Of a DNA stretch of 64,000 bases, positions 1 through 64,000 are shown piece by piece. The first letter of the stretch is position 1, and each line of letters opens with the position of its first letter. The stretch spans positions 86,471-150,470 of the forward strand of contig NZ_BANF01000027.1 in NCBI RefSeq assembly GCF_000964425.1. The letters are read 5' to 3'. The notes beneath the pieces were generated by a model. It searched no databases and was not told the origin of the DNA. It worked only from the letters and a program-made list of their open reading frames with translations. The stretch is from Komagataeibacter intermedius TF2 (GTDB lineage: Bacteria; Pseudomonadota; Alphaproteobacteria; Acetobacterales; Acetobacteraceae). The position numbers were made by a program, and so were the translations under genes.

Positions 1-458
1 AGATCATGCGTATGCACGCGTTGTCCTGTAACCAGTTCCCGCGCCGCGTGGGTGGCCAGGCGCACCTGTTCGCCCGTTCCCAGCAAAATGATATCTGACA
101 GGGCGGCTTCCACGGCATCACGGATACGCCGGGCACGGTCGGAACCCGCTGCGGCGCCAGTATCCGTTCCATCACTGGCGCCATCGGGGGACAGATCCGC
201 CCCATTCCCGACCATCCGCAGGTCCCGTCGATGCCGGGGATCCACAGCCAGATCCCCGGTAAAGGAACCGCCCAGCGTGCGGTAGGCGGCAATCAGGGTG
301 CGCAGACGTTCATTGATCTGGCGGTTCATACGCTCCCTGCGCTGCTGGACCACGACCATGACCAGCAGCCGGATACCCACGCCAATCAAGGTAATCAGGC
401 ACAGCCCGATCATAGTGGCCAGAAGGCTGTGCCATGAACTGAAATCAAGATTGCGCAC
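1..458 (-). CDS. Hypothetical membrane-anchored protein (C-terminus cut off by window edge)
   Basis: Minus-strand reading frame open from a GTG at 458 to the window edge, so the C-terminus is missing. The GTG is preceded by AAGGA about seven bases upstream. The protein begins VRNLDFSSWHSLLATMIGLC and has one clear hydrophobic segment (about residues 9-30, LLATMIGLCLITLIGVGIRL), then a basic stretch with QQRRERMNRQINERLR and a polar, partly Ala/Gly/Asp-rich region. The topology suggests an inner-membrane anchor with a cytoplasmic helical tail. No family recognised. It is divergent from the downstream fructosidase. Confidence 0.5.
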   Translation of the reverse strand, partial: MRNLDFSSWHSLLATMIGLCLITLIGVGIRLLVMVVVQQRRERMNRQINERLRTLIAAYRTLGGSFTGDLAVDPRHRRDLRMVGNGADLSPDGASDGTDTGAAAGSDRARRIRDAVEAALSDIILLGTGEQVRLATHAARELVTGQRVHTHD

Positions 459-842
459 GACTGGTTCCTTGCATACAGGCAGCCACCATAACCGATAAAT
501 CCGGATTGTCCGGCATGGCCTGACATGCCGCCATTTATGTCAAGCGGGTTCACTGCTGGTGGCAAGACCGGATCGGTTCCGCAGGCCCCGCGGGAAAGCG
601 CCTGCGCCGACCATAAAACTCCGGATCGGTGGCGCATCAATACGGACCAGCCTGCGCCATGGTCTGAACGAACCGGGTGGGTCTGGCAATATGCTGGCAA
701 ACCGGTATGATTTGGACTGAAGAGGATGTGTACGGAACCCGCTGCGATCCGATAAGGTCGCCAGCCATGTTCGTACCACAGCGATACTGCAGGAACCGTC
801 CGTCCCATAGCACCTGTATCCTGAAGGGGAGATATCAACACC
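459..842. other. Intergenic region between divergent genes
   Basis: No convincing gene. It holds the start signals of the left-hand membrane protein, a small perfect hairpin (CGGCATG at 511-517 pairing with CATGCCG at 524-530) and the candidate promoter of the fructosidase gene. Confidence 0.5.
683..711 (+). promoter_or_regulatory. Candidate sigma70-type promoter for the GH32 gene
   Basis: CTGGCA (683-688), 17-base spacer, TATGAT (706-711). Four of six and five of six bases match the consensus hexamers. It would give a leader of about 125 bases before the ATG at 843. Pattern match only. Confidence 0.35.
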
Positions 843-2411
843 ATGCGACCAGATGCTCAGGCAACCGACAGTCTACAGCAGGCACTCCCCGTCCCATCAC
901 AGGATACAACCCCTCAGTGGCGCCCGCTCCTGCATTATACCCCCCGGCGGAACTGGATGAATGATCCCAATGGCCCGTTTTTTTACAAGGGGGTCTATCA
1001 TCTTTTCTACCAGTACAATCCCCTTGGCGAGGAATGGGGAAACATGTCGTGGGGGCATGCGACCAGCCCGGACCTGCTGCACTGGCATGAACACGATGTG
1101 GCCGTGCCGTTCAGTGACACGAAGGATATTTTTTCCGGAACGGTTGTCGTGGATACACATAACACGTCCGGACTGGGCACGGCGGACAATCCGCCGCTGG
1201 TGGCATTATACACCAGTGTTTTCAAGGAAAACGCCCCCAGACCAGCAGGCGTGCAGGCCCAGTCCCTTGCATACAGTCTGGATGACGGGCGGACATGGAA
1301 GCCATACGGCAAGGACCCCGTGCTGACATTGTCACCGGACTCGCCCCATTTCCGCGATCCCAGCGTGTTCTGGTACGCACCCGGTGGGTACTGGGTCATG
1401 ACGGCCGTCGTTGCCAATGAACAGATGGTCAAGCTGTACAAATCCACCAACCTGACGGAATGGACGTTCCTCAGCGATTTCGGGCCTGCCGGTTTTGTCC
1501 ACCCGGACATGTTATGGGAAATGCCATCGCTGTTTGCCCTGCCACTGGATGGAAATCCGGAACGGCAGAAATGGGTTCTGATGCTGGGGATCAATCCGTG
1601 GAGCATCGCGGGTGGATCGGGCAGCATGTATTTCGTCGGCTCCTTCGATGGCACGACATTCCATGCCGAGGGACTGCCGCCCGATGGATCGGACCCTGCG
1701 GCATATGACTGGCTCGATTACGGCGCGGACCATTATGCCGCCCTTGTCTTTTCCGGCCTGCCTGACAGCGCGCCCGTAACCATTGGCTGGATGAGCAACT
1801 GGGACTATGCAGCCCAGATGCCGACATCACCATGGAAAGGCCAGATGACCCTGCCCATGACCATGGCCCTGCGGACCATTGATGGCCGCCCGCAATTATG
1901 CCTGAGCCCTGAAAAGCAGTACACTGCGCTGGTCGCCGACCGCCCGGCACTTTCTTTCGATGGGCTGCGGCTGTCATCGGAACGCCATCTGCTGCCCGAT
2001 CATGCGCGTGGTCAGGTTCTGGATATTGACATGAGCATGCACATGCACGATGCGGACCGTGCCGGCCTGTTCGTGCGGGCCACGGCTGATGGCCAGATCA
2101 GCACCTGTATTGTTTATGATATGAAAAAGCATGAGCTGCGCATTGACCGGTCGCGTTCTGGCCTGACTGATTTCTCACCCAAATTCAGTCATGAACATGC
2201 CGTTTCCATGCCTGCCCCGAACGGGGAGATTTCATTGCATGTCATTATCGACCGTAATTCGGTCGAAGTGCTGTCCCAAAACGGTTCCATCGTCATAACG
2301 GACCTCATCTTCCCGCCTGTTGAAGCTGACCGCATCATCGCCTTTTCCGAAAACGGCATGACCGAATTCAGGCATATGAAGATAACCCGTCTGGACCAGA
2401 AGCCGGAATAA
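843..2411 (+). CDS. Glycoside hydrolase family 32 beta-fructosidase (sucrose/levan/inulin hydrolase)
   Basis: 522 residues. The three GH32 signatures are present in order: WMNDPNG with nucleophile Asp41, FRDPS with transition-state Asp172, and WEMPSLF with acid/base Glu226; a C-terminal beta-sandwich follows. The family hydrolyses terminal beta-fructosyl units of sucrose, levan or inulin. The ATG at 843 is preceded by AGGGGAG. No signal peptide is visible (the N-terminus MRPDAQATDSLQQAL is polar), so the enzyme appears cytoplasmic, unlike secreted exo-levanases of acetic acid bacteria. No PTS or sugar carrier lies beside it, so sucrose hydrolase versus levanase cannot be settled here. Confidence 0.9.
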   Translation: MRPDAQATDSLQQALPVPSQDTTPQWRPLLHYTPRRNWMNDPNGPFFYKGVYHLFYQYNPLGEEWGNMSWGHATSPDLLHWHEHDVAVPFSDTKDIFSGTVVVDTHNTSGLGTADNPPLVALYTSVFKENAPRPAGVQAQSLAYSLDDGRTWKPYGKDPVLTLSPDSPHFRDPSVFWYAPGGYWVMTAVVANEQMVKLYKSTNLTEWTFLSDFGPAGFVHPDMLWEMPSLFALPLDGNPERQKWVLMLGINPWSIAGGSGSMYFVGSFDGTTFHAEGLPPDGSDPAAYDWLDYGADHYAALVFSGLPDSAPVTIGWMSNWDYAAQMPTSPWKGQMTLPMTMALRTIDGRPQLCLSPEKQYTALVADRPALSFDGLRLSSERHLLPDHARGQVLDIDMSMHMHDADRAGLFVRATADGQISTCIVYDMKKHELRIDRSRSGLTDFSPKFSHEHAVSMPAPNGEISLHVIIDRNSVEVLSQNGSIVITDLIFPPVEADRIIAFSENGMTEFRHMKITRLDQKPE

Positions 2412-2816
2412 AGAGCCTGCGCCCGGTTTCCCGCGTGCGATGACCTGATCCATTGTCCAGACCACGGGAAACCGCCCCGGTCAGAATATACACATGGCGG
2501 CAGGCCCATCCTGTCCTGCCGCCGTCCCCGTCCCCGTCCTGCGACTGACTGATCAGGTTGCAGCCACGCGCATGGGGGCCACGGAGCCCCTTCCTGCCAT
2601 GCGCCGCACAGGGTTATGAACCCGTGCCCGGACACCCGATCGGCAGATGCCAGCCACGAACGCGATCACATTATCACCACAGACGCCTGCCGCCCTTGAC
2701 CGGGTTGGCGCCCTGCCCCCGAATACCCGGAATGGCTGATCGCACGCCTGCCGTGCGGATGCCATGGCGGACGCATCACCCAAATCCGCCTGAACAGGAA
2801 CTGGAAGGATCCGAAC
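2412..2816. other. Intergenic region with no supported gene
   Basis: Holds the inverted repeat after the fructosidase gene and the Shine-Dalgarno (GAAGGA) of the alcohol dehydrogenase. No reading frame here looks like a real protein. Confidence 0.4.
2424..2474 (+). terminator. Possible terminator hairpin after GH32 gene
   Basis: Perfect 10-base inverted repeat CGGTTTCCCG (2424-2433) / CGGGAAACCG (2465-2474), 13 bases after the stop codon. The loop is long (31 bases) and there is no U-tract, so confidence is low. Confidence 0.3.
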
Positions 2817-3872
2817 ATGTTTTCATGTGTTGGCTACGCCGCGACCGCAGCGGATGCGCCACTCAAGCCGTTTGCCTTTGACCGGCGCGATACCGGCCCT
2901 GATGACGTGCGCATCGATATCCTGTACTGCGGCGTCTGTCATTCCGACCTGCACCAGGCCCGCAATGAATGGCAGAATACGATCTATCCCTGCGTTCCGG
3001 GCCACGAAATCGTGGGCCGGGTGTCGGAAACCGGGGCGTCCGTAACCCGGTTCAAGGCAGGCGACATGGTCGGTGTAGGCTGCATGGTTGATTCATGCCG
3101 CGAATGCACAAGCTGCCGCGACGGGCTGGAGCAGTACTGCGAGGCCGGCTTTGTCGCCACCTATAATGGCGAGGACCGGCACGGCCGCGGCATCACTTTT
3201 GGCGGGTATTCACGCGCGGTTGTGGTTGACCAGAGCTTTGTGCTGCGCGTGCCGGATACGCTGGACCCGGCTGCCGCCAGTCCGCTGCTCTGCGCGGGTA
3301 TTACCACATGGTCACCGCTACGGCACTGGAAGGTCGGTCCGGGACAGCGGGTTGGTATCGTGGGCCTTGGCGGGCTGGGCCATATGGGGGTCAAGTTTGC
3401 CCGCGCGCTGGGGGCGGAAGTCGTGCTGTTCACCACATCACCCGGCAAGGTGGCCGATGGCCTGCGGCTGGGCGCGCATGAGGTCGTGCTGTCAAAGGAC
3501 GCTGGGGCCATGGCCAAGGAACGCGGGCGGTTCGACTTCATTCTCGATGCCGTCGCGGCGGAGCACGACATCAATGCCTATCTGGACCTGCTCAGGCGCG
3601 ATGGCACGATGGTGCAGGTTGGCGCGCCGGAACAGCCACTGCCGGTTTCCGTGTTCAGCCTGCTCATGAAACGCCGCAGCTTTGCGGGGTCGCTGATTGG
3701 CGGCATTCCCGAAACACAGGAAATGCTGGATTTCTGTGGCAGGCACAACATCACGGCGGATATCGAAATGATCCGCATGGACGAAATCGAGACCGCATAC
3801 GCCCGCATGCTACGCTCGGACGTCAAATACCGCTTCGTGATCGACATGGCGACCATGCCGCTGGCTGCATGA
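2817..3872 (+). CDS. Zinc-dependent NAD(P) alcohol dehydrogenase, cinnamyl-alcohol/YahK-type
   Basis: 351 residues, a medium-chain dehydrogenase. Catalytic zinc ligands: Cys41-His42 in GVCHSD and His63-Glu64 in PGHE. The structural zinc loop with several Cys (CMVDSCRECTSCRDGLEQYC) follows at about residues 91-110. The Rossmann glycine motif GLGGLGHMGVKFA lies near residue 180. The family reduces aldehydes to alcohols with NADPH, or the reverse. The start at 2817 has GAAGGA seven bases upstream. It stands alone, 400 bases after the fructosidase gene and convergent to the carboxylate carrier. The natural substrate is not determined by context. Confidence 0.88.
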   Translation: MFSCVGYAATAADAPLKPFAFDRRDTGPDDVRIDILYCGVCHSDLHQARNEWQNTIYPCVPGHEIVGRVSETGASVTRFKAGDMVGVGCMVDSCRECTSCRDGLEQYCEAGFVATYNGEDRHGRGITFGGYSRAVVVDQSFVLRVPDTLDPAAASPLLCAGITTWSPLRHWKVGPGQRVGIVGLGGLGHMGVKFARALGAEVVLFTTSPGKVADGLRLGAHEVVLSKDAGAMAKERGRFDFILDAVAAEHDINAYLDLLRRDGTMVQVGAPEQPLPVSVFSLLMKRRSFAGSLIGGIPETQEMLDFCGRHNITADIEMIRMDEIETAYARMLRSDVKYRFVIDMATMPLAA

Positions 3873-3898
3873 TCCGGGCGGCCTGAGACACATCGCCC

Positions 3899-3948
3899 CT
3901 GTTCCCGCCATCCGTCCCACAGGGCCACATACGCGATGGCGGGAACAG
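3899..3948. terminator. Bidirectional terminator-like hairpin between convergent adh and dctA
   Basis: Perfect 13-base inverted repeat: CTGTTCCCGCCAT (3899-3911) and ATGGCGGGAACAG (3936-3948), loop 24. It lies between the ends of two convergent genes, where it can serve both strands. No long U-tract. Confidence 0.55.
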
Positions 3949-4007
3949 ACTACCATTGATCCGGCGCCCACGATGGCCCACCGGCCTGTCGACCGACTGG
4001 ACACGGA

Positions 4008-5330
4008 TCAGTCCCGCAACAGCGCATCCGCCATTTTTTCACGATCCAGCCGCCCTTCCCAGGCCCCGATCACGACTGGCGCCACGCAGTTCCCGGCCAG
4101 ATTCCCAACCGCGCGCGCAATGCCGATGAACCAGTCCACCGCCAGCAGCATCACAAGGCTTGCAACCGGAATGGATGGAATGGCCGCAAGCGTCGCCGCG
4201 AGCACAACAATGGCGACACCCGGCACCCCATGCGCCCCCTTGGACGTCAGGAGCGCCGTGGCCAGCATGATGATCATCTGCCACGCGGAAAGGTGCGTCC
4301 CGGTCGCCTGCGCCAGAAAGACCACCGCCAGCCCCAGATAGATGGACAGGGCGTCAAGGTTCAGGGAATAGCCCGCCGGCACGACCAGTCCCACCACCTG
4401 TGGATCAACCCCCATGCGCCTGAGTTTTTCCATGACGCTGGGCAATACGGCATCCGATGTGGTGGTCGTGGACGTAATGACCAGTTCTTCACGGAAATAG
4501 CGCAGGAAACGCCACGGACTGACACCCGACAGACGCAGGCAGCCCCCCAGTGCGATGATGATGAACAGGGCGATGACCACAAAATACAACGCGACGAAAG
4601 CGGCAAGATGCATGATGGCGGTCATGCCATACCGTGCGGTTGTCGTGGCCATGGCGCCAAAGACACCCAAAGGCGCCAGGGCGATGATAAGCCGCATCAT
4701 GCGCGCGAACAGGACCGACAGGGCATCGATCAGCCTGACCAAGGGGGCCCCGGCTTCCCCGATCAGGCTGAGGCAGCAGCCGAACAGAATGGCGAAAAAC
4801 AGGATCTGCAGTACATTGGCCTGCGCGAACGCATCCGTCGGGGAACGGGGAACAAGCGAGAGGATGAATGCCGTAATCCCCCCTTCATGCAGGACCTGCG
4901 CATTGCGCGCATAGGATGCGACCATCTGCGCATCCTCCGCCGTTGGAGCGAACACGATGGAACGGCCCGGCTGCACCAGCATGCCAATGCCGACAGCCAT
5001 AACCAGCGCGAAGGTCGTCATGATCTCGAAATACACCAGCGCCTTGACGCCCATGCGCCCGACGGCACGCAGGGAACCAGCCCCCACAATGCCCGTGACG
5101 ACAATGCAGAATAACAGCGGCCCCACCGCCATGACGATCAGGCGCAGGAACAGGTCCGTAGCCCAGTGTGTCCGGCTGGCGAGACCAGGGTCCAGCAGCC
5201 CCAGTCCCAGCCCCGCCACACTGGCAATGACAACCTGCGTGAACATACCCGGAAGCCATTTATGGCGGTGCGACGGGGATGAAATATGACAATCGCTCAA
5301 GCCAGCATCCTTGCAGACAGACGGAAACAA
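4008..5330 (-). CDS. dctA: Dicarboxylate/amino acid:cation symporter (DctA/GltP family), atypical binding motifs
   Basis: 440 residues, very hydrophobic, with the fold-defining motifs of the DAACS family: a hairpin-1 Ser/Thr loop (TSTTTTSDAVLP), PAGYSLNLDALSIYL, TSKGAHGVPGVAIVVLAATL and a C-terminal AxRAxxNLxGN motif (ARAVGNLAGN). It should import a C4-dicarboxylate or related acid with protons or sodium at the inner membrane. Three hallmark motifs differ from classical DctA (SSSES, NLDGTS, DRFMSEAR are here TTTTS, NLDALS, DWFIGIAR), pointing to a different substrate. About 28 residues precede the usual N-terminus, so an in-frame ATG at 5246 is a possible alternative start. Divergent from the carbamate kinase gene. 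Confidence 0.85.
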   Translation of the reverse strand: MFPSVCKDAGLSDCHISSPSHRHKWLPGMFTQVVIASVAGLGLGLLDPGLASRTHWATDLFLRLIVMAVGPLLFCIVVTGIVGAGSLRAVGRMGVKALVYFEIMTTFALVMAVGIGMLVQPGRSIVFAPTAEDAQMVASYARNAQVLHEGGITAFILSLVPRSPTDAFAQANVLQILFFAILFGCCLSLIGEAGAPLVRLIDALSVLFARMMRLIIALAPLGVFGAMATTTARYGMTAIMHLAAFVALYFVVIALFIIIALGGCLRLSGVSPWRFLRYFREELVITSTTTTSDAVLPSVMEKLRRMGVDPQVVGLVVPAGYSLNLDALSIYLGLAVVFLAQATGTHLSAWQMIIMLATALLTSKGAHGVPGVAIVVLAATLAAIPSIPVASLVMLLAVDWFIGIARAVGNLAGNCVAPVVIGAWEGRLDREKMADALLRD

Positions 5331-5722
5331 TCATGAACCGGACAAGTCATGACTTAATGGATATATGCACCCGCCGACCATCATACGATACCAGAACCCT
5401 GTCCGTAATCCGTAAGTATGGCAGGCAGAATGCCGCGACAGGCCGCCTGCGTTCCCGCACGCCGTTCCCGATGCACGTTTCCGCCTTCAGGGGTATGGGC
5501 GCCGGGTATGCCCATCGCAGGGCGGTACACCACTTCTGGCGCCACGTCCCACGCTTCGTGGCGACTTCATTACATGAAAATAATGGAACCGGTTGCGATG
5601 ACACAGGACAGCATGCACATGTCCGCGCGCATCCGTTTCGATATCAGAAATATAATTTGCTCATTAAGAACATTTGTGCGCACAGTGACATCCGTGAGGG
5701 CTTCTCATCATAAGGAACCGCA
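5331..5722. other. Divergent regulatory region dctA / carbamate kinase
   Basis: 392 bases without a supported gene. It carries a TATAAT hexamer at 5651-5656 on the plus strand, without a good -35 at standard spacing, and the perfect palindrome TGTGCGCACA at 5675-5684. Just before the carbamate kinase ATG is AAGGAACCGCA. Confidence 0.45.
5675..5684. promoter_or_regulatory. Perfect palindrome, possible operator in front of carbamate kinase
   Basis: TGTGCGCACA lies 18 bases downstream of a TATAAT hexamer and 38 bases before the ATG, a position suited to repression. The binding protein is unknown; the IclR regulator at 8080 is a candidate by proximity only. Confidence 0.3.
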
Positions 5723-6637
5723 ATGAAATCCGTCATCGCCCTTGGGGGTAACGCGCTGATGCAGCGGGGGCAGCCCCTGAGCATATCCGTCCAGCGTGAA
5801 AATGCCCGAATGGCCGCATGCGCCCTGGCTGGCATTGCGCGCAGGCACCAGCTTGTCCTGACCCATGGCAACGGGCCACAGGTCGGCCTGCTGGCCATGC
5901 AGTCACAGGCATTCAGGCAGGCCCCGCCCTATCCGTTCGATATCATGGGGGCTGCGACCGAAGGCATGATCGGGTATATCCTGGAACAGGAACTGGGCAA
6001 CGTGCTGGGTCGGGATGTACCCGTGGCAACATTGCTGACACGTGTTGAAGTGGACCCGGACGACCCGGAATTTACCAGTCCAAGCAAATATATCGGTCCC
6101 CATTTTGATGAAGCGCAGGCGCAGGCATTAATCGACCAGTATGGATGGACCTTCAAAAAGGATGGCCCGTCCTGGCGGCGCGTGATCGCATCCCCCCACC
6201 CGTTACGAATTCTGTGGCATCGGCCCATCCGCTGGCTGCTGGACAATGGCGCGGTCATCATCTGTGGCGGCGGCGGAGGCATTCCTGTCATTTCCACCCC
6301 GGATGGCAGCCTGCAGGGCATTGATGCAGTCATTGACAAGGATCGCGTCTCCAGCCTGCTTGCGGTTCACCTGTCGGCTGACCTGTTCATCATCGCGACG
6401 GATGTTCCGGGCATATACGAAAACTACGGCACGCCACAGCAGAAGCTCCTGACATCACTGACTGCGGGAGAACTGAAGCAGAAAGAGTTTTCCAAGGGGT
6501 CGATGGGGCCGAAAGTCGAAGCGATCATCAATTTCGTGCAGAAAACCGGACGTCCCGCCGCGATTGGCTGCCTGTCGGAAATCGAGAAGATCATCGCCCG
6601 GCAGGCGGGAACGTGGATCATGCCCGATGCGAACTGA
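5723..6637 (+). CDS. arcC: Carbamate kinase (ArcC/AllK type)
   Basis: 304 residues, the normal length for the family. Motifs: ALGGNAL at the N-terminus, THGNGPQVG near residue 50, TEGMIGYILEQEL, ICGGGGGIPV and IDKDRVSSLLA, and C-terminal KGSMGPKVEA. The enzyme transfers phosphate between carbamoyl phosphate and ADP, giving ATP, CO2 and ammonia in the catabolic direction. It is the first gene of a run with allH and a GlcG-like gene, and lies upstream of fdrA and DUF1116 genes, the arrangement of oxamate carbamoyltransferase systems. No arginine deiminase or ornithine carbamoyltransferase is nearby, so AllK is the more likely role than ArcC. Confidence 0.93.
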   Translation: MKSVIALGGNALMQRGQPLSISVQRENARMAACALAGIARRHQLVLTHGNGPQVGLLAMQSQAFRQAPPYPFDIMGAATEGMIGYILEQELGNVLGRDVPVATLLTRVEVDPDDPEFTSPSKYIGPHFDEAQAQALIDQYGWTFKKDGPSWRRVIASPHPLRILWHRPIRWLLDNGAVIICGGGGGIPVISTPDGSLQGIDAVIDKDRVSSLLAVHLSADLFIIATDVPGIYENYGTPQQKLLTSLTAGELKQKEFSKGSMGPKVEAIINFVQKTGRPAAIGCLSEIEKIIARQAGTWIMPDAN

Positions 6638-6643
6638 AATCCC

Positions 6644-7549
6644 GTGCCAGACATAAAACCTGTCATTGCAGGTTCGTTCATCCGGTCACGATTGCTGGGC
6701 ATGGAGGGTACCGTCACCGTCCTTGCCCGGTTTACCGGCTATATATATCTGGCTGTCGCGCATGCCGGGGATCCGGTCATTGTGGTCATTACACTGAGTG
6801 GAGGCCGGATCGGGCCACTATCCATCGTGCTGCCCGGGCACAGGACCCTGCCCCTGAACAGTTCTGCGCGGGGGCGCCTGCGGGGCGGTGTCATCGAAAT
6901 TGATGCCCTGCGGATCAATCTGCATCAGGCCCGGATACATGAGTCGGCGCTGAAGGCGCGCATGGCCCCGGCCCGGGTACCATCATGGCTGGAAGGTGTG
7001 CTGCGTGACCTCGCTCCCCTGCCCCGGCGCACGGCCATCCTGCCATCGGTATCTGCCCCTGCGTCGCCATCGGCCGAAGCCCGCGCCCTTACCCGGCTGT
7101 TCCACGCCGGTCTTGCATCTGGACATGCACGCGACATTGCCATGGCTGCCGGCAGGCTTGCCGGACTGGGCCGGGGCCTGACACCCGGCGGGGACGATTT
7201 CCTGTGCGGATTTATGGTCGCGGTCTGGTTTTCAGCACCCGACCCGATACAGACCTGCATGCCCATCCTGACTGCGGCCCGCGGACAGACCACGTCATTG
7301 TCCCTGGCCTTTCTTGATGCAGCGGCCCACGGTCATGTCAGCGATACATGGCGGGACTTTCTGGAACCCGTATCGCATGACGCGCCACGGACCGGGGTAC
7401 TGAAAAACGTCATGGCGCCCGGCTTCAGTTCGGGGGAAGATACGCTTGCAGGTTTTATCTGGGGAATGCAGGCCATGCATATGCCACCTGCCGCCCTTCC
7501 CCCCATACCACTGGACGCCCTGTCCGCCATGGGCGGCGCACCCGATTGA
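6644..7549 (+). CDS. allH: DUF2877 protein, AllH-like subunit of oxamate carbamoyltransferase
   Basis: 301 residues starting at GTG 6644, six bases after the carbamate kinase stop. The DUF2877 signature LGRGLTPGGDDFLCGFMVAVW is present in the middle (about residues 175-195), with a second conserved block near the C-terminus (APGFSSGEDTLAGFIWGM). In E. coli the homologue (YlbF) is one of three subunits, with FdrA and YlbE, that split oxalurate into oxamate and carbamoyl phosphate. Here it is separated from fdrA by three unrelated genes. Function is inferred from family and neighbours. Confidence 0.8.
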   Translation: MPDIKPVIAGSFIRSRLLGMEGTVTVLARFTGYIYLAVAHAGDPVIVVITLSGGRIGPLSIVLPGHRTLPLNSSARGRLRGGVIEIDALRINLHQARIHESALKARMAPARVPSWLEGVLRDLAPLPRRTAILPSVSAPASPSAEARALTRLFHAGLASGHARDIAMAAGRLAGLGRGLTPGGDDFLCGFMVAVWFSAPDPIQTCMPILTAARGQTTSLSLAFLDAAAHGHVSDTWRDFLEPVSHDAPRTGVLKNVMAPGFSSGEDTLAGFIWGMQAMHMPPAALPPIPLDALSAMGGAPD

Positions 7550-7566
7550 AGGATGGATCAGAAAAC

Positions 7567-7974
7567 ATGAATATTCAGCTTGAAGATGCACAGGCCGCGA
7601 TGAAGGCCGCGATCGACAGGGCCCGCGCGCTTGATATCGAAATATGCGTTGCGGTCATGGATGGGGGCGGACGGCTTGTCACGTTCGCACGGATGGACCA
7701 GTCCAACTGGGCCAGCATTTTCGGAAGCCAGGGAAAGGCGGCCACATCTGCGGCAACACGGTGCAAAAGCGGCGTCATACCACCTGAATCCGTTGTCATG
7801 TCGCGCATTCGGGAAATGGAGGGCAACAACCTGATTTATGCGAAAGGCGCGGTTCCCCTGTTCCGCGATGGCATGCTGATCGGCGCCATTGGCGTGGGCG
7901 GGGCAAGCGCCGATCTGGATGAAGCCTGCGCCGGGGCGGGTGCTGCCGCCATTGGCTGCACAACGTCAGGCTGA
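7567..7974 (+). CDS. GlcG/HbpS family protein (DUF336)
   Basis: 135 residues from ATG 7567. An in-frame TTG at 7546 overlaps the allH stop, but the ATG gives the usual N-terminus MNIQLEDAQAAMKAAI. Family features: ICVAVMDGGGRLVTFARMD, AATRCKSGVIPPES and the glycine-rich tail GAVPLFRDGMLIGAIGVGGAS. Members are small oligomeric proteins implicated in glycolate or diol catabolism or in haem binding; the biochemical role is usually unknown. It is the last gene before a strong terminator, so probably co-transcribed with carbamate kinase and allH. Confidence 0.8.
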   Translation: MNIQLEDAQAAMKAAIDRARALDIEICVAVMDGGGRLVTFARMDQSNWASIFGSQGKAATSAATRCKSGVIPPESVVMSRIREMEGNNLIYAKGAVPLFRDGMLIGAIGVGGASADLDEACAGAGAAAIGCTTSG

Positions 7975-8016
7975 GGTCGCCGTTTTCCGCCCGCGCCACA
8001 TGATCCGTGGGGCCGC

Positions 8017-8051
8017 TTCCCCTTTGCATAAAGGGGGGATTTGTTTTTTAA
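8017..8051 (+). terminator. Rho-independent terminator after carbamate kinase-allH-glcG
   Basis: Stem TTCCCCTTT (8017-8025) / AAAGGGGGG (8030-8038, two G-U pairs), tetraloop GCAT, followed by the T-rich run ATTTGTTTTTTAA. Classic intrinsic terminator, about 45 bases after the stop codon of the GlcG-like gene. Confidence 0.85.
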
Positions 8052-8079
8052 CGAATGGATCTTTTAATTCCATGCGGAC

Positions 8080-8865
8080 ATGACAGTGCAGAACTCTACG
8101 GAAGAAATAAAAAAAAACAGGGGACTGGTCGGGTCCCTGGCGCATGGTCTGAATGTGCTGATGGCTTTCGACAAGGACCATGCACAGATGACGCTGTCCG
8201 TTGTGTCCGAACGGACCGGCATGGACCGGGCCAGCGCGCGGCGCTACCTTCTGACGCTATGCCATCTGGGATTTGTGACCCAGTCCGGGCGTCTTTTCCG
8301 ACTGACGTCAAAAGTCATGGATCTGGGCTACAGTTTTCTGTCATCCATTCCGCTTGCGCAGAAGGCGCAGCCCTATCTGAACATGATCCGCGACCAGACC
8401 GGGTTTCCTGTCGCCCTGGGCATCCGGGATGAACTGGACATCGTGCATGTCGCATCCGCCAATACGGATGAATTCGCCTCCCCCGCGCTGACGATCGGCA
8501 GGCGCTTCCCGCTGGCCTATGCATCCGCCGGGCGGTGCATCCTTGCATTCCTGCCCGGTGACGAACGTGATGCGATCCTCAGGCGGATCAGGCTTGCGCC
8601 CCTGTCGGAATATTCCATCACGACCATGGCGGGACTGCGCGCGAACCTGACGGATACGCAGAAAACCGGGTTTGCGCTGGTGGATCAGGAAATGCAGGTT
8701 GGCATCCGGTCGCTTGCCGTGCCGGTATTTGATCACAATGCCAATGTTGTCGCCTCGTTCAACACGTTTACATTCAGCAGCATCGTCCCCGAGGACGTAC
8801 TGATCGAACGGGCGCTGCCGACAATGCTGGCTGTCGCCACGGAATTCGGCAAAACCATTATCTAG
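8080..8865 (+). CDS. IclR/PcaR-type transcriptional regulator
   Basis: 261 residues. The N-terminal winged helix-turn-helix includes MTLSVVSERTGMDRASARRYLLTLCHLGFV (about residues 37-66) and is followed by GRLFRLTSKVMDLGYSF and an IclR effector domain with LGIRDELDIVHVASANT and a C-terminal GIRSLAVPVFD block. It belongs to the PcaR/PobR-like branch that controls aromatic and acid catabolism. It lies after the terminator of the carbamate kinase run and 190 bases before the binding-protein gene; the dyad at 9013-9034 is a candidate target. It resembles the second IclR at 33415. Confidence 0.9.
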   Translation: MTVQNSTEEIKKNRGLVGSLAHGLNVLMAFDKDHAQMTLSVVSERTGMDRASARRYLLTLCHLGFVTQSGRLFRLTSKVMDLGYSFLSSIPLAQKAQPYLNMIRDQTGFPVALGIRDELDIVHVASANTDEFASPALTIGRRFPLAYASAGRCILAFLPGDERDAILRRIRLAPLSEYSITTMAGLRANLTDTQKTGFALVDQEMQVGIRSLAVPVFDHNANVVASFNTFTFSSIVPEDVLIERALPTMLAVATEFGKTII

Positions 8866-9012
8866 ACGACGCATATTCCGCCATCCGACCGGGGGATGCC
8901 ACATTCCATATGAGAAGCGGCGTCCACCTGCCACGAAATCTTTATTAAAATATTCCCCTGCGGAAAATTCATTTCGAATATGCACTTGCTTTCTCCGGTG
9001 CAAACCGTGTCT

Positions 9013-9034
9013 ATTGTGAACATAAGTTTTCAAT
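9013..9034. promoter_or_regulatory. Imperfect 22-base palindrome, candidate IclR operator
   Basis: Runs from ATTG at 9013 to CAAT at 9034, with a TGAA-N8-TTCA core (9017-9032). Sixteen of 22 positions are symmetric. It lies directly downstream of the IclR gene and 23 bases before the binding-protein ATG. IclR proteins bind palindromes of this size; the assignment is inference. Confidence 0.4.
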
Positions 9035-9056
9035 GTGATCATGGTGGGATGATGTG

Positions 9057-10583
9057 ATGACGGGTTCTCCACGGCGGCTGCGCATTGGTGTGCATTACGA
9101 GCCCTCCAATATTGACCCTCATCTCGGGGCGGCCGAACTCGCACTGCAGATGACGAACGGGGTTTTCGATACGCTCGTCAACAAGACCGTCGAAGGTGAT
9201 TATCTTCCCGGTCTGGCGGACAGTTTTTCAATATCGGACGACCAGTGCCGGTATATTTTTTCCCTTCGCAGGGATGTACGGTTCCACGACGGCACGCCGT
9301 TTGATGCGCAGGCCGTGCAGGCAAGCCTTGACCGGGCGCATGACCCGGCCAACCGCTCCCAGCTGGCCGGCGCCCTGCTGGGTCCCTACCGCCAGACGAA
9401 CATTCTTGACGCGCATACGGTGGAAATCATTCTGGACCAGCCCTATGCCCTGTTCCTGGATGCGCTGAGCCAGGGCTGGCTTGCCCCTGTGTCACCGGCT
9501 TCCATTCGCGCGCTCGGTCCTGATTTCTGCAGGCATCCTGTCGGGACCGGCCCGTTCCGTTTTGAACGCTGGGATTCCGGGGACTGCCTGGTCATCACAC
9601 GCAATGACGATTATGCATGGGCGCCGGCACTGGTCGAAAACAGGGGACCTGCCCATCTGGATGAAATCGTCTTCAAGTTCATTCCTGACGATGGTGCAAG
9701 AACCGAAGCCCTTCTGACCGGCGAGGTCGACGCCATTTTCGCAGCCAATCCGGCCGATGCGGCGGCACTGAGGAACCAGCCGGGGCTGTCCGTCGCCTGC
9801 TGGCCCATACGTGGCGTGCCGGTCAGCCTGATGATGAATACCAAACGGGCGCCAACCGATAATATCCATGTCCGCCAGGCCATTTCCTATGCGCTGGATG
9901 TAGACAGCCTTGTCACGGAAATATTCAGTGGTGAATTTACCCGCGCCTACGGGCCTGTGTCCCAGTATACCCTTGGTTATGAACCCCGGGTCGAAAAACT
10001 GTATCACCACGATATTGAAAAGGCCCGCACCCTGCTGGACGGGGAAGGATGGCTGACCGGCCCGGACCAGTTCCGCCACAAGGATGGCAGGCTGCTGGAC
10101 GTCATCATTTATGTCCTGCCCGTCAATTTCTATCCTGAAATCGGCGCGTATGTGAAAAGACAGCTTGCGAAAGTCGGGATCGCGGTCAGGGTCGAACTAT
10201 GTGATGCCCGGACATGGATCAGGGCGGGCATGGATGGCGCCCATAACCTGATCCCGCAGGGCAAATATGCCAGTTCGTCCCAGCTGCTCAGTTTTGTCTA
10301 TCATTCACGGCAGAGCGGCCAGAACGGATATGGCTGGAGCAAGCGGGACGCTTCGGATTTTACCGTCATCGATAAACTGATTGATTCAGCGGAAACCTGC
10401 ATAAAACCGGAAGACTACGTTCCGATTTTCAAGCAGGTCCAGATGGAAGTCATGGAAGCCGCCCTGTGCATTCCGGTCCATTGCAATACAAACATCGTGT
10501 CCCACAAGAACAGCGTGACGGGGTTCAGGTTTGACGCTATCGGCGCCTACCCGCTTTTTCACGATACCAACATAACCCCCTAA
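9057..10583 (+). CDS. ABC-type extracellular solute-binding protein (family 5) without signal peptide
   Basis: 508 residues. Family 5 (dipeptide/nickel type) features: N-terminal RIGVHYEPSNIDPHL, FDTLVNKTVEGDYLPGLADS, FSLRRDVRFHDGTPFDAQAV, GTGPFRFERWDSGDCL and VRQAISYALDVDSLV. The frame is closed by a stop at 9036-9038, so the only starts are GTG 9054 and ATG 9057. Both give a charged N-terminus (MTGSPRRLRIG) with no secretion or lipoprotein signal. No ABC permease or ATPase gene occurs in the window. It therefore looks like a cytoplasmic binding protein or a degraded transport component, possibly a substrate carrier or sensor for the following carbamoyltransferase genes. Confidence 0.85.
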   Translation: MTGSPRRLRIGVHYEPSNIDPHLGAAELALQMTNGVFDTLVNKTVEGDYLPGLADSFSISDDQCRYIFSLRRDVRFHDGTPFDAQAVQASLDRAHDPANRSQLAGALLGPYRQTNILDAHTVEIILDQPYALFLDALSQGWLAPVSPASIRALGPDFCRHPVGTGPFRFERWDSGDCLVITRNDDYAWAPALVENRGPAHLDEIVFKFIPDDGARTEALLTGEVDAIFAANPADAAALRNQPGLSVACWPIRGVPVSLMMNTKRAPTDNIHVRQAISYALDVDSLVTEIFSGEFTRAYGPVSQYTLGYEPRVEKLYHHDIEKARTLLDGEGWLTGPDQFRHKDGRLLDVIIYVLPVNFYPEIGAYVKRQLAKVGIAVRVELCDARTWIRAGMDGAHNLIPQGKYASSSQLLSFVYHSRQSGQNGYGWSKRDASDFTVIDKLIDSAETCIKPEDYVPIFKQVQMEVMEAALCIPVHCNTNIVSHKNSVTGFRFDAIGAYPLFHDTNITP

Positions 10584-10596
10584 GGAGCAGCGGCCA

Positions 10597-12138
10597 ATGC
10601 CATCGCGCATAGTTGTTCGTCCACGTGAATACCATGATTCCGTCAGGCTCATGCGCCTTTCCCAGCTTCTGCGCAAGGAAGCGGGCGTGTCTGAAGCCAT
10701 GATCATGATGGCGACCCCCAATAACAGGAAAATACTCGACACCACGGGTTTCTGTTCCGAACAGGCGCGGAATGCAAATCCCGAAGACCTGATCGTGGCG
10801 GTGACGGCCCAGACGGAAGAAGAAGCCGACGCCGCCATTGCGACAGCAATCCATATGCTGCAGAAAAATATGGAAAATGCAGGGAATGCCGTTCAGGCCG
10901 GCACGCTGGATGAAGCGATTTCACTGCATCCGGACATCAACTTCGCCTGCATTTCCGTTCCTGGCTCCTTCGCCGCTGACGAAGCGGAACAGGCGCTGGA
11001 GCGGGGGCTGAATGTCTTCCTATTCAGTGACAACGTCACGATTGAAGATGAAAAGCGCCTCAAGCAAACAGCCCTGAAACAGAACAGGCTGCTCATGGGG
11101 CCAGACTGCGGCACCGCGATCATCAACGGCGCCGCCATCGGCTTCGCCAACGCCGTCGCACGTGGTCCCGTCGGGATCGTGGCCGCGTCCGGCACTGGCG
11201 CACAGGAAATATCCAGCCTGCTGGACTGGATGGATGTCGGCATAAGCCACATCATCGGCACGGGTGGCCGTGACCTGCATCAGGATATCGGGGGGGCAAC
11301 AATGTGCCAGGCCCTCGAACTGATGGCGCAGGACCCGCAGACGGACATTATTGTCGTGACGTCCAAGCCGCCTTCGGCCATCGCGCAGGACCGTGTCTTT
11401 GCGACCACCGCCAGGATTGGCAAGCCGATCATTTTCAATTTCCTTGGCGCGACCCCGCCTGCCGATGCAGCGGGCGCGGAATTCTGCGCGACGCTGGCGG
11501 AAACGGCACTGGCAACCGCGCGGCATGTCAGACCGGAAGCCACCCTGCCCTGCGCCCCGCAGGCGGACAGGGACGACTTCATCCGCAATGCGCTCGACAC
11601 CAGAACGCCTGTTCAGCGCTATGTCCGCGGCCTGTATGCGGGTGGGACGCTCTGTTATGAAGCGCTTCTCCTGCTGGGGGATATTCCGGGCGGGGTCTAT
11701 TCCAACCTCAAGCACGACAGCCATGCCCTGACGGATATATTTACCAGCCAGGGTCATACCGTGATCGACATGGGGGACGACGCCTATACGCAGGGCCGTG
11801 CCCATCCCATGATCGATCCCGGCCTGCGGAACCAGCGGATATTGCATGAAGCCGCGGACCCCGAAGTCGCACTTCTGCTGCTTGATCTTGTCATCGGCTA
11901 CGGCGCGCAGGACAACCCGGCGCGCAATCTGGCTGAAATCCTGCACACAGCGCGCAATATCGCCGGACAGGACGGACGTAGCCTGCCGGTCATCGTGACC
12001 ATCTGCGGGACCAGGCATGATATCCAGAACTACAGTGACCAGGTTGAACAGCTTGAGCAGGCAGGTGTCATGGTGACACGCAGCAATGCAGAGGCCGTTA
12101 CTTTGGCAAAGCGTTATGTTGAGGCAATCAATGTCTGA
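10597..12138 (+). CDS. fdrA: FdrA family protein (AllF-like, acyl-CoA synthetase fold), oxamate carbamoyltransferase subunit
   Basis: 513 residues; ATG 10597 has TAAGGAG upstream. The fold is that of succinyl-CoA synthetase: Rossmann-type N-terminal part (MGPDCGTAIINGAAIGFAN, GIVAASGTGAQEISSLLDWMDVGISHIIGTGGRDL, SKPPS near residue 255) and a C-terminal lobe with LYAGGTLCYEALLLL and GRAHPMIDPGLRNQRI. In E. coli the homologue is a subunit of the AllFGH oxamate carbamoyltransferase. It starts 13 bases after the binding-protein gene and leads into the DUF1116 genes. True CoA-ligase activity is unlikely in this family. Confidence 0.88.
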   Translation: MPSRIVVRPREYHDSVRLMRLSQLLRKEAGVSEAMIMMATPNNRKILDTTGFCSEQARNANPEDLIVAVTAQTEEEADAAIATAIHMLQKNMENAGNAVQAGTLDEAISLHPDINFACISVPGSFAADEAEQALERGLNVFLFSDNVTIEDEKRLKQTALKQNRLLMGPDCGTAIINGAAIGFANAVARGPVGIVAASGTGAQEISSLLDWMDVGISHIIGTGGRDLHQDIGGATMCQALELMAQDPQTDIIVVTSKPPSAIAQDRVFATTARIGKPIIFNFLGATPPADAAGAEFCATLAETALATARHVRPEATLPCAPQADRDDFIRNALDTRTPVQRYVRGLYAGGTLCYEALLLLGDIPGGVYSNLKHDSHALTDIFTSQGHTVIDMGDDAYTQGRAHPMIDPGLRNQRILHEAADPEVALLLLDLVIGYGAQDNPARNLAEILHTARNIAGQDGRSLPVIVTICGTRHDIQNYSDQVEQLEQAGVMVTRSNAEAVTLAKRYVEAINV

Positions 12139-12307
12139 AAATCCCAATCCACTGCTTTCCGGCGCCCCCCTTCATATCGCCAATATTGGTATCGAACTGA
12201 TCGGCGAAAATCTGGAACGGCAGGACGTCAAGGTGGTTCAGGTCCGCTGGCTTCCCCCGGTCAGGCATGACGCAGAACTGACAGCCCTGCTTGATACGTT
12301 GCTCTGA
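12131..12307 (+). CDS. Small orphan module of the AllG/FdrA family (58 residues)
   Basis: ATG 12131 overlaps the end of fdrA by eight bases. The product begins MSENPNPLLSGAPLHIANIG and contains IANIGIELIGENLERQDVKVVQVRWLPP. From memory of the family, the pattern INxGxxxFxxxLxxQxVxVVxVxWxPP is a short segment at the N-terminus of longer DUF1116 proteins (YahG type). Here it is a free-standing gene between fdrA and the first DUF1116 gene, which lacks that segment. It probably completes the multisubunit enzyme. Tight spacing on both sides supports translation. Confidence 0.7.
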   Translation: MSENPNPLLSGAPLHIANIGIELIGENLERQDVKVVQVRWLPPVRHDAELTALLDTLL

Positions 12308-12328
12308 CAGCGACCACGGAGAACAGAT

Positions 12329-13594
12329 ATGGTAGATATCAAGACCCGCATCGAAACGGCCAATGCCCGGACGATTGAAATCATGCGTACCGGCACGGCC
12401 CAGCTTGTCGACGTCGGGCCGGCGCTGGAAATCGTACCGGGCATGCAGAAGAACATCATTCTGCATTCCGGTCCGGCCATTCCATGGCGGGAAATGTGTG
12501 GCCCCCACCGCAACGGCGTCACGGGCGCCGCCCTGTGGGAAGGACTGGCGCAATCCCCCGAAGAGGCATGGCGCAAGCTTGATTCAGGCGAAATCCAGGT
12601 GGCGCCGTGTCACGACTACCTATGCGTCGGCGCTGGGGGAGGAATCATTTCCGCCTCCACCCCCGTGATGGTGGTCGAGAACACGACCTTCGGCAACCGC
12701 GCCTATAGCTGCATTTCGGAAGGGGGCGGCCTGCGCCTGCTGAAATGGGGGTATTATGACGACGCCATCCTGAAAAACCTGTCATGGCAGGCCGAAGTGT
12801 TCGCGCCAGTGTTCCAGAAGGCGCTGCGGGCATCCGGGCCAATTGACATCAAGGCGATCATCTCCCGCGCGGTGGAGATGGGCGACGAATGCCATAACCG
12901 CTCCATTGCGGCGACGCTTCTGTTCCTGAGGGAACTCTACCCCTCACTGCTGACGCTGGACATGCCGGGCGAGGATGTCAGGACTTCCCTGAAATTCCTG
13001 GTGGATTCCGAACATTTCCTCCTGCACGCCATCATGGCGGCGGCCAAGGCGGTGCTGGTGCCAGCCGAACGGATCCCGTACAGCACGATTGTCACGGCCA
13101 TGGCCCGCAACGGGGTGGACTTCGGCATAAAGGTCAGCGCCTTGGGCGATACGTGGTTCACGGCCCCCGCCCGGATGGTGAAAGGGCTCTATTTCCGTGC
13201 GGAATGGGATGATAACTGCGCGGCACCCGATCTGGGGGACAGCGCCATTACCGAAACCGTCGGACTGGGCGGATTCATTCAGCCCTGCGCACCTACCGTC
13301 ACCCAGTTCGTTCAGGGCAACATCCACTCCGCAATCGGCAATACGCGCAAAATGCAGGAAATATGCGCCAGCACCAATCCTGATGTCCGTATCCCGGTCA
13401 TGGATTTCACGCCCGGCCCGATCGGTATTGACATCCGCAAGGTTGTCCGGACCGGCATTACTCCCCTGCTGGATACCGCCATCACCCACAAGGATGGCGG
13501 CCTGATTGGCGCAGGCGAAGTGCATGCCCCCCTGGAATGTTTCGAAAAGGCGCTCAGGGCGTTCGGTCAGCAGCTGGAAGGCATGTCGGCATGA
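12329..13594 (+). CDS. allG: DUF1116 protein, AllG-like subunit (paralogue 1)
   Basis: 421 residues. Starts MVDIKTRIETANARTIEIMR and carries DUF1116 blocks: PALEIVPGM, ILHSGPAIPWREMCGPHRNGV, APCHDYLCVGAGGGIISASTPVMVV, RAVEMGDECHNRSIAATLL, TMARNGVDFGIKVSALGD-like region and DFTPGPIGIDIRKVVRTGITPLLDTAI. YlbE, the E. coli homogue, is a subunit of oxamate carbamoyltransferase. It lies 21 bases after the 58-residue module, and its stop overlaps the start of a second copy (ATGA). Confidence 0.87.
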   Translation: MVDIKTRIETANARTIEIMRTGTAQLVDVGPALEIVPGMQKNIILHSGPAIPWREMCGPHRNGVTGAALWEGLAQSPEEAWRKLDSGEIQVAPCHDYLCVGAGGGIISASTPVMVVENTTFGNRAYSCISEGGGLRLLKWGYYDDAILKNLSWQAEVFAPVFQKALRASGPIDIKAIISRAVEMGDECHNRSIAATLLFLRELYPSLLTLDMPGEDVRTSLKFLVDSEHFLLHAIMAAAKAVLVPAERIPYSTIVTAMARNGVDFGIKVSALGDTWFTAPARMVKGLYFRAEWDDNCAAPDLGDSAITETVGLGGFIQPCAPTVTQFVQGNIHSAIGNTRKMQEICASTNPDVRIPVMDFTPGPIGIDIRKVVRTGITPLLDTAITHKDGGLIGAGEVHAPLECFEKALRAFGQQLEGMSA

Positions 13595-14850
13595 CACTGA
13601 AGGAAAAAATCGAAGCCGCCAACCAGGAAGCATTTTCCCGGCTGCACCTTGCAAAACCGGTCTGGGTAGATGTCAGGCCAGCCATTGACGCACTTCCGGG
13701 CATGACCCGTTCGACCATCCTGCATGCGGGGCCACCGATTGACTGGAACCGCATGTGCCCGCCCCAGAAAATGGGCGTGGTACAGGGAATCCTGCATGAA
13801 GGGCTGGCTGAAACGGAACAGGCTGCCGAGGCGCTGATCGCCTCCGGGGCCGTTACGGTCGCGCCCTGTCATGAATATGGCGCGGTCGGGGGCATGGCGG
13901 GCATCACGACAGCCTCCAGCCCCCTTGCCGTGGTCCATGACCCGGTCCATGACAGCTGGGGGTACTCCCAGCTGTTCCAGGGACCGGCGACCGGGCTGCA
14001 GGACCGGGCCGATTACAACCGCGAAGCCCGCAGGCGGTGGACATGGCTGGAACAGGTCTTTGGCCCCACGCTTGCGGCCGCCGTCCGCGCAACCCCTGGC
14101 ATTCCCGTCAAGCCGGTCATGGCCCGCGCGCTGGAAATGGGCGATGAATGCCATAACCGCAACAGTGCCGGCAGCAGCGTGATCCTGAACGCCCTGATCA
14201 TGGCGCTATATGATACATGCAAGGATCATGGCAGACTGCGCGAGATACTGGCTTACCTGAAAATCAATGACCAGTTCTCCCTGTGTGTCTCCATGGCGGC
14301 GGCCAAGGCCATGGCCAACGCCGTGGGAGGGATCGAGTATAGTACGGTTGTGTCCGCCATGTGCCGCAATGGCGTTGATTTTGGCATAAAGATCAGTGGC
14401 ATGGGGGATCGCTGGTATACCGCGCCCGCCAACCGCATCCACGGGCTTTATTTCTCATCCGAATGGACCGATGCGGATGCCGTGCCCGATATCGGGGACA
14501 GCAGCATCATGGAAACCATCGGGCTTGGTGGTCATGTGCAGGCGGCCGCCCCGGTGCTGCAGCAGTTTGTGGACGGCTCATTCGCCCATGCCCAGTCCGT
14601 CGTGCACAAGATGGAGCAGATTACTGTCGGCGCCCTGAAGGAGTTCAAGATCACGACCATGGACTTTATCGGCGCACCCGCCGGTATCGACATACGCAAG
14701 GTCATGAAGACCGGCATCACCCCGGTCATAGATACGGCGATTGCCCATCGGCAGGGCGGCGTGGTCGGCGCGGGACAGACCACGGCCCCCATGGGATGCT
14801 TTGCCGAAGCACTCCGGGATTTTGGCCGACGTTATACGCAAACAGCCTGA
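13591..14850 (+). CDS. allG: DUF1116 protein, AllG-like subunit (paralogue 2)
   Basis: 419 residues from ATG 13591, inside an ATGA overlap with the preceding paralogue; this start gives MTLKEKIEAANQEAF, the usual family N-terminus. The blocks match paralogue 1 in order (ILHAGPPIDWNRMCPPQKMGV, APCHEYGAVGGMAGITTASSPLAVV, RALEMGDECHNRNSAG, CRNGVDFGIKISGMGD, DFIGAPAGIDIRKVMKTGITPVIDTAI), but the sequences differ clearly, so the duplication is old. They may form a heteromeric AllG pair or serve two substrates. Last gene of the run; a hairpin overlaps its stop. Confidence 0.87.
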   Translation: MTLKEKIEAANQEAFSRLHLAKPVWVDVRPAIDALPGMTRSTILHAGPPIDWNRMCPPQKMGVVQGILHEGLAETEQAAEALIASGAVTVAPCHEYGAVGGMAGITTASSPLAVVHDPVHDSWGYSQLFQGPATGLQDRADYNREARRRWTWLEQVFGPTLAAAVRATPGIPVKPVMARALEMGDECHNRNSAGSSVILNALIMALYDTCKDHGRLREILAYLKINDQFSLCVSMAAAKAMANAVGGIEYSTVVSAMCRNGVDFGIKISGMGDRWYTAPANRIHGLYFSSEWTDADAVPDIGDSSIMETIGLGGHVQAAAPVLQQFVDGSFAHAQSVVHKMEQITVGALKEFKITTMDFIGAPAGIDIRKVMKTGITPVIDTAIAHRQGGVVGAGQTTAPMGCFAEALRDFGRRYTQTA

Positions 14851-14865
14851 AAGGGGCTGTTTGCG
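14837..14865. terminator. Strong hairpin between convergent allG2 and the GGT-like gene
   Basis: Perfect 11-base stem CGCAAACAGCC (14837-14847) / GGCTGTTTGCG (14855-14865), loop of seven. The stop codon of allG2 (14848-14850) lies in the loop. No U-tract. Its place between two convergent operons suggests a bidirectional terminator. Confidence 0.6.
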
Positions 14866-14890
14866 GAAAATCCGCCGGGCCGCAGCGGGG

Positions 14891-16384
14891 TCATATGACC
14901 CCGGCCCAGTTTTCTCGCCGCCAGTCGCCTACAGCATAAGGCATGCCTGCCCTGTCCACCCCGGCACAGGCGATGGCGCCAAAACACATTGCCCCGTCCG
15001 CCATCGGTTCGATGACATGCCCCATCCCGGCCAGGGCGGATCGGGCAGGATGCCTGTGTTCCATCAGCAGTTTACCCGCCTGACTGCGCCACCGGGGGGC
15101 GGCAATGGCAGTTGCCAGGTCTTCCCCGCGCCGGATGATACGGTCAATGAACTGCAGAAGGGTCTGGACCTGCCCATCAGCCCCCGGCGTCGCAATGGCA
15201 AGCGTGCCACGGTCCGTCCGCAACAGGGCTGGTGCCAGCGTATGGACCGGCCTTTTACCCGGTGCATAGGAATTGGCACCCTGTGTAAAACCGCCCGCCC
15301 TGTTGTTCAGGAAAATGCCCAGTTCGGGAACGAAAACACACGACCCGAAATCATCAAACACGCTGACAAGGGAAGATACCGCCATTCCCTGCGCATCGGT
15401 CACGCAGACGCCCGCGGTATGCAGGTACCCACGCGGGCCACCACGGTTTGCGGCGCGGGATACGTCAATCTCCAGCGGCTGATCCAGCAGCGCCATTCCT
15501 TCAAACGCGCGGTCGCGACAGGCAAAGGAAGCTTCGGTCAGTTCAACGGCAATGTGTTCCGCCGCAATATCATCGGCCGGCTGGAAATTCGCGAAATTGT
15601 TCAGGACCATTCCCAGCAGCACGCCCTGCGTCGGCGGTGGCTGGAGAAAAACGTCCACTCCATTATGGTTGACCTGCAGGGGATCGGTCAGCCCTGTCTG
15701 GTGAACGGCCATGTCATTCAGGTCAAGTGCGCCGCCCAGCGCGCGGACGCGGCTGACAATGGCGCGGGCCATGTCCCCTGTATAGAAACACGCAGGCCCC
15801 GTGCGGGCGAAAGCACGCAGCACTTCGGCCAGTTGCGGCTGGACATGTTTTTCACCTGCCTTCACATGCCGCCATGGGCACGCGGCAGATCCGTTCTGTC
15901 GCAGGCGTTCATCATGCCCCGCAAGGGTCCTGCCCAGACAGGCGGAGACCTCAAACCCGTTTTGCGCGATCAGCGTGGCGCGTTTCAGGCACGCTTCCAG
16001 CGGCAGGACGCCCCACCTGTCATGCATGACGGACCATGCGCCCGGCAGGCCCGGCACCGTGATGCTGTTCGCCCCGTCAATCGCGCAGTCATGACCGGAT
16101 GCGGGGGCCGCCCCGGCACCGCTTATGGCCTTTACCGACTGACTGTCATCGATAATCGCGAACAGATCCCCCCCGATGCCACATGCATCGGGGGAAACCA
16201 CGCAGAGAACGGCCTGCGCGGCGATGGCCGCATCCACGGCCGATCCCCCCTGCCCCAGTATTTCCTGTCCCGCCGCCACCGCCAGGGGATGGGCCGCGGA
16301 CACCGCGCCCGTACAGCCTGAAAGGACGGGCATGACCGGTGACGAATAGCCATCGGCAACCCGCCAGTGCGAACCTGTTGTCAT
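14891..16384 (-). CDS. Gamma-glutamyltransferase-family Ntn hydrolase, possibly oxamate amidohydrolase (HpxW-like)
   Basis: 497 residues. Conserved blocks: ACGIGGDLFAI, GANSITVPGLPGAW, QPPPTQGVLLG, catalytic nucleophile Thr323 in GYLHTAGVCVTD (self-cleavage expected before it), then NNRAGGFTQGA and SYAPGKRPVHTLAPALL. The last block (APGKRPxHTLxPAL) is typical of the HpxW/YwrD branch, which includes oxamate amidohydrolase of Klebsiella, rather than classical GGT. No signal peptide is visible, so probably cytoplasmic. Two roles fit: oxamate to oxalate plus ammonia, next to the AllFGH-type genes, or hydrolysis of a gamma-glutamyl amide made by the ligase at 31869. Last gene of a nine-gene minus-strand run; abuts the SDR gene. 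Confidence 0.82.
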   Translation of the reverse strand: MTTGSHWRVADGYSSPVMPVLSGCTGAVSAAHPLAVAAGQEILGQGGSAVDAAIAAQAVLCVVSPDACGIGGDLFAIIDDSQSVKAISGAGAAPASGHDCAIDGANSITVPGLPGAWSVMHDRWGVLPLEACLKRATLIAQNGFEVSACLGRTLAGHDERLRQNGSAACPWRHVKAGEKHVQPQLAEVLRAFARTGPACFYTGDMARAIVSRVRALGGALDLNDMAVHQTGLTDPLQVNHNGVDVFLQPPPTQGVLLGMVLNNFANFQPADDIAAEHIAVELTEASFACRDRAFEGMALLDQPLEIDVSRAANRGGPRGYLHTAGVCVTDAQGMAVSSLVSVFDDFGSCVFVPELGIFLNNRAGGFTQGANSYAPGKRPVHTLAPALLRTDRGTLAIATPGADGQVQTLLQFIDRIIRRGEDLATAIAAPRWRSQAGKLLMEHRHPARSALAGMGHVIEPMADGAMCFGAIACAGVDRAGMPYAVGDWRRENWAGVI

Positions 16385-17125
16385 TTATACCGCCGTGTAA
16401 CCGCCATCGATGACGATGGACGTACCCGCTATGTACCGCCCTGCTTCCGAACTCAGCAGCAGGATCAGGGATGAAACCTCGTCCGGCACACCGTGTCGGC
16501 CCAGCGGGATCTGCGCATCGATTTCCTTGCGCCGCCCCTGCGGATCCTGCTGGAAGGTCCAGAAGGGATCATTGAACGGCGTGTCGATCCAGCCTGGCAG
16601 GATGCAGTTGATCCGGATGCCCCTGGGGCCAAGTTCCGCAGTCAGGCTACGCGCCAGCCCCGGCAGGGCGGCCTTTGTCGCCTGATAGGCGGACATGCCT
16701 GCATGCCCCTTGATCGCCCCGGTGGAGGACGTGAAGATGATGCTGGGGTTATCGGACGCCGCAAGATGGGGTGCGGCTGCCTGCGTCATGAAGAACGGCA
16801 TCTTGAGATTGAGGTCCGTCGTACGGTCCCACATCTCCTCGGTCCAGTCGGGCAATGTTGCCGACAGCATGAGGGCGGCGGTAATCAGGACGGTATCAAG
16901 CCCGCCAAACTGCCGGACTGCGGTCTCCACCACTTCCCTGGCCACACCTGGCGCGCCAAGGTCGCGCTGCATGAACATGCAGGCTCCCTTTCCCGGCTCA
17001 TCCGCCACGGCCTGCGCCTGTTCACGATGGTCGACAAGGACGACATTATCCCCGCGTTCGCGAAACTTCCTTACGCTTGCCAGCCCGATACCTGTCGCAC
17101 CGCCAGCAACGATTACGGTTCCCAT
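16385..17125 (-). CDS. Short-chain dehydrogenase/reductase (SDR)
   Basis: 246 residues from the ATG at 17125, preceded by AAGGAGAACAG; the frame extends further upstream, but that part is unrelated sequence. Classical SDR motifs: VAGGATGIGLA (TGxxxGxG type, about residues 6-16), catalytic Ser and YxxxK in SAYQATKAALPGLARSL, and PGWIDTPF; the C-terminus SIVIDGGYTAV is standard. NAD is likely (an acidic VLVDHRE after beta-2). It lies in the P450/hydantoinase operon, 14 bases after the P450 stop, and probably oxidises an alcohol made by the oxygenase or esterase steps. Confidence 0.88.
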   Translation of the reverse strand: MGTVIVAGGATGIGLASVRKFRERGDNVVLVDHREQAQAVADEPGKGACMFMQRDLGAPGVAREVVETAVRQFGGLDTVLITAALMLSATLPDWTEEMWDRTTDLNLKMPFFMTQAAAPHLAASDNPSIIFTSSTGAIKGHAGMSAYQATKAALPGLARSLTAELGPRGIRINCILPGWIDTPFNDPFWTFQQDPQGRRKEIDAQIPLGRHGVPDEVSSLILLLSSEAGRYIAGTSIVIDGGYTAV

Positions 17126-17139
17126 TTTATCTGTTCTCC

Positions 17140-18339
17140 TTATCTGGGACCAATGGCCATGGGCAGCGTGAGCAGGCCACGCAGTCCGGGCGTCAGGCGC
17201 AGGGTTGCGTCCTGTGTCATGTCCAGCCTGCCAAACTTTTCCGCCAGCGTGCGGAAAAAGACCTCGCCTTCCAGACGCGCCATCATCTGCGCGACACAGC
17301 CATGGATGCCGGTGCCATAGCCGATCTGGTGCGTGATGCGGCGGCGGATATCGAACCGGTCGGGTTCCTCCCACACAGCCGGGTCGCGACCGGCCGAGCC
17401 GATCAGCACCAGTACCTTCTGGTGCCTGTCCAGCTTCTGGCCTTCGAACTCGAACGCCCCGGTCGTCGTGCGGAACAGGCTCTGGGAGGAACTGTCGTAA
17501 CGCGTTGCTTCTTCAAACGCGGCACGGGCCAGGGTGGGATCTTCCTGCAGGATCTTCCACTGTTCGGGATGTTCCGCCAGCGCGCGCAGGCACAGGCCTA
17601 TGGAATCAATGGTCGTATCCACCCCCGCCGAGAGGAAGGAGCGCACAAGCAGCTTGGCTTCCGCATGCGTGACTTCGCCGCGGTCAGCCGCAGCATAGAT
17701 GGCCGCGCCCAGCCCGTCATCGGTCAGGGCGGACCGCTCGCACCTGGCATCGACCCACGCACTGACTTCATCAGCACGTTCCAGCAGCCTGTCATACCAG
17801 GCCGTACGCGGCCCGAAGGCGCCGAAGACCATACCACCGTAAATAAGCATCATGTCCCGGTCCAGCGGGGGCATGCCCACTGCGTCGGGAAAGACCTTCA
17901 TGGGGAAGGGCTGCACCAGCTGCGAAATCGCCTCGATTTCCCGGTTTTCAAGCACCCGGTCCATCAGCGTGTTGGCTTCCTGCAGAAAAACCTTGCGCAT
18001 TTTCTGAAGCGCGCCCGGCGTGAAAAGACGCATCAGCACACGGCGCGTGCGTTCATGTTCCGGTGGATCGACTTCAAGGATGATGCTTGGCTTGCGCCAG
18101 TTCGGTTCCTTGAAATAATTGGTCAGGCCACCGCCGCCCGCATTGGAAAACCGCTTCCAGTCGGTCAGGACTTCCTTGACCTGCGCATAGTGGTGCACAA
18201 CCCATATGTCATAGCGTTCCAGCCACACAATGGGGCCCAGCGCCCGCAACTGCGCATAATGCCGATAGGGATCCGCGCGGAATTCTTCCGAAAAAGGGTC
18301 CAGGTCGGAACAGACCCGTCCATCCGTATGGTAAGTCAC
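17140..18339 (-). CDS. Cytochrome P450 (CYP199-like, class I)
   Basis: 399 residues. Haem ligand Cys348 in GYGTGIHGCVAQ, the I-helix motif FLSAGVDTTIDSIG (acid/Thr pair D-T-T), ExxR in EEATRYDSSS (F)R region, and the C-terminus LRGLLTLPMAIGP. N-terminal DPFSEEFRADPYRHYAQLRA and the C-terminal pattern resemble CYP199A enzymes that O-demethylate methoxybenzoates. The haem-loop differs slightly from consensus (Tyr for the first Phe, Ala for the Gly after Cys-Val). It overlaps hyuB by four bases. The putidaredoxin-like ferredoxin and its reductase at 28.8-30.4 kb are the obvious electron donors. Confidence 0.92.
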   Translation of the reverse strand: MTYHTDGRVCSDLDPFSEEFRADPYRHYAQLRALGPIVWLERYDIWVVHHYAQVKEVLTDWKRFSNAGGGGLTNYFKEPNWRKPSIILEVDPPEHERTRRVLMRLFTPGALQKMRKVFLQEANTLMDRVLENREIEAISQLVQPFPMKVFPDAVGMPPLDRDMMLIYGGMVFGAFGPRTAWYDRLLERADEVSAWVDARCERSALTDDGLGAAIYAAADRGEVTHAEAKLLVRSFLSAGVDTTIDSIGLCLRALAEHPEQWKILQEDPTLARAAFEEATRYDSSSQSLFRTTTGAFEFEGQKLDRHQKVLVLIGSAGRDPAVWEEPDRFDIRRRITHQIGYGTGIHGCVAQMMARLEGEVFFRTLAEKFGRLDMTQDATLRLTPGLRGLLTLPMAIGPR

Positions 18340-20069
18340 TGTTTCGCTCCGCTTAAAATCCGGCGCTGGTTGCGTGTTTCGTTTTCATCAATGACATGGT
18401 CCGGCGTAATGACCACCCCGTAATCCCGTGCCGCTGTCTGGATCGAGATCTTTTCGTCCAGCACGTCATCAAGGACCATCTGTGGGTCACGCTCGTGCGG
18501 CAGGCCATATCCCCCGCCCCCTGCCATGGTATGATGGAACACATCGCCGGTATTGAGGATGATGGGCTGTGTCGGCATCGCGGGCAGGACCTGCTCATGT
18601 CCGTCCACCTGCAGGATATTGACCGCAGGTGCCCCTGTTCCGCCGCCGAACAGCCCGTAAGGCGGATACTTCACCTTGTCCGAACGGACACCGAAATACA
18701 CGTCATCATGCAGGATGCGGTAGGCACGGGTAATCCCCAGCCCGCCCCGGTAACGCCCCGCGCCCGCAGTATCGGGGGCGATGGCGTACTCCTCTATCCG
18801 GATCGGGTAATCCGCTTCGATGATTTCAATGGGCACATTGGCCTGGTTGGAGGCCATATGCGGCACCCCTTCCTGCCCGTCATGCTGGCTGGTGGCGCCC
18901 CATACGCCCATGATGCATTCGGAAAACACGAATGTTTTTCCCCGCTGGCGGCCACTGAAGCTGGGCAGGGTCGATCCACCCGCGCCATCGGCGGCGACAC
19001 GGTCAGGCAGGCAGTCCGCCAGCGCACCGAACATGCAGTCCACAATCCGGTAGCCTGTGATCCCACGCCCGCCGCAGGCTGCGGGGTAGGTACAGTTCAG
19101 GACGGTCCCCTCCGGCGCGATGACCCTGATCGGACGTGTATAGCCATGGCAGTTGGGCACATCATCACCCATGACCGAACGCAGGGCCGCATACACATTC
19201 GATTTGCAGAAGGACAGCGGTGCATTGATGCCCCCCGCAACCTGGGCCGATGTCCCGGTCCAGTCGGCCACCACCTCATCACCGGAAATTTGCAGGCTGA
19301 GGCGGAACACAACCGGTTCGGGACACTCACCCAGCCCGTCGATATGGTCTTCGAAAGTGTAACATCCATCCGCTATGGCGCTGATGGCGGCACGGGCAAG
19401 CTTCTCGGCATAATCATGCAGGGCAATGGTGTACTGCTTTATGCGCTCCCTGCCATATCGGCGCAGCATTTCATGCAGGCTGCGCGTCCCGGCTTCGACC
19501 GCCGCGCACTGGGCCGCAATGTCGGGCAGCACAAGGTCGGGCGTGCGGACATTGGCGGCAATGATGCTATGGATGGCCCGATCCGGCGTTCCTGCACTGA
19601 AAAGCTTCAGGAACGGCAGACGCAGCCCCTCCTGATGGATGCTGGTCGCACTGAGCGAGTTGCTGCCGGGAACCAGTCCGCCCACATCGACATGATGGGC
19701 AATTGTTGCCGCCCATCCACACAGTTCGTCTTCAAAGAAAATGGGCCGGACAACATAAATGTCCGGCAGATGCTGCCCCGACGCAAGATAGGGGTCATTG
19801 CCGATAAAGACATCGCCATCGGCAATATCCCCCTCATACTGCTTCATGAGATGCTTCATCGCATCATAGAAGCTGCCAAGATGCATCGGCGTGGTCAGGC
19901 CCTGGGCGATATTTTCCCCGTTGGCGTCACACAGCGCCGTGGAAAAATCCATGGCGTCGCGCACGATTGGCGAATGGGCCGTCCGCATGAGGATGATCGC
20001 CATTTCGTCGGCAATGGCCTCAAAGCCATTCTTGATGATTTCGAGGAGAGCCAGATCACATTCAGCCAT
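18336..20069 (-). CDS. hyuB: Hydantoinase/oxoprolinase subunit B (HyuB)
   Basis: 577 residues. Begins MAECDLALLEIIKNGFEAIADEMAIIL, with the conserved RDAMDFSTALCDANGENIAQG, FIGNDPYLASGQHLPDIYVVRP, HHVDVGGLVPGS and the glycine-rich C-terminal segments TAGAGRYRGGLGITRAY and TMAGGGGYGLPHERD. With HyuA it forms ATP-dependent enzymes that open lactams and cyclic ureides: 5-oxoproline, N-methylhydantoin, caprolactam. Coupled to hyuA by a one-base overlap and to the P450 gene by four bases. The substrate cannot be read from sequence. Confidence 0.92.
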   Translation of the reverse strand: MAECDLALLEIIKNGFEAIADEMAIILMRTAHSPIVRDAMDFSTALCDANGENIAQGLTTPMHLGSFYDAMKHLMKQYEGDIADGDVFIGNDPYLASGQHLPDIYVVRPIFFEDELCGWAATIAHHVDVGGLVPGSNSLSATSIHQEGLRLPFLKLFSAGTPDRAIHSIIAANVRTPDLVLPDIAAQCAAVEAGTRSLHEMLRRYGRERIKQYTIALHDYAEKLARAAISAIADGCYTFEDHIDGLGECPEPVVFRLSLQISGDEVVADWTGTSAQVAGGINAPLSFCKSNVYAALRSVMGDDVPNCHGYTRPIRVIAPEGTVLNCTYPAACGGRGITGYRIVDCMFGALADCLPDRVAADGAGGSTLPSFSGRQRGKTFVFSECIMGVWGATSQHDGQEGVPHMASNQANVPIEIIEADYPIRIEEYAIAPDTAGAGRYRGGLGITRAYRILHDDVYFGVRSDKVKYPPYGLFGGGTGAPAVNILQVDGHEQVLPAMPTQPIILNTGDVFHHTMAGGGGYGLPHERDPQMVLDDVLDEKISIQTAARDYGVVITPDHVIDENETRNQRRILSGAKQ

Positions 20070-22171
20070 CAGGAGTCATCCCGCGTTTCAAGTTCGATTA
20101 CAATATTGTTGTAATCATCAAGCCATGCGCGGCAGTCGGGCGGGACAACTGTCGTGCCTTCATATTCCTCAATGATCAGCGGCCCCTGCATGGGCTGCGT
20201 ATCCAGCATGTCCCGCCGCAGGACCGGTGTTTCCACCAGCCCCCCCAGCGGGCCGAAATAGGCCATGCGCACGCTCGTGCATCCGTTCTCCGCCGCACGG
20301 CCTGGGCTCTGGATTTTTGTGGTTCCACGGGGGGCGATTGCGGCCACGACGCGGATGGCGGCCAGTTCGATGGGGGTATTTTCGTGGGAATATCCGTAGC
20401 TGCGCACATGCTCCGCCACGAAATCCTCGATCAGCCGGTTTACGATCCCGGCCGTAATATCCGACGTATCGACCGCGATCCCCAGTTCAGACCCCTGTCC
20501 GTGATAACGCAGGTGGACGGTCCTGCGGACCTGCACGCCGGACCTGGCCTGCATGTCGTCCATCACGGCGCGTTCAAGCGATTCCAGTGCGCCCTTCAGT
20601 TTCTGGCAATCTGCCTGTTCTGCTGACAGGAGACCGGACAGCGCAAGGCTGCGCCCGGATTCATAATCCGCGAACAGCAGTCCGACCGCGCTGAATACGC
20701 CCGCGCCCAGCGGCACGATGACCCGGCCCATATTGAGTTCACGCGCCAGCGCCGCGGCATGCATCCCGCCATTGCCGCCAAACGCAAGCATGGTGAAATC
20801 CTTCGGATTACGCCCACGATATGTCGAGACACCCTTGACGGCGCGCATCATCGCGGCATTCGCGACGCAGTGAATGCCATAGGCTGCGTCCAGCAGGCTG
20901 ACATCGGTCTGGCTGCATACCGCGCGGCGGATCGCCTCTTCACCACGGGCCCTGTTCAGGCATACGCTGCCGGATGCAAGGGCTTCGGGATTAAGGTATC
21001 CCAGCACCAGATTGGCATCCGTTACCGTGGCTTTTTCACCGCCTGCGTCATAACAGGCGGGGCCGGGAACGGCACCGGCACTTTCCGGGCCGATCTTGAT
21101 CACGCCGCCCGCATCCAGGCGGACGACACTGCCGCCCCCTGCCCCAACTTCGGATACGTCGATAATGGGCAGCTTGAGGGCATATCCGCCCCCCTTGGCC
21201 AGTGCGCTGGACATGGAAATCCCGCCGCCGACTTCGTAATCATCGGTTACGGTCAGGCCGCCGTCCTGAATCAGCGACGCCTTGGCAGTCGTGCCGCCCA
21301 TGTCAAAGGTAATCAGATCCCGATACCCCGCAGCAGCCCCCAGCCGCGCGGCGCCAACCACGCCCGCCGCCGGGCCGCTTTCGACGACCGTTGCCGGTTT
21401 CGCCACGACCTTGTCCACATCCAGCAGGCCACCGCTGGACTGCATCATCAGGACATGCCCGTCAAAACCCGCATCCTTCAGCCGGGATTCCAGCGTTGTC
21501 AGGTAACGGCGGACCACCGGGCCGACATAGGCATTCACGACCGTGGTGCTGGTGCGTTCGTATTCACGCATTTCAGGCAGCACGTCGTAGCTGGTACAGA
21601 CAAAGCAGCCTGCCGGCAGCACGTTGCGAAGCCGGGACAGGACAGCCTGTTCATGCGCAGGGTTCGCGTAGCTGTGCAGGAAGCAGACCGCGACCGCCTC
21701 AACCTGCAGGTCACGCAGCCGGACGGCCAGCGCGTCCACATCCGCAGTATCCAGCGGTGCAAGCACCTGCCCTTTCGGGTCCATGCGCTCGGTAATTTCA
21801 AAGCGCAGGCGCCGGGGCGCCAGCGGTGGTGGCTTGCAGTACAGCGGTTCATACAGCCGCGGCACGCGGATACGCCGCAGTTCCAGCACGTCCCGGAAAC
21901 CGCGGGTCGTAACCAGCGCGGTCTTCGCCCCCTTGCTTTCCAGTATGGTGTTGGTCGCGATTGTCGATGCGTGAAGCAGATTCGCGAAATGCGACATCGG
22001 CACGTCCACGCGTTCAATAATCTGGCGAATACCGTTCAGGATGCCTTCGCTATAATCATGCGGCGTGGACGGCACCTTGGCCGTCAGCAGGATACCGTCG
22101 CCCGAAAGACATGCGATATCGGTGAACGTCCCGCCAATATCCGCCGCGATACGATAAGTCGTCATGCTCAT
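20069..22171 (-). CDS. hyuA: Hydantoinase/oxoprolinase subunit A (HyuA)
   Basis: 700 residues. ASKHA-type ATPase motifs: phosphate-1 IAADIGGTFTDIAC at the N-terminus, LLHASTIATNTILESKGAKTALVTTRGFRDVLELRR, and the central FDMGGTTAKASLIQDG with AFGGNGGMHAAALARELNMGRVIVP later. It phosphorylates the ring carbonyl so that HyuB can complete hydrolysis. The start is in an ATGA overlap with the upstream enolase-superfamily gene. A second ATG two codons downstream is possible. Substrate class: hydantoin, lactam or oxoproline. Confidence 0.93.
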   Translation of the reverse strand: MSMTTYRIAADIGGTFTDIACLSGDGILLTAKVPSTPHDYSEGILNGIRQIIERVDVPMSHFANLLHASTIATNTILESKGAKTALVTTRGFRDVLELRRIRVPRLYEPLYCKPPPLAPRRLRFEITERMDPKGQVLAPLDTADVDALAVRLRDLQVEAVAVCFLHSYANPAHEQAVLSRLRNVLPAGCFVCTSYDVLPEMREYERTSTTVVNAYVGPVVRRYLTTLESRLKDAGFDGHVLMMQSSGGLLDVDKVVAKPATVVESGPAAGVVGAARLGAAAGYRDLITFDMGGTTAKASLIQDGGLTVTDDYEVGGGISMSSALAKGGGYALKLPIIDVSEVGAGGGSVVRLDAGGVIKIGPESAGAVPGPACYDAGGEKATVTDANLVLGYLNPEALASGSVCLNRARGEEAIRRAVCSQTDVSLLDAAYGIHCVANAAMMRAVKGVSTYRGRNPKDFTMLAFGGNGGMHAAALARELNMGRVIVPLGAGVFSAVGLLFADYESGRSLALSGLLSAEQADCQKLKGALESLERAVMDDMQARSGVQVRRTVHLRYHGQGSELGIAVDTSDITAGIVNRLIEDFVAEHVRSYGYSHENTPIELAAIRVVAAIAPRGTTKIQSPGRAAENGCTSVRMAYFGPLGGLVETPVLRRDMLDTQPMQGPLIIEEYEGTTVVPPDCRAWLDDYNNIVIELETRDDS

Positions 22172-23325
22172 TTATCAGACCGGAAAGACTGAAGCTTTTC
22201 TTCATCAACAACGATTCCGAGCCCCGGCGCATCAGGCGGCAGGAGGGCCCCGTCCTTAACAGCCATTGGCTCCGCCAGGACATCATCATCATAATAATGG
22301 CCGGCCACACGATACGGATGGGTGCCCGATGGCGCGCTGATCGCGATGACCGCCGCCAGGGAAACACTCGGCCGCGCCAACGCGAAATGCACATTGGCCG
22401 CCGTGCCGATCGCTGACTCAATGGAACCATTGACGTCACAGGCCATGAGATGTGATTCCGCAAAGTCCGCCACCTTGCACGCCCCGCCAAAACCGCCGGC
22501 CTTGGCAAGGTAGATGGAGAAGCAGTCGGCTGCCCGTTCACGGACGACATCGTAGGCGTCATGAATGTCCCAGCAGCTTTCATCCGCCACGATGGGCACG
22601 GACGACGATGCCGTGACTTCCGACATGTAACGCAGGCCCTGCGACGGCTGTTCCACCAGTGACACACCGGCATCCGTCAGCTGCCTTACGACACGCGACG
22701 CATTCTTGCCGTGGCCATATCCCTGATTGGCATCCATGCGCAGCGTGATGCCATCCCCCAGCAGCCTGCGCAGTTCCGTGATGAGCGAGATATCCCGCGC
22801 GCTATCCACGCCCCCCTTGATCTGGAGGGTGCCGACACCATCTTCCACCGCCATGACGGCTTCCTGCACGGCCTCGGCCTGCGGCATCAGGCCCACCATA
22901 TGCGCGACCGCCACGCCATCACGCACCTTTCCGCCCAGCAGCCTGTACACAGGCAGGCCTGTCACCTTGCCCCATGCGTCATACAGCGCGATACTGACGG
23001 CGCATTTGGCATAGACGTTCCCGACCGCCACATGGTTCATGATCTGGGCCGCACGCGTCACATCTGAAACATCCGACCCGATCAGTGCCGGCCCCAGCAC
23101 GTTCTGGACCATTTCGATAACGGTTTTGACCGTCTCGCCAGCATGACGGCCAAAATCCCCGCCCCAGTCGGGAAGCGGTGTTGCTTCCCCCCAGCCGACA
23201 ACGCCATTTTCCGTTTCGACCCGGACCGCGACAAAATTCCCCAGGTCCCCCAGCATGCCAGCCCAGCGGAAGTCACGCCGCGTGGGCAGTGAAAATGGGA
23301 ACGCCGTAATAGAGATAATTTTCAA
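22168..23325 (-). CDS. Mandelate racemase/muconate lactonizing enzyme family protein (enolase superfamily)
   Basis: 385 residues. Catalytic lysine in TLQIKGGVD (second Lys position of the KxK motif), metal ligands Asp in RMDANQGYG, Glu in VEQPSQG and the acidic pair in VADES, and the opposing lysine in YLAKAGG. This pattern is of the MLE subgroup (cycloisomerases, dipeptide epimerases, N-acyl amino acid racemases). It overlaps both neighbours by four bases (MFS gene and hyuA). Beside a hydantoinase a racemase or epimerase role is attractive, but this is inference. Confidence 0.88.
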   Translation of the reverse strand: MKIISITAFPFSLPTRRDFRWAGMLGDLGNFVAVRVETENGVVGWGEATPLPDWGGDFGRHAGETVKTVIEMVQNVLGPALIGSDVSDVTRAAQIMNHVAVGNVYAKCAVSIALYDAWGKVTGLPVYRLLGGKVRDGVAVAHMVGLMPQAEAVQEAVMAVEDGVGTLQIKGGVDSARDISLITELRRLLGDGITLRMDANQGYGHGKNASRVVRQLTDAGVSLVEQPSQGLRYMSEVTASSSVPIVADESCWDIHDAYDVVRERAADCFSIYLAKAGGFGGACKVADFAESHLMACDVNGSIESAIGTAANVHFALARPSVSLAAVIAISAPSGTHPYRVAGHYYDDDVLAEPMAVKDGALLPPDAPGLGIVVDEEKLQSFRSDK

Positions 23326-24581
23326 GTTCTCTTCTCCTCATGAAGAATTGGGGATGTCCGGTCTGGCGAATGGGTTCCGATACCGGTCTGGCTGGCCAGT
23401 CCTGTCCGGCCTCCGGGAACAAGCCACGCGGCAAGAAGCAGCGTGACCGACGCCAGCCCCCACAGGATATTCCACTGCGAAATGGCCAGAAAAACAGGTG
23501 GGGCAAGCAGGCAGACAAAGGACGTTATCTGCCCGATGATACCGGATGCGAGCCCAATATCCCCTGGGGACGTAACCAGTAATGGCAACTGTGCCGTGGC
23601 TGACCCGACCAGTCCCCCAAATGCAAGCAGCCACATGACCAGACCCAGCAGGGCGATCGGGAACGTCCCATACGGGAAAAACAGCACCAGGATCGCGAAT
23701 ATCCCCATCACGACCAGCAGGCGGTACAGGTTCCGGAAATCCACCTTGCGGATCAGAAGGTACCCCGTCAGGACACCACCACAGACCATAGCCAGTATCT
23801 TGGCCCCCGCAACGCCGCCGTTCGATACCTTCAGGCTCAGCCCGTACAGATGTTCAAGATAGGAAGGCGTGACCACACTGACCCCGTACGCCACGGCATT
23901 GGGCAGCGCCAGGGCAAGGGCGAGACGGGGCACGGCACGATCAAGCAGGAAAAGTTTCAGGCCCGCACGCAGGCTACGGACTTCCACGATTGCGGATTGT
24001 GCCGGAAGCCAGAACGCCAGCACGATCAGGACACAGAAAATACCACCGTCCCACGCAAATGACTGGCGCCAGTGGGTGCCTGTTGCAAACGGCACGGCCA
24101 GCAGCAGGCCACAGGCATAGCCAACCGGTCCATAGGTGGACCAGAAAGACAGCGCACGCGTACGGAGATTTCCATCAAGCCAGGAAACCAGGGCACTGGG
24201 GCAGGCGACCGCCATGCAGCCGAAGGCCGTACCTTCCAATGCCATGCCGCCATACAGCATTTCGGGATCACTGGCGCCAGCAAGGAAAATATTACCCAAT
24301 GCCGCCAGAATACCGGCCAGGACCATGCCGTACCGGATGCCGATACGGTCAATCAGCCGCCCGATCGGCATGCAGGCCAGAGCGGCCGGGATCGAATAGA
24401 TCGACAGCGCCATACCGGCTTGCGCACGCGATATATGCAGATCCCGCCCGATTTCGACAACAAACGACACGAATATGCCAACGCTGGTCATTGAAAGCAC
24501 AATGCTTGCGTAACAGAAAGCGATCAGCATTGCGGATCTTACGTTCCGCCGGGCCACGGGCCTGTCTATTGCCGCATTCAT
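23322..24581 (-). CDS. Major facilitator superfamily transporter
   Basis: 419 residues with about twelve hydrophobic segments. The loop 2-3 motif is GRLIDRIGIRYG (about residues 78-89). The N-terminus MNAAIDRPVARRNVRSAML is cytoplasmic and basic. It is probably the inner-membrane importer for the compound handled by this operon, paired with the TonB receptor at the outer membrane. One base separates it from the esterase gene; it overlaps the next gene by four bases. Specificity not predictable. Confidence 0.85.
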   Translation of the reverse strand: MNAAIDRPVARRNVRSAMLIAFCYASIVLSMTSVGIFVSFVVEIGRDLHISRAQAGMALSIYSIPAALACMPIGRLIDRIGIRYGMVLAGILAALGNIFLAGASDPEMLYGGMALEGTAFGCMAVACPSALVSWLDGNLRTRALSFWSTYGPVGYACGLLLAVPFATGTHWRQSFAWDGGIFCVLIVLAFWLPAQSAIVEVRSLRAGLKLFLLDRAVPRLALALALPNAVAYGVSVVTPSYLEHLYGLSLKVSNGGVAGAKILAMVCGGVLTGYLLIRKVDFRNLYRLLVVMGIFAILVLFFPYGTFPIALLGLVMWLLAFGGLVGSATAQLPLLVTSPGDIGLASGIIGQITSFVCLLAPPVFLAISQWNILWGLASVTLLLAAWLVPGGRTGLASQTGIGTHSPDRTSPILHEEKRT

Positions 24582-24582
24582 G

Positions 24583-26187
24583 TCAGCCCTGCTCCAGCAC
24601 GCGGTTTTCCATGGCTTTTCCCAGAAGTGCCAGCCTTTCGTAATTTTCTATTGGCACAAGCACCGGGGGCCGCTCATCCAGCCGGAACAGTTGCCGCTGT
24701 CCGGGCGTGTAACGTGGCCACTGGGGCAGGCCCGCACCGTTCGGGTTGCCGTTTCGTGCAAAATTCAGCCAGTAGCCCGACATCCTGCGCATGAGATCTT
24801 CCTGTTCGTGCTGGCGTTCGGACCATATTGGCTGGGTCTTGAACACAAAGCCTATTTCCGCGCCATGAAACGCATATCCCGGCGGCGCTGCGGTGGCATT
24901 TTTCGCACCCCATACAGCCGGAAGCGCATATCTGTAGTCAAAACGGTAGGCATAGCTTGTACTGACGCGGGCCATCATCATGGCCAGGACAATACTGTTC
25001 CAGTTGAAAACCAGATCCCCGAATACATCGCGTCCCATTGTTGTGGGCGTCGCCCCGGGTTCCGCCTGCATCAGGGACAGCACCCTGCCCGCCTCATTGC
25101 CATATATCTGATGGACAGCCTTGCCCAGGCCAGCGGCCGTGCCATTGCCGATGGGCGGGAACAGGCTGCCTTCATCATGATTATGTCCGGCCATGACCGG
25201 CACCCGGGCGCAGTTTCCGGCCGCCAGCATGCGAAAGGGATGTTCAGGCACAAGGAAACCGTCAATCACGGGATAGAACTGCCAGCTGAACCCGTATTCC
25301 CTGATCAGGATCTCTGGCGGCAGGCTACGTAGCCCGGCGAGATCGGGGTGGCCGATCCGACGACCGAAAGCGGCGCCTGCCTGCTGCATTTCAGGCAGTC
25401 GTCCGAGGAGAATTTCGGAATCCGGCCGCCCCAGCGGCGCACCGCTCTGGGCAATGGCGCGATGGAACAGCCCGCGTGACTGGGGCATGACCAGATGGTA
25501 GGCCACACTGAATGCACCGGCGGACTGCCCAAAAATGGTAACATTGTCCGGATCGCCACCAAAGGCTTCAATATTGTCACGCACCCAGCGCAGGGCGGCG
25601 ATCTGGTCCATCAGGCCATAATTGCCCGAGACGCCCTGGGGGGACTCCCGCGCCAGTTCCGGATGGGCAAAAGACCCCAGAATACCAACGCGGTAGTTCA
25701 GGGAGACGACAACCACGTCCTCAGCCGCAAGTGCCGCGCCATTATAATGCGGATCCGCACTGGATCCCATGATGAAGGCGCCGCCATAAATCCAGACCAT
25801 GACCGGACGGAGCGTCCCGCGACGCGGGGGCGCCCAGACATTCAGCGTCAGGCAGTCCTCGCTCATGTCCGCAGGGGTAAAGGCGCTGTCCGTATCACCG
25901 GAGAGCGAGGATGGCGCATACGGGCTATGACCGAAATGATCGGCCCTGCGCACCCCTTTCCATGCCCTGACAGGCTGGGGAGGACGCCAGCGGAGCGGGC
26001 CGACAGGTGGCTCGGCATACGGAATGCCAAGCCATGCGGTCACACCAGGAACAGCGGTAGAGACACCTTCCAGCGCCCCGTCCTTTGTCCGTATGACGGC
26101 GGAATGGGCCTCTGCCTTACTCCATCCGAGCATGGTCAGCCCCGAGCCGATCATGAAACCGCGTCGTCCTGTCTGCCCTCGCACCAC
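24583..26187 (-). CDS. Type-B carboxylesterase (para-nitrobenzyl esterase family), probably exported
   Basis: 534 residues. The N-terminus MVRGQTGRRGFMIGSGLTML with a twin arginine followed by a hydrophobic run and AEAHS looks like a Tat signal. Type-B signature 2 SEDCLTLNVW, oxyanion YGGAFIMGS, nucleophile Ser222 in FGQSAGA, and catalytic His in FHGAEIGFVF are all present. It hydrolyses carboxylic esters, presumably in the periplasm. The gene follows the TonB receptor by 28 bases, so it may process the imported ester before MFS uptake. Confidence 0.9.
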   Translation of the reverse strand: MVRGQTGRRGFMIGSGLTMLGWSKAEAHSAVIRTKDGALEGVSTAVPGVTAWLGIPYAEPPVGPLRWRPPQPVRAWKGVRRADHFGHSPYAPSSLSGDTDSAFTPADMSEDCLTLNVWAPPRRGTLRPVMVWIYGGAFIMGSSADPHYNGAALAAEDVVVVSLNYRVGILGSFAHPELARESPQGVSGNYGLMDQIAALRWVRDNIEAFGGDPDNVTIFGQSAGAFSVAYHLVMPQSRGLFHRAIAQSGAPLGRPDSEILLGRLPEMQQAGAAFGRRIGHPDLAGLRSLPPEILIREYGFSWQFYPVIDGFLVPEHPFRMLAAGNCARVPVMAGHNHDEGSLFPPIGNGTAAGLGKAVHQIYGNEAGRVLSLMQAEPGATPTTMGRDVFGDLVFNWNSIVLAMMMARVSTSYAYRFDYRYALPAVWGAKNATAAPPGYAFHGAEIGFVFKTQPIWSERQHEQEDLMRRMSGYWLNFARNGNPNGAGLPQWPRYTPGQRQLFRLDERPPVLVPIENYERLALLGKAMENRVLEQG

Positions 26188-26215
26188 GAAGCGCCTCCCC
26201 TATTCCATAACAGTA

Positions 26216-28603
26216 TTAAAAGCCGGCACTGACCGTCGCCATGACCATGAACGGTGTCGAAACATAGTATGTGGGAGCCCCACCCGCTGCGATTGTCGTG
26301 CCTTTCAGGCCGCGCGATGCATTGGCGCTTGTCTGCACACCATACACACCCGACAGGTAATGGTTGTTCGCCGCGTTGATCATGTTGACACGGATTTCGG
26401 GCCGCTTGAGGAAACCGACATTGTTGAACCGGTACCCACCCGTCAGATCGAGCTGCACGTAAGGATCGATGGACGCATCATTCATGAAAGTCGAATACTG
26501 CCGCCCGACCCATTTCACGCCCGCGTTGCCGAAGAAGTGGCCATCGTCATAATCAAGCGCGAAACCAAGCTGGTATTTCGGGGCTTCGACAGCGCTTTTT
26601 CCCTTCGTGCGCAGATAATCCGCACCGACCTGCAGGTTGCTGTCCTGGCGGGCATCCAGATATTCAGCCGAAATATAGGGCCGCAGATGGTGCCAGGGTC
26701 CCGTGCCCATTTCGAAGTCAACGCCACGGGCATGTTCCCCACCGCCATTGATTTCGGACGGGATCTGCTGCGAACCGCGATAGGTTTCCGTGCTGACCAG
26801 ACGGTTGGTAAAGTTGTAGTTGAAGAAGGCGATCCGCGCCATCAGGAGCTTTGAAGTATACCGGTAGCCAATTTCTTCAGTAATGGAGTATTCAGGTTTC
26901 AGGGACGTATTTCCCGCCTTGGTCTCCACGCCATTATAGGTCCCTTCGAACAGGGCATTGGATGACGGAACACGGAAAGCAGTGCTTCCATTGACATAGA
27001 ACTGATGATGACGGTTGAGCTTGAACGTCGCGCCGAACATGGGCAGCGGTTCGGCATTGTTGGTGTTGGCATTATACGGCACGCCCGGCAGGGAGTTGAC
27101 ACCCTGACGCGTCACCATCGCTTCACGGAAACCGGCCATCATCTTCAGGCGGTCATGCAGCAGCGAGACCGTATCGGCAATGTACAGCACATTTGTCGTA
27201 ACATAGGAGTGCTGCGCCATGAGCGAGATCGGATGACCGTTATACGTGTAGTAGTTCGTGGTGCCCCATGGGTCCAGCGGCGCGCCACTGGAGCTTACGC
27301 GCCCGTAATTCGAATACAGATCATCATTTTCGTACTGGAACCAGTAACCAAATGTAAGGGAGTTATGCTTCGTTTTATATTCAAGGTTCGTATTGAAACC
27401 TGACCGGGACGTTTCCTCGATATAGGGCTCATAGACCATCGAACTTCCGCCGATTTTTCCATCGCCATTCAGATCGACAGGCACGCTTGTCAGACCGGAG
27501 TAAACCGCGTTTTCACTTACGGTACCGCCAAAGCCCGTGGTGCCGAACATATAATATGTATAAGGGGTGAAGTTTAATTTCAGATTCCTGGTGATATTGA
27601 TGTTGGTGGGCAGGGACACCAGCAGTGACTCATAGGGGTTATCATGCAGCTTGTAGTATTTTGAATTGGTGCCATTAGCCCAGTTGTTGGTGTAATTGTA
27701 CTGACCGCCCTGATTATACTGGGCCAGGGTCGGATAGTTGTAGTTGGAAATATCAAATTCGCTGAACGAAATCGTCAGCTTGGACCGGCTGCCATGTCCC
27801 CAGTCCTTCAGCAGGCCAAGGTCCATGTGGGTCTTGGAGTCATGACCGTAACCGCGTGTGTGGTTGCCTTCCGACTGCGAGACGGAGATGAACATGCGCA
27901 CGCCGGACCGACCGATCTCACCCGTATCCACACGGACAAAGCCACGCGCCATGTCATACGAACCGCCGGTGGAATCCGCGGTAATATGGAAGTTTTTGGA
28001 TGGATCACGGGTAAACATGGTGACGACACCACCGGACGCATTGACGGTTGGTGTTGAAATATCCGGCGAACCCTGATCCAGCCGCACGCGTTCCAGGTTT
28101 TCTGTATCGGCCCATTCCGCCGGATTGACCTGGCTGTTGTAGGTGCTGGTAACGGGAATGCCTTCGTATACAAACCCCATCTGGGATGAATCGAGGCCAC
28201 GCACCGAAAGACCGCCCCCCCCGAACTGCATGTTGAAGGGATCGCTCGATGCGGCATTGGCGCCGGGTTCATATTTGAGCAGCTGGAATATGGACTGTGT
28301 TGGCGACTGTTTCGCAATGAAATCGTGGCTGACCGTACTGGCCGACTTGAAGCCCGTTTCAGCCGAGATCAGGCCACCCCCCATCTGCCGCCCCGTAACG
28401 CCAGTCGAAGAAATGGCGCCATCGGCGGTAACGGTCATCAGTTCAACTTTCTGAGCTTCCGTCCGGTCTGCCGTTTTTTGTGCCTTATGCTGGCTTGCCC
28501 GGGTCTGCTTTGTCGCAACCGCGCTCTGAGCGCTAGATTGTTGCGAATATGTTGCGGCAACCACGCAGCTCGCCAACAGGAAAATTCGTCTACTAACGCT
28601 CAT
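26216..28603 (-). CDS. TonB-dependent outer-membrane receptor
   Basis: 795 residues. Signal peptide MSVSRRIFLLASCVVAATYS...SAQSA; plug domain from about residue 75 with GGGLSVRGLDSSQMGFVYEGIPV and PTVNASGGVVTMFTRDP; a beta-barrel rich in aromatic strands follows and ends in FMVMATVSAGF with terminal Phe. It imports a substrate at the outer membrane using TonB energy. First gene of a run of nine on this strand (28 bases to the esterase). That context argues for a catabolic substrate rather than a siderophore. Confidence 0.9.
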   Translation of the reverse strand: MSVSRRIFLLASCVVAATYSQQSSAQSAVATKQTRASQHKAQKTADRTEAQKVELMTVTADGAISSTGVTGRQMGGGLISAETGFKSASTVSHDFIAKQSPTQSIFQLLKYEPGANAASSDPFNMQFGGGGLSVRGLDSSQMGFVYEGIPVTSTYNSQVNPAEWADTENLERVRLDQGSPDISTPTVNASGGVVTMFTRDPSKNFHITADSTGGSYDMARGFVRVDTGEIGRSGVRMFISVSQSEGNHTRGYGHDSKTHMDLGLLKDWGHGSRSKLTISFSEFDISNYNYPTLAQYNQGGQYNYTNNWANGTNSKYYKLHDNPYESLLVSLPTNINITRNLKLNFTPYTYYMFGTTGFGGTVSENAVYSGLTSVPVDLNGDGKIGGSSMVYEPYIEETSRSGFNTNLEYKTKHNSLTFGYWFQYENDDLYSNYGRVSSSGAPLDPWGTTNYYTYNGHPISLMAQHSYVTTNVLYIADTVSLLHDRLKMMAGFREAMVTRQGVNSLPGVPYNANTNNAEPLPMFGATFKLNRHHQFYVNGSTAFRVPSSNALFEGTYNGVETKAGNTSLKPEYSITEEIGYRYTSKLLMARIAFFNYNFTNRLVSTETYRGSQQIPSEINGGGEHARGVDFEMGTGPWHHLRPYISAEYLDARQDSNLQVGADYLRTKGKSAVEAPKYQLGFALDYDDGHFFGNAGVKWVGRQYSTFMNDASIDPYVQLDLTGGYRFNNVGFLKRPEIRVNMINAANNHYLSGVYGVQTSANASRGLKGTTIAAGGAPTYYVSTPFMVMATVSAGF

Positions 28604-28732
28604 CTTTTATCTCCGGCCTGCAGAATATTACGACAATCAACCAAGTGCGCCTGACCCCGGCATGTCGTTACGGTCCAGCACCAAAAATGTAGCATCGCAT
28701 GCGGTGATAAGAAACTATTTTTCCTTTCAGGA

Positions 28733-28761
28733 ATTATCTTAGACGTCAGGTGTAGCACCAA
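28733..28761 (-). promoter_or_regulatory. Candidate promoter of the TonB receptor/hydantoinase operon
   Basis: Read on the minus strand: TTGGTG (28756-28761), 17-base spacer, GATAAT (28733-28738), about 130 bases before the receptor ATG. A small dyad GGTG-TAG-CACC (28749-28759) lies over the spacer and -35 and might be an operator. Pattern match only. Confidence 0.4.
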
Positions 28762-28785
28762 ACACACACAAAACTGCACCTTAGG

Positions 28786-28817
28786 GAAAGTATAAGTTGT
28801 GCTAATTCTATACTTTC
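28786..28817 (-). terminator. AT-rich inverted repeat at the end of the ferredoxin reductase gene
   Basis: Perfect nine-base repeat GAAAGTATA (28786-28794) / TATACTTTC (28809-28817), loop 14, overlapping the TAG stop of the reductase gene. Weak as an intrinsic terminator because the stem is AT-rich; it could also be a binding site. Confidence 0.35.
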
Positions 28818-30028
28818 AGGTCCAACTTCCCTTCATGTTCAAAACGTTGCTGCTCCAACTTCTTGCCGGCAGCCATCGCCCTACGGATCTGCATGTGAAT
28901 GGCGGGGTTGTTGACGGTCTCGGCCGCGCACAGATTTTTTTCTGAATCGAAATGAAAGAATGAGCCCTTTCCATTTTCGATATCCCCATGCGTGATGGAC
29001 GAGACGGCATTATCCAGAAAACCGACAGTCTGCAGCTTTGACCCCATCTGGTCAGACCAGAACCATGGCACCGGCCTGTAGGGGGTCGGATTGCCTGCAA
29101 TGGTGGCGGCGACCGTCCTTGCCTGATCATGCGCATTCTGAACGCATTCCAGCCGCACCATGCGATCAACCTGAGCAACGGAAAAGCGCGTACAGTCCCC
29201 GATCGCATAGACGCAGGGGTCATCCGTCCGGCAGAATTCATCCACCATGATGCCATCGGCGCACCGGATACCTGCCTGCAAGGCCAGTTCCTCATTGGGG
29301 ACAATCCCAAGGCCCAGTATGACCACACTGGCTTTCACATCCGGCTGGCCATCCAGCACGACCGCGTCCACCACGCCATCGGATGTTTCAAACCCGACCA
29401 TGGGCGTATTCAGCAAAAGGCGTGATCCCGCCAGCACATGCTGACGCGCCACCCAGTCCGACAGCAGGGGTGAAGCCGACCGGGACAGGAGACGGCCGGA
29501 TGCTTCTATAATAACAACATCACGGCCAAACTGCGTCCTGACTGTCGCCGCCAGTTCCAGGCCAACATACCCGCCACCCACGATTGCGACGGTCCCGTCC
29601 GTCGCCTTCAGGGTACGGACGATCTGACGCGCATCGGCAAGGGTGCGCAGGACATGCACATTGCCAGGCATTTCCCCTTTCCGCCACAGCCGGGGGCGAC
29701 TGCCCGTCGCCAGCACCAGGTTGTCGTATTCCAGCGTCTCGCCATTGGACAGTGTTACGGTGCGCGCTTCACGACAGATGAAGTCCGCGCGCAGCCCGCG
29801 CCTCAGTTCGACCTGTTCATCTGTATAGAAGGCGTGGCTTTTCAGCTCGATATCTTCTTCCGACACCTTTGCGCAGATGAAGGTCTTCGATAGCGGGGGA
29901 CGATGGTACGGCAGGGCATCATCCTCGCCCACAAGGATGATGCGTTCGGCGTAACCTGCGTCCCTCAGGGCCGATGCACACTGCACGCCAGCATGCGAGG
30001 CACCAATGACAAGCGTCCCCTTTCCCAT
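28808..30028 (-). CDS. NAD(P)H-dependent ferredoxin reductase (putidaredoxin/rubredoxin reductase type)
   Basis: 406 residues from ATG 30028, which overlaps the ferredoxin stop by one base; an earlier in-frame start at 30040 is less likely. FAD motif TLVIGASHAGVQCASALR at the N-terminus, LPYHRPPLSK, LATGSRPR, NAD motif VAIVGGGYVGLELAATV, and the second FAD motif VYAIGDCTRF. It passes electrons from NADH to the adjacent [2Fe-2S] ferredoxin. Likely clients are the Rieske oxygenase at 30541 and the P450 at 17140. Confidence 0.93.
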   Translation of the reverse strand: MGKGTLVIGASHAGVQCASALRDAGYAERIILVGEDDALPYHRPPLSKTFICAKVSEEDIELKSHAFYTDEQVELRRGLRADFICREARTVTLSNGETLEYDNLVLATGSRPRLWRKGEMPGNVHVLRTLADARQIVRTLKATDGTVAIVGGGYVGLELAATVRTQFGRDVVIIEASGRLLSRSASPLLSDWVARQHVLAGSRLLLNTPMVGFETSDGVVDAVVLDGQPDVKASVVILGLGIVPNEELALQAGIRCADGIMVDEFCRTDDPCVYAIGDCTRFSVAQVDRMVRLECVQNAHDQARTVAATIAGNPTPYRPVPWFWSDQMGSKLQTVGFLDNAVSSITHGDIENGKGSFFHFDSEKNLCAAETVNNPAIHMQIRRAMAAGKKLEQQRFEHEGKLDLKV

Positions 30029-30351
30029 TAAAACTGGCACTCCGGCACATCAACGCCAAAGGTTTCCACATCATCCGGCACGGTAATCTGGCATGCCAGG
30101 CGACTGTTGGGGCGCCGTTCCGCCGCGACACCGTCAAGCATTTCGGATTCTTCTTCATTCGCAGGGGGGATCAGCCCCACGTATTCCGGTTCGACATAGA
30201 CATGACATGTGGCGCACGCGCACGCCCCACCGCACTCCGCATCAATTCCACGGACGTTTCCCTGCACGGCGACCTGCATGACGGTCTGGCCAGACTTGGC
30301 GGCGACCGATCGGGCGGATCCGTCAGGTAGGTGGAAAATCACTTCGGTCAT
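30028..30351 (-). CDS. [2Fe-2S] ferredoxin, putidaredoxin/adrenodoxin type
   Basis: 107 residues from ATG 30351 (GGGGA eight bases upstream), beginning MTEVIFHLPDGSARSVAAKS. Cluster ligands are in AECGGACACATCHVYV (C-x5-C-x2-C), with the fourth Cys in SRLACQITV. It shuttles electrons from the reductase encoded just downstream to a class I P450 or a three-component Rieske oxygenase; both occur in the window. Divergent from the Rieske gene. Confidence 0.93.
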   Translation of the reverse strand: MTEVIFHLPDGSARSVAAKSGQTVMQVAVQGNVRGIDAECGGACACATCHVYVEPEYVGLIPPANEEESEMLDGVAAERRPNSRLACQITVPDDVETFGVDVPECQF

Positions 30352-30405
30352 GCTTGACATCCCCAATACATGCAATTGAGCGGTACACATGTCGTAACAA
30401 GTTTA

Positions 30406-30425
30406 TTGTCACGAGTGCGAAACAA
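30406..30425. promoter_or_regulatory. Dyad with TTGT..CG....CG..ACAA symmetry
   Basis: Runs from TTGTCACG (30406-30413) to CGAAACAA (30418-30425) in the divergent ferredoxin/Rieske promoter region. It shares half-site letters with the dyad at 30477-30497, although the spacing differs. A candidate operator; the binding protein is unknown. Confidence 0.3.
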
Positions 30426-30476
30426 GCTTGCTCTTCTTCCACAATTAGCGCAAGCATAATGTCCATATACGGAAGT

Positions 30477-30497
30477 CTTGTTCGCTAATCGGACAAG
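30477..30497. promoter_or_regulatory. 21-base imperfect palindrome in front of the Rieske gene
   Basis: Runs from CTTGT (30477) to ACAAG (30497); outer arms CTTGT/ACAAG and inner CG/CG are symmetric. It lies 43 bases before the Rieske ATG in the 189-base divergent region. The IclR encoded in the same operon (33415) is the natural candidate ligand. Confidence 0.4.
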
Positions 30498-30540
30498 ATA
30501 CAGCAAATACATCTGACATCTCGCTGGAGTACCTCGCGAT

Positions 30541-31854
30541 ATGATGAGTTCGGAACAGAACGATTTCATAACAAGAATTTCCGCCGGTACACCGGCCGGC
30601 ACGCTGTTGCGCCGTTACTGGCAACCGGTGGCGCTGTCGGACGAACTTGAAGGAAAACGGCCTATCCGGCCGGCCAGGCTGCTGGGGCAGGATCTGGTTG
30701 TCTTCCGCGATGAAACCGGCAGGCTGGGCGTTCTTGACCGTGACTGTCCACACCGGGGGGCGGACCTGGCATTCGGTCGGCTGGAAGACGGTGGCCTGCG
30801 CTGCCCGTTCCATGGCTGGCTTTTCGATGTGCAGGGCCAGTGCCTTGAAACCCCGGCCGAACCTGCAGGAAGCAGGCTGTGCAGGAAGATCCACCAGCGT
30901 TCGTACCCCGTCGTGGAAAAAAGCGGCATCATCTTCGCCTATCTTGGTGAAGGCGAGCCCCCGGCCTTCCCGGCCCTTGACTGTTTTCAGGCCCCCGACA
31001 GCCATGTCTTCGCGTTCAAGGGACTGATGGAATGCAACTGGCTTCAGGCGCTGGAAGTCGGGATCGACCCGGCGCATGCAAGCTTCCTGCATCGCTTTTT
31101 TGAAGATGACGAACCCGAATCCGCCTATGGCAGGCAGTTCCGAGCGACATCTTCGGACAGTGACATGCCGATGACACGCGTGTTGCGGGAATTCGATGCC
31201 CCCGCAATCGAGGTCGATAAAACCGATTACGGCCTGCAACTGATCGCCACCCGGCCGATGAGCGGTGACAAAACCCATGTCCGCGTCACCAACCTTTTGT
31301 TTCCGCAGGCATTTGTCATTCCGCTTTCAAGCGAAATGACCATCACGCAATGGCATGTACCGATCGATGATACATCATGCTACTGGTACGCCATCTTCAC
31401 CAGCTTCACGACACCCGTGAACAAGACCCATATGCGCAACCAGCGTCTGGAACTGTATACACTGCCGGATTACAGGCCACGTGTCGGACGCCATAACAAT
31501 TACGGCTTCAATGTCGAGGAACAGCTCCACAAGACATATACCGGCATGGGCGAAGACATTAACGTACATGACCAGTGGGCCGTTGAATCCCTCGGACCAA
31601 TCCAGGACAGGACGCGCGAACACCTGGGGCAGAGCGACAAGGGCATTATCGCCTACCGGCGCATTCTGGTTGATGCGATCACCAGGGCCATGAACGGCGA
31701 AACCCCGCTTATGGTCCTGACAGCCGATGAAGCAGCTGCGATCCAGGGCCCCGCCACCATGGACGGGGTCGCCCCCAGCAACAGTATCGACACCTACTGG
31801 CGTCAGGTCGACGCCAACCGACGCAACGGAGCTTCCTGGAAAAAACGCGATTAA
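30541..31854 (+). CDS. Rieske non-haem iron aromatic oxygenase, alpha subunit (O-/N-demethylase or hydroxylase type)
   Basis: 437 residues. Rieske cluster ligands Cys69-x-His71 (DCPHRGAD) and Cys88-x2-His91 (CPFHGW). The catalytic domain has NWLQALEVGIDPAHASFLH, giving the DxxH...H part of the 2-His-1-carboxylate iron site. Sequence style is that of phthalate dioxygenase/LigXa-like single-subunit oxygenases, which use a separate ferredoxin and reductase, as encoded divergently here. It probably demethylates or hydroxylates an aromatic or heterocyclic ring. First gene of a plus-strand operon; 14 bases to the ligase gene. Confidence 0.9.
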   Translation: MMSSEQNDFITRISAGTPAGTLLRRYWQPVALSDELEGKRPIRPARLLGQDLVVFRDETGRLGVLDRDCPHRGADLAFGRLEDGGLRCPFHGWLFDVQGQCLETPAEPAGSRLCRKIHQRSYPVVEKSGIIFAYLGEGEPPAFPALDCFQAPDSHVFAFKGLMECNWLQALEVGIDPAHASFLHRFFEDDEPESAYGRQFRATSSDSDMPMTRVLREFDAPAIEVDKTDYGLQLIATRPMSGDKTHVRVTNLLFPQAFVIPLSSEMTITQWHVPIDDTSCYWYAIFTSFTTPVNKTHMRNQRLELYTLPDYRPRVGRHNNYGFNVEEQLHKTYTGMGEDINVHDQWAVESLGPIQDRTREHLGQSDKGIIAYRRILVDAITRAMNGETPLMVLTADEAAAIQGPATMDGVAPSNSIDTYWRQVDANRRNGASWKKRD

Positions 31855-31868
31855 AAAGTAGCGAGACA

Positions 31869-33305
31869 ATGTCCTTCATAGAAAAATACGATCTGTGGTC
31901 ACTGGAGCAGCAGCAGGCGGCCAGGGAAGTCCAGAACCGGATCAGGGCTGGGGACCTGTCGGTGGTCAGGTTTTCTTTTCCTGACCAGCACGGGGTCCTG
32001 CGCGGCAAGACACTGGTTGCAGGCGGGGTGGAGGGCGCTTTTAAAAACGGCCTGACAATCGCGTCATCGCTGTTAATGAAAGATACGGCGCACCGCACGG
32101 TCATTTCCGTCTTCACGCCCCAGAATGTTCCGGGGCTGAAGGAAATGCGCGGGTCGGCCGACATGGTCATGGTGCCTGACCCCACGACGTTCCGGGTGCT
32201 GCCCTGGGCGCCGCATTCAGGCTGGGTGCTCTGTGACCTGTATTTCAGGGATGGCCGGCCCGTTCCGATCGCCACGCGCCACCTGTGCCACAATGCCATG
32301 AAGTCGCTGGCCGATCAGGGATATGATTTCATGTCGGGGCTGGAGGTCGAATTCCACCTTACGCGCATGGTCGATCCCCGGCTTGCGCTGTCGGATGCAG
32401 GCCAGCCGGGGGAACCGTCCTCGGTGGAACTGACCCATCGCGGGTACAACTACTTAACGGAACTGAATTACGATACGCTGGACCCGATTCTTGAAGTCCT
32501 GCGGGAAAATGTTCAGGGCCTTGGGCTCGACCTTGCCTCGCTGGAGGTGGAATTCGGGCCCAGCCAGGTGGAAATGGTCTTCAATGTCGGGCGGGGCAGC
32601 CAGCCTGCCGATGACATGGTCCTGTTCCGTGCCGCCGCAAAGCAGGTCTGCCAGCGTCATGGCTATCATGCCAGCTTCATGTGCCGACCCCGCCTGCCCT
32701 CGGTCATGTCAAGCGGGTGGCACCTGCATCAGTCGCTGTGCGATCGCCAGACCCACCGGAATGTTTTCGAACCATCCGGCCCGGCGGACGCCATGTCGGA
32801 CATAGGGCTGCACTGGATGGGCGGCCTGCTGAAGAATGCTGCCGCGGCGGCTGTATTCTCCACCCCGACCATAAATGGGTACAAACGCTACCGTCCCTTC
32901 TCACTTGCGCCGGACCGGGCGGCATGGGGCATTGACAACAGGGGGGTCATGGTACGGGCGCTATGCGCGCCGGGCGACAGGGCGTCGCGCGTGGAAAACC
33001 GTGTGGGCGAACCCGCAGCCAACCCCTACCTGTACCTTGCATCGCAGGTCGTGGCAGGCATGGACGGGCTGGCCAGAAAGATCGACCCTGGTCCCCCGAC
33101 CGAAACCCCTTATGACAACCAGAGCCCCCTTCTTCCCCAGACCCTGGCCGAAGCGGTGGACGCGCTGCAGACCAACGAAACATTCCGCGCAGCCTTCGGG
33201 GGGCTGTTCATAGATTATATAACGCAGATAAAACGATCAGAAATCAGGCGGTATGAACTGGAGGTCAGCGAATGGGAACAGCGGGAATATTTCGACCTGT
33301 TCTGA
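31869..33305 (+). CDS. Glutamine-synthetase-like gamma-glutamyl ligase (PuuA/aniline-glutamylation type)
   Basis: 478 residues. GS fold with metal ligands in GLEVEFHL and LEVEFGPSQVEMVF, the ATP/ammonia-site region SSGWHLHQSL, and ENRVGEPAANPYLYLASQ near the C-terminus. GS-like proteins of this group glutamylate amines (putrescine, isopropylamine, aniline). It is directly downstream of the Rieske oxygenase, as in aniline-type pathways where an amine is glutamylated before or after oxygenation. Distinct from the GmaS homologue at 37936. Substrate unknown. Confidence 0.85.
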   Translation: MSFIEKYDLWSLEQQQAAREVQNRIRAGDLSVVRFSFPDQHGVLRGKTLVAGGVEGAFKNGLTIASSLLMKDTAHRTVISVFTPQNVPGLKEMRGSADMVMVPDPTTFRVLPWAPHSGWVLCDLYFRDGRPVPIATRHLCHNAMKSLADQGYDFMSGLEVEFHLTRMVDPRLALSDAGQPGEPSSVELTHRGYNYLTELNYDTLDPILEVLRENVQGLGLDLASLEVEFGPSQVEMVFNVGRGSQPADDMVLFRAAAKQVCQRHGYHASFMCRPRLPSVMSSGWHLHQSLCDRQTHRNVFEPSGPADAMSDIGLHWMGGLLKNAAAAAVFSTPTINGYKRYRPFSLAPDRAAWGIDNRGVMVRALCAPGDRASRVENRVGEPAANPYLYLASQVVAGMDGLARKIDPGPPTETPYDNQSPLLPQTLAEAVDALQTNETFRAAFGGLFIDYITQIKRSEIRRYELEVSEWEQREYFDLF

Positions 33306-33414
33306 CCCCTGCCACATTACGGACAGGCCACCCCTGTCATGGCCGGGATGTGCCGGTCCGTATGACATGACATATCCATGGCCAACCTGACATAAACATG
33401 GGAACCATCAGAAC

Positions 33415-34221
33415 ATGAGCCGGCTTCAGAACAGCAGCGCCGATGCACGGAGTACAAACCCGGCTGGCAGGGATTTTTCGGAAGCACTGGCGCGTGGCCT
33501 TGCCGTTCTCGGGACTTTCTCATCCGACAGCCGGGCCATGACGCTAAGTGAAATCGCACGGAAGCTGGACCTTCCCCGCGCGACCGTGCGCCGCGCGCTT
33601 CTGACCCTTGTACATCTGGGCTATCTTGCCGAAGAAGGACGGCTGTTCAGGATCCAGCCCAAGATTCTGGAACTGGCCAGCAGTTATCTTGATACCAACC
33701 CCATATCGTCCATTCTCCAGCCATTGTGCGAACGACTGGCCACCGAACTGGACGCCAACTGTTCCGTCGCGGTCATGGACCAGACCGAAGCCCTGATGAT
33801 CGCCTATGCTTCCCCCGGGAAATCTCCGACGTACCAGATCCGGGAAAACATCGGCATGCGGCTGCCCGCATATTGCAGCGCTGTCGGGCGTATCCTGATT
33901 TCCGCCCTCCCGCCCGAGGAACGTGACGCATTCCTCCAGAACCTGTCACCCGTACCTCTGACGCCATTTACGGTGACGGACAAACAGCGGTTAAGTGACA
34001 TCTTCGCCCATACTGCCGAGACAGGTTTCTGTATTGTCGAACAGGAAGTCGAGATCGGGTACTGTTCGATTGCCGTTCCACTGATCCGGCGTGATGGGGT
34101 GCAGGTCGCCGCCCTGAACATGGGGACCCGCGTCGAGAAGATCAGTTCCCCCGAGAAAAAAGAGAGCATTATTCCGGTTCTGCATCAGGCATGTTCGGAA
34201 ATAAGGAACCAGTTACTATGA
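33415..34221 (+). CDS. IclR/PcaR-type transcriptional regulator
   Basis: 268 residues. Winged helix MTLSEIARKLDLPRATVRRALLTLVHLGYL (about residues 43-72), GRLFRIQPKILELASSYL, then the IclR effector domain ending in GYCSIAVPLIRRDGVQVAALN. Similar to the IclR at 8080, so the two catabolic regions may have related control. Its stop overlaps the following lipase-like gene (ATGA), so it is part of this operon and probably regulates it. A 109-base gap separates it from the ligase gene. Confidence 0.9.
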   Translation: MSRLQNSSADARSTNPAGRDFSEALARGLAVLGTFSSDSRAMTLSEIARKLDLPRATVRRALLTLVHLGYLAEEGRLFRIQPKILELASSYLDTNPISSILQPLCERLATELDANCSVAVMDQTEALMIAYASPGKSPTYQIRENIGMRLPAYCSAVGRILISALPPEERDAFLQNLSPVPLTPFTVTDKQRLSDIFAHTAETGFCIVEQEVEIGYCSIAVPLIRRDGVQVAALNMGTRVEKISSPEKKESIIPVLHQACSEIRNQLL

Positions 34222-35483
34222 TACCAAAGTCTTGCTTGCTTTTATCCGTTGCTGCTGGCCTGACACTGGGCAGCGCGCATGCAGAAGGTGTTCTGGCCCC
34301 GCTCCCGCCCTTTTATGAATGGTCGGAACCTGTATCGGCTGCTCCGGGCACGATGCTCCGCACGGAAAAACTGACCGAGTCCTGGCTGCCCCCTGCGACA
34401 GGGAAAGCGCTGCGCATGCTGTACAGTTCCACGAATGGCCTGAACAATACAGAAAAGACCGCCGTATCGGGCTACATACTGTTTCCAAAATCCGCTCCCC
34501 CAAAAGGCGGCTGGCCGCTGGTTTCATGGGAACATGGCACCGTGGGCTTTGCCGATCAGTGCGCCCCGTCCCGGCGCGGGCCCAGTCCGCGCGATCAGGC
34601 CTATCTGGACGCATGGCTGAAAAAGGGATTTGCCGTTGTCGCAACGGATTACCAGGGACTGGGGACAGAAGGTCTGCATCCTTACCTGCTCTACCGGCCC
34701 GAAGCCTATAGCGCCCTTGATGCCGCGCGTGCGGTTATTGGCGACAGATCACTGAATATCCAGAACCGGATCGTCCTGATCGGACAGTCACAGGGTGCGG
34801 GTGCCGCACTGGCTGCCGCATGGGAATATCCGCATTACGCACCGCAACTGCATATTGTCGGTGGGGTGCTGACCGGACTGGTGACCGCCATTGGCGATAA
34901 GGAACGTAAAGGACAGACAAGCGTCGACAGGCATTATACGACCATCATGAAAATGGACCCTGCCTTTGCAATGCTGCGGCTGGCGGGCAGTGACCAGGCC
35001 ATCGCGCCCCGGACCGACCTGCCTGCCTATCTGTCGGAAAAGGGAAAGGCGCTTTACAAGACGGCAAACGAGGGCTGTCTTCATGATCTGTTCAATCAGG
35101 CAAAGGCGCTTGATATCCATGAGGGCGGTGAACTGGTCAAGTCGGATCTTCCGCCATCCGATGCCAAATTCAACACCTATTTCGATCTGCCGGATGGCCA
35201 TGTGACCATACCGCTTTTTGTCGGCACGGGCCTTTCCGATAACATGGCAGGCACCAACGGACAGTATGAAGCAGTCAAGACGCTGTGCCAGGCTGGCACA
35301 TCCGTTGCCTGGTACAAATATCCCGGACTGACCCATAGTGGTACCGTCAATTACGCACTGCAGGATTCATGGCCCTTTGTTCAGGACGTCATGGATGGCA
35401 GGACAGTGCCCTCCTCCTGTCATGACCTTGCGGAACCTGGTCCCATACAGCCCCCGCGAACGGACGTGAAATTCAATAACTAA
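34218..35483 (+). CDS. Secreted alpha/beta hydrolase, secretory-lipase (LIP) family
   Basis: 421 residues from ATG 34218, which gives a good signal peptide (MIPKSCLLLSVAAGLTLGSA, then HAEG). Alpha/beta-hydrolase features: WEHGTVGFADQCAPS, ATDYQGLGTEG, nucleophile Ser191 in IGQSQGAGAALA, and a late YKYPGLTHSGTVNY with candidate catalytic His. Members hydrolyse esters or triacylglycerols. Export to the periplasm suggests a role in releasing a substrate from an ester, parallel to the type-B esterase of the minus-strand operon. Exact substrate unknown. Confidence 0.82.
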   Translation: MIPKSCLLLSVAAGLTLGSAHAEGVLAPLPPFYEWSEPVSAAPGTMLRTEKLTESWLPPATGKALRMLYSSTNGLNNTEKTAVSGYILFPKSAPPKGGWPLVSWEHGTVGFADQCAPSRRGPSPRDQAYLDAWLKKGFAVVATDYQGLGTEGLHPYLLYRPEAYSALDAARAVIGDRSLNIQNRIVLIGQSQGAGAALAAAWEYPHYAPQLHIVGGVLTGLVTAIGDKERKGQTSVDRHYTTIMKMDPAFAMLRLAGSDQAIAPRTDLPAYLSEKGKALYKTANEGCLHDLFNQAKALDIHEGGELVKSDLPPSDAKFNTYFDLPDGHVTIPLFVGTGLSDNMAGTNGQYEAVKTLCQAGTSVAWYKYPGLTHSGTVNYALQDSWPFVQDVMDGRTVPSSCHDLAEPGPIQPPRTDVKFNN

Positions 35484-35522
35484 GCTTCCGGTATCAACCG
35501 GGATAATCGCAGTTTTCTGTTT

Positions 35523-36992
35523 ATGGATGACACCATGGATCTGGATGTAGACTATCTTCTGGCCAACCCGACGGATCCTGAACTGGTGGCCAACCAGCGC
35601 CTGTGCCTGAACGGCAGGCATATCGCGCGTATTGTCCCCTCTCCTGATCCGGGTGGGACATCGCCCCGGGTGGCCATGCCGCCCTTTGCCAACGCGCATG
35701 ACCATGGACGCGGTTTTCCCACCCTGTCTGTTGGCATAGCCGATGGTCCGCTGGAAATATGGATGGCGCGCCTTGGGCTGGAGCCGCGCGCCCTTTCCTA
35801 TCTCAGCACGGCCTGCGCCTTTACCCGCATGGCGGAAGCCGGAATCGGTGCTGTGGTACACTGCCATAACACGCAGGATGGCCGCAGATTGCTGGAAGAA
35901 GCGCAAGGCGTGGCGCAGGCAGCCCGGCAGGTCGGGATCCGTGTTGCGTTCGCCCTGCCCTTTGCGGGGGAAAACCCGTTTGTCTATGGCGAAACGGCAG
36001 ATCTGGCGCGCTTTGTCGATAATCCGCAGGCTCACCCGCAGCTATGGGCAGATCGCCATAAACGCACACTGGAAGACGGGCTGCATATCTTTGAAGAACT
36101 GAAGGCGCTGGAAACGGATACTTTCACCATACAGTTTGGCCCCGTTGGCCCGCAATGGACCAACCGGGAAACGCTTGAAAGGATTGCCGAGATTTCGGCG
36201 GTCGAAAACCGCCGTGTCCACATGCATTTCCTTGAAACAAAACTGCAGCGGGACTGGGCCGATCATCACTTCCCGCAGGGTATCGTAACCTATTTTGATG
36301 AAATTGGCCTGCTCAGTCCCCGCCTTACCCTTGCACATTGTGTCTGGCTTCAGCCGTGGGAACTGGAACTGCTGACACAACGCGGCGTCACGATCGCATG
36401 CAACCTGTCATCCAACATGCGTCTGTGCTCCGGCTTCCCGCCCCTGCCCCGGATCGTCCGTTCAGGCATTACGTTTGGTATCGGCCTGGATGGAATGGCG
36501 CTGGAAGACGATGACGATATCCTGCGTGAAGCACGCCTTGTGAGGGGCATAACGCAGGCCCTGGCCCCCGGCATTGACGGCCCGGGCGACATGAACCTGA
36601 TGCTGCCCGCCTGCCTGAAGGCATTGATGCAGGATGGACGGTACCTTGTGACCGGATCGCGCGATGGAGGCCGTCTGGCCACAGGGGAGGTTGCGGATGT
36701 CGTTGTGCTGGATACCGGACGCATTCATGCGGCAGGTCCCGCCATGCCCCTGACCCCTGACATACTGATGTCGCGCCTGACACATCAGGACGTGGACAGC
36801 CTGATCATAAACGGGAAAACCATTGTCGAAAACGGTCGGTGCCGCACGGTCTCAAGATCCGACATTGAAGCAGAACTGCGCAGTACCGCCCGGTTCATCG
36901 ATGCAAGGACCAATATGGACAGACAGGCGCATGACCTGCAGATGCACGACGGCATAAGACGCTTCTATCGGTCCGGTGCGCATACGGCCTGA
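35523..36992 (+). CDS. Metal-dependent amidohydrolase (cytosine-deaminase-like)
   Basis: 489 residues. Metal-site motifs: ANAHDHGRG (HxH on strand 1), RRVHMHFLET, TLAHCVWLQ, and FGIGLDGMALEDDDD (strand-8 Asp). The C-terminal beta domain includes GEVADVVVLD and SLIINGKTIVENG. The family deaminates or hydrolyses ring C-N bonds of nitrogen heterocycles. The start is either ATG 35523 or ATG 35535; the latter has GGATGACACC just upstream. With HyuAB in the same region a cyclic amidine or ureide substrate is plausible. Confidence 0.85.
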   Translation: MDDTMDLDVDYLLANPTDPELVANQRLCLNGRHIARIVPSPDPGGTSPRVAMPPFANAHDHGRGFPTLSVGIADGPLEIWMARLGLEPRALSYLSTACAFTRMAEAGIGAVVHCHNTQDGRRLLEEAQGVAQAARQVGIRVAFALPFAGENPFVYGETADLARFVDNPQAHPQLWADRHKRTLEDGLHIFEELKALETDTFTIQFGPVGPQWTNRETLERIAEISAVENRRVHMHFLETKLQRDWADHHFPQGIVTYFDEIGLLSPRLTLAHCVWLQPWELELLTQRGVTIACNLSSNMRLCSGFPPLPRIVRSGITFGIGLDGMALEDDDDILREARLVRGITQALAPGIDGPGDMNLMLPACLKALMQDGRYLVTGSRDGGRLATGEVADVVVLDTGRIHAAGPAMPLTPDILMSRLTHQDVDSLIINGKTIVENGRCRTVSRSDIEAELRSTARFIDARTNMDRQAHDLQMHDGIRRFYRSGAHTA

Positions 36993-37049
36993 CTACGGTC
37001 CAATACAGATGACATACATGCAACAGACAACATACCATGGAGAAGTGGC

Positions 37050-37823
37050 ATGACGGCCGTCGAACGTCTTTATATTCTTCTGTGTGGATATGAAGTCATA
37101 CCCAAATCCGTCTCCACCCTGGGCCATGGGCAGAATTTCATGATCTGTGCCCCGATCTGTGTCTACCTGCTGAAAACGTTGACAGGGTGGACAATGCTCG
37201 ATACTGGTCTGGACCCTTTTTATATTTCAACCGAGAAAAACAAAGCCAGATATTTTTCCGATTATGGCGTAACACCGCCCATTATCCGCGAAGGGCATGA
37301 TCTTGAAGGACTGCTTGCGGAAATCGGCATCGGGCTGGACGACATTTCCGACGTCATTATTTCCCATCTGCACTATGATCATTCCGGATACATAAAAAAG
37401 CTTCCCAATGCCGTCATTCATATACAGGAAGCAGAATACTCTTACGCCATGGAGAGCAAGGAATACGGCTATTTTACCGAAGACTTCGCCAGTGATGATA
37501 TTGCATGGACCTTCCATAACGGTGACTGGAACCTGTGCCCCGGGCTGGACCTGATTGCAACATGCGGTCATACGCCGGGGCACCAGTCGGCAATTGTTAC
37601 CCTGCCCAGTTCGGGTAAAAAGATACTGACATTCGATGCCGGTGATTTACGCGAGAACTTTGCGCATGAAGTGCTGCCCGGGGTCACCTATGATGCCGAA
37701 GCGGCCCTTGAGTCCATCCAGCGGATCAATGCCCTTTCCCAGCGTTTCAATGCGGAACTCATCCTGTTCCATGACCCGCAGGAAATACAGGAACTGCCGC
37801 TATCCCCCAATTTCTATGCCTGA
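37050..37823 (+). CDS. Metallo-beta-lactamase fold hydrolase, N-acyl homoserine lactonase-like (AttM/AiiA branch)
   Basis: 257 residues; ATG 37050 preceded by GGAGAAGTGGC. Dinuclear zinc motif SHLHYDHSG (His106, His108, Asp110, His111), His in ATCGHTPGHQSA and Asp in TFDAGDLREN. N-terminal PICVYLLKTLTGWTMLDTGLDP is typical of the AHL-lactonase group, which also contains catabolic lactonases. In this operon a lactone or cyclic-amide hydrolase step is more likely than quorum quenching, since no LuxI/LuxR gene is seen. Confidence 0.85.
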   Translation: MTAVERLYILLCGYEVIPKSVSTLGHGQNFMICAPICVYLLKTLTGWTMLDTGLDPFYISTEKNKARYFSDYGVTPPIIREGHDLEGLLAEIGIGLDDISDVIISHLHYDHSGYIKKLPNAVIHIQEAEYSYAMESKEYGYFTEDFASDDIAWTFHNGDWNLCPGLDLIATCGHTPGHQSAIVTLPSSGKKILTFDAGDLRENFAHEVLPGVTYDAEAALESIQRINALSQRFNAELILFHDPQEIQELPLSPNFYA

Positions 37824-37834
37824 ATGACCGGAAT

Positions 37835-37862
37835 GCGGGCCGTAACGGACAAAGCGGCCCGC
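37835..37862. terminator. Hairpin between convergent lactonase and gmaS genes
   Basis: Perfect stem GCGGGCCG (37835-37842) / CGGCCCGC (37855-37862), loop of 12. A second small hairpin GGCGGG (37884-37889) / CCCGCC (37903-37908) follows. Together they separate two convergent operons. Confidence 0.6.
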
Positions 37863-37935
37863 CCCATTTGCACCATGAAAACAGGCGGGAACCTGCCGGT
37901 CACCCGCCCTGCGCGCGTACACGTTTCATGTTTCT

Positions 37936-39264
37936 TCAGCAATCAAGTGTCGCCTGCCGCTCCCATGTGGACAGATGCCCACAATAGGCGTTCCACTCCC
38001 CCATTTTCAGGTTGATATAGGGGGTGACCAGCCCATCGCCCAGCAGTCGCCGCATCGCCGTGGACGTATCCAGCGCACGGACGGCATCCAGCAGGTTCAG
38101 GGGCAGTTTCTTGGCATCCGGGACGGTATGGCCGTGCGTGTACATGTTGATGTCCAGCGGCTTGCCCGGGTCAAGCCTGCGTTCCAGCCCATCCAGCCCG
38201 GCCGCCAGCAGGGAAGCCTGCAGCAGGTAAGGATTGGCCGCGCCATCGGGCAGTCGCATTTCAAAACGCCCCTTGCCCGGCACACGGATCATGTGGGTCC
38301 GGTTGTCCCCGGCATACGTAACGGAATTGGGGGACCACGTAGCGCCTGAAACCGTCCGCGGCGCATTGATGCGCTTGTAGGAATTCACCACGGGATTAAG
38401 GAAGGCGCACAGCGCATCCGCATTTTCGATCAGGCCACCGACAAAATGATACCCCTGCGCGGACAGTCCCAGCGGATCGCCGTCCGCATGACAGACATTC
38501 CTGCCGTTGTTCCACAGCGAGATATGCGCATGACAGCCGCTGCCCGTCAGGTTGACGAAGGGTTTGGGCATGAATGTCGCCCGCAATCCATGCTTCTCGG
38601 CAATGGAGCGCGTCATGAATTTGAAAAATACATGACGGTCCGCAGTGACCATGGCCTCATCGAATATCCAGTTCATCTCGAACTGGCCATTCGCGTCCTC
38701 ATGGTCATTCTGGTAGGGTTGCCAGCCCAGATCCAGCATCGCATCGCATATTTCGGTAACGACATCGTACTGCCGCATCAAGGCCGATGCATCATAACAT
38801 GATTTGGCAGCATTATCGTGCGGGTCACCAATGGCCTGCCCATCCGGTGTCAGCAGAAAGAATTCGCACTCTACCCCGGTCTTGACCGTCAGTCCGGCCT
38901 GCGCCGCCCGGACAATCATCCGGCGTAATGTATTGCGTGGCCCCTGTTCGATCCACTGCCCATGCATTTTCAGGTCGGATGCCAGCCAGCCAACTTCAGG
39001 CTTCCATGGCAGCTGGATCAGTGTCGTGGGGTCGGGTACGGCAACCAGGTCAGGATCAGCAGGAGAAAGCTGGAACGCAGCCGCAAACCCCGCAAATCCG
39101 GCCCCGTTCTTCTGCATTTCCTTTATGGCGACAGCCGGTACCAGTTTCGCCCGCTGTGCGCCAGACAGATCGGTATAGGAAATGAGAAAGTATTTTATTC
39201 CCCGTTCTTCAGCTACGGCTGCAAGATCGACAGGCGACCGCTGCGGGATAATATCTTGAACCAT
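37936..39264 (-). CDS. gmaS: Gamma-glutamylmethylamide synthetase (type III GlnT/GmaS)
   Basis: 442 residues of glutamine synthetase fold. N-terminal ISYTDLSGAQRAKLVPA, LPWKPEVGWLASDL, GVECEFFLL, QNDHEDANGQFEMNW, GSGCHAHISLW, SYKRINAPRTVSGATWSPN and RFEMRLPDGAANPYLLQASL, matching GlnT/GmaS throughout. GmaS joins glutamate and methylamine with ATP, the first step of the N-methylglutamate pathway. It lies downstream of mgsABC on the same strand and opposite mgdABCD, the full pathway set. A function in ammonia assimilation alone is less likely in this context. Confidence 0.9.
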   Translation of the reverse strand: MVQDIIPQRSPVDLAAVAEERGIKYFLISYTDLSGAQRAKLVPAVAIKEMQKNGAGFAGFAAAFQLSPADPDLVAVPDPTTLIQLPWKPEVGWLASDLKMHGQWIEQGPRNTLRRMIVRAAQAGLTVKTGVECEFFLLTPDGQAIGDPHDNAAKSCYDASALMRQYDVVTEICDAMLDLGWQPYQNDHEDANGQFEMNWIFDEAMVTADRHVFFKFMTRSIAEKHGLRATFMPKPFVNLTGSGCHAHISLWNNGRNVCHADGDPLGLSAQGYHFVGGLIENADALCAFLNPVVNSYKRINAPRTVSGATWSPNSVTYAGDNRTHMIRVPGKGRFEMRLPDGAANPYLLQASLLAAGLDGLERRLDPGKPLDINMYTHGHTVPDAKKLPLNLLDAVRALDTSTAMRRLLGDGLVTPYINLKMGEWNAYCGHLSTWERQATLDC

Positions 39265-39339
39265 AAGCAGGATATCCGTGTTCAGTGTCGTCGAAAAATC
39301 TGAAAAGGAGCACCCGCGCGAAGGTACTCCGCCATGTCT

Positions 39340-40677
39340 TCAGAAGCCTTGCCTGCCCGGGTACCATTCCGTCCCGGCCAGGGGGATGCGGGTCATGGCG
39401 GCTGCTTCCATCGTCAACGCGACAAGGTCTTCGGGTTCAAGATTATGCAGGTGGCTCTTTCCGCATGCGCGGGCAATCGCCTGCGCTTCCATCGTCATGA
39501 CGGACAGGTAATTGGCAATCCGCCGCCCCCCCAGAATGGGATCAAGGCGTGCGGCCAGTTCCGGATCCTGCGTAGTGATGCCGGCGGGATCGCGTCCGTC
39601 CTGCCAGTCATCATACGCACCGGGAACCGTGCCCAGCCGGGCGTATTCGTCCGCCAGTTCCGGGCTCTGGTCACCCAGTGCGATCAGGGCGGCGGTGCCA
39701 ATGGCCACCGCATCCGCCCCCAGCGCCAGGGCCTTGGCCATGTCCGCGCCGCTGCGGATGCCGCCAGACACGATCAGCTGCACCTTGCGGTGCATGCCCA
39801 GATCCTGCAGCGCCTGCACGGCAGGGCGAATGGCCGACAGGATGGGCAGGCCGACATGTTCAATAAAGACTTCCTGCGTTGCCGCCGTGCCGCCCTGCAT
39901 CCCGTCAAGGACCACGACATCCGCCCCGGCCTTTACCGCCAGCGACACATCGTAATAGGGACGGCTTGCGCCCACCTTGATATAGATGGGCTTTTCCCAC
40001 GCCGTAATTTCCCGCAGTTCCTCGATCTTGATTTCAAGATCGTCCGGCCCCGTCCAGTCCGGGTGGCGGCAGGCGGAACGCTGGTCGATGCCTTCGGGCA
40101 GGTCGCGCATCCTGGCTACACGGCTGGAAATCTTCTGCCCCAGCAGCATGCCGCCGCCGCCGGGCTTCGCCCCCTGTCCCACCACCACTTCAATCGCGTC
40201 CGCACGGCGCAGGTCATCAGGGTTCATGCCATAGCGCGAAGGCAGGTACTGGTAGACAAGGGTTGAGGAATGTCCCCGCTCCTCCGGCGTCATGCCGCCA
40301 TCACCTGTTGTCGTGGAGGTCCCGACCGCGCTGGCCCCGCGCCCCAGTGCTTCCTTGGCCTGTGCTGACAGCGCGCCAAAGGACATGCCCGCGATGGTCA
40401 CCGGCGTCTTGAGGTGAATGGGTTTTTTCGCGAACCGCGTGCCCAGCACGACATCCGTGTCACAGCGTTCGCGGTAGCCTTCCAGCGGATAGCGGGAAAT
40501 GGATGCCCCAAGGAACAGCAGGTCATCAAAATGGGGCAGCTTGCGTTTTGTTCCTGCGCCGCGGATGTCATAAATCCCGGTGGCGGCGGCGCGCTGGATT
40601 TCGGAAATGGTGAAAGGGTCGAATGTTGCGGAAAAACGCGGCTTCGTTCGCGGAGTCTTCTTGGTATTGTCTGTCAT
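39340..40677 (-). CDS. mgsC: N-methylglutamate synthase subunit MgsC (FMN-binding glutamate synthase domain)
   Basis: 445 residues from ATG 40677 (GAGG just upstream); the frame runs further upstream but over the mgsB end. Glutamate synthase FMN/Fe-S domain: TIAGMSFGALSAQAKEALGRGA, STTTGDGGMTPEE, GQGAKPGGGGMLLGQKIS, GADVVVLDGMQGGTAATQE and VSGGIRSGADMAKALALGADAVAIGTAAL. It transfers the methylamino group from gamma-glutamylmethylamide to a glutamate carbon skeleton. Called GlxD in rhizobia. Confidence 0.9.
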   Translation of the reverse strand: MTDNTKKTPRTKPRFSATFDPFTISEIQRAAATGIYDIRGAGTKRKLPHFDDLLFLGASISRYPLEGYRERCDTDVVLGTRFAKKPIHLKTPVTIAGMSFGALSAQAKEALGRGASAVGTSTTTGDGGMTPEERGHSSTLVYQYLPSRYGMNPDDLRRADAIEVVVGQGAKPGGGGMLLGQKISSRVARMRDLPEGIDQRSACRHPDWTGPDDLEIKIEELREITAWEKPIYIKVGASRPYYDVSLAVKAGADVVVLDGMQGGTAATQEVFIEHVGLPILSAIRPAVQALQDLGMHRKVQLIVSGGIRSGADMAKALALGADAVAIGTAALIALGDQSPELADEYARLGTVPGAYDDWQDGRDPAGITTQDPELAARLDPILGGRRIANYLSVMTMEAQAIARACGKSHLHNLEPEDLVALTMEAAAMTRIPLAGTEWYPGRQGF

Positions 40678-40684
40678 GGTGGCC

Positions 40685-41371
40685 TCAGTACGCCGCGGCG
40701 TTATCAACATGGAAATGGTACAGGCGACGCGCGGATCCATAGAGACGGAAGCTGTCCGCCGGATATTCGCTCACACCCGCGCGGTCCAGCAGGGACCGCA
40801 GGTGGGCCAGATCGTCAGCCGTCATGTCCTTTTCCTCGCAATCCGCGCCCAGGCTCCTGACTTCGCCACGCACGAAAATCTTCGCTTCGTACAGGCTGTC
40901 CCCCAGCGCTTCGCCCGCATCCCCACAGATGACCAGCGTGCCGGACTGCGCCATGAAGGCGCTCATATGCCCGACCGAACCACGCACCACGATTTCGATG
41001 CCCTTCATCGATATGCCGCAGCGCGCCCCGGCATCCCCATCAATCACCAGCAGCCCGCCGTGTCCCGTGGCGCCCGCTGCCATGCTGGCGTTGCCGCGCA
41101 CGTGGGTACTGCCACTCATCATGTTTTCAGCAACGCCGGGACCGGCATTGCCTTCAATGGTGATGTTGGCGTGCTTGTTCATGCCGCCTGCGTAATATCC
41201 GGCCTGCCCGTCAATCACGACATCAATCGGAGCATTCAGACCAACGGCAAGGGCATGCCGGCCCTGAGGATTGCGGATGATCCATGCCCCTGTCGCATCC
41301 TCGCCCTGTAGCTGGCTGTTGGCTTCACGGAGCGTGCACCGGACCAGGTCGATTTCCTGCATGTTGCTCAT
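40685..41371 (-). CDS. mgsB: N-methylglutamate synthase subunit MgsB (GXGXG-motif protein)
   Basis: 228 residues. A GltB C-terminal-like beta-helix: INxGxAGYYAGGMNKHANITIEGNAGPGVAENMMSGSTHVRGNASMAAGATGHGGLLVIDGDAGARCGISMKG in segments, with many GxxG repeats. It corresponds to GlxC and is a structural subunit of the three-part synthase. Its start overlaps the mgsA stop by four bases. Confidence 0.88.
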   Translation of the reverse strand: MSNMQEIDLVRCTLREANSQLQGEDATGAWIIRNPQGRHALAVGLNAPIDVVIDGQAGYYAGGMNKHANITIEGNAGPGVAENMMSGSTHVRGNASMAAGATGHGGLLVIDGDAGARCGISMKGIEIVVRGSVGHMSAFMAQSGTLVICGDAGEALGDSLYEAKIFVRGEVRSLGADCEEKDMTADDLAHLRSLLDRAGVSEYPADSFRLYGSARRLYHFHVDNAAAY

Positions 41372-42267
41372 GCCGCATGTTCCCAGTGATAGACGCGCTG
41401 TGGTTCAGGTTCAAAAACGGTTGCCTGCCCGATGCCTGGCAGCCGGGCGAATGCACGGTATTCGGAAGCGAACGCGACATAGTCATCCGTTTCCGCAATG
41501 ACGGCAGGCTTGCATGCCACCGGGTCCCGCAGGACCGCGAACCCGTCGCGCGTGCCGACGACAAAGGTGTAAAAACCATCAAGATCCGTAAGCGAGGCCG
41601 TCAGCGCCTCATCCAGCCGTTCACCGTGTGACAGACGCCACGACAGATAGCCCGCGGCAACTTCCGAATCATTTTCGGTGGCGAATTTCAATCCTTCGCG
41701 CACCAGCTGGCGGCGCAGGGTATTATGGTTCGACAGGGAACCGTTATGCACAAGACACTGGTCCGGGCCGGTCGAAAACGGGTGCGCGCCAGCTGTCGTC
41801 ACGGCGGATTCCGTCGCCATGCGGGTATGCCCGATGGCGTGGGTGCCACGCATGCCCGCAAGGTCGAAGCGGGTTGCGACATCTTCCGGCAGACCGACAC
41901 CTTTATACAACTCGATGCTGTCACCGCTGGAAACGAATGTAATCCCGTGGCCGAATGCGTCGATGAACCGGCGCGCGGTCTTTTCATGTTCGGTCGGCAG
42001 AGTAATGACCGTGTGGTCATCGCGGCAGGTCATGGTTATTTCAGGACCAGCAATATCCGCCAGCCCTTTTTCAAAGCGTGCGGCCTGCGCGGGGGCGACG
42101 CCACGCACCGTAATCTTGGTCTGCCCGCGTCGTGCGCCGCCATAGACGGCAAAGCCTGCGCTGTCGGGCCCGCGCTCCGTCATGACCTTCAGCATCTGGG
42201 ATGTCAGAAGCCCCAGTTCAGATTGAAGATCGGGATTTTTCAAAAACAACCCAACGATGCCACACAT
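41368..42267 (-). CDS. mgsA: N-methylglutamate synthase subunit MgsA (class II glutamine amidotransferase)
   Basis: 299 residues. The start is set at ATG 42267 because class II amidotransferases need Cys immediately after the initiator Met (MCGIVGLFL), and GGAGA lies eight bases upstream; an ATG six bases earlier would bury the nucleophile. Conserved TERGPDSAGFAVYG, GTHAIGHTRMATES, HNGSLSNHNTLRRQL and ENDSEVAAGYLSW. It hydrolyses the gamma-amide, here gamma-glutamylmethylamide, releasing methylamine to the synthase. GlxB in rhizobia. Preceded by a TTGACA promoter. Confidence 0.9.
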   Translation of the reverse strand: MCGIVGLFLKNPDLQSELGLLTSQMLKVMTERGPDSAGFAVYGGARRGQTKITVRGVAPAQAARFEKGLADIAGPEITMTCRDDHTVITLPTEHEKTARRFIDAFGHGITFVSSGDSIELYKGVGLPEDVATRFDLAGMRGTHAIGHTRMATESAVTTAGAHPFSTGPDQCLVHNGSLSNHNTLRRQLVREGLKFATENDSEVAAGYLSWRLSHGERLDEALTASLTDLDGFYTFVVGTRDGFAVLRDPVACKPAVIAETDDYVAFASEYRAFARLPGIGQATVFEPEPQRVYHWEHAA

Positions 42268-42303
42268 CGTCATTTCTCCGCCGAAAGAGGAAAAGATGTG
42301 ACC

Positions 42304-42332
42304 ATAAAGCCCTCATCTCCCCACCCTGTCAA
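42304..42332 (-). promoter_or_regulatory. Candidate promoter of mgsABC-gmaS
   Basis: On the minus strand: consensus -35 TTGACA (42327-42332), 17-base spacer, CTTTAT (42304-42309), 36 bases before the mgsA ATG. Just upstream is a near-palindrome, TTTCTTTAAAGGAAA (42350-42364), which could bind the XRE-cupin regulator encoded immediately before it. Confidence 0.5.
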
Positions 42333-42369
42333 CGCAAAAGAACAAAACTTTCTTTAAAGGAAATTCCCG

Positions 42370-43023
42370 TCAGTCGTCCTGTCGCATATATATAATAATC
42401 GACAGGTAATTCATTGGTTTCTCTATCAATAGCTCCGGACCATGCGGGGCCTGGCAATCGAACATCAGTGTGTCCCCTGCCCCCATCTCATATGACTCGT
42501 TACCATGACGGTATAACACGCGACCGCTGAGCATGTAGATGATTTCCACCCCCTGATGGCGGAAACTGGTATACGGCTTCGCATCTTCATGCAGGGTGAT
42601 CAGATAGGGTTCAACCACCAGGGTGCCATCCAGCAAATGTCCCAGCAACTGGTATTCATGACCGGCTTTCGTGCCCCGGCGTTCAATGACAACCCCCTGT
42701 CCCGCCTTGACAAAGGAACAGTCGCGCTGCTCCTCAAACGTGGCGAACAGCTGGCTGAGCGGTACATTCAGCGCACGGCATACGGATTGCAGGGTGGATA
42801 ACGAGGGCGAAATCTGCCCGTTTTCTATTTTCGACAGCATGCCCAGCGATATGCCCGCGCCGCTGGCCAGATCAGCGCCAGTCAGTTCGGCCTTGCGCCG
42901 CAGATGGCGGATCTGCGCGCCCAGCGACTCTTCGAGCGTCAGTTCACGGACCGGACCGGCGGATGAGCCGGTGATCAGTTCGGTGGTCTTTTTTTCAGAA
43001 CGGGGCTTGCGCGCGGTACTCAT
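42370..43023 (-). CDS. XRE-family regulator with C-terminal cupin domain
   Basis: 217 residues from ATG 43023 (GGGAGAAGAGAC upstream). HTH_3: QIRHLRRKAELTGADLASGAGISLGMLSKIENGQISPSLSTLQ (about residues 35-78). Cupin domain after about residue 140: HQGVEIIYMLSGRVLYRHGNESYEMGAGDTLMFDCQAPHG. This architecture (PuuR-like) usually senses an amine or amino acid and controls its catabolism. It lies between lysR and mgsA, so it is likely to regulate methylamine or glutamyl-amide use. Confidence 0.9.
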   Translation of the reverse strand: MSTARKPRSEKKTTELITGSSAGPVRELTLEESLGAQIRHLRRKAELTGADLASGAGISLGMLSKIENGQISPSLSTLQSVCRALNVPLSQLFATFEEQRDCSFVKAGQGVVIERRGTKAGHEYQLLGHLLDGTLVVEPYLITLHEDAKPYTSFRHQGVEIIYMLSGRVLYRHGNESYEMGAGDTLMFDCQAPHGPELLIEKPMNYLSIIIYMRQDD

Positions 43024-43048
43024 GTCTCTTCTCCCGGAAAGGCAAAAA

Positions 43049-44020
43049 TCAGGACAGGACGTCCATCTGGTCGGCAAAGGCAGGGAAGCAGGCGGCCAGT
43101 TCACCCAGCGTCCGGTCCATGAGGACAGCCCGGAGCGATCTGGCAAAATCCAGCGGCAGACGCCCGAATTCGCGCCGCCGCGCCACCAGCGTCAGCCTAC
43201 GGCGCAGCGTGCCGTTCGGCAGTGGATGACATACCAGCCCGTCACCACCATCGAAGCCAGCCTCATACATGCATAGCGGCGTGGTAATGGCGACACCCCC
43301 CAGCCTGCAGGCGGCCAGGACCCCCTCCGGACGGTCAAATTCCTGGCCATAGGGAATGTCCAGATTCAGCCGCCGCAGGTATCGTTCCACCTCCATGCCC
43401 GTGCGTGAGCGCAGGGAAAACCGCACGAAAGGGTGGGCTGCGAAAAATCCCGGCAGGTCCGGCAGCCGTGAAGGTGGCTGCAGCCCGGCGGGGCACAGCA
43501 GCATGTATGGCTCCTCGAACAGTGGCCAGCGCTCCAGATCCGCGACATCTTCCAGGTCATCGACACTGAGGACAAAATCAATCTGCCGGGTCAGCAGGGC
43601 GGTGACATGGGACTCGGTCAGGCCGGCATGCACCACCAGCCGGTCCACGCGGTCGCGCATGAAATGCGATACATCGCCCATTACGGCACGCGACAGGGAA
43701 TCGACTATGCCGATACGCAGCAGGTCGACCCGGCCGGAGCGCATTTCATGCAGGCGTCCGACGATCTGACGCATCTCGACCATCAGCCCGACTGCATACT
43801 GACGCAGCACCGTGCCCGCCGCCGTCAGCACCATGGGGCGCACCCCGCGGTCAAACAGTTGCGTTCCCACCCGCTTTTCCAGCTCGGCGACTGTCTGTGA
43901 CACGGCGGGCTGGGTTATGCCCAGCATCCGTCCCGCCGCCGCCATGCTGCCGTTGTCGCATACGGCAAGAAAGACGTTCAGCGCGGACAGGTCAAACGGG
44001 GGAGCGTTCAATGACATCAT
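43049..44020 (-). CDS. LysR-type transcriptional regulator
   Basis: 323 residues. N-terminal winged HTH LSALNVFLAVCDNGSMAAAGRMLGITQPAVSQTVAELEKRVGTQLFDRG, followed by the periplasmic-binding-like effector domain (LLRIGIVDSLSRAVMGDV ... MLLCPAGLQPP). Divergent from mgdA with an 82-base gap that holds a perfect dyad at 44042-44057, the normal geometry for a LysR regulator of the adjacent operon. It also heads the minus-strand run to the XRE and mgs genes. Confidence 0.92.
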   Translation of the reverse strand: MMSLNAPPFDLSALNVFLAVCDNGSMAAAGRMLGITQPAVSQTVAELEKRVGTQLFDRGVRPMVLTAAGTVLRQYAVGLMVEMRQIVGRLHEMRSGRVDLLRIGIVDSLSRAVMGDVSHFMRDRVDRLVVHAGLTESHVTALLTRQIDFVLSVDDLEDVADLERWPLFEEPYMLLCPAGLQPPSRLPDLPGFFAAHPFVRFSLRSRTGMEVERYLRRLNLDIPYGQEFDRPEGVLAACRLGGVAITTPLCMYEAGFDGGDGLVCHPLPNGTLRRRLTLVARRREFGRLPLDFARSLRAVLMDRTLGELAACFPAFADQMDVLS

Positions 44021-44041
44021 CCCATACCATAAGAAAAATTT

Positions 44042-44057
44042 ATAATGTCTCCATTAT
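44042..44057. promoter_or_regulatory. Perfect dyad between lysR and mgdA, candidate LysR operator
   Basis: ATAATG (44042-44047), four-base spacer TCTC, CATTAT (44052-44057). Size and position suit a LysR-type T-N11-A site controlling both divergent genes. It lies 45 bases before the mgdA ATG. Confidence 0.55.
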
Positions 44058-44102
44058 GAAAGCCGTTAGCATGGACTACGGTGGCAGAGCGAAGACTTCG
44101 TA

Positions 44103-45362
44103 ATGAAAAGTAATCATTATTCCATTTTTACCCTTCTGAGGGAAGCTCTGCGCGGGCAGGCGGGCTGGCGCCCCGTATGGCGGGACGCACGGCCACAGCC
44201 CGCCTATGACGTTGTAATCGTGGGGGGCGGCGGCCATGGCCTGGCCACCGCCTATTACCTTGCCCGGCGGTATGGCATCCACCGCGTGGCGGTCGTGGAA
44301 AAGGGCTGGATCGGCAACGGCAATATCGGCCGCAACACGACCATCATCCGTTCGAACTACCTGCTGTCGGGCAATATTCCCTTCTACGAATGTTCCATGA
44401 AATTATGGGAAGGACTGGAGCAGGACATCAATTACAACGCCATGGTCAGCCAGCGCGGCGTGCTCAACCTGTTCCATAACGATGCCCAGCGCAACGCCTA
44501 TACCCGCCGGGGCAACGCCATGCGGCTGCACGGGGTAGATGCGCGGTTGCTGGACGCGGCAGCAGTACGCCGGAAGCTGCCGTTCCTGAATTATGATGCC
44601 GCCCGTTTCCCCATACTGGGCGGCCTGCTGCAAAAACGCGGCGGCACAGTGCGGCATGACGCCGTGGCGTGGGGTTTCGCCCGGGCGGCCGACCGGCTGG
44701 GTGTGGATATCATCCAGAACTGCGAAGTCACCGGCATCCGCATGCATGCGGGTCAGGCGGTCGGGGTTGAAACCACGCGCGGGTTCATTGGCGCGGGGCG
44801 CGTGGGACTGTCATGTGCCGGCAATTCGTCACGGGTCGCGGCCATGGCGGGCCTGCGCCTGCCGATTGAAAGCCATGTACTGCAGGCCTTTGTCAGCGAA
44901 GGTCTGAAGCCATTCATCGACTGCGTGGTGACGTTTGGCGCGGGCCACTTCTACATCAGCCAGTCCGACAAGGGCGGGCTGGTGTTTGGTGGTGATATCG
45001 ACGGCTATAATTCATATGCCCAGCGCGGAAACATGCCGGTCATCGAGGACGTGTGCGAAGGCGGCATGGCGCTCATGCCCCGGATTGGCCGTGTCCGGCT
45101 GCTGCGCCACTGGGCCGGCCTCATGGACATGAGCATGGATGGCAGCCCCATCATCGACAGGACACCGGTGGACGGCCTCTATCTCAACGCCGGGTGGTGT
45201 TATGGCGGGTTCAAGGCAACACCTGCATCAGGTCTGTGTTTCGCACACCTGATCGCACGTAACGAACCCCATCCGGTCGCAACCGCATACCGGCTGGACC
45301 GCTTCGGCCGCGGGGCCGTGATCGACGAAAAAGGCATGGGCGCGCAGCCCAATCTGCACTGA
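44103..45362 (+). CDS. mgdA: N-methylglutamate dehydrogenase subunit MgdA (sarcosine oxidase beta-like)
   Basis: 419 residues. FAD-binding DVVIVGGGGHGLATAYYLARR (about residues 36-56), GWIGNGNIGRNTTIIRSNY, a GGTVRHDAVAW segment matching the place of the covalent flavin histidine in sarcosine oxidase beta, and the C-terminal YLNAGWCYGGFKATPASG. It oxidises the N-methyl group, releasing formaldehyde. Sarcosine oxidase is the alternative; the adjoining gmaS and mgsABC genes favour N-methylglutamate. Confidence 0.88.
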   Translation: MKSNHYSIFTLLREALRGQAGWRPVWRDARPQPAYDVVIVGGGGHGLATAYYLARRYGIHRVAVVEKGWIGNGNIGRNTTIIRSNYLLSGNIPFYECSMKLWEGLEQDINYNAMVSQRGVLNLFHNDAQRNAYTRRGNAMRLHGVDARLLDAAAVRRKLPFLNYDAARFPILGGLLQKRGGTVRHDAVAWGFARAADRLGVDIIQNCEVTGIRMHAGQAVGVETTRGFIGAGRVGLSCAGNSSRVAAMAGLRLPIESHVLQAFVSEGLKPFIDCVVTFGAGHFYISQSDKGGLVFGGDIDGYNSYAQRGNMPVIEDVCEGGMALMPRIGRVRLLRHWAGLMDMSMDGSPIIDRTPVDGLYLNAGWCYGGFKATPASGLCFAHLIARNEPHPVATAYRLDRFGRGAVIDEKGMGAQPNLH

Positions 45363-45369
45363 GGTTCCA

Positions 45370-45654
45370 ATGCGTCTGAACTGTCCCTGCTGCGGACCAC
45401 GCGGCCTTGAAGAATTCACCTATCGGGGGGATGCCACGGTTCACCGTCCCGGTACGGATGCACCGGCACAGGCATGGGTGGAGTATGTCTACCTGCGGGA
45501 CAATCCCGACGGATGGCACCGGGAACTGTGGTACCACGGCGCGGGCTGCCATGCATGGCTGGTCGTGACGCGCAACATGCGCACCCATGAAATTGCCGAT
45601 GTCGCCCGCGCGGCAGATGTCGCGCGCCTGGCCAGGGAAAACGCCGGATCATGA
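45370..45654 (+). CDS. mgdB: N-methylglutamate dehydrogenase subunit MgdB (sarcosine oxidase delta-like)
   Basis: 94 residues, the usual size of SoxD. Zinc-binding start MRLNCPCCGPRGLEEFTYRG (Cys5 and Cys8), DATVHRPG, YVYLRDNPDGWHRELWYHGAGCHAWLVVTRN. A small structural subunit that binds zinc at the alpha/beta interface. Eight bases after mgdA; its stop overlaps the mgdC start (ATGA). Confidence 0.9.
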   Translation: MRLNCPCCGPRGLEEFTYRGDATVHRPGTDAPAQAWVEYVYLRDNPDGWHRELWYHGAGCHAWLVVTRNMRTHEIADVARAADVARLARENAGS

Positions 45655-48600
45655 AACTGCCGTGGAAGAAAGGCGCCTGCCCCTCCCGCCCGTCAGGACA
45701 GACCGGACGCCGTATCCCCGCCAATGGGATCGATCCGGACAGGATCATCCGTTTTACCTTTGACGGGACAAGCTATGACGCATATCCGGGTGACACGCTG
45801 GCGTCAGCCCTGCTGGCCAATGGCCTGCATCTTGCAGGCCGTTCGTTCAAGTATCACCGCCCGCGCGGCATCCTGACGGCTGGACCGGAAGAACCCAATG
45901 CCCTGATGGAACTGCGCACGGGCGCACGACGCGAACCCAACAGCCGCGCGACTGTCACCGAAATATTCGACGGGCTGGATGCCTGCAGCCAGAACCGCTG
46001 GCCATCCCTGAGAATGGACGCACTTGGCGTTAACGGTCTGTTTTCTCCCCTGTTTACGGCCGGGTTCTACTACAAGACCTTCATGTGGCCCGCCGCATTC
46101 TGGGAAAAGGTATATGAACCCCTCATCCGCCGTGCCGCGGGTCTCGGTCGGGCCGCGGATGCGGCAGATCCTGACCTGTATGAAAAAACCACCACGTTCT
46201 GTGACGTGCTGGTGGTGGGCAGTGGCCCGGCGGCGCTTGCCGCCGCCCTGGTGGCGGGACGTTCGGGCGCGCGGGTCATCCTGTGTGAACAGGACAGCGT
46301 GACAGGTGGTCGCCTGCGGGCGGACCGGACCGACATTGATGGCGTTCCCGGCTGGCAGTGGGCGGACCGGACCGTGACCGCCCTGCGCCAGATGCCCGAG
46401 ATGCGCATCATGACGCGCACCTGTGTTTTCGGGACATATGACGGCGGCACCTATGGCGCGCTGGAACGCGTGGCGGATCATATTCCCTGCCCCGCCAGCG
46501 GCCAGCCCCGCCAGCGCCTGTGGCGCATTGTCGCCCGTCGCTGCATTGTTGCGGGCGGCGGAATTGAACGCCCCATGGTCTTCCCCAACAATGACCGTCC
46601 CGGCATCATGCTTGCCGGGGCCGTGCGCACCTATATCAACCGTTTCGGTGTCGTGCCGGGGCAGCGCGCCGTCGTCTTCACCAATAATGACGATGGCCTG
46701 TGCACGGCCGTGGACCTGCAGCATGCCGGTGCAGCGGTCACCGCCATTGTCGATACGCGCGCGGAGGCCAGTGATATGGCGCAGCAGGTGGCCCGCGGCA
46801 CTGGCGCCCGCCTGTTCACTGGCGGCACGATTGCCAATACCTATGGACGCCTGAGGGTTCATGCTGCGGCCATACGGGACCGGTCGGGCAGGGTCAGGCA
46901 TGTGGCCTGCGACCTGATCGCCATGTCGGGCGGCTGGAACCCGGAACTGAGCCTGACAACACATCTGGGCGCGAAACCGGTTTATGACCCGGAACTGTGC
47001 GCTTTCACAGCCGGATCTTTCCCGCCCGGCATGCTGGCGGCTGGCGTGGCCAATGGTACCTTCACAACCGCCGGCTGCCTGCACGAAGGGGCTGCGCGCG
47101 GGCAGGAAGCCGCTGCCGCGTGTGGCTTTGACACCGAACTGCCGCCTCTGCCCGCCGCACCACGGGAAAGCTACGGCATTCAGGCCATCCAGCCCGCGCC
47201 ACGGGATCAGGCAGGCGGGGATGGCAAGGCGTTCATCGATTTCCAGAATGACGTTACGGCAAAGGACGTGCGCCTGGCCGCGATGGAGGGTTTTCGCTGC
47301 GTTGAACATGTCAAGCGCTACACCACGCTGGGCATGGCAACCGATCAGGGAAAGACATCCAACATCAATGGCCTGACGGCACTGGCGCAGCAGACCGGTC
47401 GGGACATTGTCCGGACGGGCACGACCATGTTCCGCCCGCCCGTGCAGCCCGTGGCCATCGGCGCGCTTGCAGGCGCGCATCGCGGCAGGCATTTCAAGCC
47501 GGACCGATTGACCCCCACCCATGAATGGGCGCGCCAGCAGGGCGCCGTGTTTACGGCCAATGGCATATGGCACCGGGCACAGTGGTTTCCGCAGGACGGG
47601 GAAACCCACTGGCGCGATACCGTCAACCGCGAGGTGAGGACCGTCCGTACGGCTGTCGGGTTCTGTGATGTCACCACGCTGGGCAAGATCGATATCCAGG
47701 GGCCTGACGCCGCCACCTTCCTTGATCGGCTGTATGTCAACGGGTGGCAGAAACTGCCCGTGGGGCGGGTCCGCTACGGCCTGATGCTGCGGGAGGACGG
47801 TTTTGCCTTCGATGATGGCACCACGGCGCGACTGGATGAGCAGCATTATGTCATGACCACGACCACCGCACATGCTGGCGCGGTCATGCAGCACATGGAA
47901 CTGTGCCACCAGTGGCTGTGGCCGGAACTGGATGTCCACTTCATATCCGTAACCGATGAATGGGCGCAGCTGGCCATTGCCGGTCCGCGCTCACGCGATG
48001 TGCTGCGTCATGTCGTTGATCCGGATACGGACCTGTCCAATGACGCTTTCGGGTATATGCATGCAGCCGAAATCACCATATGTGGCGGACAGGCCGCGCG
48101 CCTGTTCCGCCTTTCCTTCTCCGGGGAACTGGCCTACGAACTGGCGGTTCCCGCACGGTATGGCGATGCGCTGGCACGACTGCTGATGAAGGTTGGTGCC
48201 CCGTATGGCATCGCGCCCTATGGCACGGAAGCACTGGGGGTGATGCGCATTGAAAAGGGTCATCCTGCCGGACCGGAACTCAATGGCCAGACGACGGCGC
48301 ATGACCTGAACATGGGGCGGATGCTGTCCACCCGGAAGGACTTCATTGGCCGCACCATGGCCGCACGCCCTGCCCTGACCGACCCCGCGCGTCCCACGCT
48401 GGTTGGCCTGCGTCCGGTCCATGCACACGATGAACTGGTCGCCGGCAGCCACCTGCTGCCCCATGGCGCTGAGGCCACGGGCGCGCATGATCAGGGATGG
48501 ATCTCGTCTGCCACATGGTCCCCGACACTGGATGGATGGATCGCGCTGGGCTTCCTGTCTGGCGGTCCCGGCCGTCATGGCGAGACGATCATGGTCCATA

Positions 48601-48683
48601 ACCCACTGGCCGACAGCCAGGTTGCCGCAGTCGTCTGCCCCCCCACCTTCTTCGACCCTGCCGGAGACCGCCTGCATGCCTGA
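45651..48683 (+). CDS. mgdC: N-methylglutamate dehydrogenase subunit MgdC (sarcosine oxidase alpha-like)
   Basis: 1010 residues, three parts as in SoxA. A ferredoxin-like N-terminal fold (RFTFDGTSYDAYPGDTLASA, SFKYHRPRGILTAGPEEPN). A dinucleotide-binding oxidoreductase core (VLVVGSGPAALAAALVAGRSGARVILCEQD near residue 185; IVAGGGIERPMVFPNNDRPG). A GcvT-like folate domain from about residue 600 (YGLMLREDGFAFDDGTTARL, GPRSRDVL, GELAYELAVP, GTEALGVMRIEKGHP). The folate domain captures the formaldehyde unit as methylene-THF. Confidence 0.92.
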   Translation: MKLPWKKGACPSRPSGQTGRRIPANGIDPDRIIRFTFDGTSYDAYPGDTLASALLANGLHLAGRSFKYHRPRGILTAGPEEPNALMELRTGARREPNSRATVTEIFDGLDACSQNRWPSLRMDALGVNGLFSPLFTAGFYYKTFMWPAAFWEKVYEPLIRRAAGLGRAADAADPDLYEKTTTFCDVLVVGSGPAALAAALVAGRSGARVILCEQDSVTGGRLRADRTDIDGVPGWQWADRTVTALRQMPEMRIMTRTCVFGTYDGGTYGALERVADHIPCPASGQPRQRLWRIVARRCIVAGGGIERPMVFPNNDRPGIMLAGAVRTYINRFGVVPGQRAVVFTNNDDGLCTAVDLQHAGAAVTAIVDTRAEASDMAQQVARGTGARLFTGGTIANTYGRLRVHAAAIRDRSGRVRHVACDLIAMSGGWNPELSLTTHLGAKPVYDPELCAFTAGSFPPGMLAAGVANGTFTTAGCLHEGAARGQEAAAACGFDTELPPLPAAPRESYGIQAIQPAPRDQAGGDGKAFIDFQNDVTAKDVRLAAMEGFRCVEHVKRYTTLGMATDQGKTSNINGLTALAQQTGRDIVRTGTTMFRPPVQPVAIGALAGAHRGRHFKPDRLTPTHEWARQQGAVFTANGIWHRAQWFPQDGETHWRDTVNREVRTVRTAVGFCDVTTLGKIDIQGPDAATFLDRLYVNGWQKLPVGRVRYGLMLREDGFAFDDGTTARLDEQHYVMTTTTAHAGAVMQHMELCHQWLWPELDVHFISVTDEWAQLAIAGPRSRDVLRHVVDPDTDLSNDAFGYMHAAEITICGGQAARLFRLSFSGELAYELAVPARYGDALARLLMKVGAPYGIAPYGTEALGVMRIEKGHPAGPELNGQTTAHDLNMGRMLSTRKDFIGRTMAARPALTDPARPTLVGLRPVHAHDELVAGSHLLPHGAEATGAHDQGWISSATWSPTLDGWIALGFLSGGPGRHGETIMVHNPLADSQVAAVVCPPTFFDPAGDRLHA

Positions 48684-49281
48684 GACACTGGCCGCCACGC
48701 CGCCCATTCCATCAGCCCCCTTTACGCCACCCGGGGGCAAACAGGCCGCGCGCGTCACGATCGGACCGGGGCCGGATCTGCAGCTTGCCAGCATGCAGTT
48801 TTCCCCTGCGTCCCATGCTGCCGTCCAGACCGCACTGCTGGCGACATACGGCGTTGAGGCGCCTGTGACACCCCATGCCCGCGATGGCCATGACGCCGTG
48901 CGTTTCATATGGGCGGGACTGGACCTGTGGCTGGTCTGCGCGCCCCGGGGGCAGCCTGACCTCGTCGCCGGGCTGCACAGGGCGACACGGCCCCACGCGG
49001 CCATTACGACACAGGGGGATGGACGCAGCGTCATACGGGTCAGCGGCCCGGATTCACGGGCAATCCTGTCCAAACTTGTCCCGATTGACCTGCATCCCCG
49101 TGCGTTCGCGCCCGACTGCACGGCCCTGACGCTGGCAGGACATATACCCGTCCAGATCGTACAGCATGACATGACGCCGACATACGACCTGTTCGTTTTT
49201 CGCAGTCTTGCCCACAGTCTTTACCACGACCTTTGCCACGCGGCGCGTGGTGGCGTACCTGTATCGGAAGTTTACCCATGA
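48676..49281 (+). CDS. mgdD: N-methylglutamate dehydrogenase subunit MgdD (sarcosine oxidase gamma-like)
   Basis: 201 residues from ATG 48676, overlapping the mgdC end by eight bases, with GGAGA upstream; a longer frame upstream lies inside mgdC. GcvT-like small subunit: WAGLDLWLVCAPRG, GRSVIRVSGPDSRAILSKLVPIDLHPRAF, HIPVQIVQHDMTPTYDLFVFRSLAHSLYHDL. It matches SoxG in size and order. Its stop overlaps the purU start (ATGA), so the operon continues. Confidence 0.87.
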   Translation: MPETLAATPPIPSAPFTPPGGKQAARVTIGPGPDLQLASMQFSPASHAAVQTALLATYGVEAPVTPHARDGHDAVRFIWAGLDLWLVCAPRGQPDLVAGLHRATRPHAAITTQGDGRSVIRVSGPDSRAILSKLVPIDLHPRAFAPDCTALTLAGHIPVQIVQHDMTPTYDLFVFRSLAHSLYHDLCHAARGGVPVSEVYP

Positions 49282-50150
49282 CCAAGGGTGTCAAAACAAT
49301 CTATATCGTAACGATAAAATGCCCCAACCGTCCCGGCATCGTGGCGGGAATAAGCCATGGTCTGGCTGAACTGGGCGCGAATATTACCGAAGCCCAGCAG
49401 TTTGACGAAACGGAAAGCAGGCAGTTCTTCATGCGTGTCGTCTTTGAAATACAGGACGGCACAACGGACAGGTCGGTGCTGGAACAGGAATTCATGCGTC
49501 TGGCCCATGAATTCGACATGACGTGGTCCCTGACCACCACGGCCCAGCGCCCACGGGTTCTTATACTGGTGTCCCGTTTTGATCATTGCCTGGTGGACCT
49601 GCTTTACCGCTGGCGGATCGGGGAACTGGCGATTGATCCGGTCGGCATTATTTCAAACCACCCGCGTGACGTATATAAAAACCTGGATTTTGGCGGCATT
49701 CCCTTTCATTATCTGCCGATAACGCCGGAAACCAAACCAGCGCAGGAAGCGCAGATCCTCCGGATCATGGACGATAGCCAGGCCGAACTGGTCGTCCTTG
49801 CACGATATATGCAGATCCTGTCCAATGACATGTCGCACCGGCTGTCAGGACGCTGCATCAACATCCACCATTCGTTTCTGCCCGGTTTCAAGGGCGCACG
49901 CCCATATCATCAGGCCTTTGCCCGGGGGGTCAAGCTGATCGGCGCAACGGCTCATTATGTGACGAGCGATCTGGATGAAGGCCCGATCATCGAACAGGAT
50001 GTCGAGCGTATTTCCCATGCCGATACACCCGATGACCTTGTGCGCAAGGGGCGTGACATAGAGCGCCGCGTTCTGGCCCGTGCCGTCAGGTACCATATTG
50101 AACGCCGTACCATCATAACTGGCCACAAGACGATTGTATTTACGTCTTAA
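49278..50150 (+). CDS. purU: Formyltetrahydrofolate deformylase
   Basis: 290 residues from ATG 49278. N-terminal ACT domain (IVTIKCPNRPGIVAGISHGLAELGANITEAQQFD) and a formyltransferase-like catalytic domain with VLILVSRFDHCLVDLLYRW, VLARYMQILS, NIHHSFLPGFKGARPYHQA and the DLDEGPIIEQD segment. It hydrolyses 10-formyl-THF to formate and free THF. Terminal gene of the mgdABCD operon, it fits recycling of the folate loaded with formaldehyde by the dehydrogenase. Such pairing is common beside sarcosine oxidase operons. Confidence 0.93.
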   Translation: MTKGVKTIYIVTIKCPNRPGIVAGISHGLAELGANITEAQQFDETESRQFFMRVVFEIQDGTTDRSVLEQEFMRLAHEFDMTWSLTTTAQRPRVLILVSRFDHCLVDLLYRWRIGELAIDPVGIISNHPRDVYKNLDFGGIPFHYLPITPETKPAQEAQILRIMDDSQAELVVLARYMQILSNDMSHRLSGRCINIHHSFLPGFKGARPYHQAFARGVKLIGATAHYVTSDLDEGPIIEQDVERISHADTPDDLVRKGRDIERRVLARAVRYHIERRTIITGHKTIVFTS

Positions 50151-50312
50151 GCGACGTCCGCAGGATACCTGTCTGGTGGCATGGGGCTTTATTTTCGAAC
50201 AATGGAATGGTCCCGGCCAGATCAGGGGCGTATCCAGCCGGTCATATCATCCCGGAACAGCCTGCCTGACCCTCCGCTTTACCGGCAGCCACAGGCGATC
50301 CGTATCACACAG

Positions 50313-50341
50313 AAGGAGGCACGCGGTCCGCATGCCTCCTT
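50313..50341. terminator. Bidirectional terminator between purU and the second TonB receptor
   Basis: Perfect nine-base stem AAGGAGGCA (50313-50321) / TGCCTCCTT (50333-50341), extended by a G-U pair; loop of 11. It lies just before the convergent receptor stop. Short T-run on the plus strand only. Confidence 0.6.
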
Positions 50342-50355
50342 TCACGAAACGTGGA

Positions 50356-52743
50356 TCAGAACTCCATCGAAAGTGTGAAGTGATAGACACGCGGCAGCCC
50401 CGCATACAGGGTTGATGCGGCACCGGATGTGCCACTGGGCGCACCTGTATAGACCGAAGCCCAATAGCGTTCGTTCGTGGCGTTGCTGACACCAAAACGC
50501 GCAACCCACGGGAACCTGGACACATGGAAGGCATAGCGCGTGCCAAGATCCAGCGTGGTGTAAGACCCGGTGTGCAGCGTATTGGTGATGTTGGCCGCAC
50601 GGTTGCCCATGTAATGGACACTGGCATTAAACGCCCAGCCCGAAGCGAAGGACCCCAGTGAAGCCGGCAGGCGGTAATCCAGCAGCAGGTTGGCCTGCAG
50701 CGGGGCTGCGCCCACGATCTCCTTGTTATTATAGGCGGCGGTCTTGCTGTTGACCAGTTCCGCGTCCAGCCAGGTCATGCCAGCCAAAACTGACAGGTTG
50801 GGCAGGACTTCACCTGAAATCTGGGCTTCCACACCGTAGTTGCGCTGCGTGCCACCATATTCATAGGTCTGACAGTTCGTGTTGCTGGCGCAGGTACCAT
50901 TGGCCGCAGCAACATACATGGCGTAAGGCGAGGTCATGCGGAAACCTGCAACATTGAACTGCATTTTCTGGTAACGCAGCTTATAGCCCACTTCGTATTC
51001 TTCCGAATGCCCGATCGGCAGCGCAAGGTTCGTATTGGTATAGGCCGCGTTATTGGGTGTAACGGGACCGGCCTCTACAGAACGGCCATAGGTGAAATAC
51101 AGGGTCTGGTTCTGGGTCGGCTTGTATATGACACTGGCTGTCGGGCTGAAGGCCGCATCGGCCTCGACAGTTTTCCTGAGCGCGCTCGAGGCATTGAGCG
51201 CGTTCTTCTGGTCGATCCAGCTCCACGCCAGCGTACCCATGACAGACCAGTGCTTGTTAATCCGCATCGTATCGCCAATGATGAAGGACTGGCTCATGAC
51301 GCTGCTGGATTTATAGCGACCGGTATAATAGGGCTGCGTGCCGTTGGTCGGCGCAGCACCATACATGCTGTATGTGCCAAGGCTCTGCTTGGTGGTCACT
51401 GCATTGGTGGGGTTATAGTTGCCCATCATGTAACCATTGGTACCAATGACCAGATCGTGCGTCAGCGGACCGGTATGAACACGACCGTTGAAATAGGCCA
51501 TGTTACTGCCAACACGGAAATCATCTGCCGTTGTCGTGGCCGTAGCACTTGAGGAATAGATGCCCTCATATCCCTGGGTTGCGCTAAGGGAGTCGGTGAT
51601 GCCGAAGGACTGGCGCATGGCATCCTGATACAGTCCACCCAGGGTAAAGCTCCAGTCCCTGTTGATCTGGTGCTTGATCTTGGCAAGGAAGGTATTGGTT
51701 TCCATGTTGTAGCCGCTCCAGTCCGGCGCCATGCGCCGCCCCAGATCTGGCGCTTCGGGCAACTGCCCGCCAATGCCGGTGGGATTGGCGGCAGTGCCGG
51801 CGGGAATGCCAAAGCCCGGCGCCATGCCACGTTCATCATAGGTATAGTGGCTGGCGTCGAGTTCGAGGACCGTCTTGGAATCGAAATGGATATCAAAATC
51901 GGCGCTGACCATCTCACGCCGGATCCAGCTGCCCGGCGCATAGGCCGAGCCATTGGCGTGCAGCATGTTCAGGCGGTAACCAAACCAGCCATTACGGCCA
52001 ACCCGGCCCGAAATGTCGCCATTGACCGTGGGCGTGCCAATGGAATCCACACCGACCGAAAGCCGTTCGGTGCGGCGGTTGGTCGGACGCTTGAGGGTAT
52101 ATTCAAACACGCCAGCCGGGTTTTCCGGCCCGTACATGGCCCCGGCCAGACCGTTGAGGACCTGCAGGTTATCAACCCATTCCGCCGGATAGGGCGTGGT
52201 GGAGACCACATTCAGCCCGTCAAGGCGGGAGTTGGCGATCACATCGGCCTCGAACCCACGCGACTGCGGCCGCGACGTGTTGGGATCACCGCGGATTTCC
52301 AGCTGCACTGAAGGCAGGTACTGCGCCATGTCATTGATGTTACGCAGCTGCTGGTTGACGACGACGTCATGCGGCACGCCCATGACGGAATAGGGCGTAT
52401 CCAGCGTGTCGCGGTTGCCCAGCGGTCCCAGATAGATGTTCTTGTTCATATATTTGGCGCCAGTACCATCCGCCGCATGGTGGCCATGAACGGTGATCGT
52501 TTCCCCGTTTGAACCATCCAGTATCCCGGCAATGGGGGCTGCCGCGCCCGATACCTGGCCTGCAGGCGTTCCGGTGGCCTGGTTTTTTGCAACGGTCGTT
52601 CCGGGGGACGCCGCCTTTACGGCAACTGGCCTGCCAGTCTTATCCTGCGGCGTAGATGTTGCCGGCGCCCCCAGCGCAGTGCTGGCCAGCAGGAACATTC
52701 CCGACGTTCCGGTTATAAAAAAAGTACTATAGCAACGAAGCAT
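50356..52743 (-). CDS. TonB-dependent outer-membrane receptor (ferric siderophore-type)
   Basis: 795 residues from ATG 52743, chosen because it starts directly with the signal peptide (MLRCYSTFFITGTSGMFLLA, then STALGAPA); an ATG at 52794 gives 17 more residues. The plug has DTPYSVMGVPHDVVVNQQLRNINDMAQYLPSVQLEIRGDPNTSRPQSRGFEAD, typical of ferrichrome/hydroxamate-type receptors, and the barrel ends RVYHFTLSMEF with terminal Phe. Likely siderophore import. Stands alone; no sigma/anti-sigma pair is adjacent. Confidence 0.9.
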   Translation of the reverse strand: MLRCYSTFFITGTSGMFLLASTALGAPATSTPQDKTGRPVAVKAASPGTTVAKNQATGTPAGQVSGAAAPIAGILDGSNGETITVHGHHAADGTGAKYMNKNIYLGPLGNRDTLDTPYSVMGVPHDVVVNQQLRNINDMAQYLPSVQLEIRGDPNTSRPQSRGFEADVIANSRLDGLNVVSTTPYPAEWVDNLQVLNGLAGAMYGPENPAGVFEYTLKRPTNRRTERLSVGVDSIGTPTVNGDISGRVGRNGWFGYRLNMLHANGSAYAPGSWIRREMVSADFDIHFDSKTVLELDASHYTYDERGMAPGFGIPAGTAANPTGIGGQLPEAPDLGRRMAPDWSGYNMETNTFLAKIKHQINRDWSFTLGGLYQDAMRQSFGITDSLSATQGYEGIYSSSATATTTADDFRVGSNMAYFNGRVHTGPLTHDLVIGTNGYMMGNYNPTNAVTTKQSLGTYSMYGAAPTNGTQPYYTGRYKSSSVMSQSFIIGDTMRINKHWSVMGTLAWSWIDQKNALNASSALRKTVEADAAFSPTASVIYKPTQNQTLYFTYGRSVEAGPVTPNNAAYTNTNLALPIGHSEEYEVGYKLRYQKMQFNVAGFRMTSPYAMYVAAANGTCASNTNCQTYEYGGTQRNYGVEAQISGEVLPNLSVLAGMTWLDAELVNSKTAAYNNKEIVGAAPLQANLLLDYRLPASLGSFASGWAFNASVHYMGNRAANITNTLHTGSYTTLDLGTRYAFHVSRFPWVARFGVSNATNERYWASVYTGAPSGTSGAASTLYAGLPRVYHFTLSMEF

Positions 52744-52794
52744 AAGGCTGTTCGTCCGTGATATGAACAAATGACGTTGGGCCCTTCCTTCCAT

Positions 52795-53145
52795 TCCCGA
52801 TATGCCGCTGTCTATATATATTCGTATCTAGACCTGTATTCAGGCATATATAGATGTAAGGTGTTGCCAGAATAAGACAGCCACCGGGTCATTCCGGTCA
52901 CTTCAGCATCACATCACGTCGGTCCGACCGGGTGGTCGTGTACCTTGACGGTTATCCCGGCGTCACCAGTGGGATGACGGCAGGATTTGCATTCGGACTT
53001 TTTTCGCTGCCCAATGATGCCTGCCCGGCTTCATCCAGTCGGGCAGGCATGCAGGCGCGCGCGATACGGCTGCGGATTTCGGGCACCCTCCGCATCGCGC
53101 AAAATTCCCGTGCCCTGCCGCAGAACGCCGGACATGCCGTCCGTT
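52795..53145. other. Intergenic region between receptor promoter and cyd operon end
   Basis: No supported gene. The left part (about 52810-52860) is AT-rich with TATATATA and should hold the receptor promoter. The right part contains the strong hairpin at 53017-53050. Confidence 0.45.
53017..53050 (-). terminator. Hairpin downstream of the cydAB-DUF2474 operon
   Basis: Perfect 11-base stem ATGCCTGCCCG (53017-53027) / CGGGCAGGCAT (53040-53050), loop of 12, about 96 bases after the last gene of the operon. No U-tract on the minus strand, so possibly a processing or bidirectional element. Confidence 0.45.
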
Positions 53146-53295
53146 TTACCTGGGCACGATCAGGTGCAGCAGGGACGCAGCCCCCAAAAACACGCAGGTG
53201 CTCAGTGACCAGATCGCAACGAACCATGCGATCCGTGCACCGGTACGGGGTGGCGCATCATCACCGTTCCCCCGGACAATCTCAGTGATACCCAT
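53146..53295 (-). CDS. DUF2474 family small membrane protein, CydX-like subunit of the bd oxidase
   Basis: 49 residues, start ATG 53295 inside the end of cydB (14-base overlap). One transmembrane helix (ARIAWFVAIWSLSTCVFLGAASLLHLIV) follows a short polar N-terminus. DUF2474 proteins occur as the last gene of cyanide-insensitive CioAB operons and are thought to stabilise the oxidase as CydX does. Easily missed because of its size. Confidence 0.8.
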   Translation of the reverse strand: MGITEIVRGNGDDAPPRTGARIAWFVAIWSLSTCVFLGAASLLHLIVPR

Positions 53296-54301
53296 CGGTT
53301 TCCGTCACCTTTCCGCGAAAGACGTGGTAGGAATAGATCGTGTAGGTCAGGATGATCGGCAGCAGGATGGCGGTGCCGATCAACTGGAAGAACTGGCTGG
53401 ATGGCGGGGACGACACGTCCCACAACGTCAGGCCCGGCGGCACGGCATAGGGCCACACCGTAATCCCCAGACCGGACAGGCACAGGAAGAACCAGCCCAG
53501 CGCACACAGGAACGGTCCCTTCGAGTGCCCCCTGCGCAGCCCCATGACAAACAGCATGGCCAGCACGACCACCAGAACCGGCACGGGAGCAACAAACGCA
53601 ATGTTCGGCCAGTCGGTCCAGCGGCGCAGGTACGGTGCGTGCAGCAGCGGCGTCCACAGGCTGACCGCCACAATGCCGATGAACAGGCCCACAGCAAGCC
53701 GGGCAGCCCAGCGGCGGCAGGATTCCTCCAGCACGCCGGTCGTGCGCCAGATCAGCCACGTTGCCCCCAGCAGGGCGTAACCGCACATGACCGACAGGCC
53801 ACACAGGACGCTGAACGGCGTCAGCCAGTCGAGCGGGCCACCGGCAAAGGCACCGTCAACAACCTTGATCCCCTGCACCACGCCACCGAGAATCGCGCCC
53901 TGACAGAAGGCGGCAATGGCGGAGCCTGCCATGAAACCGGCATTCCACATCCCTTCCCTGCCCGTGCCGCGCGTCATGACACGGAATTCAAACGCCACGC
54001 CGCGAAAGATCAGCGCGAGCAGCATCAGTACGATCGGCAGGTAAAAGGCCGGCAGCAGGGTGGAATATGCGCCGGGAAAGACACCGTAGAGCACGGCTCC
54101 ACCCAGCACCATCCACGTCTCGTTCCCATCCCAGACGGGCGCGATGGTGTTGACCATCACATCCCGACGGTCCGGGTGACGTTCAAGCGCGAACAGCATC
54201 CCGATGCCAAGGTCAAAGCCATCAAGGACGACATAGATCGAAATGGCGGCCACCAGTATGACGGCCCATACGATGGGGAGCCAGTATGCGAAGTCCATCA
54301 T
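53282..54301 (-). CDS. cydB: Cytochrome bd ubiquinol oxidase subunit II (CioB type)
   Basis: 339 residues, with about eight to nine hydrophobic segments. Conserved VLDGFDLGIGMLFALE near the N-terminus, NETWMVLGGAVLYGVFP, FRGVAFEFR and a C-terminal LPIILTYTIYSYHVFRGKV. ATG 54301 is preceded by AAAGGAG. Partner of subunit I three bases upstream. Part of the quinol oxidase that reduces oxygen without proton pumping. Confidence 0.93.
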   Translation of the reverse strand: MMDFAYWLPIVWAVILVAAISIYVVLDGFDLGIGMLFALERHPDRRDVMVNTIAPVWDGNETWMVLGGAVLYGVFPGAYSTLLPAFYLPIVLMLLALIFRGVAFEFRVMTRGTGREGMWNAGFMAGSAIAAFCQGAILGGVVQGIKVVDGAFAGGPLDWLTPFSVLCGLSVMCGYALLGATWLIWRTTGVLEESCRRWAARLAVGLFIGIVAVSLWTPLLHAPYLRRWTDWPNIAFVAPVPVLVVVLAMLFVMGLRRGHSKGPFLCALGWFFLCLSGLGITVWPYAVPPGLTLWDVSSPPSSQFFQLIGTAILLPIILTYTIYSYHVFRGKVTETDGYH

Positions 54302-54304
54302 GCC

Positions 54305-55738
54305 TCAGGCTCCTTTGCCAGTAGAGGGGTCAATCACGCCCGGATGCATGCGGGCTGCCAGAATATCGGGAGCGTGGTCAGGCGGGGTATCATGCTCGCC
54401 TTCCTGCGGTGCGCGGCCCAGCATGCGGACCAGAATGCCCATGCCGGAGCCGAACACGAGCACGTAGACCACCACGAACGCCGTCATCGAAAACGCCATG
54501 GAGGACAGGGCAACCGGCGATACACTGTCGGATGTGCGCAGCAGGCCGTAGACCGTCCACGGCTGACGACCGACTTCCGTCGTGATCCAGCCGCACAGCA
54601 GCGCCAGGAAACCTGCAGGCGCCATGCACAGCGCGACACGATGGAAAACCGGGTTGGTGAACAGGGTGCGGTTCCGCCGCAGCCACAGGGACCACAGTCC
54701 CACCAGCATCATCAGCATGCCAAGGGCCACCATGATGCGGAAAGAAAAGAAGATGACATAGGACGGTGGCCGCTGGTCACGGGGAAAGTCCTTCATGCCC
54801 GGCACCTTGCCGTTCAGGCTGTGCGTCAGGATCAGCGACCCGGCCAGCGGCAGTCTGATGGCATAATCCGTATGTTCGGTCTTCATGTTGGGAATGCCGA
54901 ACAGCAGTTCAGGCGCATGATCTTCCGATACCCAGTCCCCTTCCATCGCCGCGATCTTCACCGGCTGGTATTTAAGGGTGTTCAGGCCATGCGCGTCGCC
55001 AGCAAGGATCTGCAGGGGCGCCACGACCGCAGCCATCCACATGGCCATGGAGAACATGACCCGTACGGGTTCACTGGCCGCCTTTCCTTCTTTCCGTGCC
55101 CTGAGCATGTGCCACGCCCCCGTGGCCCCCACGATGAAGGCGACGGACAGGAACGCCGCCAGCCCCATATGCACCAGACGGAACGGAAAGGACGGATTGA
55201 AGATGATGGCCAGCCAGTCCGCAGGCATGAATCGCCCGGTAGCCGGGTCGATGGTGTAACCACGCGGGGTCTGCATCCATGAATTGGATGACAGGATCCA
55301 CGTCATGGAAATCAGGGTGCCGACCGATACGCAGCATGTGGCCGCAAAGTGCAGCTTGCGCCCCACCTTGTTCATGCCGAACAGCATGACGCCGAGGAAG
55401 CCTGCCTCAAGGAAGAAGGCGGTCATGACCTCATAGGACAGGAGCACGCCGGTAATCGGCCCGGCCTTTTTGGAAAAGATCGACCAGTTGGTGCCGAATT
55501 CATACGACATGACCAGTCCCGATACGACCCCCATGCCGAAGACGATGGAGAACACCTTGATCCAGTATCGGTACAGGTCAAGGAATACGGGGCGTCCGGT
55601 TTTGAGCCACAGCCCCTCCAGAACCGCCAGATAGGCCGCCAGCCCGATGGAAAAGGCCGGAAAGATGATATGGACGCCTACGGTAAAGGCGAACTGAAAG
55701 CGCGCCAGAAGGAGCGCCGGGTCATGTGCGTACTGCAT
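54305..55738 (-). CDS. cydA: Cytochrome bd ubiquinol oxidase subunit I (CioA, cyanide-insensitive type)
   Basis: 477 residues from ATG 55738 (GGAAAG five bases upstream); the frame extends 40 codons further, but MQYAHDPALLLARFQFAFTV is the true family N-terminus. Haem ligands: His23 in GVHIIFPAFS and His in RLVHMGLAAF. The quinol-binding GDAHGLNTLKYQPVKIAAMEG is present with a short Q-loop, typical of CioA. Two TATAAT hexamers lie upstream at 55896-55913. Confidence 0.93.
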   Translation of the reverse strand: MQYAHDPALLLARFQFAFTVGVHIIFPAFSIGLAAYLAVLEGLWLKTGRPVFLDLYRYWIKVFSIVFGMGVVSGLVMSYEFGTNWSIFSKKAGPITGVLLSYEVMTAFFLEAGFLGVMLFGMNKVGRKLHFAATCCVSVGTLISMTWILSSNSWMQTPRGYTIDPATGRFMPADWLAIIFNPSFPFRLVHMGLAAFLSVAFIVGATGAWHMLRARKEGKAASEPVRVMFSMAMWMAAVVAPLQILAGDAHGLNTLKYQPVKIAAMEGDWVSEDHAPELLFGIPNMKTEHTDYAIRLPLAGSLILTHSLNGKVPGMKDFPRDQRPPSYVIFFSFRIMVALGMLMMLVGLWSLWLRRNRTLFTNPVFHRVALCMAPAGFLALLCGWITTEVGRQPWTVYGLLRTSDSVSPVALSSMAFSMTAFVVVYVLVFGSGMGILVRMLGRAPQEGEHDTPPDHAPDILAARMHPGVIDPSTGKGA

Positions 55739-56162
55739 CGATACTTTCCAAAACTCATGCCGGAAGACTTGGAATTTATAAATAACTTCCCGGCATAGTG
55801 GTTCCGTCAGCGATATCCCGCCCTGAAGGACGGATGCATGCTGCGGTGTCTTGGACAACGGAATAGATCAATCAGCAGCAGGACGTCAAAGATAGATTAT
55901 ACATGAGATTATAAACGGCGCTTATGAACAAAACATATTCACGGCATGTCTGGTTATGGCAGAATACAGAAAACTGAAAAATACCATTCTCCGGTCCGAT
56001 AATATTTTATGATTACTGTTCATGCCCTGGCAGACCCTGCCATGCATTATGGACGTAAAGACAGGATGGGAGGCTTTTCTGGAAGAGCTGTCACACCTGC
56101 AGCCCTGTTCATATGAAGTTGAATAAGCTGCCCCCTGTCCGCTATTCATCCCCGGCCTTGCC
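55739..56162. other. Intergenic region upstream of cydA and downstream of tetR
   Basis: AT-rich, no supported gene. Two TATAAT sequences on the minus strand (55896-55901 and 55908-55913) are candidate -10 elements for cydAB. A small hairpin TGGCAG-ACC-CTGCCA (56028-56042) lies after the tetR end. Confidence 0.45.
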
Positions 56163-56807
56163 TTATCGTGTCCGTCCTGCACCTGCAAGATGCGTCAGAT
56201 AGGCCACAAACATGTCGGCCATGCCGCTGGCATAGGATGTGATGTCCGCATCGGTTCTCGGTATTTCGGAAAATGCCTTGCCGACCGCGCTGAATGTCGT
56301 CGTTATCAGGTCACCGGCAAGATCGCGCGTCATGTCCGAGGCATCAGGAAGAACCTCATGCATGAACCGCGCGATGATGCCGTCCGCCGCCCGTCGTGCC
56401 TCAACGGCTTCCGGCGCATACCGGTAGAGCGGTGCGGCATCATTAAGCGCCACACGGACTGCCGCCTCTTCGCATTCGGAACGGATGAAGGCATGAACCA
56501 GCCTGCGCAGGCGTTCCAGTGCGGGTTGGCGGACATCTTCAAGGATATCGCGCAGCATATCGCTTGTCCGTCTCCATTCATCCGTCTGGAGCCGGAACAG
56601 GATCGCGGCCTTGTTAGGAAAATACTGATAAAGCGAGCCGATGCTCACACCTGCCCGTTCCGCCACGCGCGCCGTCGTAAAACGCGCCGCACCTTCTACC
56701 GCCAGAACATGAACTGCCGCTTCCAGAATTGTGGCGACAAGCCCTGCAGAGCGTGCCTGACAGGGCTGTTTCCGGACTGAAATCCGTGGGTTCCGCTGAT
56801 CAGCCAT
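56163..56807 (-). CDS. TetR-family transcriptional regulator
   Basis: 214 residues from ATG 56807. N-terminal HTH: ILEAAVHVLAVEGAARFTTARVAERAGVSIGSLYQYFPNKAAIL (about residues 27-70), then a helical ligand domain. The frame extends upstream, but the start MADQRNPRISVRKQPCQARS gives the normal length. Divergent from a methyltransferase gene with a 106-base gap holding the palindrome GATTAATC (56841-56848). It probably represses that gene and itself. Confidence 0.9.
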   Translation of the reverse strand: MADQRNPRISVRKQPCQARSAGLVATILEAAVHVLAVEGAARFTTARVAERAGVSIGSLYQYFPNKAAILFRLQTDEWRRTSDMLRDILEDVRQPALERLRRLVHAFIRSECEEAAVRVALNDAAPLYRYAPEAVEARRAADGIIARFMHEVLPDASDMTRDLAGDLITTTFSAVGKAFSEIPRTDADITSYASGMADMFVAYLTHLAGAGRTR

Positions 56808-56840
56808 ATCGTTCCGGAAATGCGAATAGGAAACGTGACG

Positions 56841-56848
56841 GATTAATC
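56841..56848. promoter_or_regulatory. Short palindrome between tetR and the methyltransferase
   Basis: GATTAATC, perfectly symmetric, within the divergent promoter gap. A possible TetR half-operator core; weak evidence because of its length. Confidence 0.2.
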
Positions 56849-56913
56849 GTATTTTTTGGACCGCGCAAGGTTCGCACAACACCCGATCACAACGATTGAA
56901 TGGAACCATCGCC

Positions 56914-57591
56914 ATGACTGCCCGCATGCCCGCGGACACGACCCTGACCAGCGCGCCCGTTGCCCCCCTGCTGGACCGCCTGTTTGCACAAGCGGATGCG
57001 GCAACAAGCCCGGCCGTGGCCGGATTATCGCGCGAAGATTTATACTGTCTGGCCGGAAGCCGAACCGACTACCTGAAATTCTACGGCCTTGCAAAAGACC
57101 TGTGGCTTCCTGTTTCGCGCACGACGGGCACACTGCTTTACATGCTTGCACGCGCCATCCGGGCGCAGGATATGATCGAATTCGGAACATCCTTCGGTAT
57201 CTCGACAATTCACCTTGCTGCCGCCCTGCGCGACAATGGCGGTGGCCGGTTGATCACGACCGAGTTCGAACCCGCCAAAATCGCGCGCGCCCGGCAGCAT
57301 CTCGAAGACGCCGGACTGACAGATCTTGTGGAATTGCGTGAGGGAGATGCCCTGACCACACTTGCCACTGACCTGCCCGCGACCATCGACCTCGTCCTGC
57401 TCGACGGCGCCAAGCCACTTTATCCCGATATCCTGTCGCTGCTGGAAAGCAGGCTGCGGGCAGGCGCGCTGGTTATCGCGGATAATGCCGATCTCAACCC
57501 TGACTACCTGGCGCGTGTACGCACCACTGCCAATGGCTACCTGTCCGTGCCGTTTGCGGAAGATGTCGAAGTGTCCATGCGGCTTGGCTGA
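56914..57591 (+). CDS. SAM-dependent O-methyltransferase (class I, catechol/caffeoyl type)
   Basis: 225 residues from ATG 56914, with GGAACC upstream. Methyltransferase_3 features: DLWLPVSRTTGTLLYMLARA, SAM motif IEFGTSFGISTIHLAAAL, a TTEFEPAKIARARQHLEDAGL block, LREGDAL and LVLLDGAKPLYPDIL (metal-site Asp), ADNADLNPDYLARVR. It would methylate a small phenolic or other hydroxyl. Its pairing with a TetR regulator suggests a ligand-induced detoxification unit. Confidence 0.88.
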   Translation: MTARMPADTTLTSAPVAPLLDRLFAQADAATSPAVAGLSREDLYCLAGSRTDYLKFYGLAKDLWLPVSRTTGTLLYMLARAIRAQDMIEFGTSFGISTIHLAAALRDNGGGRLITTEFEPAKIARARQHLEDAGLTDLVELREGDALTTLATDLPATIDLVLLDGAKPLYPDILSLLESRLRAGALVIADNADLNPDYLARVRTTANGYLSVPFAEDVEVSMRLG

Positions 57592-57635
57592 ACACCATTC
57601 AGGATTGCGCGACCCCCGCCCTGAACACGCGATGC

Positions 57636-57658
57636 AACCAGAAGGCAGTTTTCTGGTT
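57636..57658 (+). terminator. Hairpin after the methyltransferase gene
   Basis: AACCAGAA (57636-57643) / TTCTGGTT (57651-57658), loop GGCAGTT, 45 bases after the stop. No strong U-tract follows. Confidence 0.4.
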
Positions 57659-57749
57659 ATGCTTGTCCAGAAAGCTTTGACAGATGCTGCCTTTCCAAAA
57701 GAAGACAGCATCCAAAACCTGTTATTCTGGATAATACCTTATCATCCCA

Positions 57750-57797
57750 TTCATAACGTCACAGGCGCGCAGTTTCATAACGTCACAGGCGCGCAGT
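57750..57797. repeat. Tandem duplication, two perfect 24-base units
   Basis: Units 57750-57773 and 57774-57797 are identical, each starting TTCATAACGTCACAGG. The second unit contains the stop codon of the small minus-strand frame, the first a further copy of it. Looks like a recent slippage duplication. Confidence 0.9.
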
Positions 57798-57894
57798 CCG
57801 GCAGATGCAGCGCAGCATGCATCGCCGCGCGGGCGTCATCGAACATGTCAGTCGTTCCATTGCGCGCAATGTCGGCAAGGATACGATTGCGCAT
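57775..57894 (-). CDS. Possible small protein, 39 residues
   Basis: ATG 57894 has a perfect AGGAGG eight bases upstream. The product starts MRNRILADIARNGTTDMFDD and ends HAALHLPDCAPVTL. No known family. The frame also stays open upstream (YWKFFLPGTQEDIA precedes the Met), so it could instead be the C-terminal remnant of a larger lost gene, which the neighbouring foreign DNA would suit. The ribosome-binding site is the main support. Confidence 0.35.
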   Translation of the reverse strand: MRNRILADIARNGTTDMFDDARAAMHAALHLPDCAPVTL

Positions 57895-58021
57895 CGCAAT
57901 ATCCTCCTGCGTCCCTGGCAGGAAGAATTTCCAGTACCAACAGCATTCTGAAATTTATATTATATTCATAATAATACACTATTAAGAATATCCTATAGAA
58001 TTTTCAAACAGGTTCAAGTCA

Positions 58022-59470
58022 ATGAGAGAAAAAGTCCATCTAAGAAAAATAAGTATAAAAAACTATAAAAATTCCTTATTTAAAAAATTTGAAATCATAA
58101 AAAAGGAAAATTTGGATAAAGTTCTCGGACCGTCTCATTTTTATATGGGGATACAATCTGCCATTTATGCAAATGATGGGTCTTTAATTCAGGAAACGGA
58201 GCGCGGCGGCGGGTTCGATGGTGACCTTGTTGCCGATTTCAATGCAAAAAATATAAGTTCCTTTAAGGTAGAAAACGTTATCCGAGGAAAGTCTTTATAT
58301 ATAGGAAACTTTTTCAAACATTATGGGCATTTCATTATGGAAGGAATATCCAGATTATGGATAGAAAATATATCAGAATATGACAATTATCTCTTGTCAC
58401 CTTTTGTTGGCGGCTATGAAGAATTTGAACTTCTGGATTTTCACCGCAGCGCCTACCGTGGATTAGGCATAGATACAAATAAGATAAATATACTAAAAGA
58501 AAACACGGCCATAGAAAATCTGGACGTTCCTGAAAAATCATTGATAATAAATAGCCATTGCAACATTATCTATAGAAAAATTGTTAAAAATTTAGTGGAT
58601 TTTTACAAAAAAGACGATCTGAATAAAAATATTTACGTCTCAAGGGAAAGCAATGACAGAATCGGAAACACGAAGGAAATAGAAGAGCTTTTTTCTAAAA
58701 ACGGATTTGAGATTATTCTGCCAGGACAGATGTCACTTATTGAGCAGATAAACACTTTTTATAATTCCATAACGATCGTAGGCCTCCCTGGCAGTGCACT
58801 GCATAATAATATTTTTTCAAAGGAGATGCATACACTTGTTGAATTAGGCGACAGAAGGTCATGGGACAAGCCGATCTCAACACAATTAATAACAAATAAC
58901 ATATCAAACGCAAATTCGCATTACATTCCATTTGACAAAAAATACGATTTCATCAATACGGATGAACTTGTTAATAAATTAAAGTCCGTAAATTCACTCA
59001 ACATATATAATTTTGATAGCCCAAATTGTATATTCCGTGGATCTTTTCTTCTTGACGCCGATTACACATTTCATACTCAGAATGCCGGTGATATAAATCT
59101 CAACAGAAAAAGCATTTATTTATTTGATTTCAGAAACCCGATAGAAGGATTCTCCATAAACATTCACGAAAAATCACTAATTTTAATCAGATACAAAACA
59201 ATGGATGAGTATGGGCAATTTAGCGACTGGCATCATTCAGGAGAATTTTCTGGATCGCGCGGAAAATCCATTATCTTGAAAGGATTTATGTTTGAAATAA
59301 TCGATGGCGCAGAAATGTTTGACGTAGAATGCGTGGGATATTTTTCAGGAAACCAAAAAGAAAAACGTGTCACAAACAACGAATTATGCACTACAAATGA
59401 AGGGTATTTAACTGGATTTAAATTTTTAATTCACATGAAAGATGAGTATAAGCGATTAATGTCTTTTTAA
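58022..59470 (+). CDS. Family 61-type glycosyltransferase (DUF563), horizontally acquired
   Basis: 482 residues. GT61 signature in the second quarter to middle: GHFIMEGISRLW, then NIYVSRESNDRIGNTKEIEELFSKNGFEIILPGQMSLIEQINTFYNSITIVGLPGSALHNNIFS. The family adds sugars such as xylose or GlcNAc in capsule, LPS or exopolysaccharide synthesis. The C-terminal 130 residues form an extra domain with YGQFSDWHHSGEFSGSRGKSIILKGFMFEI, which resembles the repeats called clostridial hydrophobic W; this is a weak resemblance. Base and codon use are strongly AT-rich, unlike every neighbour, and an IS5-type remnant follows. Transfer from a low-GC donor is the simplest reading. Confidence 0.8.
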   Translation: MREKVHLRKISIKNYKNSLFKKFEIIKKENLDKVLGPSHFYMGIQSAIYANDGSLIQETERGGGFDGDLVADFNAKNISSFKVENVIRGKSLYIGNFFKHYGHFIMEGISRLWIENISEYDNYLLSPFVGGYEEFELLDFHRSAYRGLGIDTNKINILKENTAIENLDVPEKSLIINSHCNIIYRKIVKNLVDFYKKDDLNKNIYVSRESNDRIGNTKEIEELFSKNGFEIILPGQMSLIEQINTFYNSITIVGLPGSALHNNIFSKEMHTLVELGDRRSWDKPISTQLITNNISNANSHYIPFDKKYDFINTDELVNKLKSVNSLNIYNFDSPNCIFRGSFLLDADYTFHTQNAGDINLNRKSIYLFDFRNPIEGFSINIHEKSLILIRYKTMDEYGQFSDWHHSGEFSGSRGKSIILKGFMFEIIDGAEMFDVECVGYFSGNQKEKRVTNNELCTTNEGYLTGFKFLIHMKDEYKRLMSF

Positions 59471-60070
59471 TATCTTCCTAAATCAACCTCCGCTGGCAAT
59501 TATGCTTTTTGACACATCTGGGTGTGCTTCAAAATGTGCGTGGTTCGGTTCGTGCTGACAGATGCCGCATCTCGCCGCATGACAAGGGATGATGCCAGCA
59601 CGCTCTGACAGGTGCGACCTGGAGTATGCAAGCGACCTGCGCGATGCGGAGTGGGCGCTGATTGCGCCGGGTCATGAAGGCGATCCTCCATATCGTCATC
59701 TCGGGCTGCCAGGGGCGGCAATTGCCGCGTCACTTTCCCGCCTTCACAACCGTACAGGGCTATTTCTGCCGTTGGATCTGCAAGGGACGATGCCGCCACC
59801 TCACGAAGGATGTCGAGGTAACAATCTCGTCATCCTGCGCGTGGTTGATGATCGCCCATATCCACAGAGTTCTGCGGAAAATAAATCAAACCGCTTTCTA
59901 ATTCAGGCTCCTGGATTTTCGATCTGTCAGAACTGATCGCGGCAAAGCCATTGACTACCATGCGGCACAGCGCGTGACGCCATCTTCAAAAGCACCTTTC
60001 CCAGTCGATGTGGCCACAGGCCCTACAATTGTGTGACGTTCGACAGGAAGGATCGTCCTGGTTCTTCCAG
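59471..60070. other. Non-coding stretch with transposase remnant
   Basis: The central part (59589-59901) is a decayed IS5-type transposase. The rest, up to the sugar-porter stop at 60071, has no supported gene; it may include further IS debris, but no terminal inverted repeats were recognised. Confidence 0.5.
59589..59901 (+). pseudogene. IS5-family transposase remnant (frameshift plus internal deletion)
   Basis: The first frame gives MMPARSDRCDLEYASDLRDAEWALIAPGHEG, a typical start of IS5-group transposases of acetic acid bacteria. A frameshift near 59680 moves to another frame: MKAILHIVISGCQGRQLPRHFPAFTTVQGYFCRW, also N-terminal. It then joins directly to GRCRHLTKDVEVTISSSCAWLMIAHIH, which corresponds to the C-terminal part (GRCRRLAKDWE...AFIAHIR). 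The whole DDE catalytic middle is missing, so it cannot function. Confidence 0.8.
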
Positions 60071-61564
60071 TCAGAAATTCCGACGCGTACCAGTCTGCTT
60101 GCCAATATTTGTATAGAACGTTCCAGATCGAAGCGCGCTTTCAATTTCTTCCAGTGTGGTTCCTGCCGTCTCGGGCACATATTTCCACACGAAGACAAAG
60201 GCCGCGACATTTATGAAACCGAACAGCCAGAAAGTACCCGTCGTGCCCAGCGCCTCAACCAGCGACAACGTGACAAGGGAGACAAGCGTATCGGACACCC
60301 ACACCGTCGCACTGGCCATTCCCATGGCCTTGCTGCGGACAAACAGGGGAAAGACTTCGGCAGCGATCAGCCACACCGCAACGGATAGAGAGCCGAAATT
60401 AAAGAAGATATAGCCCAGAAGGGATACGACCATAAGGACCAGCCGCACCCCCGTAAGTGGTGCGGAACTGAGGAATACAGCCCCCAGCACGAACAGGGAC
60501 AGGGCAGCGAGTGGCAACATATACAGCATCATGCGCCGACGACCGATGCGGTCTATGAACGCGATCCCCATTGCCGTTGTAATTGTGGATGTAACCCCGA
60601 CGGACACGGATGTCAGCAATGCCGCCGAATGACCCAAACCGGCCTGCGACAGGATGATGGGCGCATAATAGACAATGACATTGGGGCCGGATAGCTGGGA
60701 GAAAGCCGCAACCCCCAATGCCGCCAGAAGAGCAGGCCGTATCCAGCGCTGTTTCAGGCTGGCCCCGTTGTCTCCGTCTGCCTCTCCCGCATCGACTGTC
60801 AGGACATCATCCAGTTCCTGCCGCACAATATCCTTATGCCCCCGCAGTTTATACAGGATCGACACTGCACGGTGTTCATGTTCATGATGCAGCAGCCAAC
60901 GCGGACTTTCCGGCAGGAAGATCATACCAAAAGCAAGGAGAATTGCCGGAACGGCTCCGAGCATGAACATCGCACGCCATGACTCGACACCACCGGACAG
61001 TTCATACCCCACGAAAAACGCCAGAAGCAGACCAAGTGAAAAAACCAGTTGAAACAGCGATACCAGTCCCCCGCGCCGGGACGCCGGGGCCAGTTCGGCG
61101 ACATAGACCGGCACGATCTGCGTGGTGGCACCTATCGCCGCACCCAGCCATAGGCGCGCGAAAATCAGGATGCTGACATCAGGGGCAAGCCCGCACCCCA
61201 GCGATGCCACGATGAATATACCGGCAGCCACCATGATGGCAGGCCGGCGTCCCCATCGATCTGATACGGGGCCACTCAGCAAGGCACCAAAGATCGCCCC
61301 GATGTTCAGCGCCGCAGCCACCCATTCCTGTCCCGCCGTAGAAAGTGAAAATGTCTGGGTAACGAAAATCAGGGCGGAAGCGATGATCCCGGTATCATAT
61401 CCGAACAGCAGACCACCCACCGCAGCAACCGCGGCGGCAATGGACACATACCGGCGCGCGGAAAGGGTCTGGTCCCCCCGATGCACCATGGCCGCAAGTG
61501 CGGACAGGGCACGTCTATGGGTATGGTAGCGGGATATGTCCTGAATATTCGGGGTAGTCGGCAT
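60071..61564 (-). CDS. MFS sugar-porter family transporter
   Basis: 497 residues, twelve hydrophobic segments. Sugar porter signatures: GGLLFGYDTGIIASAL, SGPVSDRWGRRPAIM, RLWLGAAIGATTQIVPVYVAELAPASRRGGLVSLFQ, PESPRWLL, FIDRIGRRRMMLY and VPETAGTTLEEIE. It imports sugars or cyclitol acids with protons. As it follows a shikimate dehydrogenase and LacI regulator on the same strand, shikimate or quinate is a plausible substrate. The C-terminus ends close to the IS remnant, and its last 15 residues may be altered. Confidence 0.9.
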   Translation of the reverse strand: MPTTPNIQDISRYHTHRRALSALAAMVHRGDQTLSARRYVSIAAAVAAVGGLLFGYDTGIIASALIFVTQTFSLSTAGQEWVAAALNIGAIFGALLSGPVSDRWGRRPAIMVAAGIFIVASLGCGLAPDVSILIFARLWLGAAIGATTQIVPVYVAELAPASRRGGLVSLFQLVFSLGLLLAFFVGYELSGGVESWRAMFMLGAVPAILLAFGMIFLPESPRWLLHHEHEHRAVSILYKLRGHKDIVRQELDDVLTVDAGEADGDNGASLKQRWIRPALLAALGVAAFSQLSGPNVIVYYAPIILSQAGLGHSAALLTSVSVGVTSTITTAMGIAFIDRIGRRRMMLYMLPLAALSLFVLGAVFLSSAPLTGVRLVLMVVSLLGYIFFNFGSLSVAVWLIAAEVFPLFVRSKAMGMASATVWVSDTLVSLVTLSLVEALGTTGTFWLFGFINVAAFVFVWKYVPETAGTTLEEIESALRSGTFYTNIGKQTGTRRNF

Positions 61565-61605
61565 CCCGGGCTTTCCTTTTCCCTGTGGTCAAGACGAACT
61601 GGTGG

Positions 61606-62469
61606 TCAGCCTGCGTCTGATGCGCCGAAAATATCGCTCAGGGTCTGTTTCATCACGCCTGCATCCAGCGTTTTTCCAAGCCATAGCTCAACGCCGATCA
61701 CGCCCTGATTGACCAGCATGCCCAAGCCATCAAGCGATGTGCAGCCACGTTCGCGGGCTTCACGCAGGAAGCGTGTCATTGGTGGATTGGGAATGACATC
61801 CGCCACGATCTGGCCCTTTGCCAGCGTGTCGAGATCGATTTCAGGCATGGCCTGCGCGTCACCAAGACCGACCGACGTGGCGTTAATGACAATATCGGTG
61901 TCATCTGGAATGCAGGCTTTTCCCGACCATGGGCAGCCGGCTGCGTCACTTCCGGTATTGTCGCGCACCAGTGCTGCAATGGTTTCGGCTTTTGCCGCGT
62001 CGCGGTTGACCACCGTTATGTGGGCGGCTCCCGCCAGCCCCAGTTCCACCGCAATGGCGCGGGCCGCCCCACCCGCGCCAAGCATAAAGATTTTCTTGCC
62101 AGCCGGATCAACCACATCCCTGAGCGAGGCGAGAAAGCCCTTGCCATCGGTATTGTTGCCCACCAGCCTGCCATCGCGAATGGCGACACAGTTGACGGCA
62201 CCAATAATCCGCGCGGCTTCCGCCAGTTCATCCAGATATTCGATCACGGCCACCTTATGGGGCAGGGAGCAATTGAAACCTGCCCATTCCATGGCAACTG
62301 CGCCCCTTACTGCCGCCTTCAGATGCGCAGCCTTGACATCACAATTGATATAGCGCGCATCGATCCCGGCATGGCGGTACGCCGCCTCGATCATTGCGAC
62401 GGTCGGATTGTCAGCGCAGGGCGTGGAAAACGAGCCGGTAAGAATGCTGCGGAAATTCTGGTTGCTCAT
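61606..62469 (-). CDS. aroE: Shikimate/quinate dehydrogenase (AroE family)
   Basis: 287 residues from ATG 62469 (AGGAACGTCGT upstream). Substrate loop GSFSTPCADNPTVAMIEAAY, catalytic Lys in FNCSLPHKVAV, Asp in GNNTDGKGFLASL, nucleotide motif MLGAGGAARAIAVEL and VVNRDAAKAE, INATSVGLGD, and the C-terminal GLGMLVNQG. The N-terminal SFSTP differs from the biosynthetic SLSP and, with the adjacent carrier and LacI regulator, suggests a catabolic shikimate or quinate dehydrogenase rather than the housekeeping AroE. Confidence 0.87.
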   Translation of the reverse strand: MSNQNFRSILTGSFSTPCADNPTVAMIEAAYRHAGIDARYINCDVKAAHLKAAVRGAVAMEWAGFNCSLPHKVAVIEYLDELAEAARIIGAVNCVAIRDGRLVGNNTDGKGFLASLRDVVDPAGKKIFMLGAGGAARAIAVELGLAGAAHITVVNRDAAKAETIAALVRDNTGSDAAGCPWSGKACIPDDTDIVINATSVGLGDAQAMPEIDLDTLAKGQIVADVIPNPPMTRFLREARERGCTSLDGLGMLVNQGVIGVELWLGKTLDAGVMKQTLSDIFGASDAG

Positions 62470-62554
62470 ACGACGTTCCTGATGGGTGAAGAGGCGGATT
62501 GCATAGCTATGCAAAACAAGACGCTTTTTACGCCCGGACGCAAGCCCTAATCCG

Positions 62555-63565
62555 TCAGTCAGTCAGGGTTGTGCTACCGCGTTCGATCAACTGAGCGTCA
62601 ACAACATGGGTGCGCGAAAGGGGGCTGTCTTTTGCCACAAGGGCTTCATCCAGCAGTTCCATGGCGCCTGTAACCATCCGCTCCGTACGCTGATCGAAAG
62701 ATGTCAGGTCGTAGCTGCGCCATCCAGCCTGAGGGATATTATCATATCCAAGAATAATGACATCGCGTGGACAGATCAGGCCCATACGTTCCCGCAGGGC
62801 ATCAATCGCACCGCAGGCCATCATATCATTGCTGGAAAAAATGCCGTTTGGCCGGATGCCCCGTTTCCACAGGCGGGTGATGGCATCGTAGCCACTGTCG
62901 TAGGTATCATCACCCCGCAACCGGGTCAGTCCGGTCATGGGCATTCCTGCCTTCCGCAACCCCTGGCAGAACCCTTCGCCACGTGCGCGGGAGGCGGCAT
63001 TCTTGCCTGGACCAGCCAGCCAGACCGGTTGCGTCACGCCCCGTTCCATCACCAGGCGCGCAGCAGCAACCCCTGCCCCATGATTGTTGGAATTGACCGT
63101 CGAGATCCAGGGGCCCACCAGCGAGGAGTTAAAGCAGACAACCGGTATCTGAAGTTGGGACAATGCCCGCACCACCGTTTTGGATCCGATTGCCAGCGAG
63201 GTGACGATGGCATCAATCCGGTAACTCAACAACTGGTCAAGCGCACTATCAAGGGTCAGGGCATCATCCACATACATGAGCAGTACCTGAAGGCCGCTTT
63301 CACGTAACGCGGTCGCCAGACGTTCAAGCGCCGTGGCATAGAACGGGTTTTCCAGCCCGCCAATCACCACGCCAACCATGTATGACCGCCCCGAGAGCAT
63401 AATGGCCGGAATACGGTTGGGCCGGTAACCAAGGCTGGCGGCTGCGGCCAGCACCTTCTGCTTTGTGCGTGGGGAAATGCTGGCATCAGGAGAAAATGCG
63501 CGCGATACAGCCGATTGGGATACGCCAGCCAGCCGGGCGACATCAGTGGACGTAACGGCACGAAT
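62555..63565 (-). CDS. LacI-family transcriptional regulator, probable ATT start
   Basis: 336 residues if begun at ATT 63565. HTH: TSTDVARLAGVSQSAVSRAF (about residues 5-24), SPDASISPRTKQKVLAAAASLGYRPNRI hinge, then the ligand domain (VGVVIGGLENPFYATALERLATAL, SRARGEGFCQGL, GIFSSNDMMACGAIDALRE, VIILGYDNIPQAGWRSYDLTSF). No ATG, GTG or TTG occurs in frame before the HTH; an internal GTG at 63454 would remove it. AGGAG lies nine bases before the ATT. It probably controls the downstream aroE and sugar-porter genes. Confidence 0.85.
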   Translation of the reverse strand: MRAVTSTDVARLAGVSQSAVSRAFSPDASISPRTKQKVLAAAASLGYRPNRIPAIMLSGRSYMVGVVIGGLENPFYATALERLATALRESGLQVLLMYVDDALTLDSALDQLLSYRIDAIVTSLAIGSKTVVRALSQLQIPVVCFNSSLVGPWISTVNSNNHGAGVAAARLVMERGVTQPVWLAGPGKNAASRARGEGFCQGLRKAGMPMTGLTRLRGDDTYDSGYDAITRLWKRGIRPNGIFSSNDMMACGAIDALRERMGLICPRDVIILGYDNIPQAGWRSYDLTSFDQRTERMVTGAMELLDEALVAKDSPLSRTHVVDAQLIERGSTTLTD

Positions 63566-63747
63566 GACGGCTTGCTCCTGCAGATCACGATTAATGACGG
63601 GTTTACCCCATGCGGGGCTGTAATACCATGCTGGCGGCAGGACCGATGACTTTCATTGCCCTTATCATAATCGACCGCCGCGTTCGTGCATATTGCGAAT
63701 TTCAAAGCAGCGGGATCAAATCATAAGGAAGCCGCTCAGGCCAGGAT

Positions 63748-63990
63748 GTGAAGTGGCCCCGTCCGTTCGGACAGTTGTGTAGGCTTGATAAGCTATACCC
63801 GGTTGTCGTTACGCCGCCATACATTATTACCCATAGACGACTGCCCGACACCGAAGGCGACAAGCCGAAGCGTTCAAAGTTCAAGACCTATCCGATCGGC
63901 TACTTTCATAGCGACATCGCCGCTGCAGTTCCATACCACATCCATACCGTGCTGACCGTAACCGGCCGTTTGAGGCCGCCTTATGATTGA
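63748..63990 (+). pseudogene. IS481-family transposase remnant with internal deletion
   Basis: From about 63828 the frame reads RRLPDTEGDKPKRSKFKTYP then IGYFHSDIA, the entry to the DDE domain of IS481 transposases (FKTYPIGYFHIDIAEV). It then jumps to AAVPYHIHTVLTV, which in intact copies lies about 50 residues later (AVPYKIHTVLTDNG). The second catalytic region and the C-terminus are missing. The first about 27 codons do not look like transposase. A dead element at the window edge. Confidence 0.75.
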
Positions 63991-64000
63991 GGATTGTGAC

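What the first reader, a model, noticed from the sequence alone, without database searches (positions are those of the whole stretch)
14891..28603. Nine-gene import-to-ring-opening operon of unknown substrate
TonB receptor, exported esterase, MFS carrier, enolase-superfamily enzyme, ATP-dependent HyuAB, P450, SDR and GGT-like hydrolase are joined by gaps or overlaps of at most 28 bases. The order reads as outer-membrane uptake, periplasmic ester cleavage, inner-membrane uptake, then isomerisation, lactam or hydantoin opening and oxidation. I know of no described pathway with this combination.
Basis: partly seen in the sequence, partly recalled or inferred. Interest (0 to 1): 0.75.

Follow-up and report, generated by a model that had tools for sequence, protein, structure and literature searches.

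The report
Widely shared cyclic-amide breakdown operon
An acetic-acid bacterium carries nine tightly packed genes, the core of which recurs side by side in unrelated bacteria, and which are predicted to import and take apart a still unidentified aromatic acid with a ring-shaped amide, a route that would likely feed the cell nitrogen and carbon.

Summary
The P450 is CYP199-like. The "GGT" keeps its presumed catalytic threonine but has lost the (recalled) gamma-glutamyl contacts. The enolase-superfamily enzyme belongs to an uncharacterised clade with Q-x-K at the muconate-type K-x-K position.

In 26 scanned loci, HyuA and HyuB lie within 10 kb of the enolase gene in 19. All 14 loci with the P450 also carry HyuA, HyuB and GGT. 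Close relatives of the receptor and MFS carrier were found only in acetic-acid bacteria.

The unit is larger than reported. A ferredoxin, its reductase, a Rieske oxygenase and a glutamine-synthetase-like gene lie next to it and resemble the Sad set that deaminates 4-aminobenzenesulfonate. In 149 sphingomonad-family genomes this oxygenase occurs only in the two that carry the enolase gene.

Predicted mechanism: ester uptake and cleavage, P450/SDR oxidation of an aryl carboxylate, racemisation, ATP-dependent cyclic-amide opening, amide hydrolysis, arylamine deamination. The substrate is unknown. Known enzyme kinds, new combination.

The parts
26216..28603 (-). TonB-dependent outer-membrane receptor, 795 aa
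   Evidence: PF00593 and PF07715 above cut-off; orthologue at >=45% in 3 of 26 loci, all acetic-acid bacteria
24583..26187 (-). carboxylesterase with a Tat-like N-terminus (GRRGFMIGSG), predicted exported
   Evidence: PF00135, 378 bits; N-terminus read; orthologue in 5 of 26 loci
23322..24581 (-). MFS inner-membrane carrier, 419 aa
   Evidence: PF07690, 123 bits; >=45% relative in 3 of 26 loci
22168..23325 (-). enolase-superfamily (MR/MLE) enzyme of an uncharacterised Q-x-K clade; predicted racemase/epimerase
   Evidence: PF13378/PF02746; below the muconate model cut-off, 229.5 against 334.95 bits; Gln168, Lys170, Lys275 invariant in the 28-row alignment
20069..22171 (-). HyuA: ATP-binding subunit of an ATP-dependent lactamase/hydantoinase
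   Evidence: PF01968, PF05378; DIGGT at 11, DMGGT at 290, GAVPGP at 366, the motifs described for CapA
18336..20069 (-). HyuB: metal-binding hydrolytic subunit
   Evidence: PF02538, 563 bits; Asp41, His100, Asp103, His125 match the CapB metal tetrad by motif and spacing, not by an alignment with CapB
17140..18339 (-). CYP199-like cytochrome P450
   Evidence: 373 bits to PbdA (9g9q), 347 to CYP199A4, next family 157; 9 of 11 PbdA substrate contacts kept
16385..17137 (-). SDR-family dehydrogenase, 250 aa
   Evidence: PF13561, 176 bits; also next to HyuAB where P450 is missing (L017, L019)
14891..16384 (-). GGT-fold Ntn-type hydrolase, by its residues probably not a gamma-glutamyl enzyme
   Evidence: PF01019; below TIGR00066 cut-off, 240 against 357.85; Thr323 invariant in 12 of 12 aligned rows; gamma-glutamyl contacts changed in the alignment
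28808..30040 (-). ferredoxin reductase, SadD-like by position and family; could also serve the P450
   Evidence: PF07992, PF14759; same position in Acetobacter loci L003, L020
30028..30390 (-). 2Fe-2S ferredoxin, SadC-like by position and family
   Evidence: PF00111; a related ferredoxin (36%) follows the P450 directly in Neorhizobium L024
30541..31854 (+). Rieske oxygenase alpha subunit, SadA-like
   Evidence: PF00355, PF19301; match in 13 of 18 searched enolase-bearing genomes, 11 of 11 with the P450; 66% to N. resinovorum SA1 plasmid pSA3
31869..33305 (+). glutamine-synthetase-like arylamine ligase, NpaA1/SadB-like
   Evidence: 478 bits to 8wwu, which is NpaA1, next 175
33415..34221 (+). 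IclR regulator
   Evidence: PF01614; a 51% relative lies beside the Rieske module in another Komagataeibacter without the enolase gene
34191..37823 (+). secreted lipase-like esterase, amidohydrolase, lactonase-like metallo-beta-lactamase: linked genes, role unassigned
   Evidence: same three genes beside Rieske/GS-like in two Acetobacter genomes (L039, L041)
5723..14850 (+). AllK, AllH, HbpS-like, IclR, SBP5, AllF, AllG, AllG: carbamoyltransferase/carbamate-kinase set linked in acetic-acid bacteria
   Evidence: Pfam AllG, AllH; linked to the operon in Acetobacter G001 and G002, there with AllK/AllH/HbpS inverted

Best explanation
The nine genes form one closely packed run whose core (enolase-superfamily enzyme, HyuA, HyuB, CYP199-like P450, SDR, GGT-fold hydrolase) recurs together in other bacteria, and they are predicted to take up an ester of an aromatic carboxylic acid bearing a cyclic amide, which HyuAB would likely open at the cost of ATP. 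Predicted order: the TonB receptor imports the ester; the exported esterase frees the acid in the periplasm; the MFS protein carries it inward; the P450, gripping the carboxylate, hydroxylates or dealkylates the far end of the ring and the SDR oxidises the product; the enolase-superfamily enzyme racemises or epimerises the carbon next to the carboxylate; HyuAB activates and hydrolyses the cyclic amide; the GGT-fold hydrolase splits a remaining amide. The neighbouring Sad-like set (GS-like ligase, Rieske oxygenase, ferredoxin, reductase) would then glutamylate and oxidatively deaminate an arylamine set free by these steps, giving ammonia. Shown: gene order, family membership, motif conservation, co-occurrence. 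Inferred: every reaction, their order, and the substrate class.
For: Core genes co-locate: HyuA and HyuB within 10 kb of the enolase gene in 19 of 26 loci, GGT in 18 of 26, P450 in 14 of 26, and all 14 P450 loci hold HyuA, HyuB and GGT (one of the 14, L002, is the same region in K. oboediens). Pairwise distances of the six core proteins correlate at Spearman 0.56-0.91 over window plus 9 loci. ATP and metal motifs of the lactamase family are present. The P450 keeps the carboxylate clamp Arg/Ser/Ser in 13 of 13 orthologues read, matching PbdA Arg84, Ser87, Ser237. The Rieske gene is in 13 of 18 searched enolase-bearing genomes, 11 of the 11 that have the P450; in a sphingomonad-family sample it is in the same 2 of 149 genomes as the enolase gene and in 0 of the other 147. 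The GS-like protein is closest to the arylamine ligase NpaA1. The sad operon (dioxygenase, GS, ferredoxin) is responsible for 4-aminobenzenesulfonate deamination.
Against: No substrate is known and no transcript or activity was measured. No ring-cleavage route was found for a deaminated benzene ring: no intradiol dioxygenase in the own genome, 18 congeners or 2 Acetobacter; extradiol LigB gives one 97-bit hit in the own genome, and one also in a congener without the operon, so in acetic-acid bacteria the aromatic part may not be used as carbon. The Rieske gene also occurs without the enolase gene in 6 of 58 relatives and on plasmids in other settings, so its coupling is not obligatory; 5 of 18 enolase-bearing genomes lack it, among them 3 of the 5 that have HyuAB but no P450. 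In those Rhizobiales genomes the core stands without the P450. The lactonase, amidohydrolase and All genes are not explained by this scheme.
Confidence: 0.45

Rival explanations
1. A ureide/hydantoin route: HyuAB is a true hydantoinase that gives N-carbamoyl amino acids, the enolase-superfamily enzyme replaces hydantoin racemase, the linked AllF/G/H-AllK genes recover carbamoyl phosphate and ATP, and the GGT-fold protein acts like HpxW (oxamate amidohydrolase, function recalled) on an oxamate-type amide.
For: In the window AllG ends 40 bases from the end of the GGT gene, and All genes are linked to the operon in two Acetobacter genomes; AllG/AllH Pfam matches; HpxW (5hft) is among GGT-fold matches; an amidohydrolase whose best relatives are deaminases lies next door.
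Against: AllG was found in only 3 of 26 loci, all acetic-acid bacteria. HpxW is a weaker match (82 and 70 bits for its two chains) than a protein deposited as cephalosporin acylase (146 bits). It does not need a CYP199-like P450 or an arylamine oxygenase.
Confidence: 0.15
2. The substrate is an N-substituted 4-aminobenzoate (pteroate or folate breakdown, or aminobenzoate esters): the P450 removes the N-substituent, the Sad-like set deaminates the aminobenzoate, the amidohydrolase and HyuAB act on the other half.
For: CYP199 enzymes act on para-substituted benzoates (the heteroatom-dealkylation paper was seen only as a title in a reference list) and Sad acts on a para-aminoaryl acid, so two independent oxygenases point to a para-substituted aryl acid.
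Against: No esters in folate; Rhizobiales loci have the core without P450 and, in 3 of 5 searched such genomes, without the Rieske gene; no intradiol dioxygenase in the acetic-acid bacteria searched; the GGT-fold protein lacks the recalled gamma-glutamyl contacts.
Confidence: 0.1
3. Two unrelated units happen to share a promoter: an ester-scavenging import half (receptor, esterase, MFS) particular to acetic-acid bacteria, and the widely shared core.
For: The receptor and a close MFS relative are in only 3 of 26 loci while the core genes are in 14-19; the Rieske module stands apart from the enolase gene in another Komagataeibacter.
Against: Novosphingobium loci L005 and L006 also place an esterase (49-50%), an MFS (36-37%) and another TonB receptor beside the core, so an import half is recruited repeatedly.
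Confidence: 0.2
4. HyuAB is an ATP-dependent carboxylase of the acetophenone/acetone carboxylase kind, not a lactamase.
For: Same superfamily; HyuA scores 280 bits to acetophenone carboxylase gamma.
Against: Scores to the caprolactamase models are higher for both subunits (495 and 274 bits against 280 and 125); for HyuA the best solved-structure matches are a deposited N-methylhydantoinase (432 bits) and 6yra, a chain deposited as 5-oxoprolinase (371 bits), against 264 bits to acetophenone carboxylase; and no third carboxylase subunit is in the operon.
Confidence: 0.05

Closest known systems
ATP-dependent lactamases: caprolactamase CapAB (Pseudomonas jessenii), hydantoinase HyuAB, IaaCE
   Same: Two-subunit architecture, ATP motifs and Asp-His-Asp-His metal site by motif
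   Different: About half and a quarter of the curated scores needed for CapA and CapB; genomic partners differ; substrate unknown
CYP199 P450s: PbdA (Rhodococcus jostii RHA1), CYP199A2/A4 (Rhodopseudomonas palustris)
   Same: 9 of 11 substrate-contact residues including the carboxylate clamp
   Different: PbdA Val288 and Phe291 are Ser285 and Leu288 here, both fixed in 13 of 13 orthologues read: a changed, more polar distal pocket; operon context not O-demethylation
sad operon of Hydrogenophaga intermedia PBC (4-aminobenzenesulfonate deamination) and npa/atd arylamine dioxygenases
   Same: Rieske oxygenase, GS-like ligase, ferredoxin, reductase
   Different: No GAT-like gamma-glutamyl hydrolase seen among the window proteins scanned between 5.7 and 37.8 kb; linked to a cyclic-amide core; no intradiol dioxygenase in the genome
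hyuABC hydantoin utilisation (Pseudomonas sp. NS671)
   Same: HyuAB plus an amide hydrolase and a candidate racemase (for HyuABC; racemase HyuE recalled)
   Different: Enolase-superfamily enzyme and GGT-fold hydrolase in place of HyuE and HyuC; P450 and SDR added
Oxamate carbamoyltransferase AllFGH with carbamate kinase AllK
   Same: AllG and AllH families encoded beside the operon, the last AllG ending 40 bases from the GGT gene
   Different: Two AllG copies; linked to the core in 3 of 26 loci, all acetic-acid bacteria

Membership tests
CYP199 P450 | closest sequence relatives are CYP199 enzymes | tested here: met
   373-337 bits to CYP199-type chains, 157 to the next
CYP199 P450 | carboxylate clamp Arg84/Ser87/Ser237 of PbdA | tested here: met
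   Arg82, Ser85, Ser234; 13 of 13 orthologues read
CYP199 P450 | hydrophobic pocket incl. Val288 and Phe291 of PbdA | tested here: not met
   Ser285 and Leu288 here and in 13 of 13 orthologues read; so called CYP199-like, not assigned the O-demethylase function
ATP-dependent lactamase/hydantoinase (HyuAB/CapAB) | ATP phosphate and adenosine motifs in A, metal tetrad in B | tested here: met
   the B tetrad was assigned by motif and spacing, not by a CapB alignment
ATP-dependent lactamase/hydantoinase (HyuAB/CapAB) | caprolactamase equivalog score | tested here: not met
   494.7 and 273.8 against cut-offs of 1000; member of the superfamily, not a caprolactamase
ATP-dependent lactamase/hydantoinase (HyuAB/CapAB) | cyclic-amide hydrolysis | not testable with these tools
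   needs purified protein
Muconate cycloisomerase | TIGR02534 cut-off | tested here: not met
   229.5 against 334.95 bits
Muconate cycloisomerase | K-x-K motif (recalled as typical) | tested here: not met
   Q-x-K in all 28 rows of A1 and in 18 of 18 loci read
Gamma-glutamyltransferase | equivalog score TIGR00066 | tested here: not met
   240 against 357.85
Gamma-glutamyltransferase | catalytic Thr at the processing site | tested here: met
   Thr323 placed by motif, invariant in 12 of 12 rows; autoprocessing itself not testable here
Gamma-glutamyltransferase | gamma-glutamyl contacts (recalled as Arg114, Gln430, Asp433, Ser462, Ser463 in E. coli) | tested here: not met
   E. coli DFREM / NNQMDDF / LSSMSP read SGAGA / NNRAGGF / VHTLAP here in the alignment; which positions bind is recalled
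Sad-type arylamine dioxygenase | Rieske + GS-like + ferredoxin + reductase together | tested here: met
   28808-33305
Sad-type arylamine dioxygenase | direct similarity to the characterised SadA protein | not tested
   SadA sequence not at hand; compared with a plasmid gene of the sulfanilate degrader N. resinovorum SA1 (66%), whose role there was not shown in what I read

The most novel reading that the evidence does not exclude
The operon plus the Sad-like set is a complete uptake-and-breakdown route for conjugated oxindole-3-acetate-type aryl lactams, the ester- and amide-stored dead ends of the plant hormone auxin. The esterase and the GGT-fold amidase strip the conjugates, HyuAB opens the oxindole to an arylamine acid as IaaCE is reported to do in Aromatoleum (recalled), the enolase-superfamily enzyme inverts its alpha-aryl carbon, and the GS-like/Rieske set removes the amine. 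It would be a third bacterial route into auxin metabolites (after iac and iad, recalled) and the first in acetic-acid bacteria.
Probability: 0.07. Interest if true: 0.8.

Novelty: new variant of a known kind. Interest (0 to 1): 0.5.

Why it matters
A gene set whose core keeps the same order in acetic-acid bacteria, sphingomonads, Neorhizobium and gammaproteobacterial bog genomes points to a common natural substrate that has not been connected to genes in the papers I could search. It offers a CYP199-like P450 with a changed pocket, an enolase-superfamily clade with an unusual active-site motif, and a GGT-fold hydrolase that probably cannot use gamma-glutamyl groups. All are testable with ordinary biochemistry, and an answer would inform the many relatives now carrying generic names (at least 560 enolase relatives at E <= 1e-60).

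Tried and rejected
Riboflavin/lumichrome catabolism was considered because the paper lists a P450, hydrolases and a Rieske enzyme. Rejected: its TPP decarboxylase, xanthine oxidase and extradiol dioxygenase have no counterpart among the window proteins that I scanned (abstract and part 1 of section 6 read).

p-Methoxybenzoate O-demethylation (pbd-like): rejected as the operon's purpose because nothing else in the operon fits and two pocket residues differ.

The GGT-like protein as a gamma-glutamyl-arylamide hydrolase replacing the AtdA2-type enzyme was my own idea (note). It was lowered when the recalled gamma-glutamyl contacts proved changed.

The N-methylglutamate pathway genes (37.9-49.3 kb) as part of the unit: rejected, because no match to them was found in the Acetobacter island stretches read, L038-L042.

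Fold searches of the enolase and GGT-fold models gave only superfamily-level relatives (a dipeptide epimerase and a muconate enzyme both at 33%; GGTs, an acylase, LmbA, HpxW) and did not name a substrate. Searches for a paper with this gene combination: searches returned 0 papers; two searches listed 10 and 20 papers, none of which describes it by title and abstract start.

Controls and dropped rows. The correlation test used 9 of the 14 P450 loci: L020 was left out for frameshifts in its assembly, L002 as near-identical, and L004, L007, L012 because the SDR is missing or displaced. One search was given 19 of the 26 loci and could not search one of them (L011). Of its 18 genomes, two (L018, L023) lack HyuA/HyuB at 45% or more; among the other 16 the Rieske gene is in 13. 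The two enolase-positive genomes in the 149-genome sample were both known beforehand, so the informative number is 0 of 147. L014's GGT-like hit (33%) was not counted as an orthologue. My own note gives 14 of 18 for the Rieske count; the answer shows 13 and is used here.

Full report
WHAT IS THERE. Nine minus-strand genes run from 28603 down to 14891. Pfam confirms TonB receptor, carboxylesterase, MFS, MR/MLE enolase-superfamily enzyme, Hydantoinase A, Hydantoinase B, P450, SDR and a gamma-glutamyltranspeptidase-fold protein. A promoter/terminator scan found nothing beyond shuffled expectation, so a single transcript is plausible but not shown. The window lies in an acetic-acid bacterium close to Komagataeibacter oboediens (99% identity of the enolase-superfamily protein). 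That relative (locus L002) carries the whole nine-gene set, and genome G025 carries matches across window positions of about 9 to 55 kb on two contigs.

IT IS LARGER THAN REPORTED. Upstream on the same strand, after 204 bases, lie a ferredoxin reductase and a ferredoxin; a Rieske oxygenase and a glutamine-synthetase-like gene diverge from them. Two Acetobacter genomes keep the same neighbourhood on both sides: All genes (AllK/AllH/HbpS inverted; in A. thailandicus, locus L003, a further open frame of 386 aa was called between GGT and AllG), then the nine genes with FdR and Fd, then Rieske and GS-like, and next IclR (found in one of the two), lipase, amidohydrolase and lactonase-like genes. No match to the N-methylglutamate genes further right was found in the Acetobacter stretches read, so I leave them out.

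THE CORE RECURS. A genome scan with a 28-sequence alignment of the enolase-superfamily protein gave 26 loci. With a 45% identity threshold, HyuA and HyuB are within 10 kb in 19 of 26, the GGT-fold gene in 18, P450 in 14, SDR in 14, esterase in 5, TonB receptor in 3, MFS in 3. Every one of the 14 P450 loci also has HyuA, HyuB and GGT. The hosts include Komagataeibacter, Acetobacter, Novosphingobium, Sphingomonas, Neorhizobium and gammaproteobacterial bog genomes; Ancylobacter, Aquabacter, a Bradyrhizobium MAG and a Rhizobiales MAG have HyuAB without P450. The 26 include 5 loci whose enolase match is below 45% (L021, L023, L025-L027) and two (L018 and the 4.3-kb L022) with the enolase gene but no HyuAB at that threshold. 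MFS relatives of 36-38% lie near the core in 7 further loci. Pairwise protein distances of the six core proteins over the window and 9 loci correlate at 0.56-0.91. Within the genus the enolase gene is in 2 of 19 genomes, own included, so it is an accessory unit with a patchy spread.

THE RIESKE MODULE BELONGS WITH IT, LOOSELY. A Rieske match at E <= 1e-60 was found in 13 of 18 searched genomes with the enolase gene (given 19 of the 26 loci, one not held): in 11 of the 11 that have the P450, 2 of the 5 with HyuAB but no P450, 0 of the 2 without close HyuAB. In a sample of 149 genomes of one sphingomonad family, the enolase gene and the Rieske gene each occur in the same 2 at E <= 1e-110, and the Rieske gene in 0 of the other 147; both positives were known beforehand. 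In 60 relatives of the window's genome (own included), the Rieske gene is in 8 and the enolase gene in 2 of these 8: 6 genomes have it without the enolase gene, including another Komagataeibacter (G036) where it stands with IclR, ferredoxin, reductase and GS-like genes and none of the nine showed as a close match in the 31 kb read (a 26% enolase relative lies there). The module is therefore autonomous but strongly associated.

WHAT THE PARTS SAY. P450: closest solved relatives are PbdA and CYP199A4/A2. The PbdA paper (abstract and section 7 read) names Arg84, Ser87, Ser237 as carboxylate ligands and Leu90, Ala241, Phe173, Phe176, Phe291, Thr245, Val288 around the ring, with Arg236 holding a water. 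From the HMMER alignment these are Arg82, Ser85, Ser234, Leu88, Ala238, Phe172, Phe175, Leu288, Thr242, Ser285 and Arg233 here (residues checked). Nine of eleven are kept; the two changes are fixed in 13 of 13 orthologues read. So the P450 likely takes a flat aryl carboxylate with a bulkier or more polar distal group. HyuAB: phosphate motifs at 11 and 290, adenosine motif at 366, and the Asp-His-Asp-His metal set by motif; in caprolactamase the phosphate-site and metal-site residues are needed for activity (passages of the caprolactamase paper). Enolase-superfamily enzyme: acidic ligand positions and two lysines are invariant but the first lysine of the muconate-type K-x-K is glutamine in all 28 aligned relatives; its score is below the muconate cut-off; a confident model (pLDDT 91.9) is equally near dipeptide epimerases and muconate enzymes. 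A racemase or epimerase role is inference. GGT-fold protein: the presumed catalytic threonine is invariant in 12 of 12 rows, but the positions that hold the gamma-glutamyl group in E. coli GGT (numbers recalled) read differently in the alignment. GS-like protein: 478 bits to 8wwu, against 175 to the next; 8wwu is NpaA1, which glutamylates 1-naphthylamine (abstract and passages). Rieske/GS/Fd/FdR together match the layout of the sad operon for 4-aminobenzenesulfonate deamination (passages read), and plasmid relatives lie within about 12 kb of nitroreductase and DUF4863 genes in Methylobacterium, Cupriavidus and Caballeronia.

HOW IT LIKELY WORKS. Taking these together, I predict: outer-membrane uptake of an ester; cleavage by the exported esterase; inward transport of the acid; P450/SDR oxidation at the end away from the carboxylate; stereochemical correction by the enolase-superfamily enzyme; ATP-dependent opening of a cyclic amide by HyuAB; hydrolysis of a further amide by the GGT-fold enzyme; and glutamylation plus oxygenation of an arylamine by the Sad-like set, with release of ammonia. 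All reactions are inferred. In acetic-acid bacteria the pay-off may be nitrogen rather than ring carbon: no intradiol dioxygenase was found in the own genome, 18 congeners or 2 Acetobacter, while 12 of the 35 searched genomes have one. For extradiol LigB the own genome has one 97-bit match; of three congeners searched, one with the operon and one without it also have one and the third has none. The 5 Glyoxalase-family matches in the own genome lie in frames of 138-192 aa, shorter than the roughly 300-aa catechol 2,3-dioxygenases I recall. Gentisate-type and other cupin ring-cleavage enzymes were not searched for.

WHAT DOES NOT FIT. The lactonase-like, amidohydrolase and All genes have no place in the scheme. 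The All genes beside the GGT gene support a rival ureide reading, but AllG is linked in only 3 of 26 loci. Five of 18 enolase-bearing genomes lack the Rieske gene.

NOVELTY. Literature searches for this gene combination returned nothing that matches (judged by listings); the library holds open-access papers only. Every enzyme family is known, the combination is not described in what I could search. I rate it a new variant of a known kind, with interest 0.5: a well-conserved uncharacterised catabolic unit, but with the substrate still open.

Noticed in passing
37936-49281: A complete-looking N-methylglutamate (methylamine) pathway: GmaS-like ligase, MgsA/B/C-like, sarcosine-oxidase-like beta, delta, alpha and a gamma subunit (weak SoxG match), then PurU. 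Not matched in the Acetobacter island stretches read.
   Followed up: partly
5723-14850: Carbamate kinase, AllH, AllF and two AllG copies with an IclR regulator and a family-5 binding protein: an oxamate-carbamoyltransferase-like set in an acetic-acid bacterium.
   Followed up: partly
58022-59470: A gene of strikingly low G+C (third position 0.33 against about 0.6-0.7 in most genes of the window), glycosyltransferase family 61 match: likely recent foreign DNA.
   Followed up: partly
L044 55-19901, L047, L053: In sphingomonads a Rieske/GS-like pair sits with another HyuAB pair (about 37% to the window's HyuA), a 2OG-Fe(II) oxygenase, a PLP enzyme, aldehyde dehydrogenase and a LOG-type protein (DUF3830 in L043): possibly a second cyclic-amide route.
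   Followed up: partly
L061 9992-12361 and L018 9839-12341: More distant relatives of the enolase-superfamily enzyme sit next to M24/Xaa-Pro-type peptidase genes instead of HyuAB, on a Shinella plasmid and in a bacterial MAG.
   Followed up: no
L014 11226-15010: In a Bradyrhizobium MAG, HyuA and HyuB matches lie in one reading frame of at least 1261 aa next to the enolase gene.
   Followed up: no
L004-L024, around the enolase gene: A regulator family weakly similar to the window's XRE-cupin protein (42370-43146) lies within 10 kb of the enolase gene in 13 loci; not detected in the acetic-acid-bacterial loci L002, L003, L020.
   Followed up: no
L072 9430-14713: In Komagataeibacter genome G036 the separate Rieske module lies beside a sugar-acid-like cluster (gluconolactonase-like, MFS, enolase-superfamily protein, KDPG aldolase family, 2-keto-3-deoxy-galactonokinase).
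   Followed up: no
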